64,000 bases of DNA from Spirosoma oryzae (GTDB lineage: Bacteria > Bacteroidota > Bacteroidia > Cytophagales > Spirosomataceae). The translations under genes were made by a program, and so were the position numbers. Shown one piece after another: positions 1 to 64,000 of the stretch (position 1 is the stretch's first letter; every line of letters starts with the position of its first letter). Below the pieces are notes generated by a model. That model made no database searches. It was not told the DNA's origin and saw nothing but the letters and a program-made list of their open reading frames with translations. Location of the stretch: the NCBI RefSeq assembly GCF_003002825.1, contig NZ_PVTE01000024.1, positions 1-64,000 of the forward strand, given 5' to 3'.

Positions 1-81
1 CATTCGTCGCTGGGCTACAAGAGCCCTGAACAGTTTGAGCAGGAATATTACACAAAACTCGCGAGTTCAGTGTGCCGCTAA
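1..81 (+). CDS. IS3-family transposase OrfB, C-terminal 26 residues
   Basis: The reading frame from base 1 gives HSSLGYKSPEQFEQEYY and then stops at TAA. This is the typical end of an IS3-family DDE transposase, where H-x-x-L-G-x-x-x-P-x-x-F follows the catalytic glutamate region. Only the tail is visible, so the catalytic core cannot be judged. It belongs to the element that interrupts the neighbouring DUF5694 gene. Confidence 0.75.
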   Translation, partial: HSSLGYKSPEQFEQEYYTKLASSVCR

Positions 82-95
82 ACTGGACCACCCCA
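1..95 (+). mobile_element. Right end of an IS3-family insertion sequence (partial)
   Basis: The window opens inside an insertion sequence. The last transposase codons end at 81, and a terminal sequence TGGACCACCCCA finishes at 95, ending in CA as IS3-family tips do. The host DUF5694 gene resumes straight afterwards on the opposite strand. The left end and any target duplication lie outside the window. Confidence 0.7.
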
Positions 96-864
96 GGCTA
101 GTCACCAACCGCTGTAGGTTCGAGTAGATACGTAGGTTTCGATTATAGTAGCGGGAAATAAAACCATCGGCGCCAATCGGTTCTCGATTAGTGCCCCGCT
201 TTGTGGTAACCAGCCACCGACCAATGCTACGCGCATGAGTGGCCTCTTCGTTCAAAAAGCGCAAATACTCGCCCAGTGTTGAGTTATATTTTAACAAATC
301 TTGCAGTCTTGAATAGGCGCTATACTGCTTGTCCCAATAAGCGAAGCTGGTATCAGTCTGCTGATCATATTTGGTAAACATGATTAAGGAGTCCGCTGGA
401 CTGAAGCGGATACGAAACGGTTGGGCATCAATCGGGAATAGTTCGCTATGGCCGAAACGATCCGCGAGTTTAAACCCGATTTGATAGAGTTCATCATCCA
501 TCCTGACTCGCTTGTCGCCCTGGAAATGCCCCTTTCGGTAGGCCCTGTAAACCGAGTCGATGTACTTCTTTGCATTTGGGGCTGCCTCAACAGCAATTTT
601 GGTGGGTTTGAAGCGGGCAATGTGGTCAAGTACTTCCGCTATCTGGGCTTGTCGGCTTGGGCTTAACATATTGACCCGTAGATCGGCTGATGTGGTGTTG
701 ACATCGACTTGCTCTCCGGCAAAATGAAACGTTCCCAGCAACAGTACCTGTGGTTTGGCGGAAGCCTGCCTAAACAAAGCGTCAATCTGCTTGCGTATGG
801 GATTGGTTTGGGCTAGGCTGGCAAAAGGCCATAGAAATGCTCCCAGCAAGTAGATAACTCTCAT
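67..864 (-). pseudogene. DUF5694-family secreted protein, 3' end cut off by an IS3 element
   Basis: The protein starts MRVIYLLGAFLWPFASLAQ, a signal peptide. It continues with a body typical of DUF5694 proteins: LLLGTFHF near residue 42, KPTKIAVEA near residue 88, and a DELYQIGFKLAD segment. The family is remotely related to TraB-like proteins and its function is unknown. Native sequence ends at about base 96, where the IS3 tip begins. The last ten or so residues (LGWSSLAAH) are encoded by the IS and replace the normal C-terminus. The gene is therefore probably non-functional, and its missing 3' part would lie beyond the left edge on the far side of the element. Confidence 0.7.
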
Positions 865-1071
865 GACAGCTATTGACGTAGATACGCGCTAAGGACGTTG
901 CTTATCGTTCAACGTTGCATGTGACGGAGTGTACGACTTGACTTGTCTTATAGAACTGATTTGCCTTTTAGCCGGGAATTCTTGACAGAAGAACTACTTC
1001 TAGAATTCTTATGTAACGCTACCTCATGAGACATTGAACAAATTACCTTAATCTGTTGTACAACTGTATAT

Positions 1072-1079
1072 TATATTTG
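1072..1079 (+). promoter_or_regulatory. Putative Bacteroidota -7 box (TATATTTG)
   Basis: TATATTTG fits the Bacteroidota consensus TAnnTTTG and sits 40 bases before the start at 1119. A TTG lies at 1056-1058, but its spacing is shorter than usual, so only the -7 element is supported. Confidence 0.4.
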
Positions 1080-1118
1080 CATCTTGCAGCGTGGCTACTC
1101 AACTAAAGGATTTCTACT

Positions 1119-1316
1119 ATGATCGCGCAAAATAAATTTGATAGCATGCAGGAGCTAAAAGCGACTGTGAAGCCGATGGAAGAGTATTCTCAGCGGTCGC
1201 GACAAAGCCATGTCCAGCAAGAATGCCTTGTCAATTTCTTTAAAGAAGGCGTCATCCGACACGCTGCTCCTTCTCGCCCCGACACCGCGAGTAAGGAAAT
1301 GTCATATGGGGTATAG
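1119..1316 (+). CDS. Small hypothetical protein, possible partner of the downstream nucleotidyltransferase
   Basis: A 65-residue ORF overlaps the next gene's likely ATG (1306) by 11 bases, which suggests translational coupling. The N-terminal half (MIAQNKFDSMQELKATVKPM) looks like a genuine start. The second half is less certain. The +1 frame from about 1210 reads LKKASSDTLLLLAPTPRVRK, which looks more like conserved protein and runs into the nucleotidyltransferase frame. A single frameshift near 1210-1240 may therefore have altered the original small gene. The partner role is inferred only from the overlap; no antitoxin family is recognised. Confidence 0.45.
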   Translation: MIAQNKFDSMQELKATVKPMEEYSQRSRQSHVQQECLVNFFKEGVIRHAAPSRPDTASKEMSYGV

Positions 1317-1818
1317 TAACGACATCAAAATATTTTCCACCCTCCAAAAACACGCGGTCGAATATCTGATCATTGGTGGCACAGCTGTGTCATTTTACGG
1401 TGAATACAGAATGTCAAGACTTGCCAATGGCCAGGTCACTCAAACCGCTGATTATGATTTTTGGTACAATCCGAACCTTGGGAATTACTACCGGTTGCTG
1501 AGTGCTGTCGAAGAGTTAGGGAAAGATGTTACCCGGTATCGCGATGAGACGCCCGATCCAAAGAAAGACGTGTTCAAATTCGAATTTGAGGAAGAAAACT
1601 ACACAATAGACTTTCTGCCTCATATTATGGTACCGATCAGCTTTCGAGAAGCTCTCGAACGACGCACCACGGTCGAGCGCGATGGTATTGTCGCGTATTT
1701 CATTGGTTTGGAGGATCTGATTAATGACAAGCAGGCATTGGGTCGTCAGAAAGACTTCGACGATATTGAGAACCTGCGAAAACATAATCCTAACGGCTTC
1801 CCGCCGCCTCAGCCTTAG
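1306..1818 (+). CDS. DUF6036-like nucleotidyltransferase-fold protein
   Basis: The product is about 170 residues from the ATG at 1306. It has a nucleotidyltransferase-like layout: YLIIGGTAVSFYGE (G-G motif), then TADYDFWY with an acidic pair, then YTIDFLPH as a third acidic strand, and a C-terminal KDFDDIENL segment common in DUF6036/AbiEii-like proteins. Such proteins usually follow a small upstream gene, as here. An upstream in-frame start at 1210 would add 32 residues but overlaps the small ORF heavily, so 1306 is preferred. A toxin-antitoxin or phage-defence role is possible, but the sequence alone does not show it. Confidence 0.65.
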   Translation: MGYSNDIKIFSTLQKHAVEYLIIGGTAVSFYGEYRMSRLANGQVTQTADYDFWYNPNLGNYYRLLSAVEELGKDVTRYRDETPDPKKDVFKFEFEEENYTIDFLPHIMVPISFREALERRTTVERDGIVAYFIGLEDLINDKQALGRQKDFDDIENLRKHNPNGFPPPQP

Positions 1819-2187
1819 TAGTACTTAAGCCTATTCCCGACAAATCGGATCGCGACTTCATTGATGCTGGTGACAAACTCTCCCGCTTCCGTCGAATAAA
1901 GCCAGGTGGATTCATCACTGACTATATCCTTCAGAAGCTTAGAAGCTTCATTCAAAGGCACTTCGAATAGAAGTTGCCGTCCAAGAATTTTACCTTGCAA
2001 TCCTTCCAGTATAATGCGCAAGGTGGCCGGTACCGATCTTTTCTTCAGAGTATTTGACGTCGGGTATAACGTTGAATGTATTTGATAATGGATAAGAATA
2101 GCTTGCGCTCGGAGCTAGTTGTTGAAGCAGATTGAGCCGTTTTGAAACGATTAGACGGCGATTTTTGGCTGTATTATACGTAATCAA
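1815..2187 (-). pseudogene. Unrecognised ~125-residue gene split by one frameshift
   Basis: Two overlapping minus-strand ORFs (1990-2187 and 1815-2021) join into one plausible protein if the frame shifts by +1 at about 2035. The first reads down to YSEEK and the other frame continues SVPATLRIILEGLQGKILG to FVGNRLKYY. The family is not recognised. It sits tail-to-tail with the nucleotidyltransferase, whose stop codon it overlaps by four bases. It may instead be two unrelated spurious ORFs, but the smooth join favours one recently broken gene. Confidence 0.35.
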
Positions 2188-2589
2188 GGTGGTTTAAGTG
2201 AAACAACTAAGTCGCCGGTGCGATTACTGAATTATCACTCCTCATTTTTACCCCCTTTGTCCGCTTTCATTTGACGACGCCCATTTTACCGACGTGGGGT
2301 GGTTGTCTGAAGGCAAAACAACGGAAGGAAAAGGTACTCTTCATCCATAGTCATCCTTAAGTTGGTTAAGGAACAATTATGTAGATTAAGCTGTAAAGCA
2401 TGAAAAACAACAGGTCAGTTCATTAGCCATCAGACTATACATCCGTCTCATAAAACGCTCTCTTTTCGAGACAGCACCCAGCAGGTCAACCTTCTCAGTC
2501 GAAAAACGCGAACATATCGAAGCCCCACTATTTCAGCAGATCGGGCAACTGAAAGCGGCCGCCGCGCGCTCGAAAACGATTACTTCAAA

Positions 2590-3496
2590 AAAATTACGGA
2601 CGAGTTAGGTACCGACCTTCGCCTGCTGATCGAGCCTGATCATCGTCGCCTTTCGGTTAGCCAACAGTGTAGTGTGCTGGAACTGGCTCGATCAACTTAT
2701 CATTACCAGCCCGTGGGCGAATCGGTCCAGAATCTGGCGCTAATGCAGCGGATTGACCATTTGTTTACGGCTTGACCTGAGTTGGGTGTGGAGCGGATGT
2801 GTCAGGAACTGACCAGCCTAGAGCAGCCAATCAATGTTAAGCAAGTGCGGCGACTGATGCGGTTGATGGGCCTGGAGGCTATTGGCCCCAAACCTAACCT
2901 CTCCAAGCCTCAGCCCGGCCACATGATTTATCCTTATTTATTACGAGAGGTTGTCATTGAGCGGCCCAATCCGGTCTGGTCCATCGACATTACAGCACGG
3001 GCCGCCCCGCTACGTGCCAATGGCCAGCGGTTTTTTGTACCTATGTGCTGTCATCAACCGCCCGGCGGCCCGGTGGTTCAGTCGATTCATGTTGAGTTGG
3101 CGACGGAGCAACACGCTGTTAGCGGATGTTTATGTAGATGCTCTGGAAGAGTCGTTAAGTATTTGGGGTAAACCTGAAATCTTCAACACTGATCAGGGCA
3201 GCCAGTTCACGAGTCATGAGTTCCTTAAACCGTTGATGAGTAATGAGATAAATAGCAGCATGGACTCAAAAGATCGAGCGTTAGACAACATTTTCATCGA
3301 GCGATTTTGGCGAACTATCAAGTATGAGCCGAACGGGCGGCGTTTACATCAAGGCTTGGAGGAGTATTTTCGCTTTTACAATCAAGAACGCAAGCACCAA
3401 TCGTTAGGCTATCAGACGCCTGCGGCATGGTATGAAAGGGGAAAAGAAAACGGAAAACTACAATACATGCCCTCTACAATATCAAGCTTAATTTAA
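2590..3496 (+). pseudogene. IS3-family transposase OrfB, disrupted
   Basis: The integrase core is clear: WSIDIT (first Asp), FNTDQGSQFTS (second Asp) and ALDNIFIERFWRTIKYE (Glu). Three defects are visible. A TGA interrupts FTA*PELGVERM at about 2774. About 16 GC-rich bases after WSIDIT (around 2994-3010) shift the frame before YVPMASGFLYLCAVIN. A 15-base GC-rich block then inserts RPAAR in frame between CAVIN and WFSRF (3059-3073). Intact relatives normally read DITYVPM and IN(W)(Y/F)SRF without gaps at these two points. Confidence 0.75.
3057..3073 (+). repeat. GC-rich 17-nt repeat, copy A (inside the transposase)
   Basis: The sequence is ACCGCCCGGCGGCCCGG. It interrupts the conserved transposase segment CAVIN/WFSRF, adding five residues. 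The inner CCGCC-C-GGCGG can form a short hairpin. The same 17 bases recur exactly at 3754-3770 (reverse) and 3956-3972. Confidence 0.75.
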
Positions 3497-3753
3497 CCCC
3501 AAATCTGTCCAACATTTGGGGAGTACTATAGACAGTATAGACAGACCTGAATCGAATCGTTACCGCACGGTGCCCGCTAATGTCAAAACCGACACAGTAA
3601 CGAAGGAGTGTAGTTGCTGATTTCATGTTAGTCGGAAAGGGAAAGTTAGTGGCTAATCAACTGACGGCTTTTCCTCACTTTGGCACATGCGTGCAGAGTC
3701 ATAGAGACAGAACTACGCTCTTAGGTACTGTTGATGTTTAAAGGAAAAACGGG

Positions 3754-3770
3754 CCGGGCCGCCGGGCGGT
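3754..3770 (-). repeat. GC-rich 17-nt repeat, copy B
   Basis: This is an exact reverse complement of copy A, embedded in an AT-rich surround (AAGGAAAAAC on one side, GAACAGATTAACC on the other). It stands out sharply in base composition. Confidence 0.75.
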
Positions 3771-3955
3771 GAACAGATTAACCAGCGGCCCAACATCATC
3801 AGGTGAAAAAGACGTGTCAACGGCAGAACCCGAGCTACTGCTCACCCCTGTCAGAGACTAACTCAAAATTGCACTTTTACCAACTATATCAAAGAAAGTC
3901 AAAGATATGAGCGGCGGACCGTACCAAACGGCCGCACCAAGCCTTGGTTTTTTTA

Positions 3956-3972
3956 ACCGCCCGGCGGCCCGG
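3956..3972 (+). repeat. GC-rich 17-nt repeat, copy C
   Basis: This copy is identical over 17 bases to copy A and in the same orientation. It is preceded by TTTTTTTAA and followed by ACCGATGG. It is not part of any ORF. Confidence 0.75.
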
Positions 3973-4331
3973 ACCGATGGAGTACAAACAAGCGGCTTAG
4001 GCTCTAACCGTTACTGGCCTACTGAACAGGGAGTAGCACACTTGATAATAACTTCAATGTCCTTTTGATGAAACGTCCTACTCTTTATCGATGCCAACTT
4101 GTCTAATGAATACGGGGCACTACAATTCCAAAGCAAAAAGTAGCAACGTCATTACTCACTGGTAACTTTTGGTTACCGCTCCCTAAAGAGCTTATCCAGT
4201 ATTTGTCAAATACAAGCTAGCTTAGGTCCGATCTCCGTTCAACGGTTGACCTGGCCTGGATAGGGTGGCAGTGACTGGCTTTGTCTGCCCCACTGTCTGG
4301 TTAGGACTAAGCCTGCAAGTATACTGGTGAT

Positions 4332-4365
4332 CAGTGCAAGTTGAGCAGTGCAAGTTGAGCAGTGC
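4332..4365 (+). repeat. Tandem 14-bp repeat upstream of the oxidase cluster
   Basis: CAGTGCAAGTTGAG occurs twice in tandem (4332-4345 and 4346-4359), and a third partial copy (CAGTGC) runs into the palindrome that follows. It lies about 55-85 bases before the first gene's ATG, a place where regulator sites are common. Confidence 0.6.
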
Positions 4366-4377
4366 ATTAATTAATGC
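4364..4377. promoter_or_regulatory. Perfect 14-bp palindrome, possible operator
   Basis: GCATTAATTAATGC is a perfect inverted repeat ending 40 bases before the ATG at 4418 and following the tandem 14-mers. Its size and position suit a dimeric repressor or activator site, but no regulator gene sits next to the cluster. The regulatory role is inferred from position only. Confidence 0.4.
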
Positions 4378-4417
4378 GCTGTTTTTACCCTTTCTCACCC
4401 TTATAAATGCCTTTCCG

Positions 4418-6325
4418 ATGAGTTACCTCAATGGCTTGCGTTTGCACTTTTCAGGGCGCTTTCAGGCCGCTCCATCTACGGTAAACAACGACGTCACCCA
4501 TTTTAACAACAGCACCTTTCTCCCCAACTACCAGCAGTACGGAAGAGGAGCAACAAATGGCTGGTGGAACCCCGGCGGGGGAGCTGAATGGCGGCTGTTG
4601 GGCTGTACGGTACAGACCGCCTGGCTAGACGCCGACACGCCGACCGACGCTTCGGATGTGGTGCTGGGCTGCATAGTGGGCGACACCGACCGGCGGGCAC
4701 CCGCCAAGATTGTAGACCTGGACCCGTTGCAACAGCTTGTGTCCGAAATCTGGGGGCTGGAAGTGCGACTGTCAACGGCCGACGGGCAGTTGCTACTGCG
4801 TGGGCAGTACGACGCAACGGGCTTTATGGACATCTGGGACCGGGCTCAGGGAGGAGGGGGCGATGTGGGGGCAGGCTCTATGTACCAGTCGGTTCTGACA
4901 GAACTGGAGTGGGGAGATCTCAGCCGGTCCCCTTTTCTAGAGGCTCTACAGCAGGCCAGTCCCGATAAGCTGCTGTCCATCAAATTCAACGTAGATGGAT
5001 ACAACATGGATCGGACATCGCCCGAATTTACCCGGGGGCGCATCGTGGGTACGATTGGGCCGGCCACTAATGAAGAGCCGCGCCATTTTGTCGCTGGCCG
5101 CCAATTTATTCCCCAGGATACGGGTAAGGGTAATTTTTTCGCACCGCAGGCCAGTCTCGGCTTCTGCGTGGCCCGGCTAGACGAGTCCGCCAGACGCCTG
5201 TTTCTGGATCTGGGCAACGCGTTGCCGACTACCGTACCCGGTGGCCCGCTTAGCGATCTGGGGTTACTCCAGCTCCTTCTGGAAGATACCGGCGAACCTA
5301 TCTCGTCTGCCTTGCCTTACCTGACTCCCAACTGGTATGAACAAACGGCGGGTCTGGTAGCCGTACCCGCACAGCGCCCCCTGACAGATGCGGAAATCGA
5401 AGCGATCAACACCCGGCCACTGGCGCTGCAACTCCTGCTGGATGGGGCTACTCAACTGACGCCGGAATCACCCAATGGCCTGTTTGTGCGGGCTGACCGG
5501 TTTGTGTTTCGGGCCGATGCGGGCCAGTCGGTCGCGGTTGACCTGTGGGCTACGCGCTATGGGCAACCGTACGCCAATGCAACCATCCTGCTCCAGCTAG
5601 ATGCCAGCCAGTTGCAACCCGGCTCCGGCTACGTGCAACCGGTTACGCCTGACTCCCAGCCGTCTACGCCGGGCGAACCCACAGACGTACTTTCGTTCCC
5701 CAATCAGGTAACGGCCGATCAGCGGGGGCGGGTTACGGTATGTATTCAGGCGGGAGACCCGCAACGGTATCGGCAGTACATTGATGGTCAGGTGTACGGT
5801 CTGCGCCCTTCCCTGGCCGAAATTGGCTTTCCGCCACTCAACCCCAACCCACCCTTTATTTATCCGCTGGGCACTTGGAATTTTATCAGCTTCCTGATCT
5901 GGGACGCCTTTCCTATCGAAACGCCTGTAACCTGGTATGGTTGTTTGCAACCCATTTTCCAACAGTATGCAAACCTATACCCCGTCATGAGCCGCTTTCT
6001 CAACCTGGCCGATCCACTGGAGGTGTGGGCCAATCAGGCGTTGCTGACCATGGCGTTCGGGCTACCCATCACCGATCCGAATACCATGCCGGTTACCCGT
6101 GACCTGTCGATGGCCAAGCGGCAGGCTATCCTGGCCTGGCTGAACGCCACGGATACGACCGGACAACCCCTGCTACAACTGGGTGAACCATGGCAACGTC
6201 CTCTTCCGCCGGCCGCTGCCAGTGCGCTGGCGGTAGAACAGCCCACGTCTGCCGCCAGCCAGCCCGCCGAAGCCCTGCGTGGGGGCAAGGCTATGGCAGC
6301 CAGCCGACGGCTCGTTTTGCGGTAA
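4418..6325 (+). CDS. VioB N-terminal-half-like protein
   Basis: The product is 635 residues from the ATG at 4418 (MSYLNGLRLHFSGRFQAAPS). An in-frame start at 4334 would run through the repeat region and is less likely. The opening LRLHFSGRFQAAPSTVNND resembles the start of VioB/RebD-type proteins (PRIHFRGxxxxxxxTxNRD). As in VioB, a later part contains a membrane-unlike domain with QQYANLYPVMSRFLNLADP, matching the AYYELVYPFMSDKVFSLAD region, and VTRDLSMAKR, matching STRELSAPKA. VioB makes the iminophenylpyruvate or indole-imine dimer in bisindole biosynthesis. Here the ferritin-like C-terminal half of VioB is a separate gene starting 36 bases downstream. The tail (residues about 600-635) is Ala-rich. 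No signal peptide is seen. Function is inferred from distant similarity and context. Confidence 0.6.
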   Translation: MSYLNGLRLHFSGRFQAAPSTVNNDVTHFNNSTFLPNYQQYGRGATNGWWNPGGGAEWRLLGCTVQTAWLDADTPTDASDVVLGCIVGDTDRRAPAKIVDLDPLQQLVSEIWGLEVRLSTADGQLLLRGQYDATGFMDIWDRAQGGGGDVGAGSMYQSVLTELEWGDLSRSPFLEALQQASPDKLLSIKFNVDGYNMDRTSPEFTRGRIVGTIGPATNEEPRHFVAGRQFIPQDTGKGNFFAPQASLGFCVARLDESARRLFLDLGNALPTTVPGGPLSDLGLLQLLLEDTGEPISSALPYLTPNWYEQTAGLVAVPAQRPLTDAEIEAINTRPLALQLLLDGATQLTPESPNGLFVRADRFVFRADAGQSVAVDLWATRYGQPYANATILLQLDASQLQPGSGYVQPVTPDSQPSTPGEPTDVLSFPNQVTADQRGRVTVCIQAGDPQRYRQYIDGQVYGLRPSLAEIGFPPLNPNPPFIYPLGTWNFISFLIWDAFPIETPVTWYGCLQPIFQQYANLYPVMSRFLNLADPLEVWANQALLTMAFGLPITDPNTMPVTRDLSMAKRQAILAWLNATDTTGQPLLQLGEPWQRPLPPAAASALAVEQPTSAASQPAEALRGGKAMAASRRLVLR

Positions 6326-6361
6326 TTTCTGTTTCATTTTCTCCCTCTCAGCCAACCCATC

Positions 6362-7456
6362 ATGTTACTGCTTAAACAATCACTGGCCACCGACCTGTCT
6401 GATATAGCCAACCTGCGGACGGCTTTGCAGGAAGCTATTGAACTGGAACACTCGACGATTCCGCCCTATCTGTATGCGCTGTACTCCCTGAAGCCGGGAC
6501 AAAACGAAACGATCCGGGCGCTGATCCGCTCAATCGTCTGGGAAGAAATGGCACACATGAGCCTGGCCTGTAATATGCTCAATGCCATTGGCGGCAGTCC
6601 GCAAATTGACAAACCTGATTTTATTCCGGCGTATCCGGGTCCGTTGCCCGGTACGGTCGAATCCGGGTTGATCGTGCCGCTGTCGCCCTTCTCACCGCAA
6701 CTGGTCAATGCGGTATTTATGACCATCGAGCAGCCTGAGCATCCGCTTGATTTTCCCGTTGGCCCCGCCCTGCTGGCTACCGCGCCCGAACGCCCCCTGA
6801 CGATCGGTATGTTTTATCAACGCATAAAAGCAGCGTTTATAGCGGGCGGGGAAGGGTTATTTACGGGCGATCCGGCCCGGCAGGTAAGCAGCTGGCGCAT
6901 CCAGCCCGTGACTGATCTGGCCTCGGCCATCAGCGCAATCGATACGATTGTCGAACAAGGCGAAGGCACGCCGGAATCGCCGATGGACCATGGATTGATG
7001 CAGTCGGAAGAAGTCGCCCATTACTACCGGTTTGCCGAGATTTACCATGGCTACCAGCTGATCCCGAATTCGGGCGTCCCGGCCGATGCGCCCTTCGACG
7101 AGCGGTATCGATACGCCGGGGCCCCCATTGCCTACGAACCAGCCGGCGTATGGCCGGTAGTGAGCAATCCGAAGCTGACGACTTATCCAGATGGGTCAGC
7201 CGCCCAGTTTGCCTGTCAGACCTTTAACTATACCTATACGGGCTTACTGAAGGCGTTACACCAGACCTTCAACGGGCAACCAGCGTACATCAATACGGCC
7301 ATTGGGATGATGGAATCATTGAAAGGCCTGGCCTTGGGTATGATGTCTACGGCTTATACGCCTGACGGGCTAACGAATGCAGGGCCGAGTTTCGAGTACA
7401 TGCCTCAGTTGCCACTGCAATATCCGCCCGCTCCACCCGCTCCCCAGCCCAGTTAA
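6362..7456 (+). CDS. Ferritin-like iminophenylpyruvate dimer synthase-type protein (VioB C-half-like)
   Basis: The product is 364 residues. The N-terminal helix bundle carries LQEAIELEHSTIPPYLYALY (residues about 22-41), then VWEEMAHMSLACNMLNAIGG (about 60-79), and later SEEVAHYYRFAEIYHG (about 219-234). The E...E-x-x-H and E-x-x-H pattern fits the ferritin-like domain found at the C-terminus of VioB and in stand-alone relatives. In VioB the equivalent stretch reads LRKAVDLELSVMLQYLYAAYS and HEEMIHYLVVNNLLMALG. Here the N-half is encoded by the preceding gene, so the pair looks like a split VioB. The C-terminus is Pro-rich (YPPAPPAPQPS). It probably acts on an imine or amino-acid oxidation product; the substrate is unknown. 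Confidence 0.7.
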   Translation: MLLLKQSLATDLSDIANLRTALQEAIELEHSTIPPYLYALYSLKPGQNETIRALIRSIVWEEMAHMSLACNMLNAIGGSPQIDKPDFIPAYPGPLPGTVESGLIVPLSPFSPQLVNAVFMTIEQPEHPLDFPVGPALLATAPERPLTIGMFYQRIKAAFIAGGEGLFTGDPARQVSSWRIQPVTDLASAISAIDTIVEQGEGTPESPMDHGLMQSEEVAHYYRFAEIYHGYQLIPNSGVPADAPFDERYRYAGAPIAYEPAGVWPVVSNPKLTTYPDGSAAQFACQTFNYTYTGLLKALHQTFNGQPAYINTAIGMMESLKGLALGMMSTAYTPDGLTNAGPSFEYMPQLPLQYPPAPPAPQPS

Positions 7457-7546
7457 CCCGAGCTTTTTGCTCAACCCGGACGCCCCCATCGTTTCTACCC
7501 CGCACTAGCCTTCTCCCGCGTATCCCTCTTTTCCTGAACCAATTCC

Positions 7547-10500
7547 ATGAAAAGCCTTATCGACAGCACCAATAAGCTGAATACCACCTGCTCCTGCGAC
7601 GATCCTATCGAGTGTCTGCGGCATATGTTCTGCGACCTGGTCCAGAAAAACCGGGTAGAGCATCAGGGTCAGTGCCCCGCCCGACGGCCCGTTTTTCTGC
7701 GTACGCACGGCATTGTCGAGGGGACGTTTACTATTCTGGAGGCCATCCCGGCTGTACTGAAAGCGGGCCTGTTCGCCACGCCGGGCACCCACCCGGTTTA
7801 CATCCGGTATTCGTCGGATCTGAACGATGGGCGACCCGACTGGCTCAGCACGATCGGCATCGGTATCAAAGTGTTTGACGTATCGGGCGACAAGTTCGTC
7901 TCGGATAATGGAGCCAACACAGCTGATTTTCTGCTGCAAAACGTGCCGTTTTTTTTCGTGGATACGGCCCGTGACATGTGTAACTTCACCAAAGCCGCCC
8001 TCGAGGGCTGGGATGACGACTGGATTCAGCAGCATGCGCCGGGTACCACGGCCCTGCTGAACAACATGGAAAAACAAACCCATTCGGTGTTTGAAACGCC
8101 TTTGTGGAGCGTAGTGCCCTTTCAGCTGGGTGAAAGCCACTACGGCAAATACATACTGCGGCCCGGCGTATCTACGTTTGCCGCTGAAGTCGATAGCAAC
8201 GATCCCGATTTTTTGGGTAAGGATCTGGCCGGGCGTATGGCCGCCGGCCGCGCTACCCTGGACTTTTACGTTCAACTGCGGCCTGATGCCGCCGACGTTG
8301 GCGAAGCATATGTCGACACCCATTTCCCGCTTGACCGGGCCACGGTTACGTGGGACGAACGGGTAGCGGTCCCTATCAAAGTCGCCACGATTGAACTTCC
8401 TCAGCAGGACATCACGGCAGCGGACCGAACGATTTATGGCGACTGGCTTTCGTTCAATATCGGCCGGGTACCCCTGGCCAACAAACCAGTGGGCAGTATT
8501 GCTGAAGCACGGATCAGTGTGTACCAGACCAGCGCCAATTACCGCCGGGCAAAAAACGACCAGCCGGTCACGGAGCCGACTGCACCGGGGGAACCGGTCA
8601 TCAGAAACCCCGTATGCCCTTTTCCACACCAGAAACCGACGGGTGAGCAACCTAAAGCACTCACCGACGAGCAGATCAGGCGCATCACTCATGTTCGGAT
8701 TCATCCGGGTATTGGCGTGGCCAGGGTAGGCAACAGCGCCAGCGACTATTACATTGGCCCTGAGGTATTCAGACCGGCCCCCACGGCGTTCGGCAGCACC
8801 CGCGATGCGGGCGGGGCCATCAAACGGCAGGCGGCCCGCTTCCGCATCTATGGCTACGATAAAGACGGTGATGTCGTGGCCGAAGTGCAACAGGCCGATA
8901 ACACGACGATTCAGTGGACGGTCCATCTGGCCAATAAGAAAGCGGCCTGGTACCAGTTCAACGCGGCAATGGATATACCGGCTACGGTAAGCCTACAGGT
9001 GCCCCTCCGCAATGCGGGCGTGACGGGTGGCGACCGGCGTGCGCTGGCCATCGACACCGGCAGAAAAACAATTATGGGCCTGAACATGCACGACGACAGC
9101 TACGTATTGTCGGGGACGTTCCAGGGAACGGACGTCACCCTCGGTGAACTACGCACCGACGCCGTGGGTCGACTGGTGGTACTGCCCGGTTTCGGCGTAT
9201 CGGCCAGCCCCGCTGGGCGGCCCATTTATCAGCCCAGCAACCCTGACAGTTTCAATAACGCCGATGGCTGGTACGACGATATTGCCGATGGCCCGGTGCA
9301 GGCCAAAGTTACCATTGGTGCTCTCGATTTCGTGGCCGACCCGGCATGGGTGGTTTCGGCCCCACCTAACTTTGCCCCGGACCTGATCGGGTGGCGCACG
9401 ATGGACGACCTGCTACAAAGCGTTTACATGCAATGTGGCCTGCTAAGCGTGCCCCAGCGGATCTCCTTCACAGAGCATGTCCGGCCCATCCTCGAACGGC
9501 TCAGCGAGATGCAATGGGTCAACAAAGGCTATCTGGCCATGTTCGGAGCAGGCGCGCCCCTCAACTTCACCGACCCGGCGCTGCTCCGCAAGCTGGCAAC
9601 CGTACCGGCCGATACGAACCTGTACCCGGACCCGTACCTTGAGCTGCGCCGAACCATTTACAACAGCTTCCGGCCAACAAACACCCAGACCGTAGAAGCC
9701 GCTGCCTGGCCCTGGAACTACAGCGACGCCTACGGGTATACCAACCCCGACCCGCTGGCGGCTCCTTCGCCACTCACCTACATGCAGTTGCCGCCTTTCT
9801 ATAACTATGTGCTGACCAACTGGGTGAATGGCCTGTTCATCAACGATTACGATCCGGCGGAACAGCCACCACAGACGATAGCCGACGTTGACCTGCAAAA
9901 ACAGCCCGATACGCTTGACCGGGCGGCCATGCGCTTCTGTCTGGCGGATGCCTTCCACCCGGGCGCTGAACTGACCTGGCCCATGCGTAACCCGTCTATG
10001 TACCGGGCCCCCTACCGAATCAGGTTGTGCGAAGAAGGGCTCAGTGAACCGACCTACGGAGCCATGCTGACCAACAGCGACGTGTTGGCCATCAACGGCC
10101 CCCTGTATGGCCAGCGGCCCGGCACGCTGACCCGCTGGATGGCCCTTCCCTGGCAGGGTGACACGGCCTATTGCCGATCGGGCTACGAATTCGAATACGA
10201 CCCCTACGTACCGACGTTTTGGCCGGCCCGGGTACCCAACCAAGTGCTGACGGAGGTCGATTACCACACGCTCTGCGACCTCACCCAGCCGCTTGATATC
10301 CGGCTGGCAGCTTTCCAGAACCGGCCGGGCTGGCTAAGGCAGTTACCATCTGCAAGCCCGGCACCGGAGCAGATGCTGTACATGGTAGCCCACTTCGGCG
10401 AAATGGGTATTCTGGAAGCCAAACCCCGCCCCGATGACCTGGACTGGTTACCGGCCGTTATCTACGTGGAGAACCTGACTAACGTCAAGAAGGCGGAACT

Positions 10501-10633
10501 GGCAAAAGACTATCAGCGCTTCCAAAAAGCGTTTGGGCAGCTTGGGTTGTATGACCGCAAACTGGCCGAAGCGGGCTGGATCAGCGAAGAACAGCGGAAC
10601 GAGTTCGACACGATCAAGCGCCGAGGCTTATGA
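7547..10633 (+). CDS. Catalase-like domain fused to a LodA/GoxA-type quinoprotein amino-acid oxidase
   Basis: The product is 1028 residues with two parts. Residues about 45-345 resemble heme catalase-like proteins of the y4iL/SrpA type: FLRTHGIVEGTF (His54 in the distal-His position), HPVYIRYSSDL, GIGIKVFDVSGDKF and QNVPFFFV. From about residue 379 the protein is a LodA/GoxA oxidase: THVRIHPGIGVARVGNS, then STRDAGGAIKRQAARFRIYG, and FHPGAELTWPMR (Trp811). LodA-family enzymes oxidise amino acids to an aldehyde or keto acid with release of NH3 and H2O2, using a cysteine tryptophylquinone made within the protein. I cannot assign the partner Cys by eye; candidates include QCGLLS and RFCLADAF. The catalase-like part may remove the H2O2 formed. 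The gene overlaps the LodB-like gene by four bases (ATGA), as expected for the maturation partner. No signal peptide is seen. Confidence 0.75.
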   Translation: MKSLIDSTNKLNTTCSCDDPIECLRHMFCDLVQKNRVEHQGQCPARRPVFLRTHGIVEGTFTILEAIPAVLKAGLFATPGTHPVYIRYSSDLNDGRPDWLSTIGIGIKVFDVSGDKFVSDNGANTADFLLQNVPFFFVDTARDMCNFTKAALEGWDDDWIQQHAPGTTALLNNMEKQTHSVFETPLWSVVPFQLGESHYGKYILRPGVSTFAAEVDSNDPDFLGKDLAGRMAAGRATLDFYVQLRPDAADVGEAYVDTHFPLDRATVTWDERVAVPIKVATIELPQQDITAADRTIYGDWLSFNIGRVPLANKPVGSIAEARISVYQTSANYRRAKNDQPVTEPTAPGEPVIRNPVCPFPHQKPTGEQPKALTDEQIRRITHVRIHPGIGVARVGNSASDYYIGPEVFRPAPTAFGSTRDAGGAIKRQAARFRIYGYDKDGDVVAEVQQADNTTIQWTVHLANKKAAWYQFNAAMDIPATVSLQVPLRNAGVTGGDRRALAIDTGRKTIMGLNMHDDSYVLSGTFQGTDVTLGELRTDAVGRLVVLPGFGVSASPAGRPIYQPSNPDSFNNADGWYDDIADGPVQAKVTIGALDFVADPAWVVSAPPNFAPDLIGWRTMDDLLQSVYMQCGLLSVPQRISFTEHVRPILERLSEMQWVNKGYLAMFGAGAPLNFTDPALLRKLATVPADTNLYPDPYLELRRTIYNSFRPTNTQTVEAAAWPWNYSDAYGYTNPDPLAAPSPLTYMQLPPFYNYVLTNWVNGLFINDYDPAEQPPQTIADVDLQKQPDTLDRAAMRFCLADAFHPGAELTWPMRNPSMYRAPYRIRLCEEGLSEPTYGAMLTNSDVLAINGPLYGQRPGTLTRWMALPWQGDTAYCRSGYEFEYDPYVPTFWPARVPNQVLTEVDYHTLCDLTQPLDIRLAAFQNRPGWLRQLPSASPAPEQMLYMVAHFGEMGILEAKPRPDDLDWLPAVIYVENLTNVKKAELAKDYQRFQKAFGQLGLYDRKLAEAGWISEEQRNEFDTIKRRGL

Positions 10634-11772
10634 GCGGCCCGGCGGCCTACCACGATGTCGTGGTTGCCGGGGCAGGCCCGGCGGGCTGCGCAGCGGCTAT
10701 CGTGCTAAAGCAGGCGGGGCACAACGTTTGCCTGGTCGATCAGGCGAGCAGGCTGGTGCGTAAGGTCGGCGAATCGGTACCCGGGGCGATCATTCGCCTG
10801 CTGAATCGTCTGGGTATTCTGGGTATAGATACGCTTCTGTCGCCCGAGGATCACAAACGGTGCGTGGCCAATGCGTCCGCCTGGGGCAGCGATCAGTGGG
10901 TCTATCAGGATGCACTGCGTAATCCGGAGGGCGGGGGCTGGCATATCAATCGTGCCCGTTTCGATGCAGCTCTGCGCCAACGGGCCATCCTGGCCGGCAT
11001 TCCGCTGTATGCAGCCCGGGTTGGGCCGTTGGAGCGATCACCGACCCGGGATCTGTCCCAGCCGGGCTATCTACTTCACCTGAAAGGCCAGTCAGGGGAG
11101 CTGATTCCACCCATTCAGACCCCCTGGCTGATCGATGCCACCGGGCGTAAAGCCCAGATCGGCCGGCAGCACCGGCTCCCAAGATACCGCCTGACGAACC
11201 AGATGGCCGCCGTATATTGGATTGATAGTGGCGAACCCGACCGTGACCATATGACCCGCCTGAAATCGACCGTTGAGGGGTGGTGGTACACCGCCCTATT
11301 ACCCGATACCAGCCGCATTATCAGCTTTCAGGGTTTACCCGCCACTAGTGGCAAACTCATTCGGAGCCCAGCGGCTTTTGTGACCCAGTTCAACGCGACT
11401 GCGATTCTACCCAATCCAATAAGCCTTCATTCAGTTATTGCTTGTACAGCAAGCGACGCGGGCCTGATTCGCATGCCGACGGTAGCGATCCCAGGTTTAG
11501 TCTGCGTGGGCGATGCTGCCTTGTCACTTGACCCCTTGTCAGCGCAAGGTATTTTCTTTGCGCTCTACAGTGGCATCAAAGGGGCTGAAGCCATCTCAAT
11601 AGGTTTGACTGATCCACTTCTAACAACCAGTGCGTTACAAGCCTACCAGCATTGTGTTGATCAGGTCTTTACCGCTAATCAACAACTCAGAAATCATTTC
11701 TACTTAAACGAACATAGGTTTACGGCTGCCAGCTACTGGCGGCAGCAGGTGTTATCGGTAATTTTAGCGTAA
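10630..11772 (+). CDS. LodB-like FAD-dependent oxidoreductase
   Basis: The product is 380 residues. It has an N-terminal dinucleotide-binding motif VVVAGAGPAGCAAAIVL (residues about 10-26), a GESVPG motif as in tryptophan-halogenase and geranylgeranyl-reductase-type flavoproteins, DATGRKAQIGR in the middle, and CVGDAALSLDPLSAQGI, the second FAD contact. LodB proteins are needed to form the tryptophylquinone cofactor of the adjacent LodA, and the ATGA overlap with the oxidase gene supports that role. The last ~60 residues have lower GC than the rest. Start codon: ATG at 10630. A halogenase role is unlikely given the neighbour, but cannot be excluded by sequence alone. Confidence 0.75.
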   Translation: MSGPAAYHDVVVAGAGPAGCAAAIVLKQAGHNVCLVDQASRLVRKVGESVPGAIIRLLNRLGILGIDTLLSPEDHKRCVANASAWGSDQWVYQDALRNPEGGGWHINRARFDAALRQRAILAGIPLYAARVGPLERSPTRDLSQPGYLLHLKGQSGELIPPIQTPWLIDATGRKAQIGRQHRLPRYRLTNQMAAVYWIDSGEPDRDHMTRLKSTVEGWWYTALLPDTSRIISFQGLPATSGKLIRSPAAFVTQFNATAILPNPISLHSVIACTASDAGLIRMPTVAIPGLVCVGDAALSLDPLSAQGIFFALYSGIKGAEAISIGLTDPLLTTSALQAYQHCVDQVFTANQQLRNHFYLNEHRFTAASYWRQQVLSVILA

Positions 11773-11810
11773 ACGGTAAAATTAGTACAGCACTTTTGTC
11801 AGTCCATCAC

Positions 11811-12374
11811 TATGACACCTACCTATTTTCATTACCAGACCAGTCTGCTGCTGACGGTATTGCTCGGTTGTAGGCGATTCTAAACCCCCACCGCTGCCGA
11901 AAACCCCTGTGCGCTGCCTAGGGGGCGTTGTCTACCGGCAGTTCATCGGCCGACGGGTCCTACCGATCGATGTGCTGTTTCGGGCCGCCCACCCCTGGGT
12001 CAACGAGCAGCCCAGCGACTACATGCTGGAAGCCGAGAAACCGCTTTTCAGACAGACCCGGCTCTTTCCCGGCCTGATACCCGAGCCGCGTTGCCCCCGA
12101 TGGGGTGGCTCACTCATTGATACCCTACGCCCAGTTTTATAGTTCCGTCGATGCCGAGCCCGACACGCCCAATGTGTTTTTTTCATCCTATCAGGTCATA
12201 CGGGTTGGCCGGACGACGATCAATTCGGTCGATCTGATCCGGGAATTACGCGATACGGTACTCGCGCAGGCTGTCGATCGGGAAAGCCGCCAGCTGATTC
12301 AGTCACTAGGTGATCTGCTGCGGCTGCGCAATCAGCCTATTGATGATGGCGGCTATGGGGCCGAGATCGATTGA
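11811..12374 (+). pseudogene. Lipoprotein gene broken by two frameshifts
   Basis: The ATG at 11811 gives a lipoprotein signal (SLLLTVLLGC) that stops almost at once. Dropping the A at 11872 restores LGCGDSKPPPLPKTPVRC, a normal lipoprotein start, and the frame then runs through IGRRVLPIDVLFRAAHPW to SLIDT. A second shift at about 12110-12125 continues as YAQFYSSVDAEPDTPNVFF to GGYGAEID at 12374. Two independent small genes are possible, but the restored lipobox argues for a single gene of about 185 residues. The family is not recognised. It precedes the exonuclease-like gene by 53 bases, so the two may have been co-transcribed. Confidence 0.5.
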
Positions 12375-12427
12375 GCGTATGCCGTATATTTGTTAAGGCT
12401 GTAGCCGACTTAATAACCCAGCGTCGG

Positions 12428-13591
12428 ATGGATACACTCTTTTTCGATATTGTAACCAGTGTGCCCCGCACCACCCTGAGCCGCATGCAGGGCCAGCGCC
12501 ACTACCCCGCCCGGCTCCTGCAGGTGGCCCTGATCAATCAGGCCGGTGAACTGCTTTACAAAAGCTACGTCCAGCCCGCTGAACTCGACTGGGAGGAAAC
12601 CTCGGATGGTACCTACCTGAGCGTGTCTGATTTCAAGCGCAAACGCTATCCTACCCAGCAGCAGGTCATCGAGCAGCTACGGCCGCTGCTACAGACGTGG
12701 GAAGTGGTCGTATATGGTCTAAGCGAAAAATGGGAATTCGTTCACCCTTTTATCCACCCGATCCGCCAGAAGTGGTGCTCCCGGAAGCTACCGGCTAACC
12801 TGGGTCGGTGGGGGGATTCCCGGCCGCCGACCCAGCCAACCTTCAGTCAGGAACTGGGGGAGATCCTGTTCACGCCCCACGACAGTGCCGATACGGGTAA
12901 GCGCGATGCCGAATCGGTGGCGATGGGTAGCCGGGCCCTGTGGCGGTATCGGACCGACCCGACCTACCGGGCCGAAGTGGAAGCCCGGCGGGAGTACTAC
13001 CGGATCAATCCCATCGTTGAAAAAATCATTTACCAGGAACGATTACCCCAATACGAGCAACGTAGCCGGGTGTACCAGCAGTTGGAAGCCCGTATTTTCG
13101 ACGCGGCCCATATCATCCTGCCGGATCGCGAGCGGGAACGGGAGGGCAAAGCCAGCGCCAGTACCTTTTGCTGTGCCCTGACGGGGTATTCGCTGTATGA
13201 GTGGGAAACATACGGCACGTGGCTGGCTGCCCCGGTTGTTACATCGCCTTACCCGACGCATCTGGTGGCCGACTACAAGATCAAGCGGATGGGGGCCATG
13301 CAGCCGACAGCCCGGCTGGATAACCGCCGGCCGGATAACCGGCAGTATCACGGGGGTGGCTCACGCTACACGTTTCTGTTCGATCTGTCGAACTACCAGC
13401 TGGGTGTAGACTACGTGCCCATTGTCGACTATCCACCGGGGGGGATGTATTCGATTTCAGCATTGAAGAAGCAGTTCCGGCTCAAGGAGGCCCAGGTGAA
13501 CGGTCTGTTGCCGGCCGCTCATACCCACGGTTTGTGGGGCGAGTATTTTCTGTATCGATGGCCGGTCGAGGAAAGCACTCACCGGGATTGA
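12428..13591 (+). CDS. Hypothetical protein with a 3'-5' exonuclease-like N-terminus
   Basis: The product is 387 residues from the ATG at 12428. A TTG at 12371 would extend it, but the protein-like sequence begins MDTLFFDIVTSVP. The first ~100 residues resemble a DnaQ-type exonuclease fold (LFFDIVTSVP, then PARLLQVALINQAGELLYKSYVQP). However, the usual D-x-E is D-x-V here (FDIVT), so nuclease activity is doubtful. The rest contains RYRTDPTYRAEVEARREYY, an acidic/arginine-rich helix DREREREGKAS near residue 235, and a C-terminal SALKKQFRLKEAQVNGLL segment. No signal peptide or membrane segment is visible. It follows a broken lipoprotein gene. The function is unknown. Confidence 0.5.
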   Translation: MDTLFFDIVTSVPRTTLSRMQGQRHYPARLLQVALINQAGELLYKSYVQPAELDWEETSDGTYLSVSDFKRKRYPTQQQVIEQLRPLLQTWEVVVYGLSEKWEFVHPFIHPIRQKWCSRKLPANLGRWGDSRPPTQPTFSQELGEILFTPHDSADTGKRDAESVAMGSRALWRYRTDPTYRAEVEARREYYRINPIVEKIIYQERLPQYEQRSRVYQQLEARIFDAAHIILPDREREREGKASASTFCCALTGYSLYEWETYGTWLAAPVVTSPYPTHLVADYKIKRMGAMQPTARLDNRRPDNRQYHGGGSRYTFLFDLSNYQLGVDYVPIVDYPPGGMYSISALKKQFRLKEAQVNGLLPAAHTHGLWGEYFLYRWPVEESTHRD

Positions 13592-13825
13592 CCTTGACTG
13601 GCTTGCCCGTTTCGTCGTATTGCTACCCCACAACTCGCTGCCAGGTTTATGAACTATCTCCGCTACGTGATGTTTACGCTGGTCCTTGTCTGGTCGGAAA
13701 GGGATATTTCTTACAAATGAACGAAAGTTATCGGTTTCAAACGAAATTAATAGTTAGAAGCGACTAATTATATGTCTCTTTTGGGGAGCATTGTTTGAGA
13801 CGATTAATCTAGCGCCTTTATTGAT
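13592..13825. other. Short intergenic gap before the IS5-type element
   Basis: About 230 bases separate the hypothetical gene from the IS. A 78-codon ORF (13534-13767) overlaps the gene end in another frame and has no protein-like features. Nothing else was seen. Confidence 0.4.
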
Positions 13826-14752
13826 GAAGCTGTTTAGGACTTAGCCGTTATGGCTTTTTATCGTTCAATCTTACGCAGAAACAGCACGACAAAGGCCAAC
13901 CAGTGGAATGATACCCAGATCTCCACGCAGCTTTCGTAACGCACCAGTAAGGTCTTGAAGCTGTCCAGCCAACTAGTAGCCTGCTCAATCACACTGCGCC
14001 GTTTGTACCACTCCTCATCAAAGTAAGGTAACCTCGAAGCTGAGCTAAGACCACAATGGCGATTCAGTGCAATGTTGGTTTCAAGCTGCCGGTGTTGGCA
14101 AGCCAGCCGCAGCTGTTGACTGTTAAAACCGCTATCGGCGTTGAGAAACAGGTCACTTAGGCTTAGTTCCGCTTCCTCCAGCAACACACAGAGCTGCTCA
14201 AAGAGGGCTTCAATCCCCAATAGGTCATGGTGATTGCCGGCCTGAGGGCAGCACAGGCTAGCATCCCCCCCTGGTTGTCAGCCATAAACAGGGTGTTGGT
14301 GGTAGGAGCCGCTTTGCGGCCCTGATAACCAACGGCCTCTCCACCGTTTTTGGCCGGTGTATGCGAACCGTCTAACTGAATGCTAGAGCAGTTCAAAAAT
14401 TGTTTGTTGAGTCGGCGTACATTGAGCCAGACGCGTCGCCAGGACCCATCTTTGCGCCACTCGTTGAAATGAAAGGACACACCTTGCCAAGTCAATGGTT
14501 GGTCATCAAAAAACTGTTTAACCGGTAGCTGCCGCCATTGGCAACCGGTTTTGCGCTTGTAAAGGCTGGCAGCCAGCCGGTCAGTCATAGCTACTTTTAG
14601 TGGTTTTCCCCGCTTGCCCAGGGTCAAATGTGGCAGAATCTAACGCTGGATGGTAGTTTTGTCTAAGACTTCCAAGAAGTAGGCTGATTTGAGTGTCGCA
14701 GCCCAAATGCCGCCCTTCAGCGGAAGTCTTTTTCATTAGCCTAAACAGCTTC
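13826..14752 (-). mobile_element. IS5-family element of about 927 bp, inactive
   Basis: The terminal inverted repeats are GAAGCTGTTTAGG at 13826-13838 and its exact reverse complement at 14740-14752. Between them lies one transposase gene on the minus strand, split and with an early stop. The size fits the IS427-like branch of the IS5 family. No clear target duplication could be read at the flanks. It lies just after the kduD stop, at the end of the uronate operon. Confidence 0.75.
13858..14649 (-). pseudogene. IS5-family transposase, frameshifted
   Basis: The N-terminal frame reads ILPHLTLGKRGK, then KTGCQWRQLPVKQFF, LTWQGVSFHFNEWRKDGSW, SIQLDGSHTPAKNGGE (first Asp) and NTLFMADNQGG. The frame shifts near 14235, and the C-terminal part continues AGNHHDLLGIEALFEQL, LFLNADSGF (second Asp), RRSVIEQATSWLDSF (Glu) and RYES. 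A TAG at about 14660 sits where the true N-terminus would begin. Some IS5 elements use programmed frameshifting, but I see no obvious slippery run, and the early stop argues for decay. Confidence 0.7.
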
Positions 14753-14824
14753 TTAGTCAAATTCACGTAATCAAGCAGACACGGTTCATTTAAACTGCTT
14801 GATTGCGTGATTGAGCACCATTGG

Positions 14825-15592
14825 TCAACGGGCCATCCAGCCACCATCCACGGTTAGAATTGTACCATTGACGTAAGCGCCAGCTTCGGAAGTCAGAAAA
14901 ACGACGGGGCCTTTAAAATCATTGGGTTCGCCCCAGCGGTTGGCAGGAATACGATCAAGAATAGCCTTTGATCGATCAGGGTCTGCCCGTAACGCTTCCG
15001 TATTGTTGGTCGCAATGTAGCCGGGTGCAATACCGTTTACATTAACGCCTTTTGAAGCCCACTCATTGGCAAATGCTTTGACCAGACCCGCCACCGCGCT
15101 TTTGCTGGCGGTATAGCCGGGTACGTTGATGCCCCCCTGGAAACTCAGCAACGAACAGGTAAACACAATTTTTCCACTTCCTCGGGCGATCATGTCCTTC
15201 CCAAACTCACGGGTTAGCAGAAACTGGGCGTCGAGGTTTACGGAGATTACTTTATCCCACCAGTCATCAGGGTGTTCAGCGACGGGCTTACGCAGAATCA
15301 TCCCGGCGTTATTGATCAGAATGTCGATGGTATGCGCGGCTTTGACGTCGGTTACGAACTGATAGAGTGTATCGCGGTCCGACAGGTCGACAACGTATCC
15401 TGTAAATTGACGGCCTAAACCGGTGATGGCCTGCTGCGTATCACCATTCAGGATGGTTTCAGCATTGGACGCGCCGACAATATCGGCCCCGGCTTCAGCG
15501 AGTGCAATGGCCATAGCTTGCCCTAATCCGGTGTCGCTGCCGGTTACCAGAGCCGTTTTGCCGGCCAGACTAAATTGATCTAAAATACGCAT
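14825..15592 (-). CDS. kduD: 2-dehydro-3-deoxy-D-gluconate 5-dehydrogenase
   Basis: This is a 255-residue short-chain dehydrogenase that reduces 5-keto-4-deoxyuronate isomer (DKII) to 2-keto-3-deoxygluconate with NAD(P)H. It shows TGSDTGLGQ (cofactor binding, residues 17-25), NNAGM near 94-98, Ser147 in the FTCSLLSFQGG segment typical of KduD, and Y160-T-A-S-K164. The length matches the family. It is the last gene of the uronate operon, separated from the ExuT-like transporter by about 105 bases, and is followed by the dead IS5 element. The kduI partner is in the same operon, which supports the assignment over a generic SDR. Confidence 0.88.
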   Translation of the reverse strand: MRILDQFSLAGKTALVTGSDTGLGQAMAIALAEAGADIVGASNAETILNGDTQQAITGLGRQFTGYVVDLSDRDTLYQFVTDVKAAHTIDILINNAGMILRKPVAEHPDDWWDKVISVNLDAQFLLTREFGKDMIARGSGKIVFTCSLLSFQGGINVPGYTASKSAVAGLVKAFANEWASKGVNVNGIAPGYIATNNTEALRADPDRSKAILDRIPANRWGEPNDFKGPVVFLTSEAGAYVNGTILTVDGGWMAR

Positions 15593-15697
15593 TGGGGTAT
15601 GGTTAATAACGTCTTGGTGAATGGTGAAATCTGTTGCTTTTTAGTCGGTGCCATGCGCTTGGCGAGACCGGTGGGGCTTATGGTTACTCTTTTACCG

Positions 15698-16996
15698 CTA
15701 CCGAATCGAATCCAGTTGAACCGGCTTCATAGTAGGCGTGAGTACGTGCATGACGAGCCAGGCCAGCAGATAGGCAGACCCGCACATCAGAAAGATGATC
15801 CCGTAGCCGCTCTGCACGTCGCCCGCCTGCTTGTAGCTTTGCAGGATGCGCCCAACAATTTCGGGGAAAATGATCCCCCCTACCGAACCGGCCATGCTCC
15901 CAATACCGACCACGGTGCTAACCGCCCGTTTGGGAAACATATCCGACGCTGTCGTAAAAATGTTGGCACTCCAGGCCTGGTGGGCCGCCCCGGCCAGACC
16001 GATCAGGGCCACCGCCCCCCAGATGCCTGGCCCGTAGCGAACGGCGATGACGGGTACCACCAGCAGGGCAAAAATGAACATGGCCGTCTTGCGGGCTTTC
16101 CAGACGCTCCAGCCCCGCCGGATCAGCGCCGACGACAGATAGCCCCCGCCAATACTCCCGATGCTGACCAGCGTGTAGAGTACGGCCAGATATAAGTTGG
16201 GCTTCTTGGTATCAAGGTGAAACGTAGTGGCGAAATAGTCCTGTAACCAGAATAGGAAAAACCACCAGATGGGGTCGGTTAGCATCTTACCAACTACGAA
16301 GGCCCAGGTCTGCCGTTTACCCAACAGCTGTCCCCAGCCAACCGATGGCTCCTGAGCGGCAGTGGTTTCCGGCTCGTTGTCGCTGAGAATGTACTCGTAT
16401 TCGGCCTTCGACAAACGAGGTTGCTGCGCAGGCGATTGATAGCTAAAATGCCAGAAAATTAACCAGATGAACCCAACGGCACCAGTCGCAATAAAAGCCA
16501 TCTGCCAACCATAAACACCCAGCAACCAGGGAACAACGATCGGCGCAATCACCGCCCCGATGTTCGCCCCGGAATTGAAAATACCGGTTGCCAGTGCCCG
16601 CTCTTTCTTGGGAAACCACTCGGCCACCGTTTTTATTGCCGCCGGAAAATTGCCCGCTTCGCCTAGTCCTAAGCCCACGCGAGCCACGATAAAACCAACC
16701 GTACTGGTTGCCATAGCATGGGCCATAGCCGCCAGACTCCAGAAGATAATGGCGAGTGAGTAGCCCCGCTTGGTGCCGATGTAATCGATGAAACGACCGA
16801 ACAATAGCAGACCGAGGGCGTAAGCCGCTGAGAAAAACTGGACAATCCGGCTGTAGTCGATCTCCGACCAGTTGAATTCTTTTTCCAGCGTAGGCTTCAG
16901 CAGACCCACTACCTGCCGGTCGAGGTAGTTGATGGTGGTGGCGAAAAACAGCAGGGCCACAACGGTCCAGCGAAAATTCCCTACAGATTTACGCAT
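15698..16996 (-). CDS. ExuT-like hexuronate transporter (MFS, ACS family)
   Basis: The 432-residue membrane protein has about 12 hydrophobic segments. The start contains NFRWTVVALLFFATTINYLDRQ, the signature of anion:cation symporters such as ExuT, followed by GEAGNFPAAIKTVAEWFPKKERALATGIFNSG. It probably imports galacturonate, glucuronate or an unsaturated derivative with protons across the inner membrane. Its ATG overlaps the end of eda by 16 bases, so the two are translationally linked. ExuT and KDG transporters are hard to separate by eye; the operon context fits either. Confidence 0.8.
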   Translation of the reverse strand: MRKSVGNFRWTVVALLFFATTINYLDRQVVGLLKPTLEKEFNWSEIDYSRIVQFFSAAYALGLLLFGRFIDYIGTKRGYSLAIIFWSLAAMAHAMATSTVGFIVARVGLGLGEAGNFPAAIKTVAEWFPKKERALATGIFNSGANIGAVIAPIVVPWLLGVYGWQMAFIATGAVGFIWLIFWHFSYQSPAQQPRLSKAEYEYILSDNEPETTAAQEPSVGWGQLLGKRQTWAFVVGKMLTDPIWWFFLFWLQDYFATTFHLDTKKPNLYLAVLYTLVSIGSIGGGYLSSALIRRGWSVWKARKTAMFIFALLVVPVIAVRYGPGIWGAVALIGLAGAAHQAWSANIFTTASDMFPKRAVSTVVGIGSMAGSVGGIIFPEIVGRILQSYKQAGDVQSGYGIIFLMCGSAYLLAWLVMHVLTPTMKPVQLDSIR

Positions 16997-17658
16997 GCGG
17001 TTGTAGGCAGGTAAGGGGTTAGTTGAGTCAACAGATCGGTAATACGCAGGCGCAGCTGGTCAGGCGGTAGCGAATCGCCGGCGAACAATTGCGACCCCAG
17101 CCCGAGGGCCGTAGCTCCCGCTGCCAACCAGGGCTTTATACTCTCGACGGTTGGTTCGACACCACCTGTCACCATTAGGTTTAAGCCGGGTATTGGCCCG
17201 TGAATGGCCTTGATAAAATCCGGACCAATGACATTTCCCGGAAACACCTTTAGCAACTGCGCCCCCAGCCTTGTAGCCTGATACAGCTCGTTCAGGGTGG
17301 TTCCCGCTGGTATCCAGGGGATATTTCGTGCGTGACAACGACCGCCCACGGCCGGGGTTATTACGGGTTGTACCACAAAATCGGCCCCGGCATCCATAAA
17401 GGCATCTGCATCGTCGGGGGTCAGAATGGTCCCGATCCCGAGCGCCAGCTCCGGGCACTGTTGCCGGACGAATGGTACGACCTGCGTGAAGGTAGCCAGC
17501 GCATCAGCCCCCCGGTTGGTAAATTCAAACACCCGCAGCCCGCCCTCGTAACAGGCTTGTATGGTTTGCCGGGTGTGATCAGGGTCGGCATGGTAAAACA
17601 CCGGCACCAGGGGGACGGCCCTTAAACTGGTTAGTAAATGAGAAATTGAAAAAGACAT
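16981..17658 (-). CDS. eda: 2-keto-3-deoxy-6-phosphogluconate aldolase
   Basis: This 225-residue class I aldolase cleaves KDPG to pyruvate and glyceraldehyde-3-phosphate, ending the uronate pathway. Glu45 in RVFEFTNRG and the Schiff-base Lys137 in QLLKVFPGN are visible, with GIGTILTPDDA and MVTGGVEPT as further family motifs. It starts five bases after the kdgK stop and overlaps the transporter downstream. The length is typical for Bacteroidota enzymes, slightly longer than the E. coli protein. Confidence 0.88.
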   Translation of the reverse strand: MSFSISHLLTSLRAVPLVPVFYHADPDHTRQTIQACYEGGLRVFEFTNRGADALATFTQVVPFVRQQCPELALGIGTILTPDDADAFMDAGADFVVQPVITPAVGGRCHARNIPWIPAGTTLNELYQATRLGAQLLKVFPGNVIGPDFIKAIHGPIPGLNLMVTGGVEPTVESIKPWLAAGATALGLGSQLFAGDSLPPDQLRLRITDLLTQLTPYLPTTACVNL

Positions 17659-17663
17659 AGCGT

Positions 17664-18692
17664 CTAGGAATAAGAAAGCGAACCAGTTGCTCGGGCCTGA
17701 ATTTGTTTTACCGTCTGCCGGGTGGCATCACCGGATTCCTGCAACTTGCCGAAAGCGGCCTGTGTAGCAAAGCCGACAATCTGCTGGGGAGAAAGCTGAT
17801 GACGAAACCCGTAAATTAGCCCGGCCATGTAACAATCGCCACTGCCCACCCGGTCCACCACGGTACTGGTATAAAGTTCGTTCGATACGTATTGCTGCCC
17901 TTCGCTATAGAGCGTTGTATAATAGCGCAGACCAGTCGGTGGATCATCGAACCGGAACGTATTGGCAATCGCTTTGCAGCGCGGAAACCGCTCCTGTATG
18001 GTCTGTGCCGTTGTTAGCGCATGAGCCAGGTAGCCGGCCTGCGTGCTACCCTCTCGGATGGAATCGGCCAGCGGAATGCCTAGTAGCGAATTGGCAGCCC
18101 AGATGTTTCCCATCACGATGTCGCAATACTCAACCAGACCGGGCATAACTGTCTGGGGAGAAACGCCGTATTGCCAGAGATTAGCCCGGTAATTCAGATC
18201 GATCGAGATAGTGATCCCTTTTGCCGAAGCCGTCTGTACCAGTTCCAGGCAAACAGCGGCTGCGTTGGCGGTCAATGCCGGACTGATAGCGCTTATGTGC
18301 AGCCAGTCGGCATCACCCAGTAGCGTGTCCCAGTCGGTTTGATTGGGCATTCGGCGGGCAAACCCCGATTCCGCCCGGTCGTAGATAACTCCGGTACTTT
18401 TGAGATCGGCTCCCTGGGGTAAGTAGTACGTGCCGATTCGGTCAGCTGATCGCAGCATTCCGGTCGTATCGACGCCTTGCTGCTCGACAAACGCCACTAG
18501 TTCATCACCCAATACGGTAGTCGGAACAACTGAACTGTAGCCGACTGGTGTATGCCAATGGGCCAGGGCGCGGGCTACGTTCAACTCAGCGCCACCGACA
18601 TGAACAGGCATCTGACAGGTCTGCAACCAGTCGCCATTCAACGCGGGCGAAAACCGGAGCAGCAGCTCGCCAAAACAGATAACGTGAGACAT
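17664..18692 (-). CDS. kdgK: 2-keto-3-deoxygluconate kinase (PfkB family)
   Basis: The product is 342 residues when started at MSHVICFGELLLRFSP (18692). The longer ORF reaches 18854 but overlaps the preceding DUF4861 gene and adds non-protein-like residues, so it is rejected. It has VHVGGAELNVARALAHW near residue 30 and the PfkB C-terminal motif VDRVGSGDCYMAGLIYG with the catalytic Asp. It phosphorylates KDG to KDPG. It sits between the DUF4861 gene (13 bases) and eda (5 bases), as expected for a step in one pathway. Confidence 0.87.
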   Translation of the reverse strand: MSHVICFGELLLRFSPALNGDWLQTCQMPVHVGGAELNVARALAHWHTPVGYSSVVPTTVLGDELVAFVEQQGVDTTGMLRSADRIGTYYLPQGADLKSTGVIYDRAESGFARRMPNQTDWDTLLGDADWLHISAISPALTANAAAVCLELVQTASAKGITISIDLNYRANLWQYGVSPQTVMPGLVEYCDIVMGNIWAANSLLGIPLADSIREGSTQAGYLAHALTTAQTIQERFPRCKAIANTFRFDDPPTGLRYYTTLYSEGQQYVSNELYTSTVVDRVGSGDCYMAGLIYGFRHQLSPQQIVGFATQAAFGKLQESGDATRQTVKQIQARATGSLSYS

Positions 18693-18705
18693 CGTTCGAG
18701 AGGGC

Positions 18706-19830
18706 TTATTTTCCGACGGCGATACGAGGGGGATGGTTACGCTGCTGCGCAAACTGGCGCAGGTAAGCAAACCAGTCCTGACTTGAGGTGATGCGGCCCG
18801 CTTTGTCCCAAGCACCACCCGTGTAGTAGAGCAGGTCACCGGCTGGGGGGGCATCGAGCCGTGCTAGCAGATGATCGTACTTCGTCAGCAGCCGAACGGG
18901 CGTAACCGGAAATACGCAGCCGATACCCAGTGTACCATCGTTGCCGTGTTTCGGCTCCCAGTAACCCAGCACACCCGCTTTTTCGTCCAGCAGGACCGGA
19001 CTGGGCTCTTTGCGCTGGCTGATGCCAACCACCATCGGCAGGGCCTTTCCTGAGTTTTGTTCGATGTGGACCTGTACTTTGTTAAGCTGCGAGCCGGCAT
19101 CCAGCGATACCGTCCGTACTTCCCGAACCGTAATTCCATTGAATGTGTAGGGGTCGAACCGCACGCGGAACGTGGTGCGCAGGGGGCCGTTGTCCAGCAC
19201 TTCCCAGCTCGTGTAGTTATGGATGAAGTGGAGCGAATCGTTCAGAAAAACAGCGATGTCGCCCGCCCCGAGGGTCAGCCCCACGTGGTAGTAATCCAGC
19301 CCCTCACCGTGGTCGTTGTGGTAATCGTTTTCCTTGTACCACTTATTCAGAATCAGTTGATTCGTCCGTTTAGCCCAGATGTCGGTGCCGTAGGCATTGT
19401 CCGACCGTCCGTTCAGGGCCGCACCGTAGATTCGAAACGCTACCCGGTCGTTCTCCCAGGCAAAATCGTCGAAGCGTTCGGGGACGTAGCGACCATAGGT
19501 TTTAGAAACAGCCGGTGCTGGTTTACCTCCTCGTAGGGTCAGCCCAATCGACTGTTTGGGGCCAATGGATACCTGAACCAGCAGGTGCTGCACGTCTTTC
19601 GTCCCCCGACGTTCCAGTTGATACGCCACCGGCTGCTGACTTCCCATTAGCAGTACCTGCAAATTCGTCGTGTCGACGTTGGGATAGGCCTTTTTTACCG
19701 TGGCCCAGGGAATCTCGATGACCTGCTCATTAAGCGGTACGTCAGCCGGGTTGTTGATCCGAATCGGCGACTGCGCTCCGACGTAATGACTAAGCAGAAA
19801 AAGCGAAACAAACGTAGTAAACAGGTTCAT
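18706..19830 (-). CDS. DUF4861-family secreted protein
   Basis: The product is 374 residues from the ATG at 19830 (MNLFTTFVSLFLLSHYVGAQ, a signal peptide). The upstream in-frame start at 19881 lies inside the ROK gene and is unlikely. The body has PVAYQLERRG, the aromatic segment RFDDFAWENDRVAFRIYG, and KWYKENDYHNDHGEGLDYYHVG, all typical of DUF4861 proteins found in pectin and uronate gene clusters of Bacteroidota. The biochemical role is not established to my knowledge. Its position between ROK and kdgK suggests a periplasmic step that prepares or binds uronate oligomers. Confidence 0.7.
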   Translation of the reverse strand: MNLFTTFVSLFLLSHYVGAQSPIRINNPADVPLNEQVIEIPWATVKKAYPNVDTTNLQVLLMGSQQPVAYQLERRGTKDVQHLLVQVSIGPKQSIGLTLRGGKPAPAVSKTYGRYVPERFDDFAWENDRVAFRIYGAALNGRSDNAYGTDIWAKRTNQLILNKWYKENDYHNDHGEGLDYYHVGLTLGAGDIAVFLNDSLHFIHNYTSWEVLDNGPLRTTFRVRFDPYTFNGITVREVRTVSLDAGSQLNKVQVHIEQNSGKALPMVVGISQRKEPSPVLLDEKAGVLGYWEPKHGNDGTLGIGCVFPVTPVRLLTKYDHLLARLDAPPAGDLLYYTGGAWDKAGRITSSQDWFAYLRQFAQQRNHPPRIAVGK

Positions 19831-19849
19831 GATTTTATCGTTGAGTCGA

Positions 19850-20824
19850 TTACAATAAGGCGGCTCCAAACACACCGGCACTGTCGCCCAGTTTGGGTTT
19901 TAGAAAGAGCGTTTCCAGCCGATTGTCGTTGAATACGTATTTTCGGGCCCGCTCGACGCCCTCCGTGTACAGCAAATCGACGTTGCCCACGCCCCCGCCC
20001 AGGATGATGGCATCCGGGTCGAGCATATTGACGATGGTCGAGACCGCGCGGCCAAAATACGTCAGCAGCCGCTCGACGGTGGCGTTGGCTACGGGGTCGA
20101 TTCGTTGGTGGTAGCGTTCCAGAATTTCCTTCAGGTTGCGGTTTTCCCCACTCTGTTCGAGGTAATACCGTTGCAGGGCCGGCCCGGAAATAACCTGTTC
20201 GTTACAGCCGCGCTTACCACAGTAGCAGGCGTAGCCGTTCTCTTCCAGGCTATTATGGCCCCACTCGCCACCGATGCCCTGACGGCCCGCCTGGACGATG
20301 GCCTGTCCATCCAGTCCCCGGAAGACGATGCCCCCTCCGACGCCCGTTCCCAGGATTACCCCGAAAACGGTCCGGTAGTCGGGAACGACATCCTGCACAA
20401 TACCCATCGTGGCTTCCGAAAGCGCAAAGCAGTTGGCGTCGTTCGTCAGGGCAACGGGTACACCAAGCGCCTTCGACAAATCATCCCGAAACGGTTGCCC
20501 GTTGATGCAGGTCATGTTCGAGTTCTTCATGGTGTTGGTCGCCGGATCGATGGTGCCGGGCGTACAAAAACCAATGCGCTCGGGTTGTAGCCCCGTTTCG
20601 GTTTTCAACAAATTGATGAGCCGGACAATCTGACTGACGATGTGATCGTAGCCGTAATGCGATTCGGTGTCGATTCGCCGGCGAGTCAGTACGGCATTGG
20701 GCGAGGGAGCGGACAGAATAACCCCCTCGATTTTGGTGCCGCCTAAATCGACACCCCAGTAGGTTCGCCCGGATGATGGGTACAGGCGTTCAGATAAATC
20801 GTTCAAGTTATTGTGTATCAGCAA
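19850..20824 (-). CDS. ROK-family sugar kinase
   Basis: The product is 324 residues. It shows YWGVDLGGTKIEGVIL (ATP phosphate loop, residues about 22-37), a middle GTGVGGGIVF, the ExGH-type segment GIGGEWGHNS, and the zinc-binding CYCGKRGC followed by NEQVISGPAL. There is no N-terminal helix-turn-helix, so it is an enzyme rather than a ROK repressor. The substrate is unknown. KdgK already covers KDG phosphorylation in this operon, so this kinase may act on a neutral sugar released by the GH43 enzyme, possibly galactose, glucose or fructose. It begins 59 bases after the kduI stop. Confidence 0.8.
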   Translation of the reverse strand: MLIHNNLNDLSERLYPSSGRTYWGVDLGGTKIEGVILSAPSPNAVLTRRRIDTESHYGYDHIVSQIVRLINLLKTETGLQPERIGFCTPGTIDPATNTMKNSNMTCINGQPFRDDLSKALGVPVALTNDANCFALSEATMGIVQDVVPDYRTVFGVILGTGVGGGIVFRGLDGQAIVQAGRQGIGGEWGHNSLEENGYACYCGKRGCNEQVISGPALQRYYLEQSGENRNLKEILERYHQRIDPVANATVERLLTYFGRAVSTIVNMLDPDAIILGGGVGNVDLLYTEGVERARKYVFNDNRLETLFLKPKLGDSAGVFGAALL

Positions 20825-20883
20825 GGCAATCGACCGGATAAAAACCAGGCGGACCAGGCCGCACAGGTCGGGCGTGGTTCGGC

Positions 20884-21768
20884 TTACCGTAGTTCGATAA
20901 TCGGGCAGAAATCCATATCGCCATAGTCGAGGTTTTCCCCGGCCATCCCCCAGATGAAGGTGTAGTTGGACGTACCGGCTCCGGAGTGAATCGACCAGTT
21001 GGGGGAAATGACCGCCTGCTCGTTCTGCATCCAGACCGGACGTGTTTCTTGTGGCTGGCCCATAAAATGACAGACACTTTGTCCCTTTGGCAGCTCGAAG
21101 TAGAAGTACACTTCCATACGCCGGTCGTGGGTATGAGCGGGCATGGTATTCCAGACGCTGCCCGGCTTTAGTTCGGTCATCCCCATTTGTAACTGGCAGG
21201 TTGGCAATACGCTGTTGACCAGCAACTTGTTGATCGTACGGTGGTTGGCCGTTTCGGGGCTACCCAGTTCGACTACGTCGGCGTCAGCTTTCGCTACTTT
21301 ACGGGTTGGATAGGCATAACCCGCTGGGGTCGAGTTCAGGTAAAATTTTGCGGGATTGGCCGCGTCGAGCGAAGCAAACAGAACCTGCTGCGTACCCTGA
21401 CCAACATAGAGGGCTTCTTTGAAATCGAGATCGTACGCCACACCATCGGCAATCACCTGACCGGGCCCACCCACGTTGATCATACCCAGTTCCCGACGTT
21501 CCAGGAAAAAGGACGCTTTCAGTTGAGCCGGTGCTTCCAGCGTTACGGGTTCCGTTCCGGGCATCACGCCACCGGTCAGGTAACGGTCGAAGAAGGTAAG
21601 TACCCAGGTGAACTGATCGGCGACGAACAGATTCTCGATGAGAAAATGCTGCCGGATCTGTTCGGTATTCATCGTCTTTACTTCGGTTGGTGACGATGCG
21701 TATCGGCTTTCGAACGAAATGGGCGATTCTCCCTTACCGACAATAATGGTATCCTGTTCTGGTTGCAT
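20884..21768 (-). CDS. kduI: 5-keto-4-deoxyuronate isomerase
   Basis: The product is 294 residues. It converts the open-chain form of unsaturated galacturonate (DKI) to DKII, the substrate of KduD. The cupin metal site is visible: NTMPAHTHDRRMEVYFYFE (H-x-H and Glu) and, about 50 residues later, NWSIHSGAGTSNYTFIWGMAGEN. The first 15 or so residues before FESRYASSPTEVK extend beyond the E. coli enzyme. An alternative start further in is possible. About 197 bases separate it from the GH43 gene upstream, so it may have its own promoter. Confidence 0.88.
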   Translation of the reverse strand: MQPEQDTIIVGKGESPISFESRYASSPTEVKTMNTEQIRQHFLIENLFVADQFTWVLTFFDRYLTGGVMPGTEPVTLEAPAQLKASFFLERRELGMINVGGPGQVIADGVAYDLDFKEALYVGQGTQQVLFASLDAANPAKFYLNSTPAGYAYPTRKVAKADADVVELGSPETANHRTINKLLVNSVLPTCQLQMGMTELKPGSVWNTMPAHTHDRRMEVYFYFELPKGQSVCHFMGQPQETRPVWMQNEQAVISPNWSIHSGAGTSNYTFIWGMAGENLDYGDMDFCPIIELR

Positions 21769-21965
21769 AGATAAGTTGATGTGCGATCTGCCCTGGCTGG
21801 CTCAAGAATCGTGAGGGTTCTGTGTAACGACGACTGCCTTCATACATTAAATAGTCTTGTCGAAGGTAGTAATACCCCTTTTTGTGAAGTTTATTACCCC
21901 GGGTGTTGTCTAGCAACGTATCGAATCGGCGAAAGTAACAGCAACGCAGCTCACCAGACTGCCCA

Positions 21966-23669
21966 TCAGGGTCTGGTACTGCCAGCCGCCGATACCGGCT
22001 CGATCCGAAACCAGTCGATGTCGGCGTAGCTACCCGTTCGGACGCCCCGCTGGCTGGTGCAGAACAAACCCACCTTCGCACTCGTCCACTTCTCCTGCTG
22101 TGCGTTGAAGGATTTGCCAATCGGCCGGTACGTCTGGCCGTCCAGACTGTAGCTGAACTGACACGTGGCATCGGGACCTGTGACCTGAACCCGGAGGTAG
22201 GCCATACCCGTCGGGAGGGATTGCTCGGCCACGATCTGCTCGGGACTTTGGTTCATCGCATCTTTACAGAAGACCTGGCGCAGTTTATAGCCCGTACTGT
22301 CCCGGCTAATCGACAGATAGCCATAGTCGTTACCCATCACTACGAGGCCCGCACTTTTGCCGGGGGTATCCCACTCGACCGTGAGTTTGACCGGGGCCGT
22401 GGCCATAAAATCGGGGGCGGGAAATTTCTGCAGCAGCAGGTTGGGCGTCGGCCACAGGTTGACGGCTTTGTCGGGCTGGGGAATGGCAAAAAGCCGCAGC
22501 GACTGCTTGCCCCGCATAAGCGCGCTCCAGGTAACCCGTGGGTTGGCCTGCCACTGCCACTGTAGCCCCAGCGTATCGGTATCGAACTCGTCGCTGCTGG
22601 CGGGGACGGTAATGGCTACCCGCTGCCCCACTGCCGGTTTGCGGTACGTAGCGACCGGTTCACCGACGCCGTTTCCGTCCTGATCCTGACCCATCAGGGG
22701 CCAGTCGTTCACCCAGCGAAGGGGCTGTAGGTGCAACACCCGGCCATAAGCCCCCGCATCCTGAAAGTGTATAAACCAGTCTTCGCCGGGTCTACCGGTA
22801 GCCGTGGGCACGTCGATCCAGGCCCCCTGGTGCGGTCCATTGATGGCGGTTTTGCCCTGCTCCAGCACGATTTTGGCTTCGTAGGGACCGTAGATGTTTT
22901 TCGACCGAAGCGCCAGTTGCCAGCCCGTGGCCACGCCCCCTGCTGGAGCCAGCAGGTAGTAATAGCCATTTCGTTTGTAGAGTTTGGGGCCTTCGAGCGT
23001 GTGGTGCTGATCGTGCCCGTCGAATACGTGTTTACCCTCGTCCAGCACCGCCATTCCGTCGGGGCTCATGCGCCGAAGTGTAAGCACGCTGTTGATCCCC
23101 GCCCGGCTGGCCGCCCAGGCGTGTACCAGGTACGCCTGTCCGTTATCGTCCCAGAACGGACAGGGATCGATGATGCCTATTCCGGGCAGCATAAGTACCG
23201 GAGCCGACCAGGGACCGGTTGGCTGTCTGGCCTTTACGACGTACACACCGTGGTCGGGATCGCCCCAGTAAATAACAAACTCGCCGTTGTGAAACCGCAT
23301 CGTGGGGGCCCATACCCCATAGGCGTGCTGCGGTACGTCGAAAAAGTCGGCGGGGAGTTGTTTGGTCAGCGCGTGACCGATGAGTCGCCAGTTGACCAGA
23401 TCACGGGAATGCAGGATGGGCAAGCCCGGCATACAGTGAAAGCTGGAAGCCGTCAGGTAGTAATCGCGCCCCACCCGGATCACGTCGGGGTCCGAATAGT
23501 CGGCATTCAGGACCGGATTTTTGTAGGTGCCATCGCCCCGGTCGGGTATCCATACCGGCGCATTCGCTACCGTTGTCGACGCTGGTTTTACGACTGGTAG
23601 TTGCTGAGCCGCACCCAGCTTACTAAGTACCAGGGCTACGCTAAAAATCAAACTCGTTGCTGTATTCAT
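21966..23669 (-). CDS. Glycoside hydrolase family 43 with C-terminal beta-sandwich (subfamily 12-like)
   Basis: The product is 567 residues with a signal peptide (MNTATSLIFSVALVLSKLGAAQ). The five-bladed propeller has NADYSDPDVIRVGRDYYL (Asp60, base), GIGIIDPCPFWDDNGQAYLVHAW (Asp168, pKa modulator) and HTLEGPKLYKRNGYYYLLAP (Glu226, acid). From about residue 360 a beta-sandwich follows (SSDEFDTDTLGLQWQWQANP ... YADIDWFRIEP), matching the CBM91-like module of GH43 subfamily 12 proteins. The likely activity is beta-xylosidase or alpha-L-arabinofuranosidase on a pectic or hemicellulosic side chain. It is second in the uronate operon. Confidence 0.82.
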   Translation of the reverse strand: MNTATSLIFSVALVLSKLGAAQQLPVVKPASTTVANAPVWIPDRGDGTYKNPVLNADYSDPDVIRVGRDYYLTASSFHCMPGLPILHSRDLVNWRLIGHALTKQLPADFFDVPQHAYGVWAPTMRFHNGEFVIYWGDPDHGVYVVKARQPTGPWSAPVLMLPGIGIIDPCPFWDDNGQAYLVHAWAASRAGINSVLTLRRMSPDGMAVLDEGKHVFDGHDQHHTLEGPKLYKRNGYYYLLAPAGGVATGWQLALRSKNIYGPYEAKIVLEQGKTAINGPHQGAWIDVPTATGRPGEDWFIHFQDAGAYGRVLHLQPLRWVNDWPLMGQDQDGNGVGEPVATYRKPAVGQRVAITVPASSDEFDTDTLGLQWQWQANPRVTWSALMRGKQSLRLFAIPQPDKAVNLWPTPNLLLQKFPAPDFMATAPVKLTVEWDTPGKSAGLVVMGNDYGYLSISRDSTGYKLRQVFCKDAMNQSPEQIVAEQSLPTGMAYLRVQVTGPDATCQFSYSLDGQTYRPIGKSFNAQQEKWTSAKVGLFCTSQRGVRTGSYADIDWFRIEPVSAAGSTRP

Positions 23670-23714
23670 ACGTCTGTCGCTACCGATTTTACCCGCCCGG
23701 CGTTAGGCCGCAGG

Positions 23715-24971
23715 CTAGCTGATTTTGTAGAATCGGGCTCCGAACAGAAAAATCACAACGTAGCAGATGATGGGCAGGTAGTAGGCTGCGGCCACGTCGG
23801 TATCGGCGAGCTGGCCCATCAGGGGCGGGAACAGCGCTCCGCCCACAACGCCCATAACAATAAACGACGATGCCTGCTGGGTTTTGTCGCCCATCCCTTT
23901 CAGGCCCAGGCTAAAAATGGTGGGAAACATGATGCTGAAAAAGAAATTAAGCATCAGCAGGGCTACGAACGACGGCCAGCCAAAACTCTGCGCGATAATC
24001 AGGCACATCAGCACGTTGCCCAGCGCGAAACCAGCCAGTAACTTGTTCGGGGCGATAAACTGCATCAGGTACGTTCCCACAAACCGGCCGATCATCATCA
24101 TCACCATACTGAGCGCGAAATAGTAGGAAGCCTGTTCGGCCGCGAAGCCCATTTTCTCGATGCCGTAGTTGATAAAAAACGCCCATGTACCACCCTGGGC
24201 CGCCGTGTTGAATAACTGGGCAATGACGGCCCAGATAAAATGCGGGTATTGCCATAAGCTCCGAGTTTGTCGAGCGGTATCAGGCGCGGTAATCGTTGCA
24301 TCGGCTTCTGGCTCGGTGGTGTGTGTATCCTGAACCGCTGGGACCTTAACAAACGAAAAGGCAATAGCGATGCTTAGAATAACCGAGCCAATGATGATGT
24401 AAAGCATCTTCACCGACTCCAGGTCGTTGGAGTGTGCCTGTCCACCCCGCAGGATGAAATACCCGCCGATGAGTGGGCCGATCACCGCACCCAGTCCGTT
24501 GAACGACTGGGCAAAGTTGATGCGCTGATCGCTGGTGCGCTGGTCGCCCAGACCCGCGACGAAGGGGTGCGCTACGGTTTCCAGCGTAGCCAGGCCGCAC
24601 GCCAGAATAAACAGGGCAATCCGGAAAAACCCGAACGATTCGGCATTGGCCGCCGGCACGAACAGGAAGGCCCCCAGAGCGTACAGGGCCAGTCCGAGCA
24701 GCACGCCTTTCTTGTAGCCGAACCGTTTCATAAACAGTCCGGCGGGGATACCCATGATAGCATAAGCCCCGAAAATCGAAAACTGCACCAGCCCCGACTC
24801 GGCCTTGGATACGTGCAGCACGTTCTGAAAATGCCGGTTCAGCACATCGCCCATCGTAATGGCAATGCCCCAAAGCATAAACAGCGACGTGACGAAGATG
24901 AACGTAATGAGATACTTTTTCTCGGTAAACGAAGCGGGTGTTACGGTGGCGGGTACGGAACTCGGTTGCAT
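23715..24971 (-). CDS. FucP-like sugar MFS transporter
   Basis: The 418-residue membrane protein has about 12 hydrophobic segments. It matches the FucP/sugar:H+ symporter branch: LFMLWGIAITMGDVLNRHFQ near the start, YAIMGIPAGLFMKRFGYKKG, and GLATLETVAHPFVAGLG. It probably imports a neutral monosaccharide such as fucose, glucose, galactose or arabinose. It is the first gene of the uronate operon, and the GH43 gene starts 45 bases after it. A small hairpin lies just upstream of its start. Confidence 0.82.
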   Translation of the reverse strand: MQPSSVPATVTPASFTEKKYLITFIFVTSLFMLWGIAITMGDVLNRHFQNVLHVSKAESGLVQFSIFGAYAIMGIPAGLFMKRFGYKKGVLLGLALYALGAFLFVPAANAESFGFFRIALFILACGLATLETVAHPFVAGLGDQRTSDQRINFAQSFNGLGAVIGPLIGGYFILRGGQAHSNDLESVKMLYIIIGSVILSIAIAFSFVKVPAVQDTHTTEPEADATITAPDTARQTRSLWQYPHFIWAVIAQLFNTAAQGGTWAFFINYGIEKMGFAAEQASYYFALSMVMMMIGRFVGTYLMQFIAPNKLLAGFALGNVLMCLIIAQSFGWPSFVALLMLNFFFSIMFPTIFSLGLKGMGDKTQQASSFIVMGVVGGALFPPLMGQLADTDVAAAYYLPIICYVVIFLFGARFYKIS

Positions 24972-24982
24972 AAGCGAAGGAT

Positions 24983-25004
24983 AAGGGGCTTTATACAGCC
25001 CCTT
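24983..25004 (-). promoter_or_regulatory. Short hairpin in the leader of the uronate operon
   Basis: AAGGGGCT and AGCCCCTT form an 8-bp stem around TTATAC, 12 bases before the transporter's ATG on the minus strand. It could be an operator or an mRNA structure affecting translation. No T-run follows on the minus strand, so it is unlikely to be a terminator. Confidence 0.4.
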
Positions 25005-25235
25005 GGTGGTAAATAGTAATCGACCGGAACCAGATACCCCACTTTGATTAGAGATTTTTTGGCATTGGCACTAACCATCGAACCATCCTGGTTTACATTC
25101 TACTGCGGGCTTAAAAAACGTATTTCCTGCGAGTGAGCGTTATCGTGGGAATCGACAAGGTAGCTTACTCCTCCGAACTGTTCGGTTTCAACTAATTGAC
25201 CTTTCTGATGATTGACCGAATAATTTTCAACAAAA

Positions 25236-25262
25236 AACCGGTGAAGGCAGCCTTCACCGGTT
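25236..25262. terminator. Bidirectional rho-independent-type terminator
   Basis: A 12-bp perfect stem (AACCGGTGAAGG paired with CCTTCACCGGTT) has a 3-base loop. It is flanked by a run of A on the left and TTTTTT about eight bases to the right. It lies 38 bases beyond the stop of the DUF3500 pseudogene on the minus strand and ahead of the uronate operon promoter region. Confidence 0.7.
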
Positions 25263-25299
25263 CAGTACCGTTTTTTATTAGATCGGGTCAACCAGTGGG

Positions 25300-26304
25300 C
25301 TAGTTACCACCATAGTCCGAAGTTTTGTCCCGCCATACCGAGTGCGAATGCGACGCACTAAACACAATACCACCCTGGGCCGTCCACTCGATCCAGACGA
25401 GGGGACCGTCAATGCGAACATAATCGCCCCGGGTGTTCAGAACGGTCGAACCGGAATAGGTAATATAGGTGTTATCCAGCTCGTTCTGATACTAGGTCAA
25501 AAAGGCCCTCGATTTGGCGACATCGTTTACGTACAGTTTGATGGTATTCACCACCAGTTCTTTTTAGGCCGTTGTCAGCGTGCTGCATTTTACGCCAGAG
25601 TAGGTACTGGGAAACTTATTATCCTGCTGAGGTCCGGCCACCAGATCGCTCACCGCCAAGCTGAGTGTGGTCGTAGCCAGGTTAGTGCTGGAGAAAAATA
25701 GACTAATGAAAGCGCTTTTCACCTATTTTAGGGCGATACCAGTGGCTACGTTGTAAGTAAAGCTGGCAATCGGCTCAACACTCCGGAACGAGGGGTAGCC
25801 GCTACCAAGACCCCATCTTTGTATGTGTTAGTTACGACAACATGGTGCCCACCAAACTGAATCTCGAAAGTACCACTAGTGAATGGTGTACCCCAAAAAG
25901 AATAATTTGCGTTCCTATGACCACCCCCGCTGATCGATACCAGATAATCATCGGCATTCAGGCATGTTTAGTTTCGTCATAGCTTTCACTAGTAGACGTA
26001 CCCAGAATTCCTATCCGCAGCGCCTTTACATACTAAATCTGAACACCAGCGCCTAGGGGAAATTAGACCACTTGACGGCGTTGACTTTCGAATAATCCAA
26101 CCAAATTGTGGCTAATTGGGTGCTGCTGAGTTTGGCCTTGAAAACACTCGCCAAACAGATTATTTTGGCAACACCCGACGACAAACTACATTCTGGAATG
26201 GTAGCGGCACTGGTCAGTGTGCGGTGTGTTGTACTGGTCGTACCTGACGAGTCAACCTCTGTTTTGGAACAACCCGCTAACGGGACTACAGCAATTATTA
26301 ACAA
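25300..26304 (-). pseudogene. DUF3500 lipoprotein, decayed paralogue
   Basis: This is a broken third copy of the DUF3500 genes at 38-41 kb. The N-terminus (26304 down) has a lipobox in LLIIAVVPLAGCSK and then IICLASVFKAKLSSTQLATIW, close to the intact copies. The C-terminus reads TYITYSGSTVLNTRGDYVRI and then SHSHSVWRDKTSDYGGN, ending at 25300. Between them lie a TAG at about 25495 (in LT*YQNELDN), another stop and several frame changes, so no product of useful length can be made. The true start may be slightly upstream of the TTG at 26304. A terminator hairpin still follows it. Confidence 0.8.
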
Positions 26305-26677
26305 AGAAACAAGTTAATTCACGCGCCTGATAATTAGGGATTTGACTGTGAAATAGTACGTTGTATTCACTCATCAGAACGGGCGACCTGACGGTCCTCC
26401 CCCCCCCCTACTTTGAAAAACCGTTCGGGTGCAGAAATGAGCAGTGGGCCGAATAGTGGTCTGGGGTAACCAAGCTGGCTTTGTGGCGAATGTGCGAAAG
26501 TTGGGGGCTAAATAAGGGGGTAGGAAACCCACCATCAACGCCTTTACACAAAAAGCATAGCGTCTCCCTCTCGGAATGCCCCCTACGCGCTGGTGAACCA
26601 GTGATCGCTTCCGACTCATCCATTTGCCCTGTAGACAGTCGAAAACAAGTGGGCATGGCCGGATGGCAGACACCGGC
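26305..26677. other. Intergenic region with a (C)10 tract
   Basis: About 370 bases lie between the DUF3500 pseudogene start and the response-regulator stop. It contains ten consecutive C at 26399-26408, roughly 95 bases upstream of the pseudogene start. The antisense ORFs here lack protein-like features. No promoter boxes were identified with confidence. Confidence 0.45.
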
Positions 26678-27376
26678 TTACTTGACAAAACCAGCAAAAA
26701 AATCTTTTTCATAGCTGCTGCTGATGGGAATCTCTTCCTCACCAATCACAATCAATTTGTTGCGGATCGCCTGAATCTTATCGGTCGCTACGATGAACGA
26801 GCGATGAGCCCGCACGAAACGACCCGTCGGCAACTTCTCCAATATGGCTTTCATCGTCAGCCGAACCACCAGCGGCTGCCCCGTCGACCGGTGAATCTTC
26901 AGGTAGTTGTCCAGCCCTTCGATGAACAGAATGTCGGCGATGGCTACTTTCACCAACCCATAATCGACCCGAAAATAGAGGTGCGTCTGTTGGGCATTAC
27001 CATCACTGGACGACTCTTTGAGGGTTTGCCAGCGTGCGAAAGCGCGTTGGGTGGCTTTGTTGAACCGATCGAACGTAAAAGGTTTCAGTAAATAATCGAC
27101 CGCTTCTACGTCGTAGCTTTCGGCGGCAAACTCGCTGTAGGCCGTTGTGAAAATAACCATCGTCTGCTGATTGATAGAGCGGTAAAACTCCAGTCCCGAC
27201 TCGCGGGGCATATTGATGTCCAGAAAGACCAGGTCAACCGAATAACGCTCCAGATACAGCCGGGCCTCTCCCGTTCGCGTGAATGTGTTGACCGATTCGA
27301 TCGAGTCAATCCGGTTACAGAAGGAAGTAATTACGTCCAGGGCGGGCGCTTCATCATCCAGGGCCAGGGCTTTCAT
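26678..27376 (-). CDS. LytTR-family response regulator
   Basis: The product is 232 residues. The receiver domain shows LDDEAPALD (acidic pocket), DLVFLDINMP with phospho-acceptor Asp53, TTAYSEFA and the DYLLKPF lysine. A LytTR DNA-binding domain fills residues about 130-232 (YFRVDYGLVKVAIADILFIE, then YLKIH, RFVRAHRSFIV). Its start overlaps the histidine kinase stop by four bases, so the pair is co-translated. The target genes are unknown. A degraded second copy of the kinase 5' end lies at 41.5 kb. Confidence 0.88.
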   Translation of the reverse strand: MKALALDDEAPALDVITSFCNRIDSIESVNTFTRTGEARLYLERYSVDLVFLDINMPRESGLEFYRSINQQTMVIFTTAYSEFAAESYDVEAVDYLLKPFTFDRFNKATQRAFARWQTLKESSSDGNAQQTHLYFRVDYGLVKVAIADILFIEGLDNYLKIHRSTGQPLVVRLTMKAILEKLPTGRFVRAHRSFIVATDKIQAIRNKLIVIGEEEIPISSSYEKDFFAGFVK

Positions 27377-28554
27377 AGACTCATGGATAAGGTAATGCGA
27401 AATTCGGTAGTGGTATCGTCAATCAGCAACTGATGAGCCGACGGGTAGAGCAGCCGCAACCGCTGCCGGGCATTCTGCAAGCCAATACCAGTCGATTTTT
27501 CCAATTCGCTGGTTTGCACTTTTCGATTGGCTACCAGCAGCTGCAGGTTGTGTTCCTGCAAGGTGAGATGAATGGTAATGGGCGACTCTTCTTCGGGACT
27601 GACGCCGTATTTGAACGCATTTTCGATAAACGAAAACAGGAGCAACGGAGCAATCTGCAAGCCGTTGGGCAACCCTTCTACCAGGTAATCCACCTGCACG
27701 GCATCGCGCAGACGAGCCTTCTGTAAATCGATGTAATTGCCGATATAGGCAAGTTCGTGGCTGAGCGGCACCCGGCCGCGGTGGGCATCCCGGATGTTGT
27801 ACCGCATAAACTCGGAAAGTTTGACGACGGTATCGGCCGTACGTTCGTCGTTCCGAATGGCCAGGGCGTAAATGCTGTTGAGTGTATTGAACAAAAAATG
27901 GGGTTGAATCTGAGCTTTCAGCTCACGTACCTCCGCCTGTAACCGATCGTTTTCCACCTGTCGCAGACGACTGGCCGTCTGCACCAGTACAGACAACAAG
28001 GTACTGACACTACCCAGCAGGAAAAACAGGGCAAGTTTAACCGGCAGTAACAGATGCCCCATCGGACCCATTGGCCGAGTGTGGGATGGGGGCCATCCAG
28101 GTACCGATGGCGACGCGCCATTAGGCTTGAACAGGGGGTCCTGAGAAGGCGGAAATCGGTCTGGCTCTAATGCAAAAGTCGGCTGTTCCAGCATCATTTC
28201 TGCCACAAAAATCTGGTAGAACCAGGCGGTAAGCGTGGGCTCTTTAGGCGGTTTGAAAAATACCCACTGCTCGACCCGATAGGGCAGATAGACCGCTACC
28301 AACACGCAGCTAATGGCGATGAATGCGTACTGTCTATACCGTTTGGCCAGAAACAGCCGTGGCACGAATACCGTGTGGTTAATGATTGAGAAAAGTACCA
28401 GCAGTACGTAGGCCAATGTATTCTGAACTAGGTGTTCGTAAGGGTTGAGGGGACTCCAGCTCACGCCCGCGTACACGAAATAAAAGACCGGCAGGGCAAC
28501 CAGCCCCAGCCCGATCAGCAGTTGTGTCGGATTGAACTTAATCCAGGTTGCCAT
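27373..28554 (-). CDS. LytS/YehU-type sensor histidine kinase
   Basis: The product is 393 residues. The N-terminal half is membrane-bound (hydrophobic segments near residues 10-30, 47-65, 76-92 and 168-190), with a Pro-rich stretch at about 125-165 between the third and fourth. The His_kinase core has QIQPHFLFNTLNSIYA (phospho-accepting His219), FSFIENAFKYG (N box) and STGIGLQNARQRLRLLY (G box). It passes phosphate to the LytTR regulator encoded by the overlapping downstream gene. The signal sensed is unknown. Confidence 0.88.
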   Translation of the reverse strand: MATWIKFNPTQLLIGLGLVALPVFYFVYAGVSWSPLNPYEHLVQNTLAYVLLVLFSIINHTVFVPRLFLAKRYRQYAFIAISCVLVAVYLPYRVEQWVFFKPPKEPTLTAWFYQIFVAEMMLEQPTFALEPDRFPPSQDPLFKPNGASPSVPGWPPSHTRPMGPMGHLLLPVKLALFFLLGSVSTLLSVLVQTASRLRQVENDRLQAEVRELKAQIQPHFLFNTLNSIYALAIRNDERTADTVVKLSEFMRYNIRDAHRGRVPLSHELAYIGNYIDLQKARLRDAVQVDYLVEGLPNGLQIAPLLLFSFIENAFKYGVSPEEESPITIHLTLQEHNLQLLVANRKVQTSELEKSTGIGLQNARQRLRLLYPSAHQLLIDDTTTEFRITLSMSL

Positions 28555-28573
28555 TTATGCAGTTGATAATACA

Positions 28574-28581
28574 CAAAAATA
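28574..28581 (-). promoter_or_regulatory. Putative -7 box (TATTTTTG) for the lytS-lytTR operon
   Basis: On the minus strand TATTTTTG fits TAnnTTTG, 20 bases before the kinase ATG. No convincing -33 TTG at normal spacing was found. Confidence 0.35.
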
Positions 28582-28692
28582 AAACGGCTGATCAGGGCAT
28601 CGATATAAAAGTGGTCAATACCCGAAATGACGGGGTAAATAAGATGGCAAAACCGGCGGAGGCTGCCCGCCCCCCAAACTACCGGATGGTGG

Positions 28693-30279
28693 TCAGGAAA
28701 TAGTCATCTGTTCCAGATCGAGTTCGTATTCTTTCTGACGAATCAAGCCATCGCTGTACTGATTCGTACGCCGTAGTCGGTGCAGTTCTTCCCGCTGAAC
28801 GGTCAGTAGTTCCTGCCTTAACCGGCGATAGCGCATCTCGGCGGACGCCTGCTTTACAACCTCCCCGATCGGATGGCGTTGGGGCTGCGAAACGATAGCC
28901 TCGTATTTTTCCCGCTGACGGATGAACGATGTCAGGGTCGTGGCTTCCTGCGGATAGTTTGTCTCGATATGCTGCAAGGCCCGGCCGGCCAGACGAGTGG
29001 ATAGCGACCTGAGTTGCCGATCGTCTGCGTTGAACTGAGGAATAGGCAACAGGCGAATCAGGGAGGGCAGCGACAAGCCCTGTACCAGCAATGTGAAAAC
29101 AATGACGCTGAACGAGATGAAGATGATCAGCGCCAGAAACGGAAAATGAGACTGATCAAGCAGGCGGGGGGGCAGGCTCAGGGCCGACGCCAGCGTGACA
29201 ACACCCCGCATACCACACCAGCTCGTCAGGGTAATAAGTTGCCAGTCCAGATCTGCTTTCTGTTTCCCGGTACCGCGGTGAAGCCACTGAGTCAGGTGGG
29301 TAACCGGAAACATGCAGGCCAGACGAATGCCAATCAGGGCCAGACTGAAAATTAGCCCAAAGCCGATAGCTGCGGAAAAGGAAACACCTTCGGGATGGAG
29401 ACGGCTAACGATCAGCGGAAGCTGAAACCCCACCAATACAAACGCCAGCCCGTTCAGCACGAACGTCAGTGTATTCCAGACTCCGAGCATTTGCAGCCGG
29501 GCCTGGCTGGTCAGCAGGCGGGATGCGTGGTACGACAAAAGCAACCCACCACTCACGACAGCCAGTACCCCCGACGCATGAACCTGCTCTGCCGTCAGAT
29601 ACATCAGGTAGGGCGTGGCCAGCGAAATAAGCGTATCCATCGTGGAGTCGGTTGGCAGGAAACGATGAATCAGGTAAATAATACCTGCCACACCACACCC
29701 AATACCGATACCAAGCAAACTGTCTACCATAAACGATAGTCCGGCTTCCTGTATCGAAAACTGACCGGATAAGATCGCCACGAGCGAAAACCGGAACAAA
29801 ATCAGGCTGGTTGCATCATTGATCAGGCTTTCTCCTTCCAGAATCGTGACGGTACGGGCGGGCAGTTTGACTTTTTGCAGAATGGAGGTAGCCGCCAGCG
29901 CATCAGGCGGTGCAATGATGCTACCGAGCAACAACCCCTGAGCCAGCGAAAAACCGGGAATGATCAGGTGGGCCAGCAGGCCGATGCCCCCCGCCGTAAC
30001 GATTACCAGGCCAACGCCGTGCAAACCGATCTGCAACCGATTTTCCCAGAACTCATGCCAGTGCGTATCCCAGGCCGCCCGAAAGAGCAGGGGCGGCAAC
30101 AGAATAAAGAAAATCAGATCGTGTTTGACCCGCAGGGGCGGCATACCGGGTAGCAGACTAAGGCCCAATCCGGCAATGACCAGAAATATGGGTGCCGAAA
30201 TCCCCAGTCTGGTACTGACCATAGTCAGCGCAATCAGGGTTAACAACAGGGTAATGATCAGAATTAAATGACTTTCCAT
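28693..30279 (-). CDS. Na+/H+ antiporter, CPA1 family
   Basis: The product is 528 residues with about 12 hydrophobic segments over residues 1-410 and a hydrophilic C-terminal tail rich in Arg/Glu (about 410-528). Family motifs are FFILLPPLLFRAAW, GSIIAPPDALAATSI and ILEGESLINDATSLILF, which holds the ion-binding Asn-Asp. It exchanges Na+ (or K+) for H+ across the inner membrane. The neighbours do not suggest a pathway role. It lies 138 bases upstream of the kinase gene and may be transcribed separately. Confidence 0.87.
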   Translation of the reverse strand: MESHLILIITLLLTLIALTMVSTRLGISAPIFLVIAGLGLSLLPGMPPLRVKHDLIFFILLPPLLFRAAWDTHWHEFWENRLQIGLHGVGLVIVTAGGIGLLAHLIIPGFSLAQGLLLGSIIAPPDALAATSILQKVKLPARTVTILEGESLINDATSLILFRFSLVAILSGQFSIQEAGLSFMVDSLLGIGIGCGVAGIIYLIHRFLPTDSTMDTLISLATPYLMYLTAEQVHASGVLAVVSGGLLLSYHASRLLTSQARLQMLGVWNTLTFVLNGLAFVLVGFQLPLIVSRLHPEGVSFSAAIGFGLIFSLALIGIRLACMFPVTHLTQWLHRGTGKQKADLDWQLITLTSWCGMRGVVTLASALSLPPRLLDQSHFPFLALIIFISFSVIVFTLLVQGLSLPSLIRLLPIPQFNADDRQLRSLSTRLAGRALQHIETNYPQEATTLTSFIRQREKYEAIVSQPQRHPIGEVVKQASAEMRYRRLRQELLTVQREELHRLRRTNQYSDGLIRQKEYELDLEQMTIS

Positions 30280-30457
30280 CGGTTACGAAGTATGGACTCG
30301 GTCAATGAACGGACGCCCGCCCAACTTGTCTGCGTCTTGTTTGTTAAAGAACGGTATTGCGCCCGGTTCCGGATCGAAAACGAACGTTGCTGAATACCTG
30401 ATTGGGCAAATCGAATTACTCGTTTTCATCGGTGGAATACAGTACGCCAGCGAGTCA

Positions 30458-32725
30458 TTACCAGAAATAGGTTAGACTCAGCCGGGCGAAGAAGGGCGTA
30501 CCGGGCGTAAAGTGAATTTCACTGACGGGTTCCGCTTCGCCTTTCAGCCGACTTTCGGTATCGAACTGTGTCTCCTTCCAGCGCGTGTTCAGCAGGTTCT
30601 GGATGGACAGGCCGAGGGTGTACTTGCTGCGACTGTAGTTGGCTTGCAGGTCCGTTACAAAATAGCCCGTCGCCACTACGGTATTGTCTTCGTTGGCGGG
30701 TCGGTCGGCCATGTACCGGTATCGTAGCGAACCACTCAGCCCGCGCCCGGTTTGCAGCGACAAGCCACCCGTCGAAGTAAATACGGGAGCCAGCGGCAGG
30801 TAGTTCCGACCGGCTTCGGCATCTACAGAACGGGGATTGGCCGTATTCAGGTCTACGTCGGCGAAGAGCGATTTGGTGAGTTGGTAGCGGGCCGATACGT
30901 CCAGACCCATCCGGCGCGAACGGCCACTGGGTTCGACAACACCCTCGTCGCCCACATAAACAAACTCCTGTTGCAGATACAGATACCAGGCCGCCGCGTT
31001 GACCAGCAGACGGGGAAACGGCTTGACGACAATGCCCAGATCGGAGCCGTAGCCACCCGGCAAAATCTGCCTGCTACTTTCGGCGGTTACGACCCGCGCG
31101 TCGTTGGAGTGAAATCCCTTTCCGGTATTGAGGTACAGTTGTAAGCCCGAATTGACAATGTAATACAGGTTTAGTTTGGGCGATACAATAGCCTGCGTGA
31201 CCCGTTTGATGGTGACGGGACTAGCCAGTAAATCTCCGTATTGTGATCGGAAATAATCGACCCGCACCCCGGCGTTGAGCGTAAAGCGACTCGACAGGGC
31301 CACGGTCTCATCGACGTAGAGAGCGGCATTGATTTCGTTGACGTTGCCGTACTGAAGCCGTTCCAGCGTGATGGTGCGGTCTTTCGTGTGCGCTAGTTCC
31401 GAGCCCTGCGTTAAATCCTGGCGGTATTGGGCACCCAGCGTCGTTATCCAGCTCGTTTTGCCGATGGCCGTCTGGGTGGTGTAACTCCCGTTGTAACCGA
31501 ACAGGTTCCGGCGCTCTTTCTGCCGAATCTGATCGCCGTTGATACTGTCCTTCAGGAAAAAGGTGAAGTTGGAGTATAGCTCGAAGTTGTAATTGCTGTA
31601 GAAAAACTGGTTTTTCAGGGCGTGGTTTCTGGGCGTCACGGTTACCAGTTGAGCGTTCAGATTCGTGCGGCTCGTTTCCCCGCCTTCGGTCGGATCGACG
31701 GAACCAAACCAGCCGGTCAGGCCGGATTCTACGGCCCGGTCGGGTATCTGGCCGGAATGGTTCCACTTGCTCCAGAACGTAGAACCGGTCAGGGTCAGGT
31801 TCGTACGGGCCGAAAAATGACCGTGGTACTTACCCAGTACGTTCACACGCTTGAAATGCTGCGGGTTGTCAAAGTACGAGTTGGCGTACGAGTACTCCGA
31901 AGCCAGATAGGCCGACTGTGTTTTTGTGCCCCCCCGCTCCCCCAGCAGATCAATACCGGCTACGGCGCGGTAGGTATCGAACTGCCCCGCTTCCAGCTTG
32001 ACAAACGAGCGATCCAGGGCGGTACGGGTACGGAAATCGGCCCAGCCGGCGGTAGCCAGGTTTCCTTTATCGGTAGTATATGGCCCTTTTTTGAAATCCA
32101 CGCCTTCAACCAGTTCGGGAATGACAAAATGCAGATCGGCATACCCTTGCCCGTGTGCGTGTGACACCATGTTGACCGGCATTCCATCGACCGTCAGCCG
32201 AATATCGGTTCCGTGATCCAAATCGAACCCCCGCAAAAAGAGCTGCTCGGCTTTGCCACCGCCCGCGTGTTGCCCGATAAACAGGCCGGGAACCAACCGC
32301 AGAATCTCCTGCGAATTAGTGATCGGGCGTAGTTTTATATCCAGGCTGCTGATCGGCTGCTGATCGTGGACACGTATGGTCGATACCTGTACCTGGCTTA
32401 GCTCGATCGGCGCACTGACCAGCATGACGTTGATCTGTGTAGTCTGATCATTCGCTACGGTGGCGGCAACGGACTGATTTTGAAACCCAACGTGCGAAAA
32501 CGCCAGTGTGTACGGAGCCGCGACCAGGTTGGCGAATCGAAACTGACCGAGTTCGTCGGTGATCACCAGTCGGCCCTGGCCCACCAACTGAACCGATACA
32601 TTCCGCAGCGGTAGCCGGGTCGATTGATCGTAGACAACCCCGGCCACGTTGCCCAGATGGGCCAATGCGGTCTGGGCCGTCAGAACGCCAATTAGTAGTG
32701 TGGTAAGTAGTTTTTTTAGTTTCAT
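30458..32725 (-). CDS. TonB-dependent receptor with CarboxypepD_reg-like domain
   Basis: The product is 755 residues when started at MKLKKLLTTLLIGVLTAQTALAH (32725). The longer ORF to 32857 overlaps the preceding gene. After the signal peptide comes a carboxypeptidase-like domain (GVVYDQSTRLPLRNVSVQL ... APYTLAFSHVGFQ), then the plug with FLRGFDLDHGTDIRLTVDGM and VSHAHGQGYADLHFVIPELVEGV, a beta-barrel, and a terminal aromatic residue (LSLTYFW). It transports a ligand across the outer membrane. The HAHGQGYADLHF plug type and the nearby HupE/UreJ-like gene hint at metal such as nickel or cobalt, but this is inference. Confidence 0.83.
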   Translation of the reverse strand: MKLKKLLTTLLIGVLTAQTALAHLGNVAGVVYDQSTRLPLRNVSVQLVGQGRLVITDELGQFRFANLVAAPYTLAFSHVGFQNQSVAATVANDQTTQINVMLVSAPIELSQVQVSTIRVHDQQPISSLDIKLRPITNSQEILRLVPGLFIGQHAGGGKAEQLFLRGFDLDHGTDIRLTVDGMPVNMVSHAHGQGYADLHFVIPELVEGVDFKKGPYTTDKGNLATAGWADFRTRTALDRSFVKLEAGQFDTYRAVAGIDLLGERGGTKTQSAYLASEYSYANSYFDNPQHFKRVNVLGKYHGHFSARTNLTLTGSTFWSKWNHSGQIPDRAVESGLTGWFGSVDPTEGGETSRTNLNAQLVTVTPRNHALKNQFFYSNYNFELYSNFTFFLKDSINGDQIRQKERRNLFGYNGSYTTQTAIGKTSWITTLGAQYRQDLTQGSELAHTKDRTITLERLQYGNVNEINAALYVDETVALSSRFTLNAGVRVDYFRSQYGDLLASPVTIKRVTQAIVSPKLNLYYIVNSGLQLYLNTGKGFHSNDARVVTAESSRQILPGGYGSDLGIVVKPFPRLLVNAAAWYLYLQQEFVYVGDEGVVEPSGRSRRMGLDVSARYQLTKSLFADVDLNTANPRSVDAEAGRNYLPLAPVFTSTGGLSLQTGRGLSGSLRYRYMADRPANEDNTVVATGYFVTDLQANYSRSKYTLGLSIQNLLNTRWKETQFDTESRLKGEAEPVSEIHFTPGTPFFARLSLTYFW

Positions 32726-32742
32726 CGCTTGTCGGTAGATTT

Positions 32743-34245
32743 TCACCAGTTTTTTCGCAATCCAACTAATACGCCCGTCGAAGGTGGCAGCAAACGCCCC
32801 CGGTCGACGGCTATCGATGTTATCGCCTGTATTTTGGGCAGGCGGGGCAAGGTCCATCGTACGCTCGACAGGTACGATAGCTGCCCGTATGGGGTAGCGT
32901 AAGGGCTACTGTACGTACCGTAATTCTGGCTGAACGAAAGCCGAAGCGTCCAGTCGATAGCTCGCCCGAACTGGCCGCTGGCCCCCAGGTAAAGCATTTT
33001 CAGCCGGTTGTTGGGGAAGAACTGAGCCCCCTGCGCCGAGGGTTGTAGTTCACGCTGGGGGCCGATGAAGGGCGTACCGATGGTATTACCCAGATACGAC
33101 CAGCCCTCCCGGTACTGACCGTGGTTGAAGTAGTTATCGTCACCCTGGTAGGCGGCCGTGTAATCGAACGTTGGGCCACTCTGGTTCATGGTGGTCAGGT
33201 ATTCCACAATCACCCGGTTCAGCCAGTGAGGGGTTACCGTTGGGTTTCGACGCCAGCTAAGGCCGGTCAGACCATCCGGTACGTTCTGCCAGACCAGGCC
33301 GGAAAAATCGTCGTAGATATGCTGGTGGTACAAAAACCAGGTTCCCTGACTGGTGGTCAGGTCGAGACCGAGGTCGGTACTGCCCAGCCCGTTTCCGAAC
33401 CAGTACGCGCCATCGAAACTTGAGTAATCGTCCGTTTGCCAGCTATCGGGTCGTTTGCCCAGTACGACGTAGGGATAGTATTTGAACTGCGACGGCAGTT
33501 TGCCGTTGACAGCCGCCGTCGATCCGATCAGGTAATCGGCCTGCCCGCCCCACTGCACTTCGTGGTTGATACCCACATAGCCTTTGAACCGACTGGCGGG
33601 TTTACCTAACCGTACGTACAGGTACTTCTGGTGCAGATACGACCCCTGAATGTAGGCCCCGGTAAACCAGCCATGCACAAAACCTGCGTTCAGGGCAACG
33701 AACTTTCGGGTAAAGCCCAGCGGAACATACCCCACCGTAGCCAATTGAACTTTAGGAACGGGCAGCGCATTACCCGATCCATTGATGAAGCCCGACGAGA
33801 GCGTCGAATCACCCAGGCCGGTCAGTTGTCGCCACCGCCCAACGGAAAGTTCTACGGATTTCCAGCGCACTTTCCCGTACAGTTCGGGTAATAGCACCCG
33901 GCTATCGGTGGCGGCATTACCAACCACCTGCGCGCCCACCGCCCAGTCGAACCGGCGGGCGCGGCTGGCCGTATCGGTTCTATAGGGTTTCCAGATGCTG
34001 GCCCCTAACCTACCGGCGGGAGTTGTCAGCGGCACCGTTCCCCACTGGTTGGCCCGGAGCCAGAACGGCATCGCCTGTTCCGAAGCCGCCCAGCCATCCA
34101 CATCCACCTGCCCCTGCCACTTCGCCGGGTGTTCCGATTGGGCCAGCCCGACCTGGGCGAGTAGGCACAGGCCGCTCAGGAGCCACCCTGCCAGGTACCT
34201 GAGCCGGTTTTGCTCAGGCCGTATTATTTGTTTTTTAGTGGTCAT
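32743..34245 (-). CDS. Wzi-like outer-membrane beta-barrel protein
   Basis: The product is 500 residues with a signal peptide ending near VGLAQSEHP. Alternating aromatic strands are seen throughout: SVELSVGRWRQLTGLGDSTLSSG, YIQGSYLHQKYLYVRLG, YYPYVVLGKRPDSW, and a terminal VGLRKNW. This pattern and length match the capsule-assembly protein Wzi family common in Bacteroidota, though no capsule genes are nearby. It starts 9 bases after the permease remnant stop and ends 17 bases before the TonB receptor start. A general outer-membrane porin-like role is the alternative. Confidence 0.7.
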   Translation of the reverse strand: MTTKKQIIRPEQNRLRYLAGWLLSGLCLLAQVGLAQSEHPAKWQGQVDVDGWAASEQAMPFWLRANQWGTVPLTTPAGRLGASIWKPYRTDTASRARRFDWAVGAQVVGNAATDSRVLLPELYGKVRWKSVELSVGRWRQLTGLGDSTLSSGFINGSGNALPVPKVQLATVGYVPLGFTRKFVALNAGFVHGWFTGAYIQGSYLHQKYLYVRLGKPASRFKGYVGINHEVQWGGQADYLIGSTAAVNGKLPSQFKYYPYVVLGKRPDSWQTDDYSSFDGAYWFGNGLGSTDLGLDLTTSQGTWFLYHQHIYDDFSGLVWQNVPDGLTGLSWRRNPTVTPHWLNRVIVEYLTTMNQSGPTFDYTAAYQGDDNYFNHGQYREGWSYLGNTIGTPFIGPQRELQPSAQGAQFFPNNRLKMLYLGASGQFGRAIDWTLRLSFSQNYGTYSSPYATPYGQLSYLSSVRWTLPRLPKIQAITSIAVDRGRLLPPSTGVLVGLRKNW

Positions 34246-34254
34246 AGTCAGTGG

Positions 34255-35110
34255 TCAGCGACTGGCGTAGGTAATACGTTGGTAGCCAACGATTAGCAGT
34301 CCGGCAACCAGGGTCAGGTACGTCAGGAGCAGCCAGCCGATGGGGAGCCAGCCGTAATCGGCGTAGGTTCGGGGCGCAAAGCCCGGAATCGCGTCAGCAT
34401 CGCGTACGGTAGAGGTTCGGTAGGTCTGCTGGGTAGCCATTTTAGGGTAAAAAAACTGCTGGGTTCTAACCCGAAACGCGTCGACATCGTGGCTGAACTG
34501 GTTGAACTGCTGCCAGTGCGTACCGGCCAGCGCAGCCAGCACCTCCTGCATCATCAGCGCCGGACTAAGAAAATGCAACCAGCCGATGAGTTGCTGCTGC
34601 CGTTGAATCTGCCCGAACAGCTTGTCTTCCGCCACTCGTGAAGCAGCATCTTTGATGAGCTGGCTTTTGTTAACGATTACGCCGTAGCCGTAGACCATGC
34701 CGGGCGTAACGAAGGATGCCTGACGAATCATGGTTCGGGGACTGCTGAAGACGTCTTTCGTCAGCAATTGTCCGTCTTTTTCGAAGTAACGGTTGGTGGC
34801 AGCCCGCTCTTCGTTAAGCATCGAAATCCGGCTGGGGATCGGGCACAGCCGATTCTGGCCGATCAGAACCGCTAGTACGGGCAACACGATAGCCCAGACG
34901 AACAGACCGTACCGGATGCCAGTACAAAACCAGCCGGGCAATCGACTGGTTGCTGGTTTTAAGCAACACCCACGTCCCCTGCTCTTTCTCCAGCGACAGC
35001 ATATTGTAGGTAAAGACAATGATCAGCAGCGGAATCAAGTAAACGACCACGAACGAAAAATTGAAATTACCCAGGAACTGAAGCCGCGGTTGATCAGCCC
35101 ACCCGGTATA
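34255..35110 (-). pseudogene. ABC transporter permease (DUF3526-like), truncated and frameshifted
   Basis: The readable start is inside the protein: PRLQFLGNFNFSFVVVYLIP, then LLIIVFTYNMLSLEKEQGTW. This matches the middle of DUF3526-type permeases (extracytoplasmic loop followed by a membrane segment). At about 34925 the frame shifts and continues IRYGLFVWAIVLPVLAVLIG to a C-terminal membrane segment (YGWLPIGWLLLTYLTLVAG). The first 100 or more residues are missing because the sequence runs directly into the TonB receptor gene at about 35095-35125. The usual neighbouring ATP-binding protein is also absent. Confidence 0.7.
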
Positions 35111-36705
35111 TGATAATTGGGTATTTCGGCACCATAGACTGGGTTATTGACATCGAGGGGGTAGTACTTGAGCTGGGTCTTTCCGCCGGCATCGACATAC
35201 GTGTCGTACTGCACGTAGCTGTCGGCCCGAAAGCGCTTCTGGTTGAGATCGGTACCCGCCAGAACCTGGTGCCGAATGGTTCCCGTTACGACGCTGCCGT
35301 TGACGAACGCCTGCTGCGAGAATACGTCCGTGCGGTTCAGGTCGTACTTGGGATTGCGAAGCAGGATGGTTGGGGCCGCCGTATTGACGCCCGTGACCCA
35401 CATATAGGCTCCTTCGTTGTCGTTTCGCATGAACGCCCCCCGGATAGTGAGTTGCCAGTTGCTGTTGAACTGATGGGAGAACGTCAGAAAGCCTGTATGG
35501 TCGGAGACGTGGTAGGGATTCAGGCTGGGTTCGGCAATGGCAAAGTCGACCGGAAGAGAGCCAAATCCACCGGGCGAATCCACGCCGGGCGAATCCACGC
35601 CGGGCGAATCCACGCCGGGCGAATCCACGCCGGGCGAATCCACGATGGGGCTGCTCAGACCGTAGCGAAACTGCTGGTAGGTGTACTCCGCCGACACGTA
35701 GGTCCGTCCGCTGACATGGTACCTGAGCACGGGCGCGATCAGAAAACGCCGGTTGTAATCGAACTTGACGAAGGAATTCGTGCTCATGCCCATGCCCATG
35801 GCGTTGAGCCGGTAGAGCAGTTTACCTTTTTTGTCCAGCTGTCCGTCGAAGTCAGCCGCGAGCCGGTAGAAATCGAAGCTGCCGAACATGGCTGTCAGCG
35901 TACGTCGGGGGGCACCCGTTGGCTGTTTGGTCACTACATTGAAGCTACCAGCCGGATCACCAATATTGTTCATGAACAGCGACGGGCCTTTGACAAATTC
36001 AACCCGGTCGATAATCGATGCGTCTTCCGGCTGGGGACCCCGGTAGATCGGAGCCAGGTCGACCCCGTTGCGCAGTGCCGCAATTTGCCCACCCCGCATA
36101 AACAGGTACGGTCCCAGATTATTCGATACCTCCTGTCGAATCACCCCGCTGATGTTACGGCTGACATTATCGGTCATGTTGAAGCTACCCTGGTCGAAAA
36201 TCTGCTCCGGGGTAATGGTCTGAATGTTCTGGGAAAGGTTGATGAGGGGCGTCCGTAGCCGCAGGGCCGACGAGATCGTATTGGTGGCATATTGCCGGTA
36301 GTATTTCGAGCTAACGGTGACCTCGTCGAGTACCTGGATAGTGGTAGCTTCCAGCGCAACGGTCAGGGTAGTGGGGGTTTCGGTCGTTATGGGTACCCGC
36401 TGCGTGCGATAGCCCAGGTGGCTCACCTGAATGTAGGAAACGGGCTGACCCAACTGAACGGCAAAATAGCCAGCGCTGTCGGTTACGGCTCCCTGCCCGC
36501 GGATGGCGGCACCGACCAGGGGCGTTTCGGGCCGTTCAGCATCGACAACTCTACCGCGCAGTACCTGCGCCAGAGCCAGCGAGGGCGATAGAATGAACAG
36601 GAAAATCAGCAGTAGAAAACGGATGATTGACGGAAGCGTAGGCAGGTAGACGACCGGTAATCGTACAGACTGCCGATAAGGCATGGGGCATACTGTCGTG
36701 TACAT
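35035..36705 (-). pseudogene. Siderophore-type TonB-dependent receptor, C-terminal barrel deleted
   Basis: The ORF is 556 residues. A signal peptide (FLLLIFLFILSPSLALAQ), a carboxypeptidase-like domain (LRGRVVDAERPETPLVGAAI) and a siderophore-type plug (ITPEQIFDQGSFNMTDNVSR, PYLFMRGGQ, DRVEFVKGPSLFMNN) are complete. The barrel stops after YGAEIPNYHIPGG, and the last 20 or so residues (INRGFSSWVISIFRSWSFT) are read out of frame from an ABC permease gene. Receptors of this type run to 750-850 residues, so roughly 250 barrel residues and the C-terminal aromatic residue are lost. Loop residues about 350-375 contain VDSPG repeated five times. It lies 62 bases after the HupE/UreJ gene. Confidence 0.75.
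35571..35643 (-). repeat. 15-bp tandem repeat, five copies, coding VDSPG
   Basis: The plus-strand unit CGGGCGAATCCACGC repeats with a 15-base period (CGGGCGAATC at 35571, 35586, 35601, 35616 and 35631). In the minus-strand receptor frame it encodes VDSPG five times in an apparent extracellular loop. The copies are nearly identical at the DNA level, pointing to recent expansion by slippage. Confidence 0.85.
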
Positions 36706-36767
36706 CGAATGGGATAGGTGTTACGTGTGTTGATCTGACAGGCTTCGGTTTCGAGCGGTAGGTACCG

Positions 36768-38105
36768 CTACAGAATCGGTTTTTTTACCGAAGCCGATCG
36801 GCTATTCTTCCAGCTGGCCCAGCCGGCTAGCAGCGCCAGCCCGGCCAGCAGCCAGCCCACGTGGGTACGTTCGGCTTCTAGAAGGTGCGTAACGGCGTTG
36901 GGCCGTTCGGTGAGCCGTTCCACAATCCAGGCAATGGCGGCCACGCCCGCCAGCAACGCTCCCCCATTTCGAACGTAGGTATACGTCGGCGTGCGGCTGA
37001 GAAGCATCAACCAGGGCATGGTCAGTAAAATGACCAATAACTGCATCAGTTCGATACCGAGATTAAAACCCAGAATACTGAGTGCCATGGGGCCGGCGTC
37101 GAGTTGCAGATTCGACAGGGTACCAGCAAACGCCAGTCCGTGAATCAGGCCGAAGCCAGCCGCTACCCAGGTTTCGCGTCCCGGAAACAAAGGCCGCATA
37201 GCGTGCAGGGCCGACACCAGAATCGAAACGGCAATCAGGATCTCGACGGGCTGGCCTGGCAAACGAACCCAGCCCAGCGCACCCAGCAGCAGGGTCAGGG
37301 AGTGGCCCAGCGTGAAAGCGGAAACGATCTGTAACAACCGGATCGATCCCCGGCCGACGCCTCCGAACGGCCCCCACCGCCTACCCGCCACCAGCAGCGG
37401 GGCGGGCAACAGCAATACCAGCAAAAACAGCAGGTGGTCGGTACCTTCAGCGATGTGCTGCGTACCCAGCTTTACCATAGACCAGAAGCCCGTCCAGGTA
37501 CTTCCCGACGCCAGGTTGACGGCCAGAGGTAGCAACCGATCATTGACGATGTCGAGGCTGATTTCGCCTACTTGTGCCGGTTCGGCTTCGGCCAGTTGTC
37601 CACCCGCCCAATCCTGCCGTACCGACACCAGAATCTTGTGTGTTCGGACCTGGTGTAGAACCGCGTCATAGTGAAACGTAAACTGCCGCACGTCTTCGCC
37701 CGCGGGTGGTACCATTTGAACCTGAGCCGTCAGTTCGCGGTATACGCCTACAATGGGATTCTGGCTTTCGTGAATGGTCAGGTCGCCAACCGACACCGTC
37801 CAGAAACGTCCGTCGGGACTTTGCGGCCGGATATGGCTTTTGAGGTAGTCACGTAACTGTGGACCCAGCCGTTCAACCAATCCCGCCGACGAGTCATTGA
37901 CCGCGTGTCCCCAGGCTGACTGTAATTCGACGAGCGGAATCTGAAGTTCAGCGTCAATGCGATCAGCGTGTATGTTTAGCAACACCACCGAGTTCGGCAT
38001 GGGGTGCGCCCATACTGGCTGAAGGGAGGCAAAGCCCATAAGTATGCCTGTAAAAATCATCAGCCGCCCTATCTGACGGCTGATGAAAAAAAATAATCGA
38101 TTCAC
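36768..38105 (-). CDS. HupE/UreJ-type membrane protein
   Basis: The product is 445 residues. A signal-like segment ends at QPVWAHPMPNS. Residues about 35-210 form a soluble region, followed by six or seven membrane segments from about 213. Motifs are LGTQHIAEGTDHLLFLLVLLL, VSAFTLGHSLTLLLGALG and FGLIHGLAFAGTLSNL, with conserved His residues (H-x-x-x-G-x-D-H and G-H-S). This is the HupE_UreJ_2 family, linked to nickel or cobalt handling in other bacteria. It starts 12 bases after the DUF3500 gene stop, so the two form an operon. The metal specificity is not shown here. Confidence 0.8.
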   Translation of the reverse strand: MNRLFFFISRQIGRLMIFTGILMGFASLQPVWAHPMPNSVVLLNIHADRIDAELQIPLVELQSAWGHAVNDSSAGLVERLGPQLRDYLKSHIRPQSPDGRFWTVSVGDLTIHESQNPIVGVYRELTAQVQMVPPAGEDVRQFTFHYDAVLHQVRTHKILVSVRQDWAGGQLAEAEPAQVGEISLDIVNDRLLPLAVNLASGSTWTGFWSMVKLGTQHIAEGTDHLLFLLVLLLPAPLLVAGRRWGPFGGVGRGSIRLLQIVSAFTLGHSLTLLLGALGWVRLPGQPVEILIAVSILVSALHAMRPLFPGRETWVAAGFGLIHGLAFAGTLSNLQLDAGPMALSILGFNLGIELMQLLVILLTMPWLMLLSRTPTYTYVRNGGALLAGVAAIAWIVERLTERPNAVTHLLEAERTHVGWLLAGLALLAGWASWKNSRSASVKKPIL

Positions 38106-38117
38106 AGATTGGTAAGA

Positions 38118-39299
38118 TTACTTAGTTCCGCCGTAGTCGGTCGTATGATCACGCCATACCGAGTGTGGATGTGGCGTATTCCGAATAACCACTCCTCCTT
38201 GGTACGAAAACTCGATCCAAACGCTGGGGCCATCGATACGAATGTAGTCATTCTGAGCGGTTACGCTCGTTGAGCCCGAATAAGCAATGTACGTATTGGC
38301 CAATTCGGAGGTGTATTTAGCTAATACGGTCGCGGCTGTCGTTGCATCCAGATCATTAACGTATAACTTGATGGCATTCAGTACCAGTGCTTGCTTGTCG
38401 CTGCTCAACGAACCTACCTGTAAACCAGATTTTGCGGTAGGAAACTGCCAGTCTTTGCCCGGTGCCAGAACCAGGTCGCTATACGTACCCGACAGTTTAG
38501 CCGTCGTTTGTTCGCTCGTGCTCAGAGCGGTCAGCATGGCTGCAAAAGCCAGCCGTTCCTGTTCCATAGGCTGATACGACTGGTTCGTCGCGGTATTGCT
38601 TACAACCGATGTTGGCTCAACGCCCCGGAAAGCAGGCGTATAACCCGAGCCGGCAGGACCATTGAACGTGTAAGGTTGGGTATAGTGGTGACCCGTGTAG
38701 AGGATTTCCCAGGTGCCAGTGGTGCTCGGCGTACCAACGATCGAAACAAAGAAGTTGCCGGCTCCGTAGCCTGCTCCCCCCCCGTTCGAGTACAGGTAGT
38801 TATCAGCCACCAGATTGCCCAGTAGTTCGTCATAGCCTTCATTCGCCGTGCCGAGTCCCTGTACTGCGACCATTAGATTACGGAAAGCGGTTAGCTGGGC
38901 CGTATTGAGAGAAGCCAGGTTCAAGCCATACCGTGCCGAAAGATTGGCTGGCAGGTTCGACCATTTCTGCGCGTTGGCCAGGCTATAGGTCAACTGAACC
39001 GTCGACAACTGGGTGCTGGAAAGTGTCGCTTTGAAAGCCTCGGTCAAACAGACAATTTTTGCCAGACCAGTGGCACTGGCGCAGGTGGTATTCGTCGTGG
39101 CGGACGACGACATGATCGCCGTGACGGTCAGCGAAGACGCCAGATCGACCGTCGAACTGGTTCCGGTCGTTCCCGTGGTGCTGCCAGGGGTAGTTGTGCC
39201 GCCGGGCGTACCCGGATTTACGGTATGATCCTGGCAGGCGAAGAAAGCTGCTGATAGAAAGCAGGCTAGCAAAATCGTAAATGAAAAGGTTTTTTTCAT
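38118..39299 (-). CDS. DUF3500-family lipoprotein
   Basis: The product is 393 residues. It starts MKKTFSFTILLACFLSAAFFAC with a lipobox, then a Gly/Thr-rich linker (NPGTPGGTTTPGSTTG). The DUF3500 body contains GLAKIVCLTEAFKATLSSTQ, NEGYDELLGNLVADNYL, LYTGHHYTQPYTFNGPAG, QEQTTAKLSGTYSD-like text and the C-terminal YIRIDGPSVWIEFSYQGG ... PHPHSVWRDHTTDYGG. Conserved His pairs (GHHYTQ, PHPHSVWRD) suggest metal binding, but the family's function is unknown. It is co-directional with, and 12 bases before, the HupE/UreJ gene. A longer paralogue is upstream and a dead one is at 25.3 kb. Confidence 0.82.
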   Translation of the reverse strand: MKKTFSFTILLACFLSAAFFACQDHTVNPGTPGGTTTPGSTTGTTGTSSTVDLASSLTVTAIMSSSATTNTTCASATGLAKIVCLTEAFKATLSSTQLSTVQLTYSLANAQKWSNLPANLSARYGLNLASLNTAQLTAFRNLMVAVQGLGTANEGYDELLGNLVADNYLYSNGGGAGYGAGNFFVSIVGTPSTTGTWEILYTGHHYTQPYTFNGPAGSGYTPAFRGVEPTSVVSNTATNQSYQPMEQERLAFAAMLTALSTSEQTTAKLSGTYSDLVLAPGKDWQFPTAKSGLQVGSLSSDKQALVLNAIKLYVNDLDATTAATVLAKYTSELANTYIAYSGSTSVTAQNDYIRIDGPSVWIEFSYQGGVVIRNTPHPHSVWRDHTTDYGGTK

Positions 39300-39718
39300 T
39301 GTGCGTAAAAATTGATTGTTTCGAATTAATTGACTTAATCTACCTAGCTATCAGACAGATATTTACTCATCGATCCTGCCTGCTAATAGTATTTGTGACT
39401 TCATAAGTGACTCCGTGCGGGCTCAAGAAACAGCCATAGTGTAGAAACTACCTACTGTTTATCTTCTGTACTCGCAGCAGCCGGCTACTGTTGCTGGATC
39501 ATAGCGCGAGTGGGGTAAAGAGCCGAAATGTTGTGGTGAATGAAATCGACTGATCAGACAGCACTCATCCCGAATGAGTGCTGTCTTCTGACGCGGTAAA
39601 GATTACTCCTCGCCCTCACGTACAGAAAAAAAAGTGGTAAACGACCTCTATTCAGGGGTAAATGTTTCAGGAAGCGAAACCGAAAAATTCAACGGTATCG
39701 GTCAGGTGATGTATCGCA
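39300..39718. other. Intergenic region between DUF3500 genes
   Basis: No gene is supported here. It contains the 13-bp hairpin at 39556-39586 and is bounded on the right by the long palindrome at 39719-39785. No clear -7 box for the 38-39 kb gene was identified. Confidence 0.45.
39556..39586. promoter_or_regulatory. 13-bp perfect hairpin between DUF3500 genes
   Basis: AGACAGCACTCAT and ATGAGTGCTGTCT pair around CCCGA. It lies about 257 bases upstream of the downstream DUF3500 start and beyond the long palindrome. No T-run follows on either side, so a regulatory or backup terminator role is uncertain. Confidence 0.5.
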
Positions 39719-39785
39719 TACGAAAAGAGCGCAGGGCTGCCAATTCTCTGAATCAGAGAATTGGCAGCCCTGCGCTCTTTTCGTA
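39719..39785. terminator. 33-bp perfect inverted repeat around a single base
   Basis: The left arm 39719-39751 and right arm 39753-39785 are perfect complements with one A between them, 67 bases in all. The arms contain GAAAAGAGCGCAGGGCTGCC and its complement. It begins 13 bases beyond the stop of the 39.8 kb DUF3500 gene. The outer part of the stem is A/T-rich (CTCTTTTCG), like a terminator, but the arms are much longer and more perfect than normal. Confidence 0.75.
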
Positions 39786-39797
39786 CCTCAACTGATC

Positions 39798-41243
39798 CTA
39801 GTTACCACCGTAGTCGGTGGTATGGTCGCGCCACACCGAGTGCGAGTGGGGTGTGTTCTTGATGATAATACCCCCCTGGTAAGAAAACTCGATCCAAACG
39901 CTTGGCCCATCGATGCGGACGTAGTCGTTCTGGGTAGCCATCGCCGTCGTACCCGAGTAGGCAATGTACGTACCGGCTAGTTCCGAAGTATATTTGGCCA
40001 GCACACCAGCCGCCGTCGTCGCATCCAGATCATTAACGTAGAGTTTAATCGCGGCTAGCACCAGCGCTTGTTTATCCGTACTCAACGTGCTCACTTGCAA
40101 ACCTGACTTTGTCGATGGGAACTTACCATCCTGACCTGGCCCCAGGACTAGATCACTGTACGTACCCGATAATTTAGCGGTTGTTTGTTCAGCTGTGCTC
40201 AGCCCTGTCAGCATAGCCGCAAAAGCAACCCGCTCCTGCTCGAACGCCTGGTACGTACGGCCCGCTGCGGTGACAGCCGCTTGTGGCTCGGTACCCCGGA
40301 AAGCGGGTGTTACTCCCGTAAAGGCACCAGCGTTGAACGTGTAAGGCTGGGTGTAGTGGTGACCGGTAAACAAAATAGCCCAGAGTCCCGTCGTACTGGG
40401 CGTACCCAGGAAGGAAACGTAGTAATTTCCCGCACCGTAGTCAGAACCTCCACCGATGGTAACTAAATAATCGTCGGCAACCAGGTTTCCGATCATTTCA
40501 TCGTATCCTTCGTTGACTACTCCCAGTGCCAGCAAACCCTGCATCAGATTACGAAAAGCTGCCAGCTGGGTAGTAGAGAGAACGCCCAGATTGATTCCGT
40601 TACGGGCTGACAGGGCCGCTGGCAAATTTGACCATTTCTGCGCGTTGGCTTTCGTATACGTCAACTGCATCGTCGTCACTTGAGAACTACTCAGCGTTGC
40701 TTTGAAAGCCTCGGCCAGGGTTACTATCTGTGCAACCGTACTCCCCGACAAACTGGTCGTGGCCGACAGGGCGGTCGTAATGGTGCTGGAGTTAGTGGTT
40801 GTGGTCGTTCCCGAACTGGTCGAGCTAACAGTAAGCGCGAGACTACAACTCTGTCCGCCGAAACTAAGGGCAAAGGTTGCGGTGCCCGCTCCCGATGGGG
40901 TACCCGTAATGGCGTAGGTCAAATTACCGGCACCGCTGGCAAGGGTTCCCGCCTGAAGCGTAGCCGTCAAGCCCGTTACGCCCGTAGAACTGATTGCGCT
41001 GCCCGCTGAATAGGTCATCCCGTTACCACCTGTGTAGGGGACCGTAGCCGTGCCGGTGTATGTGGTGCCACTAACGGCGGAAGCGGAGTACGTGACGGAA
41101 CTACAGGTCAACGCGCTGACACTCGCCGACGATGGTGTGACCGTACTCGAATCGTCAGTTGCTTTGCATGATTCAATTACTGTTATACTGCCGAAAACCA
41201 GCAGCGAAAGGACGACTGCTTTTGAGATATTTCTTTTTATCAT
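39798..41243 (-). CDS. DUF3500-family lipoprotein with Ser/Thr-rich Ig-like N-terminal region
   Basis: The product is 481 residues. The N-terminus MIKRNISKAVVLSLLVFGSI leads to a lipobox (VIESC). Residues about 30-150 form a Ser/Thr/Gly-rich beta region (TVPYTGGNGMTYSAGSAISS, LTYAITGTPSGAGTATFALS) of a type common in Bacteroidota surface proteins. The DUF3500 body then matches the 38 kb copy closely: VTLAEAFKATLSSSQVTTMQ, NEGYDEMIGNLVADDYL, FTGHHYTQPYTFNAG and the end IKNTPHSHSVWRDHTTDYGGN. The extra N-terminal domain distinguishes it from its two paralogues. The function is unknown. Confidence 0.8.
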   Translation of the reverse strand: MIKRNISKAVVLSLLVFGSITVIESCKATDDSSTVTPSSASVSALTCSSVTYSASAVSGTTYTGTATVPYTGGNGMTYSAGSAISSTGVTGLTATLQAGTLASGAGNLTYAITGTPSGAGTATFALSFGGQSCSLALTVSSTSSGTTTTTNSSTITTALSATTSLSGSTVAQIVTLAEAFKATLSSSQVTTMQLTYTKANAQKWSNLPAALSARNGINLGVLSTTQLAAFRNLMQGLLALGVVNEGYDEMIGNLVADDYLVTIGGGSDYGAGNYYVSFLGTPSTTGLWAILFTGHHYTQPYTFNAGAFTGVTPAFRGTEPQAAVTAAGRTYQAFEQERVAFAAMLTGLSTAEQTTAKLSGTYSDLVLGPGQDGKFPSTKSGLQVSTLSTDKQALVLAAIKLYVNDLDATTAAGVLAKYTSELAGTYIAYSGTTAMATQNDYVRIDGPSVWIEFSYQGGIIIKNTPHSHSVWRDHTTDYGGN

Positions 41244-41461
41244 AATACAATGTGTCGTAGTAGATATAGACGTGTAAACATACTCGAGCCGAAGAAAAGA
41301 CGTTGCTTCGGCCCGGTTAATTGTGGCGAATCATTGATAAGTAGGGGTGAACAAGTTGTCATCTTATCGAGTGCTGGTCGCACTGATGAAAGGTTAGTCA
41401 CAAATAATGAATCTTGTGGTTGGCTGCGGGCTGGGTCATGTAGCTAGTTCCATGGTGCCGG

Positions 41462-41655
41462 GGGATGAATACCGTGTGGTTGATGAATGAGAAACGTATC
41501 AGCTGTACGTATACCCGTGCGTTCTGATACCCGTGCGTTCTGAACCATGTATTCGTGGGGATTTAAGGGTTTCCGGCTCAGACCCGAATCTATAAAAGAC
41601 TGGCAGGGCAACCAGCCCCAGACCGGCTAGCAACCGTATTTGATTTTGTGGCGAA
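41462..41655 (-). pseudogene. Fragment of a second LytS-type kinase gene (5' part)
   Basis: The minus strand reads LLAGLGLVALPVFY followed by broken sequence. This matches LLIGLGLVALPVFY at the start of the kinase at 27.4-28.6 kb. On the plus strand, GAATACCGTGTGGTT and GGCAGGGCAACCAGCCCCAG are shared with about 28378-28392 and 28491-28510, in the same order and at similar spacing. It carries stops, and the 16-bp tandem duplication lies inside it. Only about the first 60 codons survive. Confidence 0.75.
41511..41542 (+). repeat. 16-bp tandem duplication
   Basis: ATACCCGTGCGTTCTG occurs twice back to back inside the kinase fragment. It is absent from the parent region at 28.4 kb, so it arose after the duplication. 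Confidence 0.75.
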
Positions 41656-41976
41656 GTGCGGATTGTTGTAGCCGTTGTACCTGCTCGTTCTACTGACTTT
41701 CCTACAACGGGCCCACATCGCTTCGTCCGCTACCAGCGAACTCCCCCCCCCGCGTACACCCATATTGGCTCATGAATGCTATGCCAAACATCACTAAAAT
41801 TCTGAAGACATTTACAAAGAAGCCCCTTTCGCCGAATAAAATACCGTTACTAGTGCTACCAACCAAAGAGATCAACACAAATAACTTCTTAATGCAACGT
41901 TAATCTATACTGATGAGTAATGATCGTTACACCGTTTTTTGCTATTCGGCTGCTTCACTAATTATTCAAATAAATA

Positions 41977-42828
41977 ATGAAAATAGCACACAGCGTACAG
42001 GCTCCTGCGTACTGGACACCTGATCTTGGCCTGATCGAAGCCATGACAGGCTTATTTGACTCGATGTCGCTGGCTGATCTGGATAAGGCAACGTTGATGA
42101 ACCGGACCGATACCAAATACCTGCTGCCTGCTCGCGAATTACCGGATCTGCTGGACGCACTGCGAGAAGAGTATCGCTGGCTTGAAGTCGATGGGGTGCA
42201 TCTTTGACCCTACGAAACGCTTTACTACGATACCGCCGATCTTCAGCTGTATCATGCGCATCTGACCGGCCGTGGTAACCGATACAAAATTCGCCAGCGA
42301 CGCTATACACAGTCCGATCTGATATTCACCGAGGTTAAGCAGAAAGATCAGAAAAAAAGAACGGTCAAGAATCGGGTACGCTGCCCGAACAAATCCCTTG
42401 ATACGCTGGGAACCTCTCTGGAGTCGACGCTGGATGAAACCAGCCGACTCTTCGTACAGCAACAGTTGAACCACACAGGTAGTGCACTAGAAACTAGCCA
42501 GTTAATACCCACTTTATGGGTAGGATACACCCGGTTGACGTTCGTCAGTCGAACTAACGCCGAGCGGCTGACGCTGGACCTGAACCTCACCTTCCAGGGC
42601 GCTGGGTGCCGAATCAGTTATCCGGATTTACTCATTGCGGAAGTGAAGCAGCCAGGTCGGCAGGCATCGGCTTTTTCGACGCTCATGCGGCAACAGTACC
42701 GCCGGGCGGGGGGCGTCAGCAAATACTGCCTGGGCCTGATTAGTCTCAACCCGACACTCCGACAAAATCAATTCAAACCGCAGCTCAAACGCCTTTACAA
42801 ATTACTCGATCGTTCGTTCGCATGCTGA
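41977..42828 (+). pseudogene. Polyphosphate VTC-domain protein with an in-frame TGA
   Basis: The frame from the ATG at 41977 to 42828 (about 283 codons) is open except for TGA at 42205-42207. It reads MNRTDTKYLLPARELPDLLD, then WLEVDGVHL*PYETLYYDT, RGNRYKIRQRRY, IFTEVKQKDQKKRTVKNRV and LLIAEVKQPGRQASAF to SKYCLGLISLNP. These are the VTC tunnel motifs (basic K/R residues, F-x-E-V-K, I-A-E-V-K). VTC domains bind or make polyphosphate and in bacteria pair with DUF4956 membrane proteins, as here (7-base overlap). A single-base change or read error would restore the gene, or it may be recently inactivated. Restarting within the gene could not give the N-terminal half. Confidence 0.8.
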
Positions 42829-43487
42829 ATCCGCTTATTTCTATGTGTTTGCTTACCCAAAGCCTGGTCAGCCTGTTGGGCCTGTCCGATGGCTTGTTAC
42901 TCCGTGCGGGTATCGACCTGCTAACCATCGTGGTACTGGTCCGGCTTATCTACTACCGTATTTACCGAAAAACCGACCTGTTCCTGACGTTTTTCGCCTT
43001 CAACTTCGTCATTTTCCTGATTACCTACCTGCTCAACCAGGTGCAGTTGTCCATTGGGGCCGCGTTTGGGTTGTTTGCTGTCTTCTCGATGCTGCGCTAC
43101 CGTACAGAGGGGCTGTCGGCCAAGGATATGACCTACTTATTCGTGGTTATCGCGATTGGCCTGATCGCGGCTGTTCATCGGGGCAACGATGCGCAATTAC
43201 TGGCTATTCACGGGGCAATTCTGCTGTGCGTTTTTCTGCTGGAGAGTAACTGGCTGTTTCGGCGCGAATGGAGCAAAGCGGTTCTGTATGATCGCCTTGA
43301 TTTACTGGCCCCCGCACTGCGCGAACAACTGCTTCACGACCTGCGGATGCGGACGGGACTACCGGCCCACCGAATTGAAATTCAGGAACTTGATTTACTG
43401 AAAGATGCCGTCCGAATCATTCTTTACTACTACACCGATGCTCAATCGACTAAAACACGTACACCTGCCGACTCGCTGGCTCGCTAG
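42822..43487 (+). CDS. DUF4956 membrane protein
   Basis: The product is 221 residues. It overlaps the VTC gene by seven bases and the next gene by 50. Membrane segments are near residues 8-22, 28-42, 53-71, 75-86, 103-120 and 125-140, with the DUF4956 core AAFGLFAVFSMLRYRTEGLSAKDMTYLF. A soluble tail (about 145-221) carries LDLLAPALREQLLHDLRMR. DUF4956 proteins regularly sit beside VTC-domain proteins and are thought to act with them at the membrane; the reaction is not established. Confidence 0.8.
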   Translation: MLNPLISMCLLTQSLVSLLGLSDGLLLRAGIDLLTIVVLVRLIYYRIYRKTDLFLTFFAFNFVIFLITYLLNQVQLSIGAAFGLFAVFSMLRYRTEGLSAKDMTYLFVVIAIGLIAAVHRGNDAQLLAIHGAILLCVFLLESNWLFRREWSKAVLYDRLDLLAPALREQLLHDLRMRTGLPAHRIEIQELDLLKDAVRIILYYYTDAQSTKTRTPADSLAR

Positions 43488-44190
43488 TGGCCTGCTGCTC
43501 GGGTGCCTCGCCATTCCGTTTTACAGCTCAGCGCAAACCAGTGGTCTGGGGCTGTGGACCGGCGCTGATGCCGACCTTAGACTGACCAAAAAGTTTGTGC
43601 TGAACGCAAAAGCGCAGGTTCGGTTCAGCGATAACATTCAGGTAACCAGAGCTTACCTCGGTGAGCTGGGTTTTACCTACAAACTCACCAAGCACTGGGA
43701 TATTTCCGCCTACTACCGCTACACGGGCCGTCTCAAACGGAACGATGAGAAAACCGGCTATTACTACCGTCCCTATCATCGGTTCTACGGCGAAGTCAAC
43801 TACGGAACCAAACTGGGAAACGGTATTAAACTCGCCTATCGGCTACGTTATCAGAACCAGTTCAAAGATGATAACGATGCCACCGTATCCGACAAGAGTT
43901 ACCTGCGCAACAAAGTAGAAATTTCCTACGGCAACCCGTCCCGATTTACGCCCTTCGTATCTGCCGATCTGTTTTACCGGATCGACCGGATCGATGGCGA
44001 TAATGGGTTCGATCAGATTCGATATAAAACCGGAACAAACATCGAGTTCAATAAAATACACAGTCTCGATCTGTTCCTGTTCACCGACGCCCCGATCGGG
44101 TCCAGTACCGACAAGGCCGTTCCTATTCTGGGAGCCACTTACAAAGTGAATGTTGGCTTCGGCAAAGGCAAATCGAAGAAAAACCTGTAG
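43438..44190 (+). CDS. DUF2490-family outer-membrane protein
   Basis: The product is 250 residues from the ATG at 43438 (MLNRLKHVHLPTRWLASGLL). The longer ORF to 43405 lies within the preceding gene. The signal peptide ends near YSSAQT. Beta-barrel strands alternate: GLGLWTGADADLRLTKKFVL, AYLGELGFTYKLTKHWDISAYYRYTGR, and AYRLRYQNQFKDDND. DUF2490 barrels are often third in VTC/DUF4956 operons. The C-terminal GFGKGKSKKNL is basic and unlike a typical barrel end. Confidence 0.75.
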   Translation: MLNRLKHVHLPTRWLASGLLLGCLAIPFYSSAQTSGLGLWTGADADLRLTKKFVLNAKAQVRFSDNIQVTRAYLGELGFTYKLTKHWDISAYYRYTGRLKRNDEKTGYYYRPYHRFYGEVNYGTKLGNGIKLAYRLRYQNQFKDDNDATVSDKSYLRNKVEISYGNPSRFTPFVSADLFYRIDRIDGDNGFDQIRYKTGTNIEFNKIHSLDLFLFTDAPIGSSTDKAVPILGATYKVNVGFGKGKSKKNL

Positions 44191-44205
44191 CAAAAAAACA
44201 GGGTC

Positions 44206-44255
44206 AACAGGATTGGCCAGTCTGAAAAAATCCTGATAATCCGGTCAATCCTGTT
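44206..44255 (+). repeat. Inverted CAGGATTG-type repeat between DUF2490 and the carbohydrate-binding gene
   Basis: AACAGGATTG (44206-44215) and CAATCCTGTT (44246-44255) are perfect complements 30 bases apart, with another AATCCTGATAATCC between them. The same CAGGATT/AATCCTG theme recurs at 57728-57795. It may be a dispersed intergenic repeat or a weak terminator. Confidence 0.5.
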
Positions 44256-44291
44256 AGAAAAACATTGGACCCAATCTAATTTTAAACAGCG

Positions 44292-45770
44292 ATGAAAACG
44301 AATAACTGTCTCATACTGGCCCTTTTCTGGGTGGGTACCGCTTTTTTTTCGGGATGCAAAACCCCCGACGAGGTCAATCCGTCGGAAAGCAGCACCGACG
44401 GTACGTCTGTGCATGACGAAGCATCTGATTATGTCTGGAACAGTACCGACGTTATCCCGGTAACACTCAACGGCACCTCTATCACGGTTGGTGGAAGTGG
44501 CGCTACGGCTTCCGGCAGCAAGGTCACCATTACTTCGGCAGGCACCTACAGTTTCAGCGGCTCTCTCTCCGATGGCCAGATCATCGTCAATACGACGGAC
44601 AAGGCGGTTGTCCGGCTTATTCTGAACGGAGTGTCCATTACCAGTGCCAACAGTGCCCCGATATACATTAAGGACTCGGGCAAAACGGTGATTGCATTGG
44701 CCGACAACAGCACCAATACACTTACTGACGGAACGGCGTATGTGTATGACGTGGTCGCCGACGAAGAGCCAAATGCCGCTGTGTTCAGTAAATCAGATCT
44801 GACTATTTTCGGTAACGGTGCACTGACTGTCAACGGTCGGTTTGGCGATGCAATTGCCAGTAAAGATGGCCTGATCATAAAAAGCGGTACCATTACAGTC
44901 AGCGCAGCTGATGACGGTATTCGGGGCAAAGACTACCTGATTATCGATGGTGGCCAGCTAAACGTAACGGCCAAAGCGGATGGCCTTAAATCCAGTAACG
45001 ACGAAGACGCCACGCTAGACTACGTAACCATCAACGATGGCACCATCGCTGTTGCCGCCGGTGATGATGGTATCCACGCCGAGTCGAACCTGGTTGTCAA
45101 TAACGGAACCATTACCATTTCCAAATCCTACGAGGGGCTGGAAGGCAAAACCATCACACTCAATCAGGGTACCATTCGCTTGGTCTCCAGCGACGACGGC
45201 GTCAATGTATCCGATGGTTCGGGGGGCGGAATGGGTACGGCTACCGGTAGCAGTAATCTGCTCACGATCAATGGTGGCTATTTACTAGTGAATGCCAGTG
45301 GCGACGGACTCGACGCCAACGGGTCCATCGTTATGACCGGCGGCACGGTTCTCGTTAATGGACCCAGCGGCAACGGAAACGGATCTCTCGACTACGATGG
45401 AACGTTTAAGATCAGTGGCGGTCTTCTGATTGCCGTTGGCAGTTCGGGCATGGCACAGGCTCCCGGCACAACCTCGACTCAGAACAGCGTTCTTATGACC
45501 TTTACCAGTAGTCAGGCGGCCAATAGCCTGGTTAACATTCAGTCGGCCGATGGGAAAAGTATTTTGACGTTCAAAGCTGCCAAGCAGTACCAATCGCTGG
45601 CGTTTTCATCGGCAGGTTTGGTGCAGGGTAGTACGTACAAGGTCTTTACGGGGGGCAGTGCAACAGGTACCAATACTGACGGGCTATTCACCGACGGTAC
45701 GTATACAGCGGGAACCCAATACACTAGCTTCACGGTATCGAGTGTCGTAACGAAGGTAAATACGCGGTAA
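44292..45770 (+). CDS. Cthe_2159-like (DUF4353) carbohydrate-binding lipoprotein
   Basis: The product is 492 residues with a lipobox in GTAFFSGCKTPDE. The body is a right-handed beta-helix of repeated turns, with units such as IIVNTTDKAVVRLILNGVSI, DGLIIKSGTITVSAADDGIRG, DYLIIDGGQLNVTAKADGLK and DDGIHAESNLVVNNGTITIS. The recurring DDGI/DGLK acidic turns are typical of calcium-bound Cthe_2159 proteins, one of which binds pectate and cellulose. It follows the VTC operon in the same direction with a 101-base gap holding an inverted repeat, so co-transcription is uncertain. Such proteins often occur next to VTC genes in bacteria. Confidence 0.8.
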   Translation: MKTNNCLILALFWVGTAFFSGCKTPDEVNPSESSTDGTSVHDEASDYVWNSTDVIPVTLNGTSITVGGSGATASGSKVTITSAGTYSFSGSLSDGQIIVNTTDKAVVRLILNGVSITSANSAPIYIKDSGKTVIALADNSTNTLTDGTAYVYDVVADEEPNAAVFSKSDLTIFGNGALTVNGRFGDAIASKDGLIIKSGTITVSAADDGIRGKDYLIIDGGQLNVTAKADGLKSSNDEDATLDYVTINDGTIAVAAGDDGIHAESNLVVNNGTITISKSYEGLEGKTITLNQGTIRLVSSDDGVNVSDGSGGGMGTATGSSNLLTINGGYLLVNASGDGLDANGSIVMTGGTVLVNGPSGNGNGSLDYDGTFKISGGLLIAVGSSGMAQAPGTTSTQNSVLMTFTSSQAANSLVNIQSADGKSILTFKAAKQYQSLAFSSAGLVQGSTYKVFTGGSATGTNTDGLFTDGTYTAGTQYTSFTVSSVVTKVNTR

Positions 45771-46077
45771 ACGTGACCTGTTCACTACTTTTACGGCACA
45801 TCCCGAATTAGCTGTACAATGCTTAGGTCCGGTAAATAGCTGCGGGCGCATCCTGATACTATTGATTGCGCGATATCTGGGCCGTAAAGAACTTTGGGCT
45901 CATTTGAATTCGTCCGGGCCTCTGCCCAATTGAGGACTTGCCAAAAGCCAATTTAGCCCGCTTAACGACGGGGCTGCACCAACAAGAAACCTCTCCGGCA
46001 TTGCCGGAGAGGTTTACCAAACCAACCTATGATAGGTTTGCGTCTACAATCTAAATTGTTGAAACAACGTTTCAAAC
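45771..46077. other. Convergent intergenic region with terminator
   Basis: About 300 bases between convergent genes, containing only the hairpin at 45987-46015. No gene was seen. Confidence 0.5.
45987..46015. terminator. 14-bp perfect hairpin between convergent genes
   Basis: AAACCTCTCCGGCA pairs with TGCCGGAGAGGTTT around one base. It lies 63 bases beyond the serine hydrolase stop on the minus strand and downstream of the plus-strand lipoprotein gene, so it probably ends transcription from both sides. Confidence 0.7.
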
Positions 46078-47154
46078 TCAGGGCTTGCGCGATTTACTCG
46101 TCACTTGCCGTACCAGTCCGGGCAGAGCAGGGCTGGCGTAAAAGGCGTTGAACGAATCGACTCGGGCGGGGCCGTTCACGTCGAGGTGAGTCAGAAAAAA
46201 GCCGTACAGATTCGCCGTTCGGTCGATCCACGGGTAGGCACCCGCCCAGCTTGGGCTGGTGAGCAAAGTCGACCTCCCACGAGCGTCGACTTCGGCCCGC
46301 CACTCGCCCAGACCGTACAGATCGGTATGCGGGCGGTACGCCGTTCGGATATAGGAATCGGCACGTATATCGGCTTTTCCAACCTGATCGGCCTGCATGG
46401 CGGCCAGCGCAGTTGTCGAGAGAATACGGTTGCCCTTGTAGAGCCCACCGTGGTAAATCATATCCAGAAAACGGATATAATCGTGGAGTGTGCTTCGGGC
46501 TCCCCCACCCAGCATCGGGCTGTGTCCATCCGCCGAATCGACAGGTGTAAACCGGGTTGCCGTCATGCCCAGCGGTCGGGCAATTTTTGTCTGAAACAAG
46601 GTCTCCCAGTCGTTACCCGTAGCCAGTTCGGCCATCCGCCCCGCCACCTGCATCGCCAGCCCTCCGTACAAAAATCGGGTGCCGGGTAGCGCATCGAGGG
46701 GCAGCGGTTTGATGTGCGCGACGGATTCGGTCAGCGTCTGGTACCGGTCGACCAGATGTCCGACGGGCTGATAATCCGGGTAACCGGCGGTATGAGAAAG
46801 CAACTGCCGGAGCGTGGCCTGCCCCTTCGCGTCGGTCCAGTCGGGTAGCCATTTAACGACTTTATCGTCCCATGACAGTTTTCCCTCATCGACCACGGCG
46901 GCAAAGGTAGCTGCCGCCAGCCACTTCCCCGCCGACGCGATGTACACCTGCGTTTGCGGGGAGTATGAGCCAAAATACTGTTCGTAAACTTGTTTATCGT
47001 TCTTGATAATCAGCATTGACGCACCAGAATAATAGCCTTTATCCACCCACTGCCGGATCTGCCGGGTAAGGGGGGTAAAATCGTAAGCGGGTTGAGCGCA
47101 TACCCAACCACACAGAAGGGTCATCAAACACGTAATAACGGCCCGTTTTTTCAT
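46078..47154 (-). CDS. Beta-lactamase-fold serine hydrolase
   Basis: The product is 358 residues with a signal peptide (ITCLMTLLCGWVCAQ). It has class C/esterase motifs: S74-A-G-K77 in VYIASAGKWLAAATFAAV, a Tyr in RFLYGGLAMQVAGRMAE (the Y-x-N equivalent), and SPSWAGAYPWIDR near residue 305 in place of the K/H-x-G motif. It acts in the periplasm as an esterase or peptidase-like enzyme; the substrate is unknown. It lies directly upstream of a terminator and downstream of GH88 (34-base gap after that gene's start side), so the two may be co-transcribed from the GH88 promoter. Confidence 0.78.
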   Translation of the reverse strand: MKKRAVITCLMTLLCGWVCAQPAYDFTPLTRQIRQWVDKGYYSGASMLIIKNDKQVYEQYFGSYSPQTQVYIASAGKWLAAATFAAVVDEGKLSWDDKVVKWLPDWTDAKGQATLRQLLSHTAGYPDYQPVGHLVDRYQTLTESVAHIKPLPLDALPGTRFLYGGLAMQVAGRMAELATGNDWETLFQTKIARPLGMTATRFTPVDSADGHSPMLGGGARSTLHDYIRFLDMIYHGGLYKGNRILSTTALAAMQADQVGKADIRADSYIRTAYRPHTDLYGLGEWRAEVDARGRSTLLTSPSWAGAYPWIDRTANLYGFFLTHLDVNGPARVDSFNAFYASPALPGLVRQVTSKSRKP

Positions 47155-47187
47155 TTCGCTCAGACAGTATCGGAGTCTGGATCAGGT

Positions 47188-48405
47188 TTACAGATTTGCC
47201 AGAATCGGTTTACCCGTTTGTAGCTTTTTCAGGCGTATCAGCGCTTCGATGTAGTAATAATCAGCGTAATTGATTGACGCATCGACCTCGCTGTTGTTAG
47301 GTTTGTGCCCCGTGCTGTGCAGCAAAAAGGCATCATTGACCTGACGGCTCTGGTAATTTGCCGACGACAGACTTTCCAGCATCTGCTCCGCTTTGGCGCG
47401 GTAAGTGGCCGCTTTGGCTTTGTCTTTCACAAAGGTTGAGAGCTCCAGCAGAGCCGAGGCCGTAACCGCAGCCGCCGATGCATCCCTGGGGGCACTTGGA
47501 ATGTCCGGGGCACTGAAATCCCAGTACGGAATCAGATCCTTGGGCAGGCGTTTTAGGTACACGTCCGATACGTTTTGGGCAAAATCCAGAAACTTGGGAT
47601 CTTTCGTTTCCCGGTAGGTCATCGTGTAGCCGTAGATTGCCCAGCTTTGCCCCCGCGCCCACATCGAATTGTCGGCGTAACCCTGGTGCGTAACCCCCTT
47701 GATCTTCTTTCCCGTTTCGCGGTCATACACCACCACGTGGTAAGAGGTATAATCGGGCCGGAAATGGTTTTTCATGGTCGTTGTCGCATGCGATACGGCT
47801 ATGTCGTACAGGTGCTTGCCTCCCCCGTTTTTCGACGCCCAGAACAGCAGTTCCAGGTTGATCATGTTGTCCATGATGGTGTTGTGCTGGGGCCACTCCA
47901 TGTTCGGTACCGAGCGTGGCCACGACAGAATGGTGCCGACCTTTGGATTGAACAGCGTAGCCAGCGTATCGGCGGTAGCTAGCAGTTTTTTTTTGTAGTC
48001 AGCATTACCCGTCAGCCGCAGACCGTTGCCGAAACTGCAATACATCTGAAAGCCCAGATCATGGTCGACGGCTTTCTGAAAAGCGAGTGGTGTCAGCTCC
48101 CGCGTAAAGGAATCGGCTTTGGCCTTCCAGGCGGGGTCTTTGGTGTATTCGTAGATGTACCAGAGCGTACCCGGCCAGAAGCCGCTGGTCCAGTCTTTAT
48201 AGCTGATGTAATTCCAGTTCTTTTTGCCGTTCAGGATGTTACGGGGTAAATTCGGCTCGGTGGCGGGGAGTGACGCAGCGGTTTTGGTTGCCTGTTGCAC
48301 GCAGTACGTCAGAGCCGGGTCGACGGGAAAGCGGTCCCGGCTAAGCGTAAACCCGCAAAGGGCAACAAGCAAAATAAGGACAACACTGAATCTGGAGGAT
48401 GACAT
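47188..48405 (-). CDS. Glycoside hydrolase family 88 (unsaturated glucuronyl hydrolase)
   Basis: The product is 405 residues. A signal-like start (FSVVLILLVALCGFTLS) precedes an alpha/alpha-barrel. Catalytic Asp residues are visible in DHDLGFQMY (Asp116) and NTIMDNMINLELLFWA (Asp179), with HQGYADNSMWARGQSWAIYGY and SINYADYYYIEALIRL as further family motifs. It removes the 4,5-unsaturated uronic acid left by polysaccharide lyases. The product then enters the KduI-KduD-KdgK-Eda pathway encoded at 15-22 kb. It starts 33 bases after the serine hydrolase region ends upstream of it on the minus strand. Confidence 0.87.
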   Translation of the reverse strand: MSSSRFSVVLILLVALCGFTLSRDRFPVDPALTYCVQQATKTAASLPATEPNLPRNILNGKKNWNYISYKDWTSGFWPGTLWYIYEYTKDPAWKAKADSFTRELTPLAFQKAVDHDLGFQMYCSFGNGLRLTGNADYKKKLLATADTLATLFNPKVGTILSWPRSVPNMEWPQHNTIMDNMINLELLFWASKNGGGKHLYDIAVSHATTTMKNHFRPDYTSYHVVVYDRETGKKIKGVTHQGYADNSMWARGQSWAIYGYTMTYRETKDPKFLDFAQNVSDVYLKRLPKDLIPYWDFSAPDIPSAPRDASAAAVTASALLELSTFVKDKAKAATYRAKAEQMLESLSSANYQSRQVNDAFLLHSTGHKPNNSEVDASINYADYYYIEALIRLKKLQTGKPILANL

Positions 48406-48473
48406 GGTAGGAATACGATTCGGTTACTGGTAAATAGACACCCAGACCCGAAGCGTACTCTTTTTAATCTAAT

Positions 48474-48824
48474 TCATTTTTGGGCTGTTATGAAAAGAAA
48501 AAAGTTGGTGTATCTATGCATGGCAATAATGACCTCATCCAGCGGTTCGCTATAGGGCGTCAGGGCGTATTCACCCGTGACTGGCTTGCTATTGCAAACC
48601 GTTCGGGTGACCAGCCCATTCATTTCCAGTTCCTGTAATTCCTTGGATAAGATTCGGGGAGAAATGTCAGCCTCGCGGGCTAATTCAGGAAATCGTCGTT
48701 TGCCTTCCCGCAGGATGGAGATCAGTGTCAGTTTTCATTTGCCATCCAGCGTATCCTGAATGGTCCACCTGGCTTTGACGCATTCATCGTCGTTACTTAC
48801 GTAGTATTTAGGCTCCTTTTCCAT
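48474..48824 (-). pseudogene. HxlR-family regulator with a premature TGA
   Basis: The frame gives about 116 residues: MEKEPKYYVSNDDECVKARW, then TIQDTLDGK*KLTLISILRE, PELAREADISPRILSKELQE, LEMNGLVTR and TGEYALTPYSEPLDEVI. This is a complete HxlR winged-helix protein except for TGA at 48735-48737. That codon falls exactly where HxlR proteins have Trp (GGKWKLLILxxL), so TGG to TGA explains the loss. A restart within the gene would lack the first helices. HxlR regulators often control adjacent SDR genes, and a dead SDR lies about 260 bases upstream. Confidence 0.8.
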
Positions 48825-48939
48825 AGTCCTTTTGAGCACTGTCTTAGCCCCCTATCAACTGGACAGGTTTTCTGAAAAGGCGGACCACCGCGTGGTTGTT
48901 TCGTAAACAATCTGTGCCTCATCCCATTTCTGTTGAGGT

Positions 48940-48956
48940 CCGGGCCGCCGGCCGGG
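48940..48956 (-). repeat. Degenerate GC-rich repeat (related to the 3-4 kb copies)
   Basis: CCGGGCCGCCGGCCGGG matches the first 12 bases of the reverse complement of the 17-nt repeat (CCGGGCCGCCGG) and then diverges. It lies in the gap between the dead HxlR and SDR genes. GC content alone could produce this. Confidence 0.4.
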
Positions 48957-49084
48957 CAGGCTTCGAGCTTCTACGCCGTCGGGTGGTGATGACGTCAGGA
49001 TGAGCAGATGCGGGAAATGAAGTCAGCGAACACCCCGCAAAGCTATGCCGTTCACCAAAAGTGACGAAGAAACACTTTGGCCGG

Positions 49085-49437
49085 AATACATACTTTTTTG
49101 CATTTTTCAATGGATATTTCATGCAAAAGACCAAACTCGCCTGATATACCGGCGTTGTTTACAGCCAGATGAAGTCCATCAAATCGGTTGACCATCAGCT
49201 CAATGGCTTTTTTCACGTCGGCGAGGTTTGACACGTCATCAGGTATAGCGATGGCCTGGCCACCCGCTTCAACGATTTCGGCTTCCAACTCATAAAGCGG
49301 TGTTGGCCGTCTAGCCATTAATCCGACACTGGCCCATTGGCGGCCAGCATTTTGGCGATAGCCGCTCCAATACCGACCGATGCACCGGCAATTAAAGCGA
49401 CCTTGCCGTGAAATGAAATTTCCGTGCTGATTTGATT
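49085..49437 (-). pseudogene. SDR oxidoreductase, frameshifted and truncated
   Basis: The N-terminal part reads HGKVALIAGASVGIGAAIAK, then MLAANG, and shifts frame at about 49325. The second part reads GLMARRPTPLYELEAEIVEA, then GGQAIAIPDDVSN and LHLAVNNAGISGEFGLLHEI. The sequence ends abruptly after IEKCKKV at about 49088, where MxxNxxG is normally expected, so the catalytic Tyr-Lys half is missing. The remnant lies just downstream of the bestrophin gene. Confidence 0.75.
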
Positions 49438-49576
49438 TTAGGAAAATTAACGCTCGAACTGAAGTAGGAATTTAGTTGGCTCGTAATCGTCACGTACTAG
49501 CTTCCTTGCCACCCGTGAACATTTGGACCTGTAAGCCACACAAATGACTGTAGAAGTTTACTACATGCTTACGAAG

Positions 49577-50596
49577 TTACATCAACACACCGTCTTTTGC
49601 TGTAATAGGCGAAGGTGTATTGGTAATTCCGATGGCTTGCAACATATCGATTTCGATTGACCGGGTGATACTGGTTATAGGCACATCGTAGACTAAGCCC
49701 TCAAAAGGAATCTCGGAGTAATCACTGTTAATTTCCATGAAGTAGAAAATTAGGGAGATGATCACCGAAAACGGGACCGTTAGCCAAACCAGTAACTCAC
49801 TCGATTTGCTTAATTCGCCAAGCATTCCTAAAGGCAGTAAGAAGCAGAAGATACGAAGCGAGAGATGCAACATCATCGAGTACTGGAGCGGATAAGGAAA
49901 GTTTTTCAACCGTTCATTTTTCCCTTGGTGCTCCAGCAATTTGTTAAGGTGGTTCTGTAATTCGAACAGTCGGAAATCGTCAATGATGGCAAGCTCCCGA
50001 ATGATCGCCAGTTGCTGACCTTGGTTATTGAGCAACCCGGCTGCCGGATTTGCTTTTTTTAATACGGCCTGTATCTCGTCGGCTTGTAAATACTTAGCCA
50101 AGTCCTGACTTAGGTCCGTGCTGATGCCAAACTCAGCCTGATACTGTTGCCGGAAGCGTTCGTTCAACTCTTTGGTGTGCTCCCAGTCTTGTCGCTTGTG
50201 CCGCAAATAAAACTTGTGCGCATAAAGCCAAGCAATATGTCGATGAACCAAATCTGCCTTAATCGCCTGAATTTCTTCAGAACCAAAAGTAGCGTTCAGC
50301 GGCTTCTTCAGGTAGGTATTGAGCATAAAGGCCCAGGCCCGGCTATCATTGACGATAGCGCCCCAATTTTTCCGGGCCTCCCAGAGCCGGTCGTAGGAGG
50401 CATTATTTTTGAACCCGAGGTAAAATGATAAGGCTGTTCCAATCAGCGATACGGGAAGGAAAGGAACGGCTATATATTTCCAACCAACATATTCGTATAA
50501 AAGGACAACGACTACACTCCAGAGCGTAAACAGGACAATATAGTTTGATGCATAGCTAAATAAGCTTCGGATCGGATACTTTTTATTGACATACAT
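49577..50596 (-). CDS. Bestrophin-family ion channel
   Basis: The product is 339 residues. Membrane segments lie near residues 17-35, 40-60, 233-255 and 263-287. Bestrophin motifs are LIGTALSFYLGFKNNASYDRLWEARKNWG (pore neck region) and VSIIFYFMEIN-like text followed by SDYSEIPFEG, with a final ITSITRSIEIDMLQAIG segment. Bacterial bestrophins form pentameric channels, usually for anions or, in some cases, cations. It is a separate transcription unit, 62 bases after the SDR start side. Confidence 0.83.
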   Translation of the reverse strand: MYVNKKYPIRSLFSYASNYIVLFTLWSVVVVLLYEYVGWKYIAVPFLPVSLIGTALSFYLGFKNNASYDRLWEARKNWGAIVNDSRAWAFMLNTYLKKPLNATFGSEEIQAIKADLVHRHIAWLYAHKFYLRHKRQDWEHTKELNERFRQQYQAEFGISTDLSQDLAKYLQADEIQAVLKKANPAAGLLNNQGQQLAIIRELAIIDDFRLFELQNHLNKLLEHQGKNERLKNFPYPLQYSMMLHLSLRIFCFLLPLGMLGELSKSSELLVWLTVPFSVIISLIFYFMEINSDYSEIPFEGLVYDVPITSITRSIEIDMLQAIGITNTPSPITAKDGVLM

Positions 50597-50658
50597 AAGT
50601 AATTGAGTTTGTTTGCTTCTCTGAATAGTATTAGAACTGACCCGACAAACTCGATTCG

Positions 50659-51573
50659 TTATTTAATTAAATCTGGCTCTATGTTCATTTCCATTTTTGC
50701 GACCCGCCGACCAAAAAGTCGTGTAAAGAAACCAATCTCAGGCTTCGTCATGGGGCTTTTCATGATCCGCAATTGTAACTTCTGGAATACCCGTTCTGGT
50801 AATAGCTTCTTCATTCGGTCTAGGAACTTAGCGTCACCACCCGCAATGATGTTGATTGGACCCCTGGGGTTATTGGCGGCTTTGATCATTTCCTCCACCA
50901 CATTGACAGGAACGGTCGCCGGAAGCTTTGTCTGAGCTAGCAGGAACGTTTTATAGTATTGCCTGTAAGGTTGGTAGGCTGGATTGTCAGCCGCGGCTCC
51001 CTGCTCCAGTTTGGTGAATATCTTGGTGGCATGCGTGCCAGGGTAAATGACTTTAACCTGGATGTTGAAGGGTGCCAACTCGATGCCCAGCGCTTCGCTC
51101 AGACCCCGAACTGCCCATTTACTGCTGCCATAAGCGGCAATGAATGGATAATTGAATAAACCACTCGATGAAGACAGGTTAATAAACGTGCCGCCACCGT
51201 GCTGCCGAAAGTGACTGATAAATGATTTGGTAACCGCAAAGACCCCGAAGATATTCGTTTCGTACTGATGAACGATCTGTTCCATACTAGTCGTCTCAGT
51301 GGGTCCCATCAGGCAATAACCGGCGTTATTAATGACTACGTCAATCCGCTTAAAATCAGCAATGACCGCTTTGGCTACTTCTTCCACCTGCGCGTTATTA
51401 GACGTATCTAAGCTGTAGAGTTTAACCGTTGGAAATTCGTCAAACAGACCGGGGTGATCGGCTTTATTGCGGACCGTAGCAGCAACCTGCCAACCTTCCT
51501 GGGTAAAACGCTCGACAGCAACCTTACCAAATCCTGAGTTAGTACCACTAATAAACACGGTTTTATTTTTCAT
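50659..51573 (-). CDS. SDR-family oxidoreductase
   Basis: The product is 304 residues. It has the Rossmann motif TVFISGTNSGFGKVAVERF (T-G-x-x-x-G-x-G variant), VVINNAGYCLMGPTE (NNAG), Ser in FINLSSSSGLFN, and the catalytic Y-x-x-x-K in AYGSSKWAVRGLSEALG. This looks like the classical SDR subgroup that acts on small alcohols or ketones. The next gene upstream on the minus strand is an AraC-type regulator (43-base gap), which suggests that this SDR is its target. The substrate is unknown. Confidence 0.82.
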   Translation of the reverse strand: MKNKTVFISGTNSGFGKVAVERFTQEGWQVAATVRNKADHPGLFDEFPTVKLYSLDTSNNAQVEEVAKAVIADFKRIDVVINNAGYCLMGPTETTSMEQIVHQYETNIFGVFAVTKSFISHFRQHGGGTFINLSSSSGLFNYPFIAAYGSSKWAVRGLSEALGIELAPFNIQVKVIYPGTHATKIFTKLEQGAAADNPAYQPYRQYYKTFLLAQTKLPATVPVNVVEEMIKAANNPRGPINIIAGGDAKFLDRMKKLLPERVFQKLQLRIMKSPMTKPEIGFFTRLFGRRVAKMEMNIEPDLIK

Positions 51574-51616
51574 AAGCTGAGTTGCTTTAACGAATTGATT
51601 ACTAACAATTTATTTC

Positions 51617-52432
51617 TTATTGACCAGTTAATAAGGTTGACGGCGCAACACCAAACTGCTGCTTGAAGGCGTACGAAAAGTGAGATAGGTTCTCAAAACC
51701 TACCTCCAGGTAGACCATTGATGGATTCATTTTTTTATTCTGGATCAGGTGGTGCGCTTCTTCCAGACGTTTCTGTTTTAACCACTGGCCTGGTGTAGAC
51801 CGAAATACCTTTTCAAAATCTCGTTTGAAGCCCGCCCGACTGCGTCCTGTCATCCGTGCAAATGCGTCAATGGATACATTAAACATAAAGTGCTGCACCA
51901 TAAACGCTTCCAGATCAACTTTATAAGGATCGCTAAAGTCAAGTAGCAAGCCAGTTAGATCGAGCTGGATACTTAAGATAAGTTCAAGCGCTTCTTGGCA
52001 CTTGAGGTTGGTTAAGATCGAATTAGTTGGCGCTGGATGATGGAGATAAGGCTTTATTGACTCAAAGAAACTGGTTAAAAAGATATTGGTTGGCAGTTCA
52101 ATCCGGTTAGGGCCCTGGTAAGGTTTCGTTGAGAATATACCCCGCTGAATGCTATACCGCCGGAGCAACTCCTGCTCAAAGAAGATTGAAACCGATTCGA
52201 ATGATCCACCAGAAGGCGGAGTTTTGATTGTCTTTACAAGCTGATTGCGTTTGATCAATACAAAACTACCCGCCCCAAACGTTTGTACACCCTCAACCGA
52301 CTTGAACTGAATATCACCGGATTCTACATAGATCAAGGAGTGAAATTCGACAAACTGTTCTACCGCCCGTTGCTCTCGACTAGTACACGAATAGAGAATA
52401 GGACTGCTGGACGTGTCTGACTGGGCTTTCAT
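51617..52432 (-). CDS. AraC-family transcriptional regulator
   Basis: The product is 271 residues from the ATG at 52432 (MKAQSDTSSSPILYSC). The longer ORF to 52528 runs into the upstream gene. The N-terminal cupin-like sensing part includes VEFHSLIYVESGDIQFK. The C-terminal HTH pair is clear: NVSIDAFARMTGRSRAGFKRDFEKVFR and YLEVGFENLSHFSYAFKQQFG, with STPGQWLKQKRLEEAHHLI between. It probably controls the two nearby SDR genes and the membrane protein. The effector is unknown. Confidence 0.83.
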   Translation of the reverse strand: MKAQSDTSSSPILYSCTSREQRAVEQFVEFHSLIYVESGDIQFKSVEGVQTFGAGSFVLIKRNQLVKTIKTPPSGGSFESVSIFFEQELLRRYSIQRGIFSTKPYQGPNRIELPTNIFLTSFFESIKPYLHHPAPTNSILTNLKCQEALELILSIQLDLTGLLLDFSDPYKVDLEAFMVQHFMFNVSIDAFARMTGRSRAGFKRDFEKVFRSTPGQWLKQKRLEEAHHLIQNKKMNPSMVYLEVGFENLSHFSYAFKQQFGVAPSTLLTGQ

Positions 52433-52463
52433 CGGTAGTTTGTCTCGGCTTGTTGCGTCACGA

Positions 52464-52967
52464 TCACGAAAGAGTTTCAATGATGTGCTGATGATACTGG
52501 GTAGCTCGCTCTTCGGAAAAATAATCAATCAGGAGGATGGAGAAACCCGTGATCAGCAAACATATGGCTACACTTTTCCAGAGCGGAGCTGTCGTGAACA
52601 GAAATACCAGCATACCAATCAGGAATAATCCACCCACGACATAGCGGGTCAGCGGATACCACTTCATGAACGATTCAGTACGTATTTTTTCCTGCTGAAC
52701 AAACTGCGCCGGATTTGCTTGGTAAGCCATCGAAAAAGCGTTGATTCGAGCCCGGTTACTTCGCATCATGCTTAAGCCGGTCCCAACATGTAATAAGCTG
52801 ACAACCAGCAAAGGAATTACTAAGGCTTTTGCATTTGGCGTTGTGCCCGTCCGCCAGAGAATCAGGGTGACCAGCGTACACAAGCAACCGAAAAGAAGCA
52901 CAATTCGGCCTTCCAGTATTTCCCCCTGGCACCAGTCAATGGTGTATCTAATGAACCGTTTATTCAT
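52464..52967 (-). CDS. Small four-helix membrane protein
   Basis: The product is 167 residues. Four hydrophobic segments lie near residues 20-38, 46-66, 110-128 and 131-148. It starts MNKRFIRYTIDWCQGEILEG, and the loop includes SNRARINAFSMAYQANPAQF. It sits between the AraC-type regulator and an SDR gene on the same strand. The family is not recognised by name, though similar small proteins accompany AraC/SDR genes in Bacteroidota. Confidence 0.65.
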   Translation of the reverse strand: MNKRFIRYTIDWCQGEILEGRIVLLFGCLCTLVTLILWRTGTTPNAKALVIPLLVVSLLHVGTGLSMMRSNRARINAFSMAYQANPAQFVQQEKIRTESFMKWYPLTRYVVGGLFLIGMLVFLFTTAPLWKSVAICLLITGFSILLIDYFSEERATQYHQHIIETLS

Positions 52968-53056
52968 AAGGCTTGTAGGTTTGGTTAAGCTTGCCCAACT
53001 AGGCTATACAGAGTTGGGCAAGTTTCTTACAGGAGCAAAACTTAGCGATTAGTTGA

Positions 53057-53848
53057 TTATTTAGCTTGAAAGCCGCCATCAATGCTTAATATGTGTCCCG
53101 TTACGAACGACGCTGAATCAGACAGCAGCCAGGCAATGCCTTCTGCCATTTCACTTGGATTACCCATTCGATTCATGGGTTGCATAGCCGATACCGTTGG
53201 ATAGTCGTATTGACCCAGCGAAATGGCTCCGGCAATAATTTCGGTATTGGTAGTTCCCGGAGCAATTGCATTAATACGGATATTGTCGGTGGCATAATCC
53301 AGTGCGCCGGATTTGGTCAGCCCCACGACCGCATGTTTGGTGGCCGCATAGGCCCCTGAGTAAGGCATACCATTCAGACCCGCAATCGACGCCAGGTTGA
53401 CAATCGAGCCACCGCCGTTTTCGAGCATTTGGTTGATTTGATACTTCATGCACAAAAAGACGCCCATTACGTTGGTATGTAACATCTTCTCAAACAAATC
53501 GGGATCAGAATCACCAATCCGTTTTGTTTCCAGGGTAATACCAGCATTGTTGACAGCCATATCTAAACGGCCATACCGCTGCACGGTAAACTCAATCATT
53601 TGCTTGATGCTGTCCTCTTGGTTCACATCACCAAACACAAATGAAGCTTCTCCACCTTGTGCGTTAATAGCGTTAACGAGTTCTTTACCCGCTTCTTCAC
53701 GTCGGCCGCTAACAACCACTTGTACACCTCTGCTAGCCAAAATAAGAGCCGTTTCTTTACCAATGCCGGTGGTGCCTCCGGTGATTAAAGCCACTTTTTT
53801 CGTTTTGTTTGCGTCTTTAGTTGTCTCGGTTACCGATTCCATTGTCAT
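53057..53848 (-). CDS. SDR-family oxidoreductase (glucose dehydrogenase-like)
   Basis: The product is 263 residues. It shows VALITGGTTGIGKETAL (T-G-x-x-x-G-I-G), NNAGI, the catalytic Ser in IVNLASIAGLNG, Y-A-A-T-K in GAYAATKHAVVGL and the end VTGHILSIDGGFQAK. This is the classical FabG-like branch. The first 15 residues (MTMESVTETTKDANK) are unlike typical starts and may be trimmed to a later start. It lies 89 bases upstream of the membrane protein on the minus strand. Confidence 0.82.
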   Translation of the reverse strand: MTMESVTETTKDANKTKKVALITGGTTGIGKETALILASRGVQVVVSGRREEAGKELVNAINAQGGEASFVFGDVNQEDSIKQMIEFTVQRYGRLDMAVNNAGITLETKRIGDSDPDLFEKMLHTNVMGVFLCMKYQINQMLENGGGSIVNLASIAGLNGMPYSGAYAATKHAVVGLTKSGALDYATDNIRINAIAPGTTNTEIIAGAISLGQYDYPTVSAMQPMNRMGNPSEMAEGIAWLLSDSASFVTGHILSIDGGFQAK

Positions 53849-54436
53849 GTTGATTTAAGTTTTGACAAAGGTCAGGCCGAAACAAAGGGGTTTGTTTGGT
53901 GTGGGGCTCAAACTCGCTTTGTTGTCAGGCTCATTAACAATCTATCTTTTGTCGTACTGATTTCTCCTCATTTGAACAGAACCAACTAGCAGGAAGATTG
54001 TCGAAAACTGATTTTATAGTAGTATTTTGCTGCATTGAAGGCCCGGCTATCTTGAACCCAATAAAGTGAGCCAGTGAAAAGTAGAGTAAAAAACTAACTT
54101 TCACAGGTTCACAAAAGGCGACTATTTTATGGACTATACTCTTTGTTGCCGGATTGCATCAGCACCTTTACCCTATGCGGCTCACAAAGCAAATCTTAAC
54201 TGGCAATCAGCCGTTATAGGTTATCTTGTAGTTCAATTTACTGATAGGTCCAGGCTCATCATTGTAAGAATGACGACCTGTCTACCAAGCATCCTTCCCG
54301 CACGAGTCATCTCGCACTTCTGTATATATTTCACAGCCCGGCGGACCGGAACTTATGCTCTGTTCGGACCATAGCGCACGCTAGCATTGAGGCAGTACAC
54401 GTTCCCTCTGCCAGCCAGCCTAAGCAAAAAGAAAGG
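53849..54436. other. Intergenic region of about 590 bp
   Basis: Nothing coding is supported. AGCCCGGCGGACCGG at 54335-54349 resembles the 17-nt GC-rich repeat (13 of 15 positions). The promoter for the SDR gene should lie at its left end, but no clear box was found. The antisense ORF at 54129-54374 has no protein-like features. Confidence 0.45.
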
Positions 54437-55708
54437 TTACTTCTTTTTAAAATGCGTGTCCAAAAATTGCAGAAAATAGCGCCAGTCCAGGTTCGTAACG
54501 TCGTGGCCTCCCGTTCGGAGGTGGTAGCCGATGGTACCCTGCACGGAGGTGTTGAGGGGTGGTATCGTCGGGGTGGGTAGCCCGTCTCGCCCGAACAGTT
54601 TATAGACAACACTGGCCGCTTTAGCCGACTCGAACTCGCCAATCGGGTCGGCTCCCTTGTCCTCCTCGGCACTGGCGATGTAGACGGGACGGGGCGCTAA
54701 CAGGGCAATAACTTCGTGCTGATCGAACGGCAGCAGCGTGTCCTTATCCATATACTGCCGGAGGTTGGTGCTGTACCAGTGCGGAAAAACGGTGCAGAGC
54801 CGCCGGATGGATTCGCCCTGACCCCGCCGGAATAGCTTAGCGCCCCCCGAACCCGATTCGTTGCTGAGCACAGCCGCAAACCGCTCGTCGGTTACGCCCG
54901 CCCAAAGGGCCGCCTTACCCAGCCGCGACCAGCCAAATACCGCCACCCGTTTCCCATCGATGGCGCGGTCGATTTGCATGTAGTCCATAATTCGGCTTAG
55001 TCCCCACGCCCAGGCGGTAATCGTTCCGAAGTTGTCGGGGCGGTTTTGCCAGTCGGGGTAGGCTCTGTGTACGCCCGTGGAGAAGCGGGTGGCCGGTACG
55101 TCGGACGCCATATCTTCCCGGTAGGCCGTCACCAGCGCGTAGCCGCGATCCAGGATACTGTCCAGCGGCCATTGGCGGGCGTTGATACCCCGGCAGGCTT
55201 CCGTGGCCCGGTTGTCGGTCACGCAATCCAAATCAACATACGGATTGTTTTTGCCCGCTTCCAGGTAACTGGTAGCGAGACGAATACCGGGGTCGGTACT
55301 GATGCTGTGATTTCCCCAGAAGTTCAGACCCACGATAGCGGGAACGGGCCTACGCACTCGATTCGGGAGGTACAGCAACACGTCGATGCGAGGGCCGTCG
55401 GGTTTTCCGTTGATATAGATGGCGACCTGTTTGCGGGTTGCTTTGCCGCCCAGCGCCGTGGCATCCGTATCGAACACCTGGAAGGTCATGCCAACTGGCT
55501 TTCCAGGCGAGCGACCATACACCTGACTCGTAAACAACTCGATCAGCTCGGGTCGGCGTACCCGTTGCCACTCGCGGGCGGTGGTCACGCGCTGCCCGTT
55601 GCTACGTACCAATGGGTCCGGCAGTCCCGGCTTCGACTGCGCCAGCACCTGCCCCGCCAACCCGACGAAGTAAAGCCCACTAACCCAAGAAAAGCGCCCG
55701 ATCGACAT
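54437..55708 (-). CDS. CE15-like glucuronoyl esterase
   Basis: The product is 423 residues with a signal peptide (GLYFVGLAGQVLAQ). The alpha/beta-hydrolase core has G-W-S261-R-L-G-K (nucleophile, matching G-C-S-R-x-G-K of CE15), SNESGSGGAKLFRRGQGE (the acid region), LAPRPVYIASAEEDKGADP and the catalytic His in GGHDVTNLDW near residue 408. CE15 enzymes cleave esters between glucuronic acid in xylan and lignin alcohols. It is the last gene of the glycan-degrading set, 93 bases after GH97. Acetyl-xylan esterase is the alternative. Confidence 0.8.
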   Translation of the reverse strand: MSIGRFSWVSGLYFVGLAGQVLAQSKPGLPDPLVRSNGQRVTTAREWQRVRRPELIELFTSQVYGRSPGKPVGMTFQVFDTDATALGGKATRKQVAIYINGKPDGPRIDVLLYLPNRVRRPVPAIVGLNFWGNHSISTDPGIRLATSYLEAGKNNPYVDLDCVTDNRATEACRGINARQWPLDSILDRGYALVTAYREDMASDVPATRFSTGVHRAYPDWQNRPDNFGTITAWAWGLSRIMDYMQIDRAIDGKRVAVFGWSRLGKAALWAGVTDERFAAVLSNESGSGGAKLFRRGQGESIRRLCTVFPHWYSTNLRQYMDKDTLLPFDQHEVIALLAPRPVYIASAEEDKGADPIGEFESAKAASVVYKLFGRDGLPTPTIPPLNTSVQGTIGYHLRTGGHDVTNLDWRYFLQFLDTHFKKK

Positions 55709-55801
55709 ATCGTTTAGGAGAAATTTAAAGACTATTTGCCCAGCCTTTTACCATGGTTTTGTCATCCTGGCAAAGGACCGGGCCGACAGAAAATTGAGCG
55801 C

Positions 55802-57715
55802 TTACTTCGCCGGTGTCAGCCAGAGGGCCTGCCCGCCACGCGGTAACAGCTTCATCTCCAGCGACTGACCACCTTTTATGGACTGGGTCGACACACGGAC
55901 CTGCGTTTTGGTCGGCACGGTCGGGTCGTCGGTGTAAAGGTGCGCTACGTAAAGTTTGCCCGGCGGCAGAAAATCGAGCGGCAGCGACAGGGTGCGGCTA
56001 TCGTTGTTGGTAATCGTACCCACAAACCAGTCGTCTCCACTCCGCCGGGCAATGGTCACGTACTCCCCGATGGCGTCGTGAATCACTTTCGTGTCGTCCC
56101 AGACGGTGGGCACCTTGTCGAAAAACTCGATTTCTGGCTCGCCACCGTACTGCGCCGGTTTGTCGTACCAGAACACCGATTGCAGCGGACTGTACGAAAT
56201 AACGTTCATCGCCAGCTGGTGCGCGTGGGTGTTTTTTAGCCGCTTGTCGTAGTAGCAGATCGTATAGTCCCCCGCTCCGGCCAAATAGCGCGTGAAGGGT
56301 AGTACCGTGTTATGAGTAGCGTCGGGAAACTCCTCGTTGCCCCGGATGCCTTCCTGCGTCATCACGTTGGGGTACGTTCGGCTGGTACCCGTCGGGCGGT
56401 ATTCGTCGTGGATATTCACCATCAGGTCGTTTTCCAGGGCTTTGCGTTTGGCTTCGGTGAGCCAGGTCATCCAGCGGTGCGATCCTACTTCGACAAACCC
56501 GAACTTAACGCCTTTGACACCCCATTTTTTATAGAGCGGAAAAATCTCGTCCATCTGCTTGTACAGCGCCTGCAGGTTCACGTACAGAATCACGCCCACG
56601 TTTTTCGATTTCCCGTAGGCAATCACCTGCGGCATATCGATGGGGGCCACCACCTGCCGGGCGTCCGAATTGAAGGTAAACGCCGGGCCGTACCATTTCC
56701 AGTCGAAAAGGATGTATTGCAGGTTGTGGGCAGCCGCAAAATCGATGCACGACAGGGCACCCTGCGTGGTCAGCGTCACCTCCCGCATCATCTTACCCGG
56801 CTTGATCCAGTCGGTGTTAGTCACCGCAGCGGGCGGGTTCAGATTGAGCATGATGTCGTTGTTTTCCAGTAGCTTACCCAGCCGGTTCGCTACCATCACT
56901 ACCCGCCAGGGCGTGCCCACGTCCGACATCAGATCGACGCTTTCGTACAGCGACGTAACGACCGTGTTGGCTTTAGTGGCGGAGAGCTTGAACTTGGTCA
57001 TGGCGTAGTCGGTCAGTTGTGCTTCGGCCAGCGAAGCATACAAACCGTTGGGCAACGACAGGGTCAGCGGACGTTCCGAATTCTCGGGCCAGCGGTCCGT
57101 CGCACGGCCAGATAAGGGCAATGCCTGATAGGCTCCCTGCGCCCAGGCCGTGTACCAGGCTTTGGTGTCGGCGGGCAAGGTAAACTCCGAGTTTTCGGCC
57201 ATCACGCGGTAATACAGGCCGTTGGGTTGCTCGGGGAAGAAATACCGAAACGCGATACCCGAATCATACGCCCGAAAAATGACGTGCAACGAATAATCCG
57301 GTGCATCGGGTTTCTGAAGCTGAACCTCCAACTGGTTGTAGTGATCCCGAATCAGGCTGCGCTCGCCATACACCGGCTTCCAGGTCGTGTCCTTCGCCGT
57401 TCTGACGACGTTTTTAATCACCAGATTGTCGCACCAGTTGACCCCCTGCGTACCGGGTGGCGTGGTCACTTTGTGGGCCATAGCGTGCTCGAACACATGA
57501 TTGTCGATCTGCACGCCCAGCCCCGACTCCAGAATAACGGGTTTGCCGTCGTAGTTGACGTGGTAGGTCATCTGCTTCCGACCGGGGCCCGTTTCTTTCT
57601 GCTCAAAAACAACTTCCAGCTTCCCATCGGGTGATTGCAGGCGGGTTTCGGGCGTTTGGGCGAACGCTGTCTGTATCGATAAAACGCAGGCAAGCAATAA
57701 ACTAAAACGAAGCAT
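55802..57715 (-). CDS. Glycoside hydrolase family 97
   Basis: The product is 637 residues with a signal peptide (LLLACVLSIQTAFAQ). The order of domains matches SusB-type GH97: an N-terminal beta-sandwich (LQSPDGKLEVVFEQKE), a TIM barrel from about residue 285 (YILFDWKWYGPAF, GVILYVNLQALYKQMDEIFP, GVKGVKFGFVEVGSHRWMTW) and a C-terminal beta-sandwich (GDDWFVGTITNNDSRTLSLP). Whether it is an inverting alpha-glucosidase or a retaining alpha-galactosidase depends on residues I cannot settle by eye. An inverted repeat lies in the 86-base gap to the next gene upstream. Confidence 0.85.
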   Translation of the reverse strand: MLRFSLLLACVLSIQTAFAQTPETRLQSPDGKLEVVFEQKETGPGRKQMTYHVNYDGKPVILESGLGVQIDNHVFEHAMAHKVTTPPGTQGVNWCDNLVIKNVVRTAKDTTWKPVYGERSLIRDHYNQLEVQLQKPDAPDYSLHVIFRAYDSGIAFRYFFPEQPNGLYYRVMAENSEFTLPADTKAWYTAWAQGAYQALPLSGRATDRWPENSERPLTLSLPNGLYASLAEAQLTDYAMTKFKLSATKANTVVTSLYESVDLMSDVGTPWRVVMVANRLGKLLENNDIMLNLNPPAAVTNTDWIKPGKMMREVTLTTQGALSCIDFAAAHNLQYILFDWKWYGPAFTFNSDARQVVAPIDMPQVIAYGKSKNVGVILYVNLQALYKQMDEIFPLYKKWGVKGVKFGFVEVGSHRWMTWLTEAKRKALENDLMVNIHDEYRPTGTSRTYPNVMTQEGIRGNEEFPDATHNTVLPFTRYLAGAGDYTICYYDKRLKNTHAHQLAMNVISYSPLQSVFWYDKPAQYGGEPEIEFFDKVPTVWDDTKVIHDAIGEYVTIARRSGDDWFVGTITNNDSRTLSLPLDFLPPGKLYVAHLYTDDPTVPTKTQVRVSTQSIKGGQSLEMKLLPRGGQALWLTPAK

Positions 57716-57727
57716 AGGTAAAAGGTT

Positions 57728-57795
57728 TTGACAGGATTAACAGGGTTGACAGGATTAACCCGGGCATATCCTGCCAATCCAGTTAATCCTGTCAA
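57728..57795 (-). repeat. Inverted TTGACAGGATTAAC repeat
   Basis: TTGACAGGATTAAC (57728-57741) pairs with GTTAATCCTGTCAA (57782-57795), and TTGACAGGATTAACC repeats directly at about 57746-57760. It fills the gap between GH97 and the heparinase-type gene. It resembles the CAGGATTG inverted repeat at 44206-44255. Confidence 0.65.
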
Positions 57796-57801
57796 TAAAA
57801 G

Positions 57802-60177
57802 TCATTTCGTTTGATCGACGTCAATTCGCAACAACTTACCCGAATCGTAGGCGGGCGAAACGTCCTTATTGTTCACATTAAGTTTAGTTACGTTTTCGAA
57901 TCCCAGCGAGGCCTCGATCAGCGGCTGCCCCTGAAGTTGAACATTCAGTTGAGAACCCGTGTGACCGGTACGCCGGAGCGGGTCCGACGTCCGGGCCGCG
58001 TGCAGGAACACTTTAGACAGCGAACTCAGCAGCGGCTTACCGCTTTTGCGGAGGTAGCTGCCGTTGCCAACAAAGAAGGAAGATAGCTGAGTCAGATCCT
58101 GCCGGTTAGCCCCTTCGGGAAATGTGATAGCCGACAGATACGCGTCGGTTTGCCAGTCGCCGATGGTCAGGTTGGCGTTGCGGTGCATCAATCGACCGTC
58201 GGCCAGCAGGTTGATGTATACTTCCGTTACCTGCCCGTTTTGGGTGATGCGCAGGCCCAGGTAGTTGGTACCTTCAAACTTCTCGATGGTCGGCAGGTTG
58301 CTCCGCCCGGCCGCGCCCGAAGCGCCCGACGAACCCGTGGCCGTCTGAATCGACTGGTTGGTTTCATCGAGCAGCAGAATCGCGTTGACCAGCTTGGTAC
58401 GATCCGTTTTTTCGGGGAGAGACAGCACGTAGTACGGAATCTTGACGTTCGTGGTGCGGTCCTGCAAGCCGTATTCGGTGCGGTATTTTAGTTTTTCGGG
58501 AAAATCGTGCGGGTAACCCAGCGGCAGGGTCTCGGGGTACAGGGGCCGAAACAGAATACCCGCCTTGTCCTTCGTGATTTCCAGATCAGGACCGCGCTTG
58601 ACGGCTTTATCGGCGTAGTGCAGCAGGAAATCGAACTGACCGCTGTCGTACGTTTTCAAATCGTCGATGATCAGAATCACGTTGCCGATCCAAAGAAAAT
58701 TTCGGTAGTTCCGCAGGAAGTTCCGCGCCGTGGGGCCGGTAGCATCGGCCAGCATGTATTTCAGCGAACCGCCGTCGAGCAGGTTGTAGAGGTGCCCCGG
58801 ATTTTTTACGGCGTTGTACTGATCGCGGGCGTCCTGCGCTTCGCCGTTGAACATCACCACATTATGGGCCTGACTCTTCACGAAGTAGCTGCTGTACTCT
58901 GGATTACCGTACCCCACGTCGCCCCCGTCGATGAGCAGGTTTTCGCCCTTGTGGTACAGCACAAACGACCCGGCATCGGCGTGGGCGTGGTTCCAGGTAT
59001 AGCCGCTTTTTACGCCCAGCAGCGTCGCATCGGGTTTCCACGACGACCGGAGCGTACCCCAGCCCATCGAGCCATACATCGCCGACGGGGGCAATCCCGG
59101 TGTTGCCGGGACGGGTTTGTTTTCGGGCTGGTACAAGAGACCCATCGGTGTGCCAACGTTCAGATCTTCCCGAAACGGGGTCTTCCCGGTCTGCTGAATG
59201 TACCAGTAGTAATCGTCGGTGCCCAGACCCAGCGCCAGCATCAGCTTGGCTGGCCGTTCACCGTTGGCAAAGTCGTTGCTGTCGCCGAAATTCAGCGACA
59301 TTGACGGCTTGTCGCCACTTCGTGGGTAAGCCGCGTGCATAAACCAGTCGACCGTTTTTTGCAGCAGGTTATCGTAGGGCATCGTCCGTTTGCCCAGCGC
59401 GTTGGTATACGCCAGCCGAAACTGGAGGTATTCACTCACGCCATAATTGGCATAGCTGATACTTTCGTAAAAACCGCCCGCCAGGTCGAAGTTGGCCGGT
59501 TTGTTTTCCAGAATACTCCCCGAAAAAGCAAACCACTGGCGACTATTCTGCATAATATCGGTGGCCCACTGACGAGCCTGGGGCTGCTCGTTCATCACCG
59601 CCAGCGAGGCAATGCCCGCTTCGAACACGATGGCCGCCCACCAGTTGTGGCCCATGTTGTCGAGCGACTGAATGCGTTTGTCTTTCGATACCCAGTCGGC
59701 AATCGACGGTTCGATACCCAGCTTCACAATGCGGTCGGCAATGGCCCGGCGCTCGTCGTTGGTCAGGGCGTTGTAGATGGCATCGAACGTAACCGACGCC
59801 GTCCAGTTGTTGTGGCTGGTGCCCAGGCCCGCATTCCAGCGGGGGGTCCGGTCGTCCATCCCATCCCAGAAAGCGCGGCCCGTCAGGTCATTGAGCAGCG
59901 TTTTGGCGCGGTCGGCGTAGCGTTTGTCGCCGGTCATGGTATAGGCCAGCGCGAGTTGTTCCATGTTTCCGCCCTTCGGTTCCGCTACCCATTTATCACA
60001 GCGTTGCTGAATGGCATTCCAGCGATTGGCCAGCAACGTATCGGTTTTGATCCGCTCTTTCAGCCGCCCGGTCCGCTCAGGGGTGTAGAACAGGTACGGG
60101 TGAGGTTTCGTCGGTTGCGCTTTTAGGGCGGCTACTGTACCGAAAAGACCAAACAGCAACAAGGTTAAAAGTCGCAT
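57802..60177 (-). CDS. Heparinase II/III-family polysaccharide lyase-like protein
   Basis: The product is 791 residues with a signal peptide (LLLFGLFGTVAALKAQ). An alpha/alpha-toroid fills residues about 25-380, including SLDNMGHNWWAAIVFEAGIA and NFDLAGGFYESISYANYG. The central heparinase motif is YTWNHAHADAGSFVLYHKGENLLIDGG (near residue 395). A beta-sandwich follows. Such enzymes cleave uronic-acid polymers by elimination, giving unsaturated ends for GH88. A Gly/Ser/Ala-rich stretch (TGSSGASGAAGRSN) near residue 625 looks like an inserted loop. Whether it acts on heparin-like, alginate-like or ulvan-like glycans is unknown. Confidence 0.8.
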   Translation of the reverse strand: MRLLTLLLFGLFGTVAALKAQPTKPHPYLFYTPERTGRLKERIKTDTLLANRWNAIQQRCDKWVAEPKGGNMEQLALAYTMTGDKRYADRAKTLLNDLTGRAFWDGMDDRTPRWNAGLGTSHNNWTASVTFDAIYNALTNDERRAIADRIVKLGIEPSIADWVSKDKRIQSLDNMGHNWWAAIVFEAGIASLAVMNEQPQARQWATDIMQNSRQWFAFSGSILENKPANFDLAGGFYESISYANYGVSEYLQFRLAYTNALGKRTMPYDNLLQKTVDWFMHAAYPRSGDKPSMSLNFGDSNDFANGERPAKLMLALGLGTDDYYWYIQQTGKTPFREDLNVGTPMGLLYQPENKPVPATPGLPPSAMYGSMGWGTLRSSWKPDATLLGVKSGYTWNHAHADAGSFVLYHKGENLLIDGGDVGYGNPEYSSYFVKSQAHNVVMFNGEAQDARDQYNAVKNPGHLYNLLDGGSLKYMLADATGPTARNFLRNYRNFLWIGNVILIIDDLKTYDSGQFDFLLHYADKAVKRGPDLEITKDKAGILFRPLYPETLPLGYPHDFPEKLKYRTEYGLQDRTTNVKIPYYVLSLPEKTDRTKLVNAILLLDETNQSIQTATGSSGASGAAGRSNLPTIEKFEGTNYLGLRITQNGQVTEVYINLLADGRLMHRNANLTIGDWQTDAYLSAITFPEGANRQDLTQLSSFFVGNGSYLRKSGKPLLSSLSKVFLHAARTSDPLRRTGHTGSQLNVQLQGQPLIEASLGFENVTKLNVNNKDVSPAYDSGKLLRIDVDQTK

Positions 60178-60269
60178 AATCGAAACGTAGTTATCGGTTG
60201 GTTTAATGGCGTAGCGTTGCCTGCTCTACAGCGTGGCCAACTACGTACCGGGCCATCAAATAGGAGTGC

Positions 60270-61406
60270 TTAAAAGTTCATGGTCAGGCCGTACCGACTG
60301 GCCAGTGTCTGGGCTTCGTGCCGGGTGAGGTGAATAACGACTCCGTGTTTGGGCGAGGTGAAATTGGTCGTTTTCATCACGCCTTCGTTAAAGTGGCCCA
60401 GGTTGGTGAAATGGACAAAGTCGGTGGTTTCGCTAAAACCAAAATTGTGCGGACTGATGCCGTAACAATCGTACATCAGCACCCATTTTTTCTGCCCGAT
60501 GCGCTTCCAGACGTTGGGTGCTTCGCAGGCTTTCGGCTCCGGGTCATAAAACTTCTCGTCGTAGACGTACCCAGTGGTCAGTTTTTCGGAAACGGCCTGT
60601 TTGATACCCGCTTTGCCGTCGTGGGAAACGTAGAACAGGCGGTATTTGTCGCCCACTTTCGTAATGTCGCCGTCGATGTATGATTTGTTATATTTCGGGT
60701 ATTGAAACAGGAGCTTCGGTTCGGTAGCCAGCGCCGTAAACGCCGGATTGAGGTAGGCGTAATACAACTGACTCATGCCGTTACCAAAACGCAGCGTAAA
60801 ATACATCATCATTTTCCCATTGGTCGGGTCGTAGATCAGCTCGGGCGCCCAGGCACAGCCAATTTTGTCCCATTCCGGAAAGGCTTTATCCACGCGCAGA
60901 ATCGTGTGCGACCAGTTGATGAGGTCTTTCGACTTCATTAACACGATACTCCGGTTGTTGCCCCAGCCGTATTCCTTACCATCCCGCTCCCATTGGGTTG
61001 TCCGAAACCCGGCCTCTTTCGCGTAAATGTGCAGGTCGGTCATGGCCATGTAAAAATACCCGTCGTTTCCCCGCATGATGTGCGGATCGCGGATGCCCTT
61101 CTGCTCGGCCAGCGTATCGCCCGCCAGCACCGGCTTACCCTGATTCACATCGGTAAACGAGTAACCGTCGTTGCTCAGCGCCATGTGCAGGCTGTGATCT
61201 TCGTCCCTGAAATACACCAGCAGATAAGCGGCCATGTCCTTCTCCGACGGTACGGCCTGGGCACCACTCGCTGGTCTGGCCTTGCTGCTTTTTACAGCCG
61301 GGCGTTTAGGCACGTCGTTGATGGCGGGCGTATTAAGGCTTACCCAGCCAGAAAACAGCATGGACATACACAGGGATAAGGCGTATTTACCGGGCAATGA
61401 AAACAT
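60270..61406 (-). CDS. Glycoside hydrolase family 43-like protein
   Basis: The product is 378 residues from the ATG at 61406 (MFSLPGKYALSLCMSMLFSG). The longer ORF to 61475 overlaps the upstream gene. After a signal segment and a Pro/Lys linker the five-bladed propeller begins: AAYLLVYFRDEDHSLHMALS, GIRDPHIMRGNDGYFYMAMTDL, GCAWAPELIYDPTNGKMMMYFTL, SYIDGDITKVGDKYRLFYVS and CEAPNVWKRIGQKKWVLMYD. The D-P-H and E-A-P motifs hold likely catalytic Asp and Glu. The likely role is trimming arabinose, xylose or galactose units. It lies between the heparinase-type gene (92 bases) and the next GH43 (43 bases). Confidence 0.8.
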   Translation of the reverse strand: MFSLPGKYALSLCMSMLFSGWVSLNTPAINDVPKRPAVKSSKARPASGAQAVPSEKDMAAYLLVYFRDEDHSLHMALSNDGYSFTDVNQGKPVLAGDTLAEQKGIRDPHIMRGNDGYFYMAMTDLHIYAKEAGFRTTQWERDGKEYGWGNNRSIVLMKSKDLINWSHTILRVDKAFPEWDKIGCAWAPELIYDPTNGKMMMYFTLRFGNGMSQLYYAYLNPAFTALATEPKLLFQYPKYNKSYIDGDITKVGDKYRLFYVSHDGKAGIKQAVSEKLTTGYVYDEKFYDPEPKACEAPNVWKRIGQKKWVLMYDCYGISPHNFGFSETTDFVHFTNLGHFNEGVMKTTNFTSPKHGVVIHLTRHEAQTLASRYGLTMNF

Positions 61407-61449
61407 ACAATAAATGGAAGATTTAGTAGCGAAACGAGACAATTGGTTT

Positions 61450-63210
61450 CTAGGGAATACGGAGCGGTTTGGCACCCGCGGTTATGCCCCGACCGTTGAA
61501 GCTATCGACGGTAAAGTAATAGCTTTCGTCTCTGTTCAGACTTCTTATAACCAGCGAATTGACACCAAAAACCTGATAGGTATGCTGCAACTGATTCGGT
61601 GCGGTGCCGTAGCGGATGGTGTAGCCGACACTGCCCTCACTTTTGGGCCAAGTCAGCGTAACAATGCAGGGGTCCGCTTTGTCGCGCACCACCGACAGGT
61701 TAGTCACTGGCGCGGGTAACTTGTCCGGGCTTTTACCAAAAACCCGGAAGTCGGAAAGGGCAAACTGACCGCTCGGTGTGTGCCCATTCGTCACGCGCAG
61801 GTAACGGGCCCGAACCGGCGCGGCAAACGCCAGGTAGTCGTGGGGTGCATCCTGCCGGTTTGCCGATTTGTCGGCCAGGGATTTCCAGGTGCGGTTATCG
61901 TCCGAATACGCCAGCTTGTAGCGGTAGGCGATGTCGGCCGAACGGCCCAGCAAGGTGGCCCCTTCTTCAGCAAAATTGAGCTGTACAGCATTGATCTGGC
62001 ACGGCTGCTGAAGGTCAATCTGCATCCATTCTGTCGGGCCACCGGTGGCCGCGCTCCAGTAGGTCCGAATATCCTCATCAACTCCCTGACGGGCGGGGTG
62101 GTTCGGCAGTTCCGACGAAACCTGTACGGGTTTGCCGTACGAAAGCAGCATCCAGTCCGGAAAGAGTTCGGCGAGGGAGGTAATTTTATTGTTCGGAATG
62201 ATAAACGGAAAATCCCCGAACGCGGTGTTGGTGTAGGAACGCCCGTCTGGACCAAAAAAGGCGGGGAAAAGCCCCAATCGCCGTTCCCAGCGGTGTTTTA
62301 CCGAGATGGACATGGTCGAGATACGCCAGAAATTACCGTACCGATCCTGAAACGTACTACTGTGGCCAGCCCCCGCAATGAAACCTTCGGGCCGGGCCGA
62401 GAAGGGGTTGTTGGCCGCGAGTTTGAACGGCCCCAGCGGTTTGTCCGATGTATACAGCCCGTCCGAATAGCTCTTAAACTCGGTTCCGGGGCTGGCGTAT
62501 TGCAGGTAATACGTACCCTTGTATTTGGTCATCCAGGCCCCTTCCAGCCAGGGTTTTTCGGGCCGTTCGTTGTAATCACCAAACCGTTCCCAGCCGTACG
62601 TTTTGGGATTTCCCGCGAACAAACCCGTCGATTTGCCCATTGGCATGAGCGTTTTCCGATCCAGTTCGACCACGTAAATCGGCTGCACATTGGAGCAACC
62701 GTAATAGAGATATAACCGGCCATCATCGTCCAGAAACAAATCCGGGTCGGTCAGGGCGAACGGGAAATCCGAATTGGCTACGGTCCATTTGCCGCTTTTA
62801 GGGTCGGCACTTTTGTAAATTTTCCCGCCCGGCTTCGTGGTCGAGGCCATGAAGTAAACCGTATCGCCGACGGTGACCGCCGTTGGCGCGTAATCTTCTA
62901 GGGGCAGGTCATCGGTTTTAATCAGATCCCAGTGGCTCAGGTCTTTCGAGTGCCAGTAGCCCCCCGACCGGGACGCAAACAGATAATACTCGTTTTTGAA
63001 CGTGATGGCCGTGGGGTCAGCCGCTTCCCGCCGGGACGGACCTTCGAGCGTGAAGCGGTAATCCAGATTCATCGGATTACAGACCGTCATTATGTTTCCG
63101 CCGGGCCGCGTCTGGGCTACACCCGGACTGGTTAAACCAACAATACCGATGATGAGCGGTATCGGCGAAAGAGCGGTAACTAACCGGTTAATCAGGCATT
63201 TCATGAGCAT
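61450..63210 (-). CDS. GH43-like enzyme with F5/8 type C and fibronectin III-like domains
   Basis: The product is 586 residues with a signal peptide (IPLIIGIVGLTSPGVAQ). The propeller covers residues about 40-345: REAADPTAITFKNEYYLFAS (Asp), FALTDPDLFLDDDGRLYLYYG (Asp) and KPWLEGAWMTKYKGTYYLQY (Glu). An F5/8 type C or CBM32-like domain follows (about 365-495: GVDEDIRTYWSAATGGPTEW, RYLRVTNGHTPSGQFALSDF). A fibronectin III-like domain ends the protein (LPAPVTNLSVVRDKADPCIV ... GYTIRYGTAPNQLQ). It starts 43 bases after the partial gene's stop. The added carbohydrate-binding and Fn3 domains suggest cell-surface or secreted attachment to glycans. Confidence 0.82.
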   Translation of the reverse strand: MLMKCLINRLVTALSPIPLIIGIVGLTSPGVAQTRPGGNIMTVCNPMNLDYRFTLEGPSRREAADPTAITFKNEYYLFASRSGGYWHSKDLSHWDLIKTDDLPLEDYAPTAVTVGDTVYFMASTTKPGGKIYKSADPKSGKWTVANSDFPFALTDPDLFLDDDGRLYLYYGCSNVQPIYVVELDRKTLMPMGKSTGLFAGNPKTYGWERFGDYNERPEKPWLEGAWMTKYKGTYYLQYASPGTEFKSYSDGLYTSDKPLGPFKLAANNPFSARPEGFIAGAGHSSTFQDRYGNFWRISTMSISVKHRWERRLGLFPAFFGPDGRSYTNTAFGDFPFIIPNNKITSLAELFPDWMLLSYGKPVQVSSELPNHPARQGVDEDIRTYWSAATGGPTEWMQIDLQQPCQINAVQLNFAEEGATLLGRSADIAYRYKLAYSDDNRTWKSLADKSANRQDAPHDYLAFAAPVRARYLRVTNGHTPSGQFALSDFRVFGKSPDKLPAPVTNLSVVRDKADPCIVTLTWPKSEGSVGYTIRYGTAPNQLQHTYQVFGVNSLVIRSLNRDESYYFTVDSFNGRGITAGAKPLRIP

Positions 63211-63253
63211 AGATCGGGGTTTTAAAACGAGTAAAGAAGCGCCTGTCGGATCA

Positions 63254-64000
63254 TCAGCGCGATTTGATCAGAACCGTTTGCTCAACGGGCGCAGCCGACT
63301 GCACTTTCTCACCCACGCTGGTGCCGTACTGCCAGGCCACCACCGTAACGGCTATCGGCAGGCGGCTGCGCGGAGGGATGGCCGTAAACACAAGCCGGTT
63401 GCCCTCCACAATGGCCGGGCCCGCCTTGACATAATAATAAACCGGTAACCCCACATTGGAACTGGCAGTCAGTGTAAGCGTTTTAGTGCCTACTTTTTGA
63501 TCAGGTACGTTGGGAAACGTAATGGTCTGTGGCTTGCCTTCTTTGTTGATTATCGGAAACCGTAGATCGGCCTGTTGCACGATGCTTTTATACGTACCAT
63601 CGCCATCATTAGACGCCAGTAGCCAGATGTCGTTCGAGCGTTTAGGATTGGTAAACCCCATCCGGTAAAAGCTCAGCTGAAAGGTCGTATCGTTGAGTTT
63701 GCGAACCGGGCCACAGATGCGGTCGATGCGGATGGGCGTGCGGGCGTGTGCGGCAGTAGCCCGAACCCGGGACGTATCGGTAAAGACGCTGCTCAGATGG
63801 AACGTGATCCCATCAGCCTCGGGTAAAAATGGCAGTTGGTAGTTGGCGTGGCCTTTGGTGGGTTTGAGGAATTGCCCCTGCTGCCGGAAACCCAGCTGTT
63901 GCGGCTTTTTGGCCCGCGCCTGTTGGTAAATAGTCTCGGTAGCCTGGGCCATTTCCCCATCGAAACACCAGCTGGCTACCCGCTTGTCGCCTTTGTAGCG
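63254..64000 (-). CDS. Partial secreted-type protein, N-terminus beyond window
   Basis: The frame is open to the window edge, giving at least 248 residues. The visible C-terminal part reads RVASWCFDGEMAQATETIYQ, RTPIRIDRICGPVRKLNDTT, LRFPIINKEGKPQTITFPNV and VGTKTLTLTASSNVGLPVYY before the stop. The latter half has an Ig-like beta pattern (TLTLTASSNVGLPVYYYVKAGPAIV). The family is not recognised. It heads the GH43/heparinase/GH97/CE15 set on the same strand, 43 bases before the GH43 start, so it is probably a glycan-related exported protein. Confidence 0.55.
   Translation of the reverse strand, partial: RYKGDKRVASWCFDGEMAQATETIYQQARAKKPQQLGFRQQGQFLKPTKGHANYQLPFLPEADGITFHLSSVFTDTSRVRATAAHARTPIRIDRICGPVRKLNDTTFQLSFYRMGFTNPKRSNDIWLLASNDGDGTYKSIVQQADLRFPIINKEGKPQTITFPNVPDQKVGTKTLTLTASSNVGLPVYYYVKAGPAIVEGNRLVFTAIPPRSRLPIAVTVVAWQYGTSVGEKVQSAAPVEQTVLIKSR

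Follow-up and report, generated by a model that had tools for sequence, protein, structure and literature searches.

A cluster of four co-directional genes on the forward strand of Spirosoma oryzae contig NZ_PVTE01000024.1 (positions 4418-11772 of the 64,000-nucleotide stretch analysed here, hereafter the window) was found to join a predicted cysteine tryptophylquinone (CTQ) oxidase unit to a two-gene VioB-like enzyme, a combination that appears to be new, whereas each of its parts was already known singly. From its sequence, our reading of the cluster is that of a putative undescribed oxidative amino-acid or amine pathway, and we consider it an even proposition that the four genes are one acquired pathway unit, in which LodA takes the place of a flavin amine oxidase and the VioB-like pair processes the product. 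No report of a LodA-type oxidase combined with VioB-like or ferritin-like genes in this manner was evident among the papers listed by literature searches. If the reading is true, the cluster would be, to our knowledge, the first example of a dimerising pathway supplied by a CTQ enzyme. The cluster joins two uncharacterised groups, LodA group III and the VioB-like pair, and yields a testable guess, namely that the oxidase supplies the pair.

Gene 1 (4418-6325, forward strand; 635 aa) begins at the ATG at 4418, a start common to its family, and precedes gene 2 (6362-7456, forward strand; 364 aa). The initial annotation had likened these genes to the N and C halves of VioB, and profile comparisons bore this out: the gene 1 family profile matched residues 1-412 and 514-586 of genuine VioB (2.2e-21) and that of gene 2 residues 607-939 (1.7e-20), such that the two genes are collinear with the two halves. 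Judged by sequence, the VioB identity of both is remote, in that the model for VioB, the iminophenyl-pyruvate dimer synthase (TIGR04492; cut-off 1250 bits), did not match gene 1 and gave gene 2 15.9 bits, far under the cut-off. Gene 2 matched the ferritin-like family PF12902 (3.2e-66; 223.8 bits against a Pfam cut-off of 22.3 bits), whilst no Pfam or NCBIfam family was detected in the gene 1 family members scanned. Homologues of gene 1 numbered 1857 proteins at E<=1e-3 among 7995 candidates scored, with 120 listed. In an 87-row alignment of gene 2 homologues (87 of the 93 matches, those under 1e-60), six candidate metal ligands were conserved (E29, E62, H65, E123, E201 and H220), all of which aligned with identical residues in genuine VioB. 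The order of both halves and the candidate ligands are therefore shared with VioB, which is however a single gene. Among the closest known systems, RebD and StaD presumably stand beside VioB.

Gene 3 was confirmed as the catalase-LodA fusion that had been claimed for it. Its C-terminal part (residues 379-1028; 8681-10633, forward strand) scored over the Pfam cut-offs for both LodA_N (255.3 bits; cut-off 26.3) and LodA_C (122.8 bits; cut-off 25), and contained Asp872 and the Cys-Trp pair expected of the cofactor, Cys876 aligning with Cys516 of LodA and Trp892 with a Trp of GoxA; Trp581 of LodA lay outside the aligned stretch, and the structure model of gene 3 was poor around Trp892. The Cys876/Trp892 pair was kept in 40 of 40 fused relatives (every third of 120 listed proteins; 51 of the 120 were used in the structure alignment). 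The N-terminal domain (residues 1-378; 7547-8680, forward strand) adopts a catalase-superfamily fold with candidate heme-site residues T53, H54, N132, R322 and Y326. A search against the catalase family itself failed, as PF00199 matched neither the whole of gene 3 at E<=1 nor the N-terminal part at E<=10, although the fold and the heme-site residues do fit. A comparable arrangement is found in the coral allene oxide synthase-lipoxygenase (3dy5, 1u5u), where a catalase-fold heme domain is likewise fused before a peroxide-generating oxidase and a threonine likewise precedes the distal histidine, but the partner oxidase is unrelated and catalases score within 2 Z units of the coral structures. 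The coral heme-site residues are termed identical to those of catalase in the accessible part of PMC5617202.

Catalase-LodA fusions had already been published in 2015 (Campillo-Brocal 2015, PMC4417212), and in the accessible part of that survey the catalase-fused members of LodA/GoxA group III share with gene 3 the fusion, the Cys-Trp pair and the LodB partner; a protein from an Azospirillum lipoferum 4B plasmid, which aligned with residues 24-976 of gene 3 (39.4%), is probably one of those in its Table 3. The difference lies directly upstream, since a VioB-like pair in that position is not described in the same part of PMC4417212. The characterised enzymes offer limited guidance as to substrate. 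Gene 3 fell under the equivalog cut-offs of both the glycine oxidase GoxA (NF038173; 376.4 bits, cut-off 750) and the lysine oxidase LodA (NF038172; 179.4 bits, cut-off 600), and none of the members of group III, the catalase fusions among them, had been characterised according to the accessible part of the 2015 survey (PMC4417212). Both points would accommodate a gene 3 that acts, in the manner of LodA on lysine, upon an amine or side-chain amine to give an aldehyde or cyclic imine, with a pair that does not dimerise aromatic imines. We hold this to be unlikely, since a ThDP enzyme and members of a flavin amine oxidase family are neighbours in related loci (see below) and fit imine or 2-oxo acid chemistry.

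Gene 4 (10630-11772, forward strand; 380 aa), which overlaps gene 3 by 4 nt, had been put forward as the LodB maturase, and proved to be LodB-like: it gave 175.8 bits with the LodB model NF038171, under the equivalog cut-off of 400 bits, followed by QhpG (169.2) and GoxB (162.7). Its family would make it a FAD-dependent maturase, and its PDB matches were a halogenase (8zop, 1.2e-16) and then a peptidyl tryptophan dihydroxylase (7ctq, 3.2e-14).

A scan of the genome collection located relatives of gene 1 in 191 stretches, of which the best 80 were surveyed, with genes taken as the longest open frames picked by a script in place of a proper annotation, and with L009, which duplicates L084, excluded when neighbours were clustered. 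These 80 nearest loci in named genomes were spread over many phyla. Gene 2 was present in 77 of the 80, in 11 of the 77 fused to gene 1, and in the three loci that lacked it the contig ended within 100 nt after gene 1; separate N and C genes are thus the usual form of a functionally undescribed VioB-like family. LodA and/or LodB adjoined the pair, in rearranged order, in five of the same 80 loci, comprising three with both genes (L014, Hymenobacter; L042, Verrucomicrobiaceae; L064, Symploca, with damaged genes) and two with LodB alone (L015 and L058), a recurrence that extends across Bacteroidota, Verrucomicrobiota, Chlorobiota and cyanobacteria. If genomes of 5.5 Mb are assumed, chance alone would place 0.005-0.01 LodA genes in the 1.45 Mb that these loci cover, and the presence of LodA/LodB beside the VioB-like pair is far above this.

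The arrangements themselves were varied, and the LodA genes beside the pair did not form one clade. Locus L042 had the co-directional order F33-DAO-flavin amine oxidase-LodA-LodB-gene 1-gene 2, whilst in L014 a flavin amine oxidase, gene 1, gene 2 and two further ORFs preceded LodA and LodB, again co-directionally. In L058, LodB sits where the contig stops, and the search of that genome for LodA was negative; the count does not include L016, whose LodA-like frame is weak (E 2e-2). In L015, from a Chlorobiota MAG, LodB was observed at 8373-9491 beside the VioB-like pair. The genome of L015 carries LodA on another contig (L180), with no LodB in its 18.7-kb stretch, and has a second LodA-like place. 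The gene order, to whose conservation in relatives the initial annotation had attached weight, therefore recurred in rearranged form in the five loci, but none of the other named genomes showed the window's exact four-gene order. A homologue of gene 1 (P0002, 69%) and one of gene 3 (P0126, 76%) are each listed on a 38,272-base ENA contig, in all probability one and the same.

An alternative to be weighed against these findings is that genes 3 and 4 form an oxidase unit of their own, serving amino acid use or the production of H2O2 against competitors, with the VioB-like pair as a chance neighbour brought in by transfer. Neither LodA nor LodB was nearby in 75 of the 80 nearest gene 1 loci (best 80 of 191), and catalase-LodA with LodB but lacking the pair was encountered on a Rhizobium and an Azospirillum plasmid (L152 and L153; by annotation, L152 also by profile) and in L162 (by profile). 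Similarly, a sample of 395 Bacteroidota genomes contained 12 LodA and 17 PF12902 loci that adjoined in the window and in no other genome, one other genome (G994) having both on different contigs. The cluster is moreover flanked by broken transposases on both sides, each in two overlapping frames, which suggests rearrangement; upstream is one with an integrase core (2782-3496, forward strand; rve and rve_3 on 2951-3496), and downstream one of the IS4/IS5 type (13858-14627, reverse strand; PF13340 on 14163-14627). Set against this are the recurrence of LodA/LodB by the pair in four phyla, the replacement pattern with flavin amine oxidase in the genus described below, and the fusion of a peroxide-consuming fold to the oxidase, which argues against H2O2 as the purpose, and we accordingly regard a stand-alone unit as rather unlikely. 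An antibacterial H2O2 role, raised by the initial annotation, was favoured by no analysis here and contradicted by none. Because the recurrence is above chance, yet LodA and PF12902 adjoin solely in the window in the Bacteroidota sample and catalase-LodA has no partner but LodB on the two plasmids, we take the association of LodA with the pair to be real but sporadic.

How unusual the combination is depends upon which parts are considered. That such parts are not ordinarily found together, as had been stated, holds for LodA-LodB with a split VioB, but not for the catalase-LodA fusion, which beyond its publication accounted for eight of the 12 LodA reading frames in the Bacteroidota sample (judged by length), nor for separate VioB N and C genes. 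Neither does it hold for PF12902 and LodA, reported near one another in fungi (PMC4417212, accessible part): PF12902 lacking the N half was found directly before LodA-LodB in three proteobacterial loci (L154, L168 and L169), namely an Azospirillum brasilense plasmid, G429 and G424; of the eight LodA loci (E <= 1e-40) in 398 genomes from the phylum to which P. violacea belongs, two had this placement.

The notion that a tryptophylquinone oxidase could substitute for VioA was addressed through the oxidases that accompany the pair elsewhere. One oxidase family was found near the pair in L042, L014, L011 and L016; its L014 member is a flavin amine oxidase (PF01593, 9.1e-30), its L042 member had no Pfam match at 1e-3 and was assigned by clustering with that of L014, and the family profile matched VioA at 1.5e-9, a weak match given the size of the superfamily. 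A ThDP enzyme lay beside the pair in L011 and L016, and in G056 (L132) a ThDP enzyme and a flavin amine oxidase preceded LodA-LodB. A gene pair made up of a ThDP enzyme and a member of this oxidase family recurred, being observed in L189 (G009), L190 and L011 (G027), L132 (G056) and L016.

Within the genus, gene 1 was present in three of 36 genomes, these being that of the window (G000), G009 and G027, the pair having been checked in the latter two. At 1e-15, flavin amine oxidase was detected exclusively in G009 and G027, and LodA exclusively in G000 and G002, with neither oxidase in any other of the 36; in contrast to VioB systems, the window genome thus gave no match to a flavin amine oxidase at this threshold (the query being the L014 member). 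At the looser cut of 1e-3, matches of about 50 N-terminal residues appeared in the window genome (3.5e-4, residues 7-61) and in G002 (3.2e-4). Each gene 1 genome of the genus accordingly has one oxidase type, flavin oxidase in G009 and G027 and LodA in G000; the G009 flavin amine oxidase lies at a great distance from the pair, adjoining a ThDP gene. The assembly of G002 (84% complete) carries, at 1200-4573 of L012, a catalase-LodA in two frames and LodB, immediately preceded by a gene 1 relic of 22 residues. The chance of three of three gene 1 genomes falling among four oxidase genomes is 5.6e-4, a figure computed post hoc with the window included by choice, or 1.7e-5 with the G002 relic counted, also computed after the pattern was seen; minus the window, the comparison is one of two genomes, one with the flavin oxidase adjacent. 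Both oxidases co-occur in two other bearers of gene 1, Hymenobacter ASUV-10 and Dyadobacter MSC1_007, and hence LodA and flavin oxidase are not mutually exclusive. Gene 1 is also borne by G039 and G088, and in G088 matches to gene 3 were confined to the catalase part. As a post hoc result from few genomes, the genus comparison supports replacement of a VioA-like oxidase by LodA. The proposal gains further from L042 and L014, each of which has LodA together with the pair and a member of the flavin amine oxidase family, while the two genomes with both oxidases count against it.

It may alternatively be proposed that the VioB-like pair handles peroxide or iron, as a module which protects the cell from the oxidase and performs no coupling chemistry. 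Such a role would be in keeping with the placement of PF12902 directly before LodA-LodB in the three proteobacterial loci, and with the heme b and catalase activity reported for VioB (PMC9705886, accessible part). We nevertheless judge it unlikely, as a catalase-fold domain is already provided by gene 3 and the pair occurs mostly in the absence of LodA, with other neighbours: among the best 80 of 191 gene 1 loci, at least three ebo families were beside the pair in 26, a VOC family was near it in 15 and an ABM/VOC family in 20, company that suggests metabolism. In Pseudomonas cichorii, a fused ABM and VOC protein (L024, 9183-9926) was observed directly upstream of the pair, with related frames in other loci, and in Paraflavisolibacter (L066, 8575-9972) a weakly DyP-peroxidase-like gene was just upstream (2.3e-5, with a single domain of the two exceeding its cut-off).

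The loci in which ebo genes accompanied the pair were from Bacteroidota, Proteobacteria, cyanobacteria and one Streptomyces. Four ebo families were named by their Pfam matches, and eboA and eboE by the absence of a Pfam match, following the accessible part of PMC5133447. In comparison with the scytonemin-associated ebo operon, which adjoins the pair in these other loci, the ebo genes are unlinked to the cluster in the window, eboD-E-F being on another contig of the genome. By analogy with scytonemin (PMC6282210, accessible part), the ebo link points to an exported and perhaps aromatic product. The word ferritin was absent from the main text of both PMC5133447 and PMC6282210, and the survey links the pair to an operon whose function beyond cyanobacteria is poorly understood.

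Under the preferred reading of one acquired pathway unit, gene 4 would mature the cysteine tryptophylquinone of gene 3, which by its family would then oxidise an amino acid or amine to an imine and H2O2, and the fused heme domain might remove or use the H2O2 on the spot. Genes 1 and 2 would form a VioB-like iron enzyme of two subunits that carries out the next step on the oxidised product, where homology is evident and the chemistry conjectural; coupling of two oxidised products would be the simplest carry-over from VioB. LodA would thereby fill the place that flavin amine oxidase holds in related genomes, and ebo genes may take part in export or modification of the product. A more specific version, in which a dimeric amino-acid pathway (bisindole-like or other) has a first step run by a protein-derived quinone in place of a flavin, a catalase-fold peroxidase or peroxygenase spends the H2O2 on an intermediate and the VioB-like pair couples, all as one channelled unit, appears to us unlikely.

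Beyond the cluster, the window contains a 406-aa open frame at 12371-13591 with no Pfam or NCBIfam match. Further downstream, genes of sugar and uronate type, including those for a PfkB kinase, a KduI-like protein, a GH43 and MFS transporters, occupy 15698-24971 on the reverse strand.
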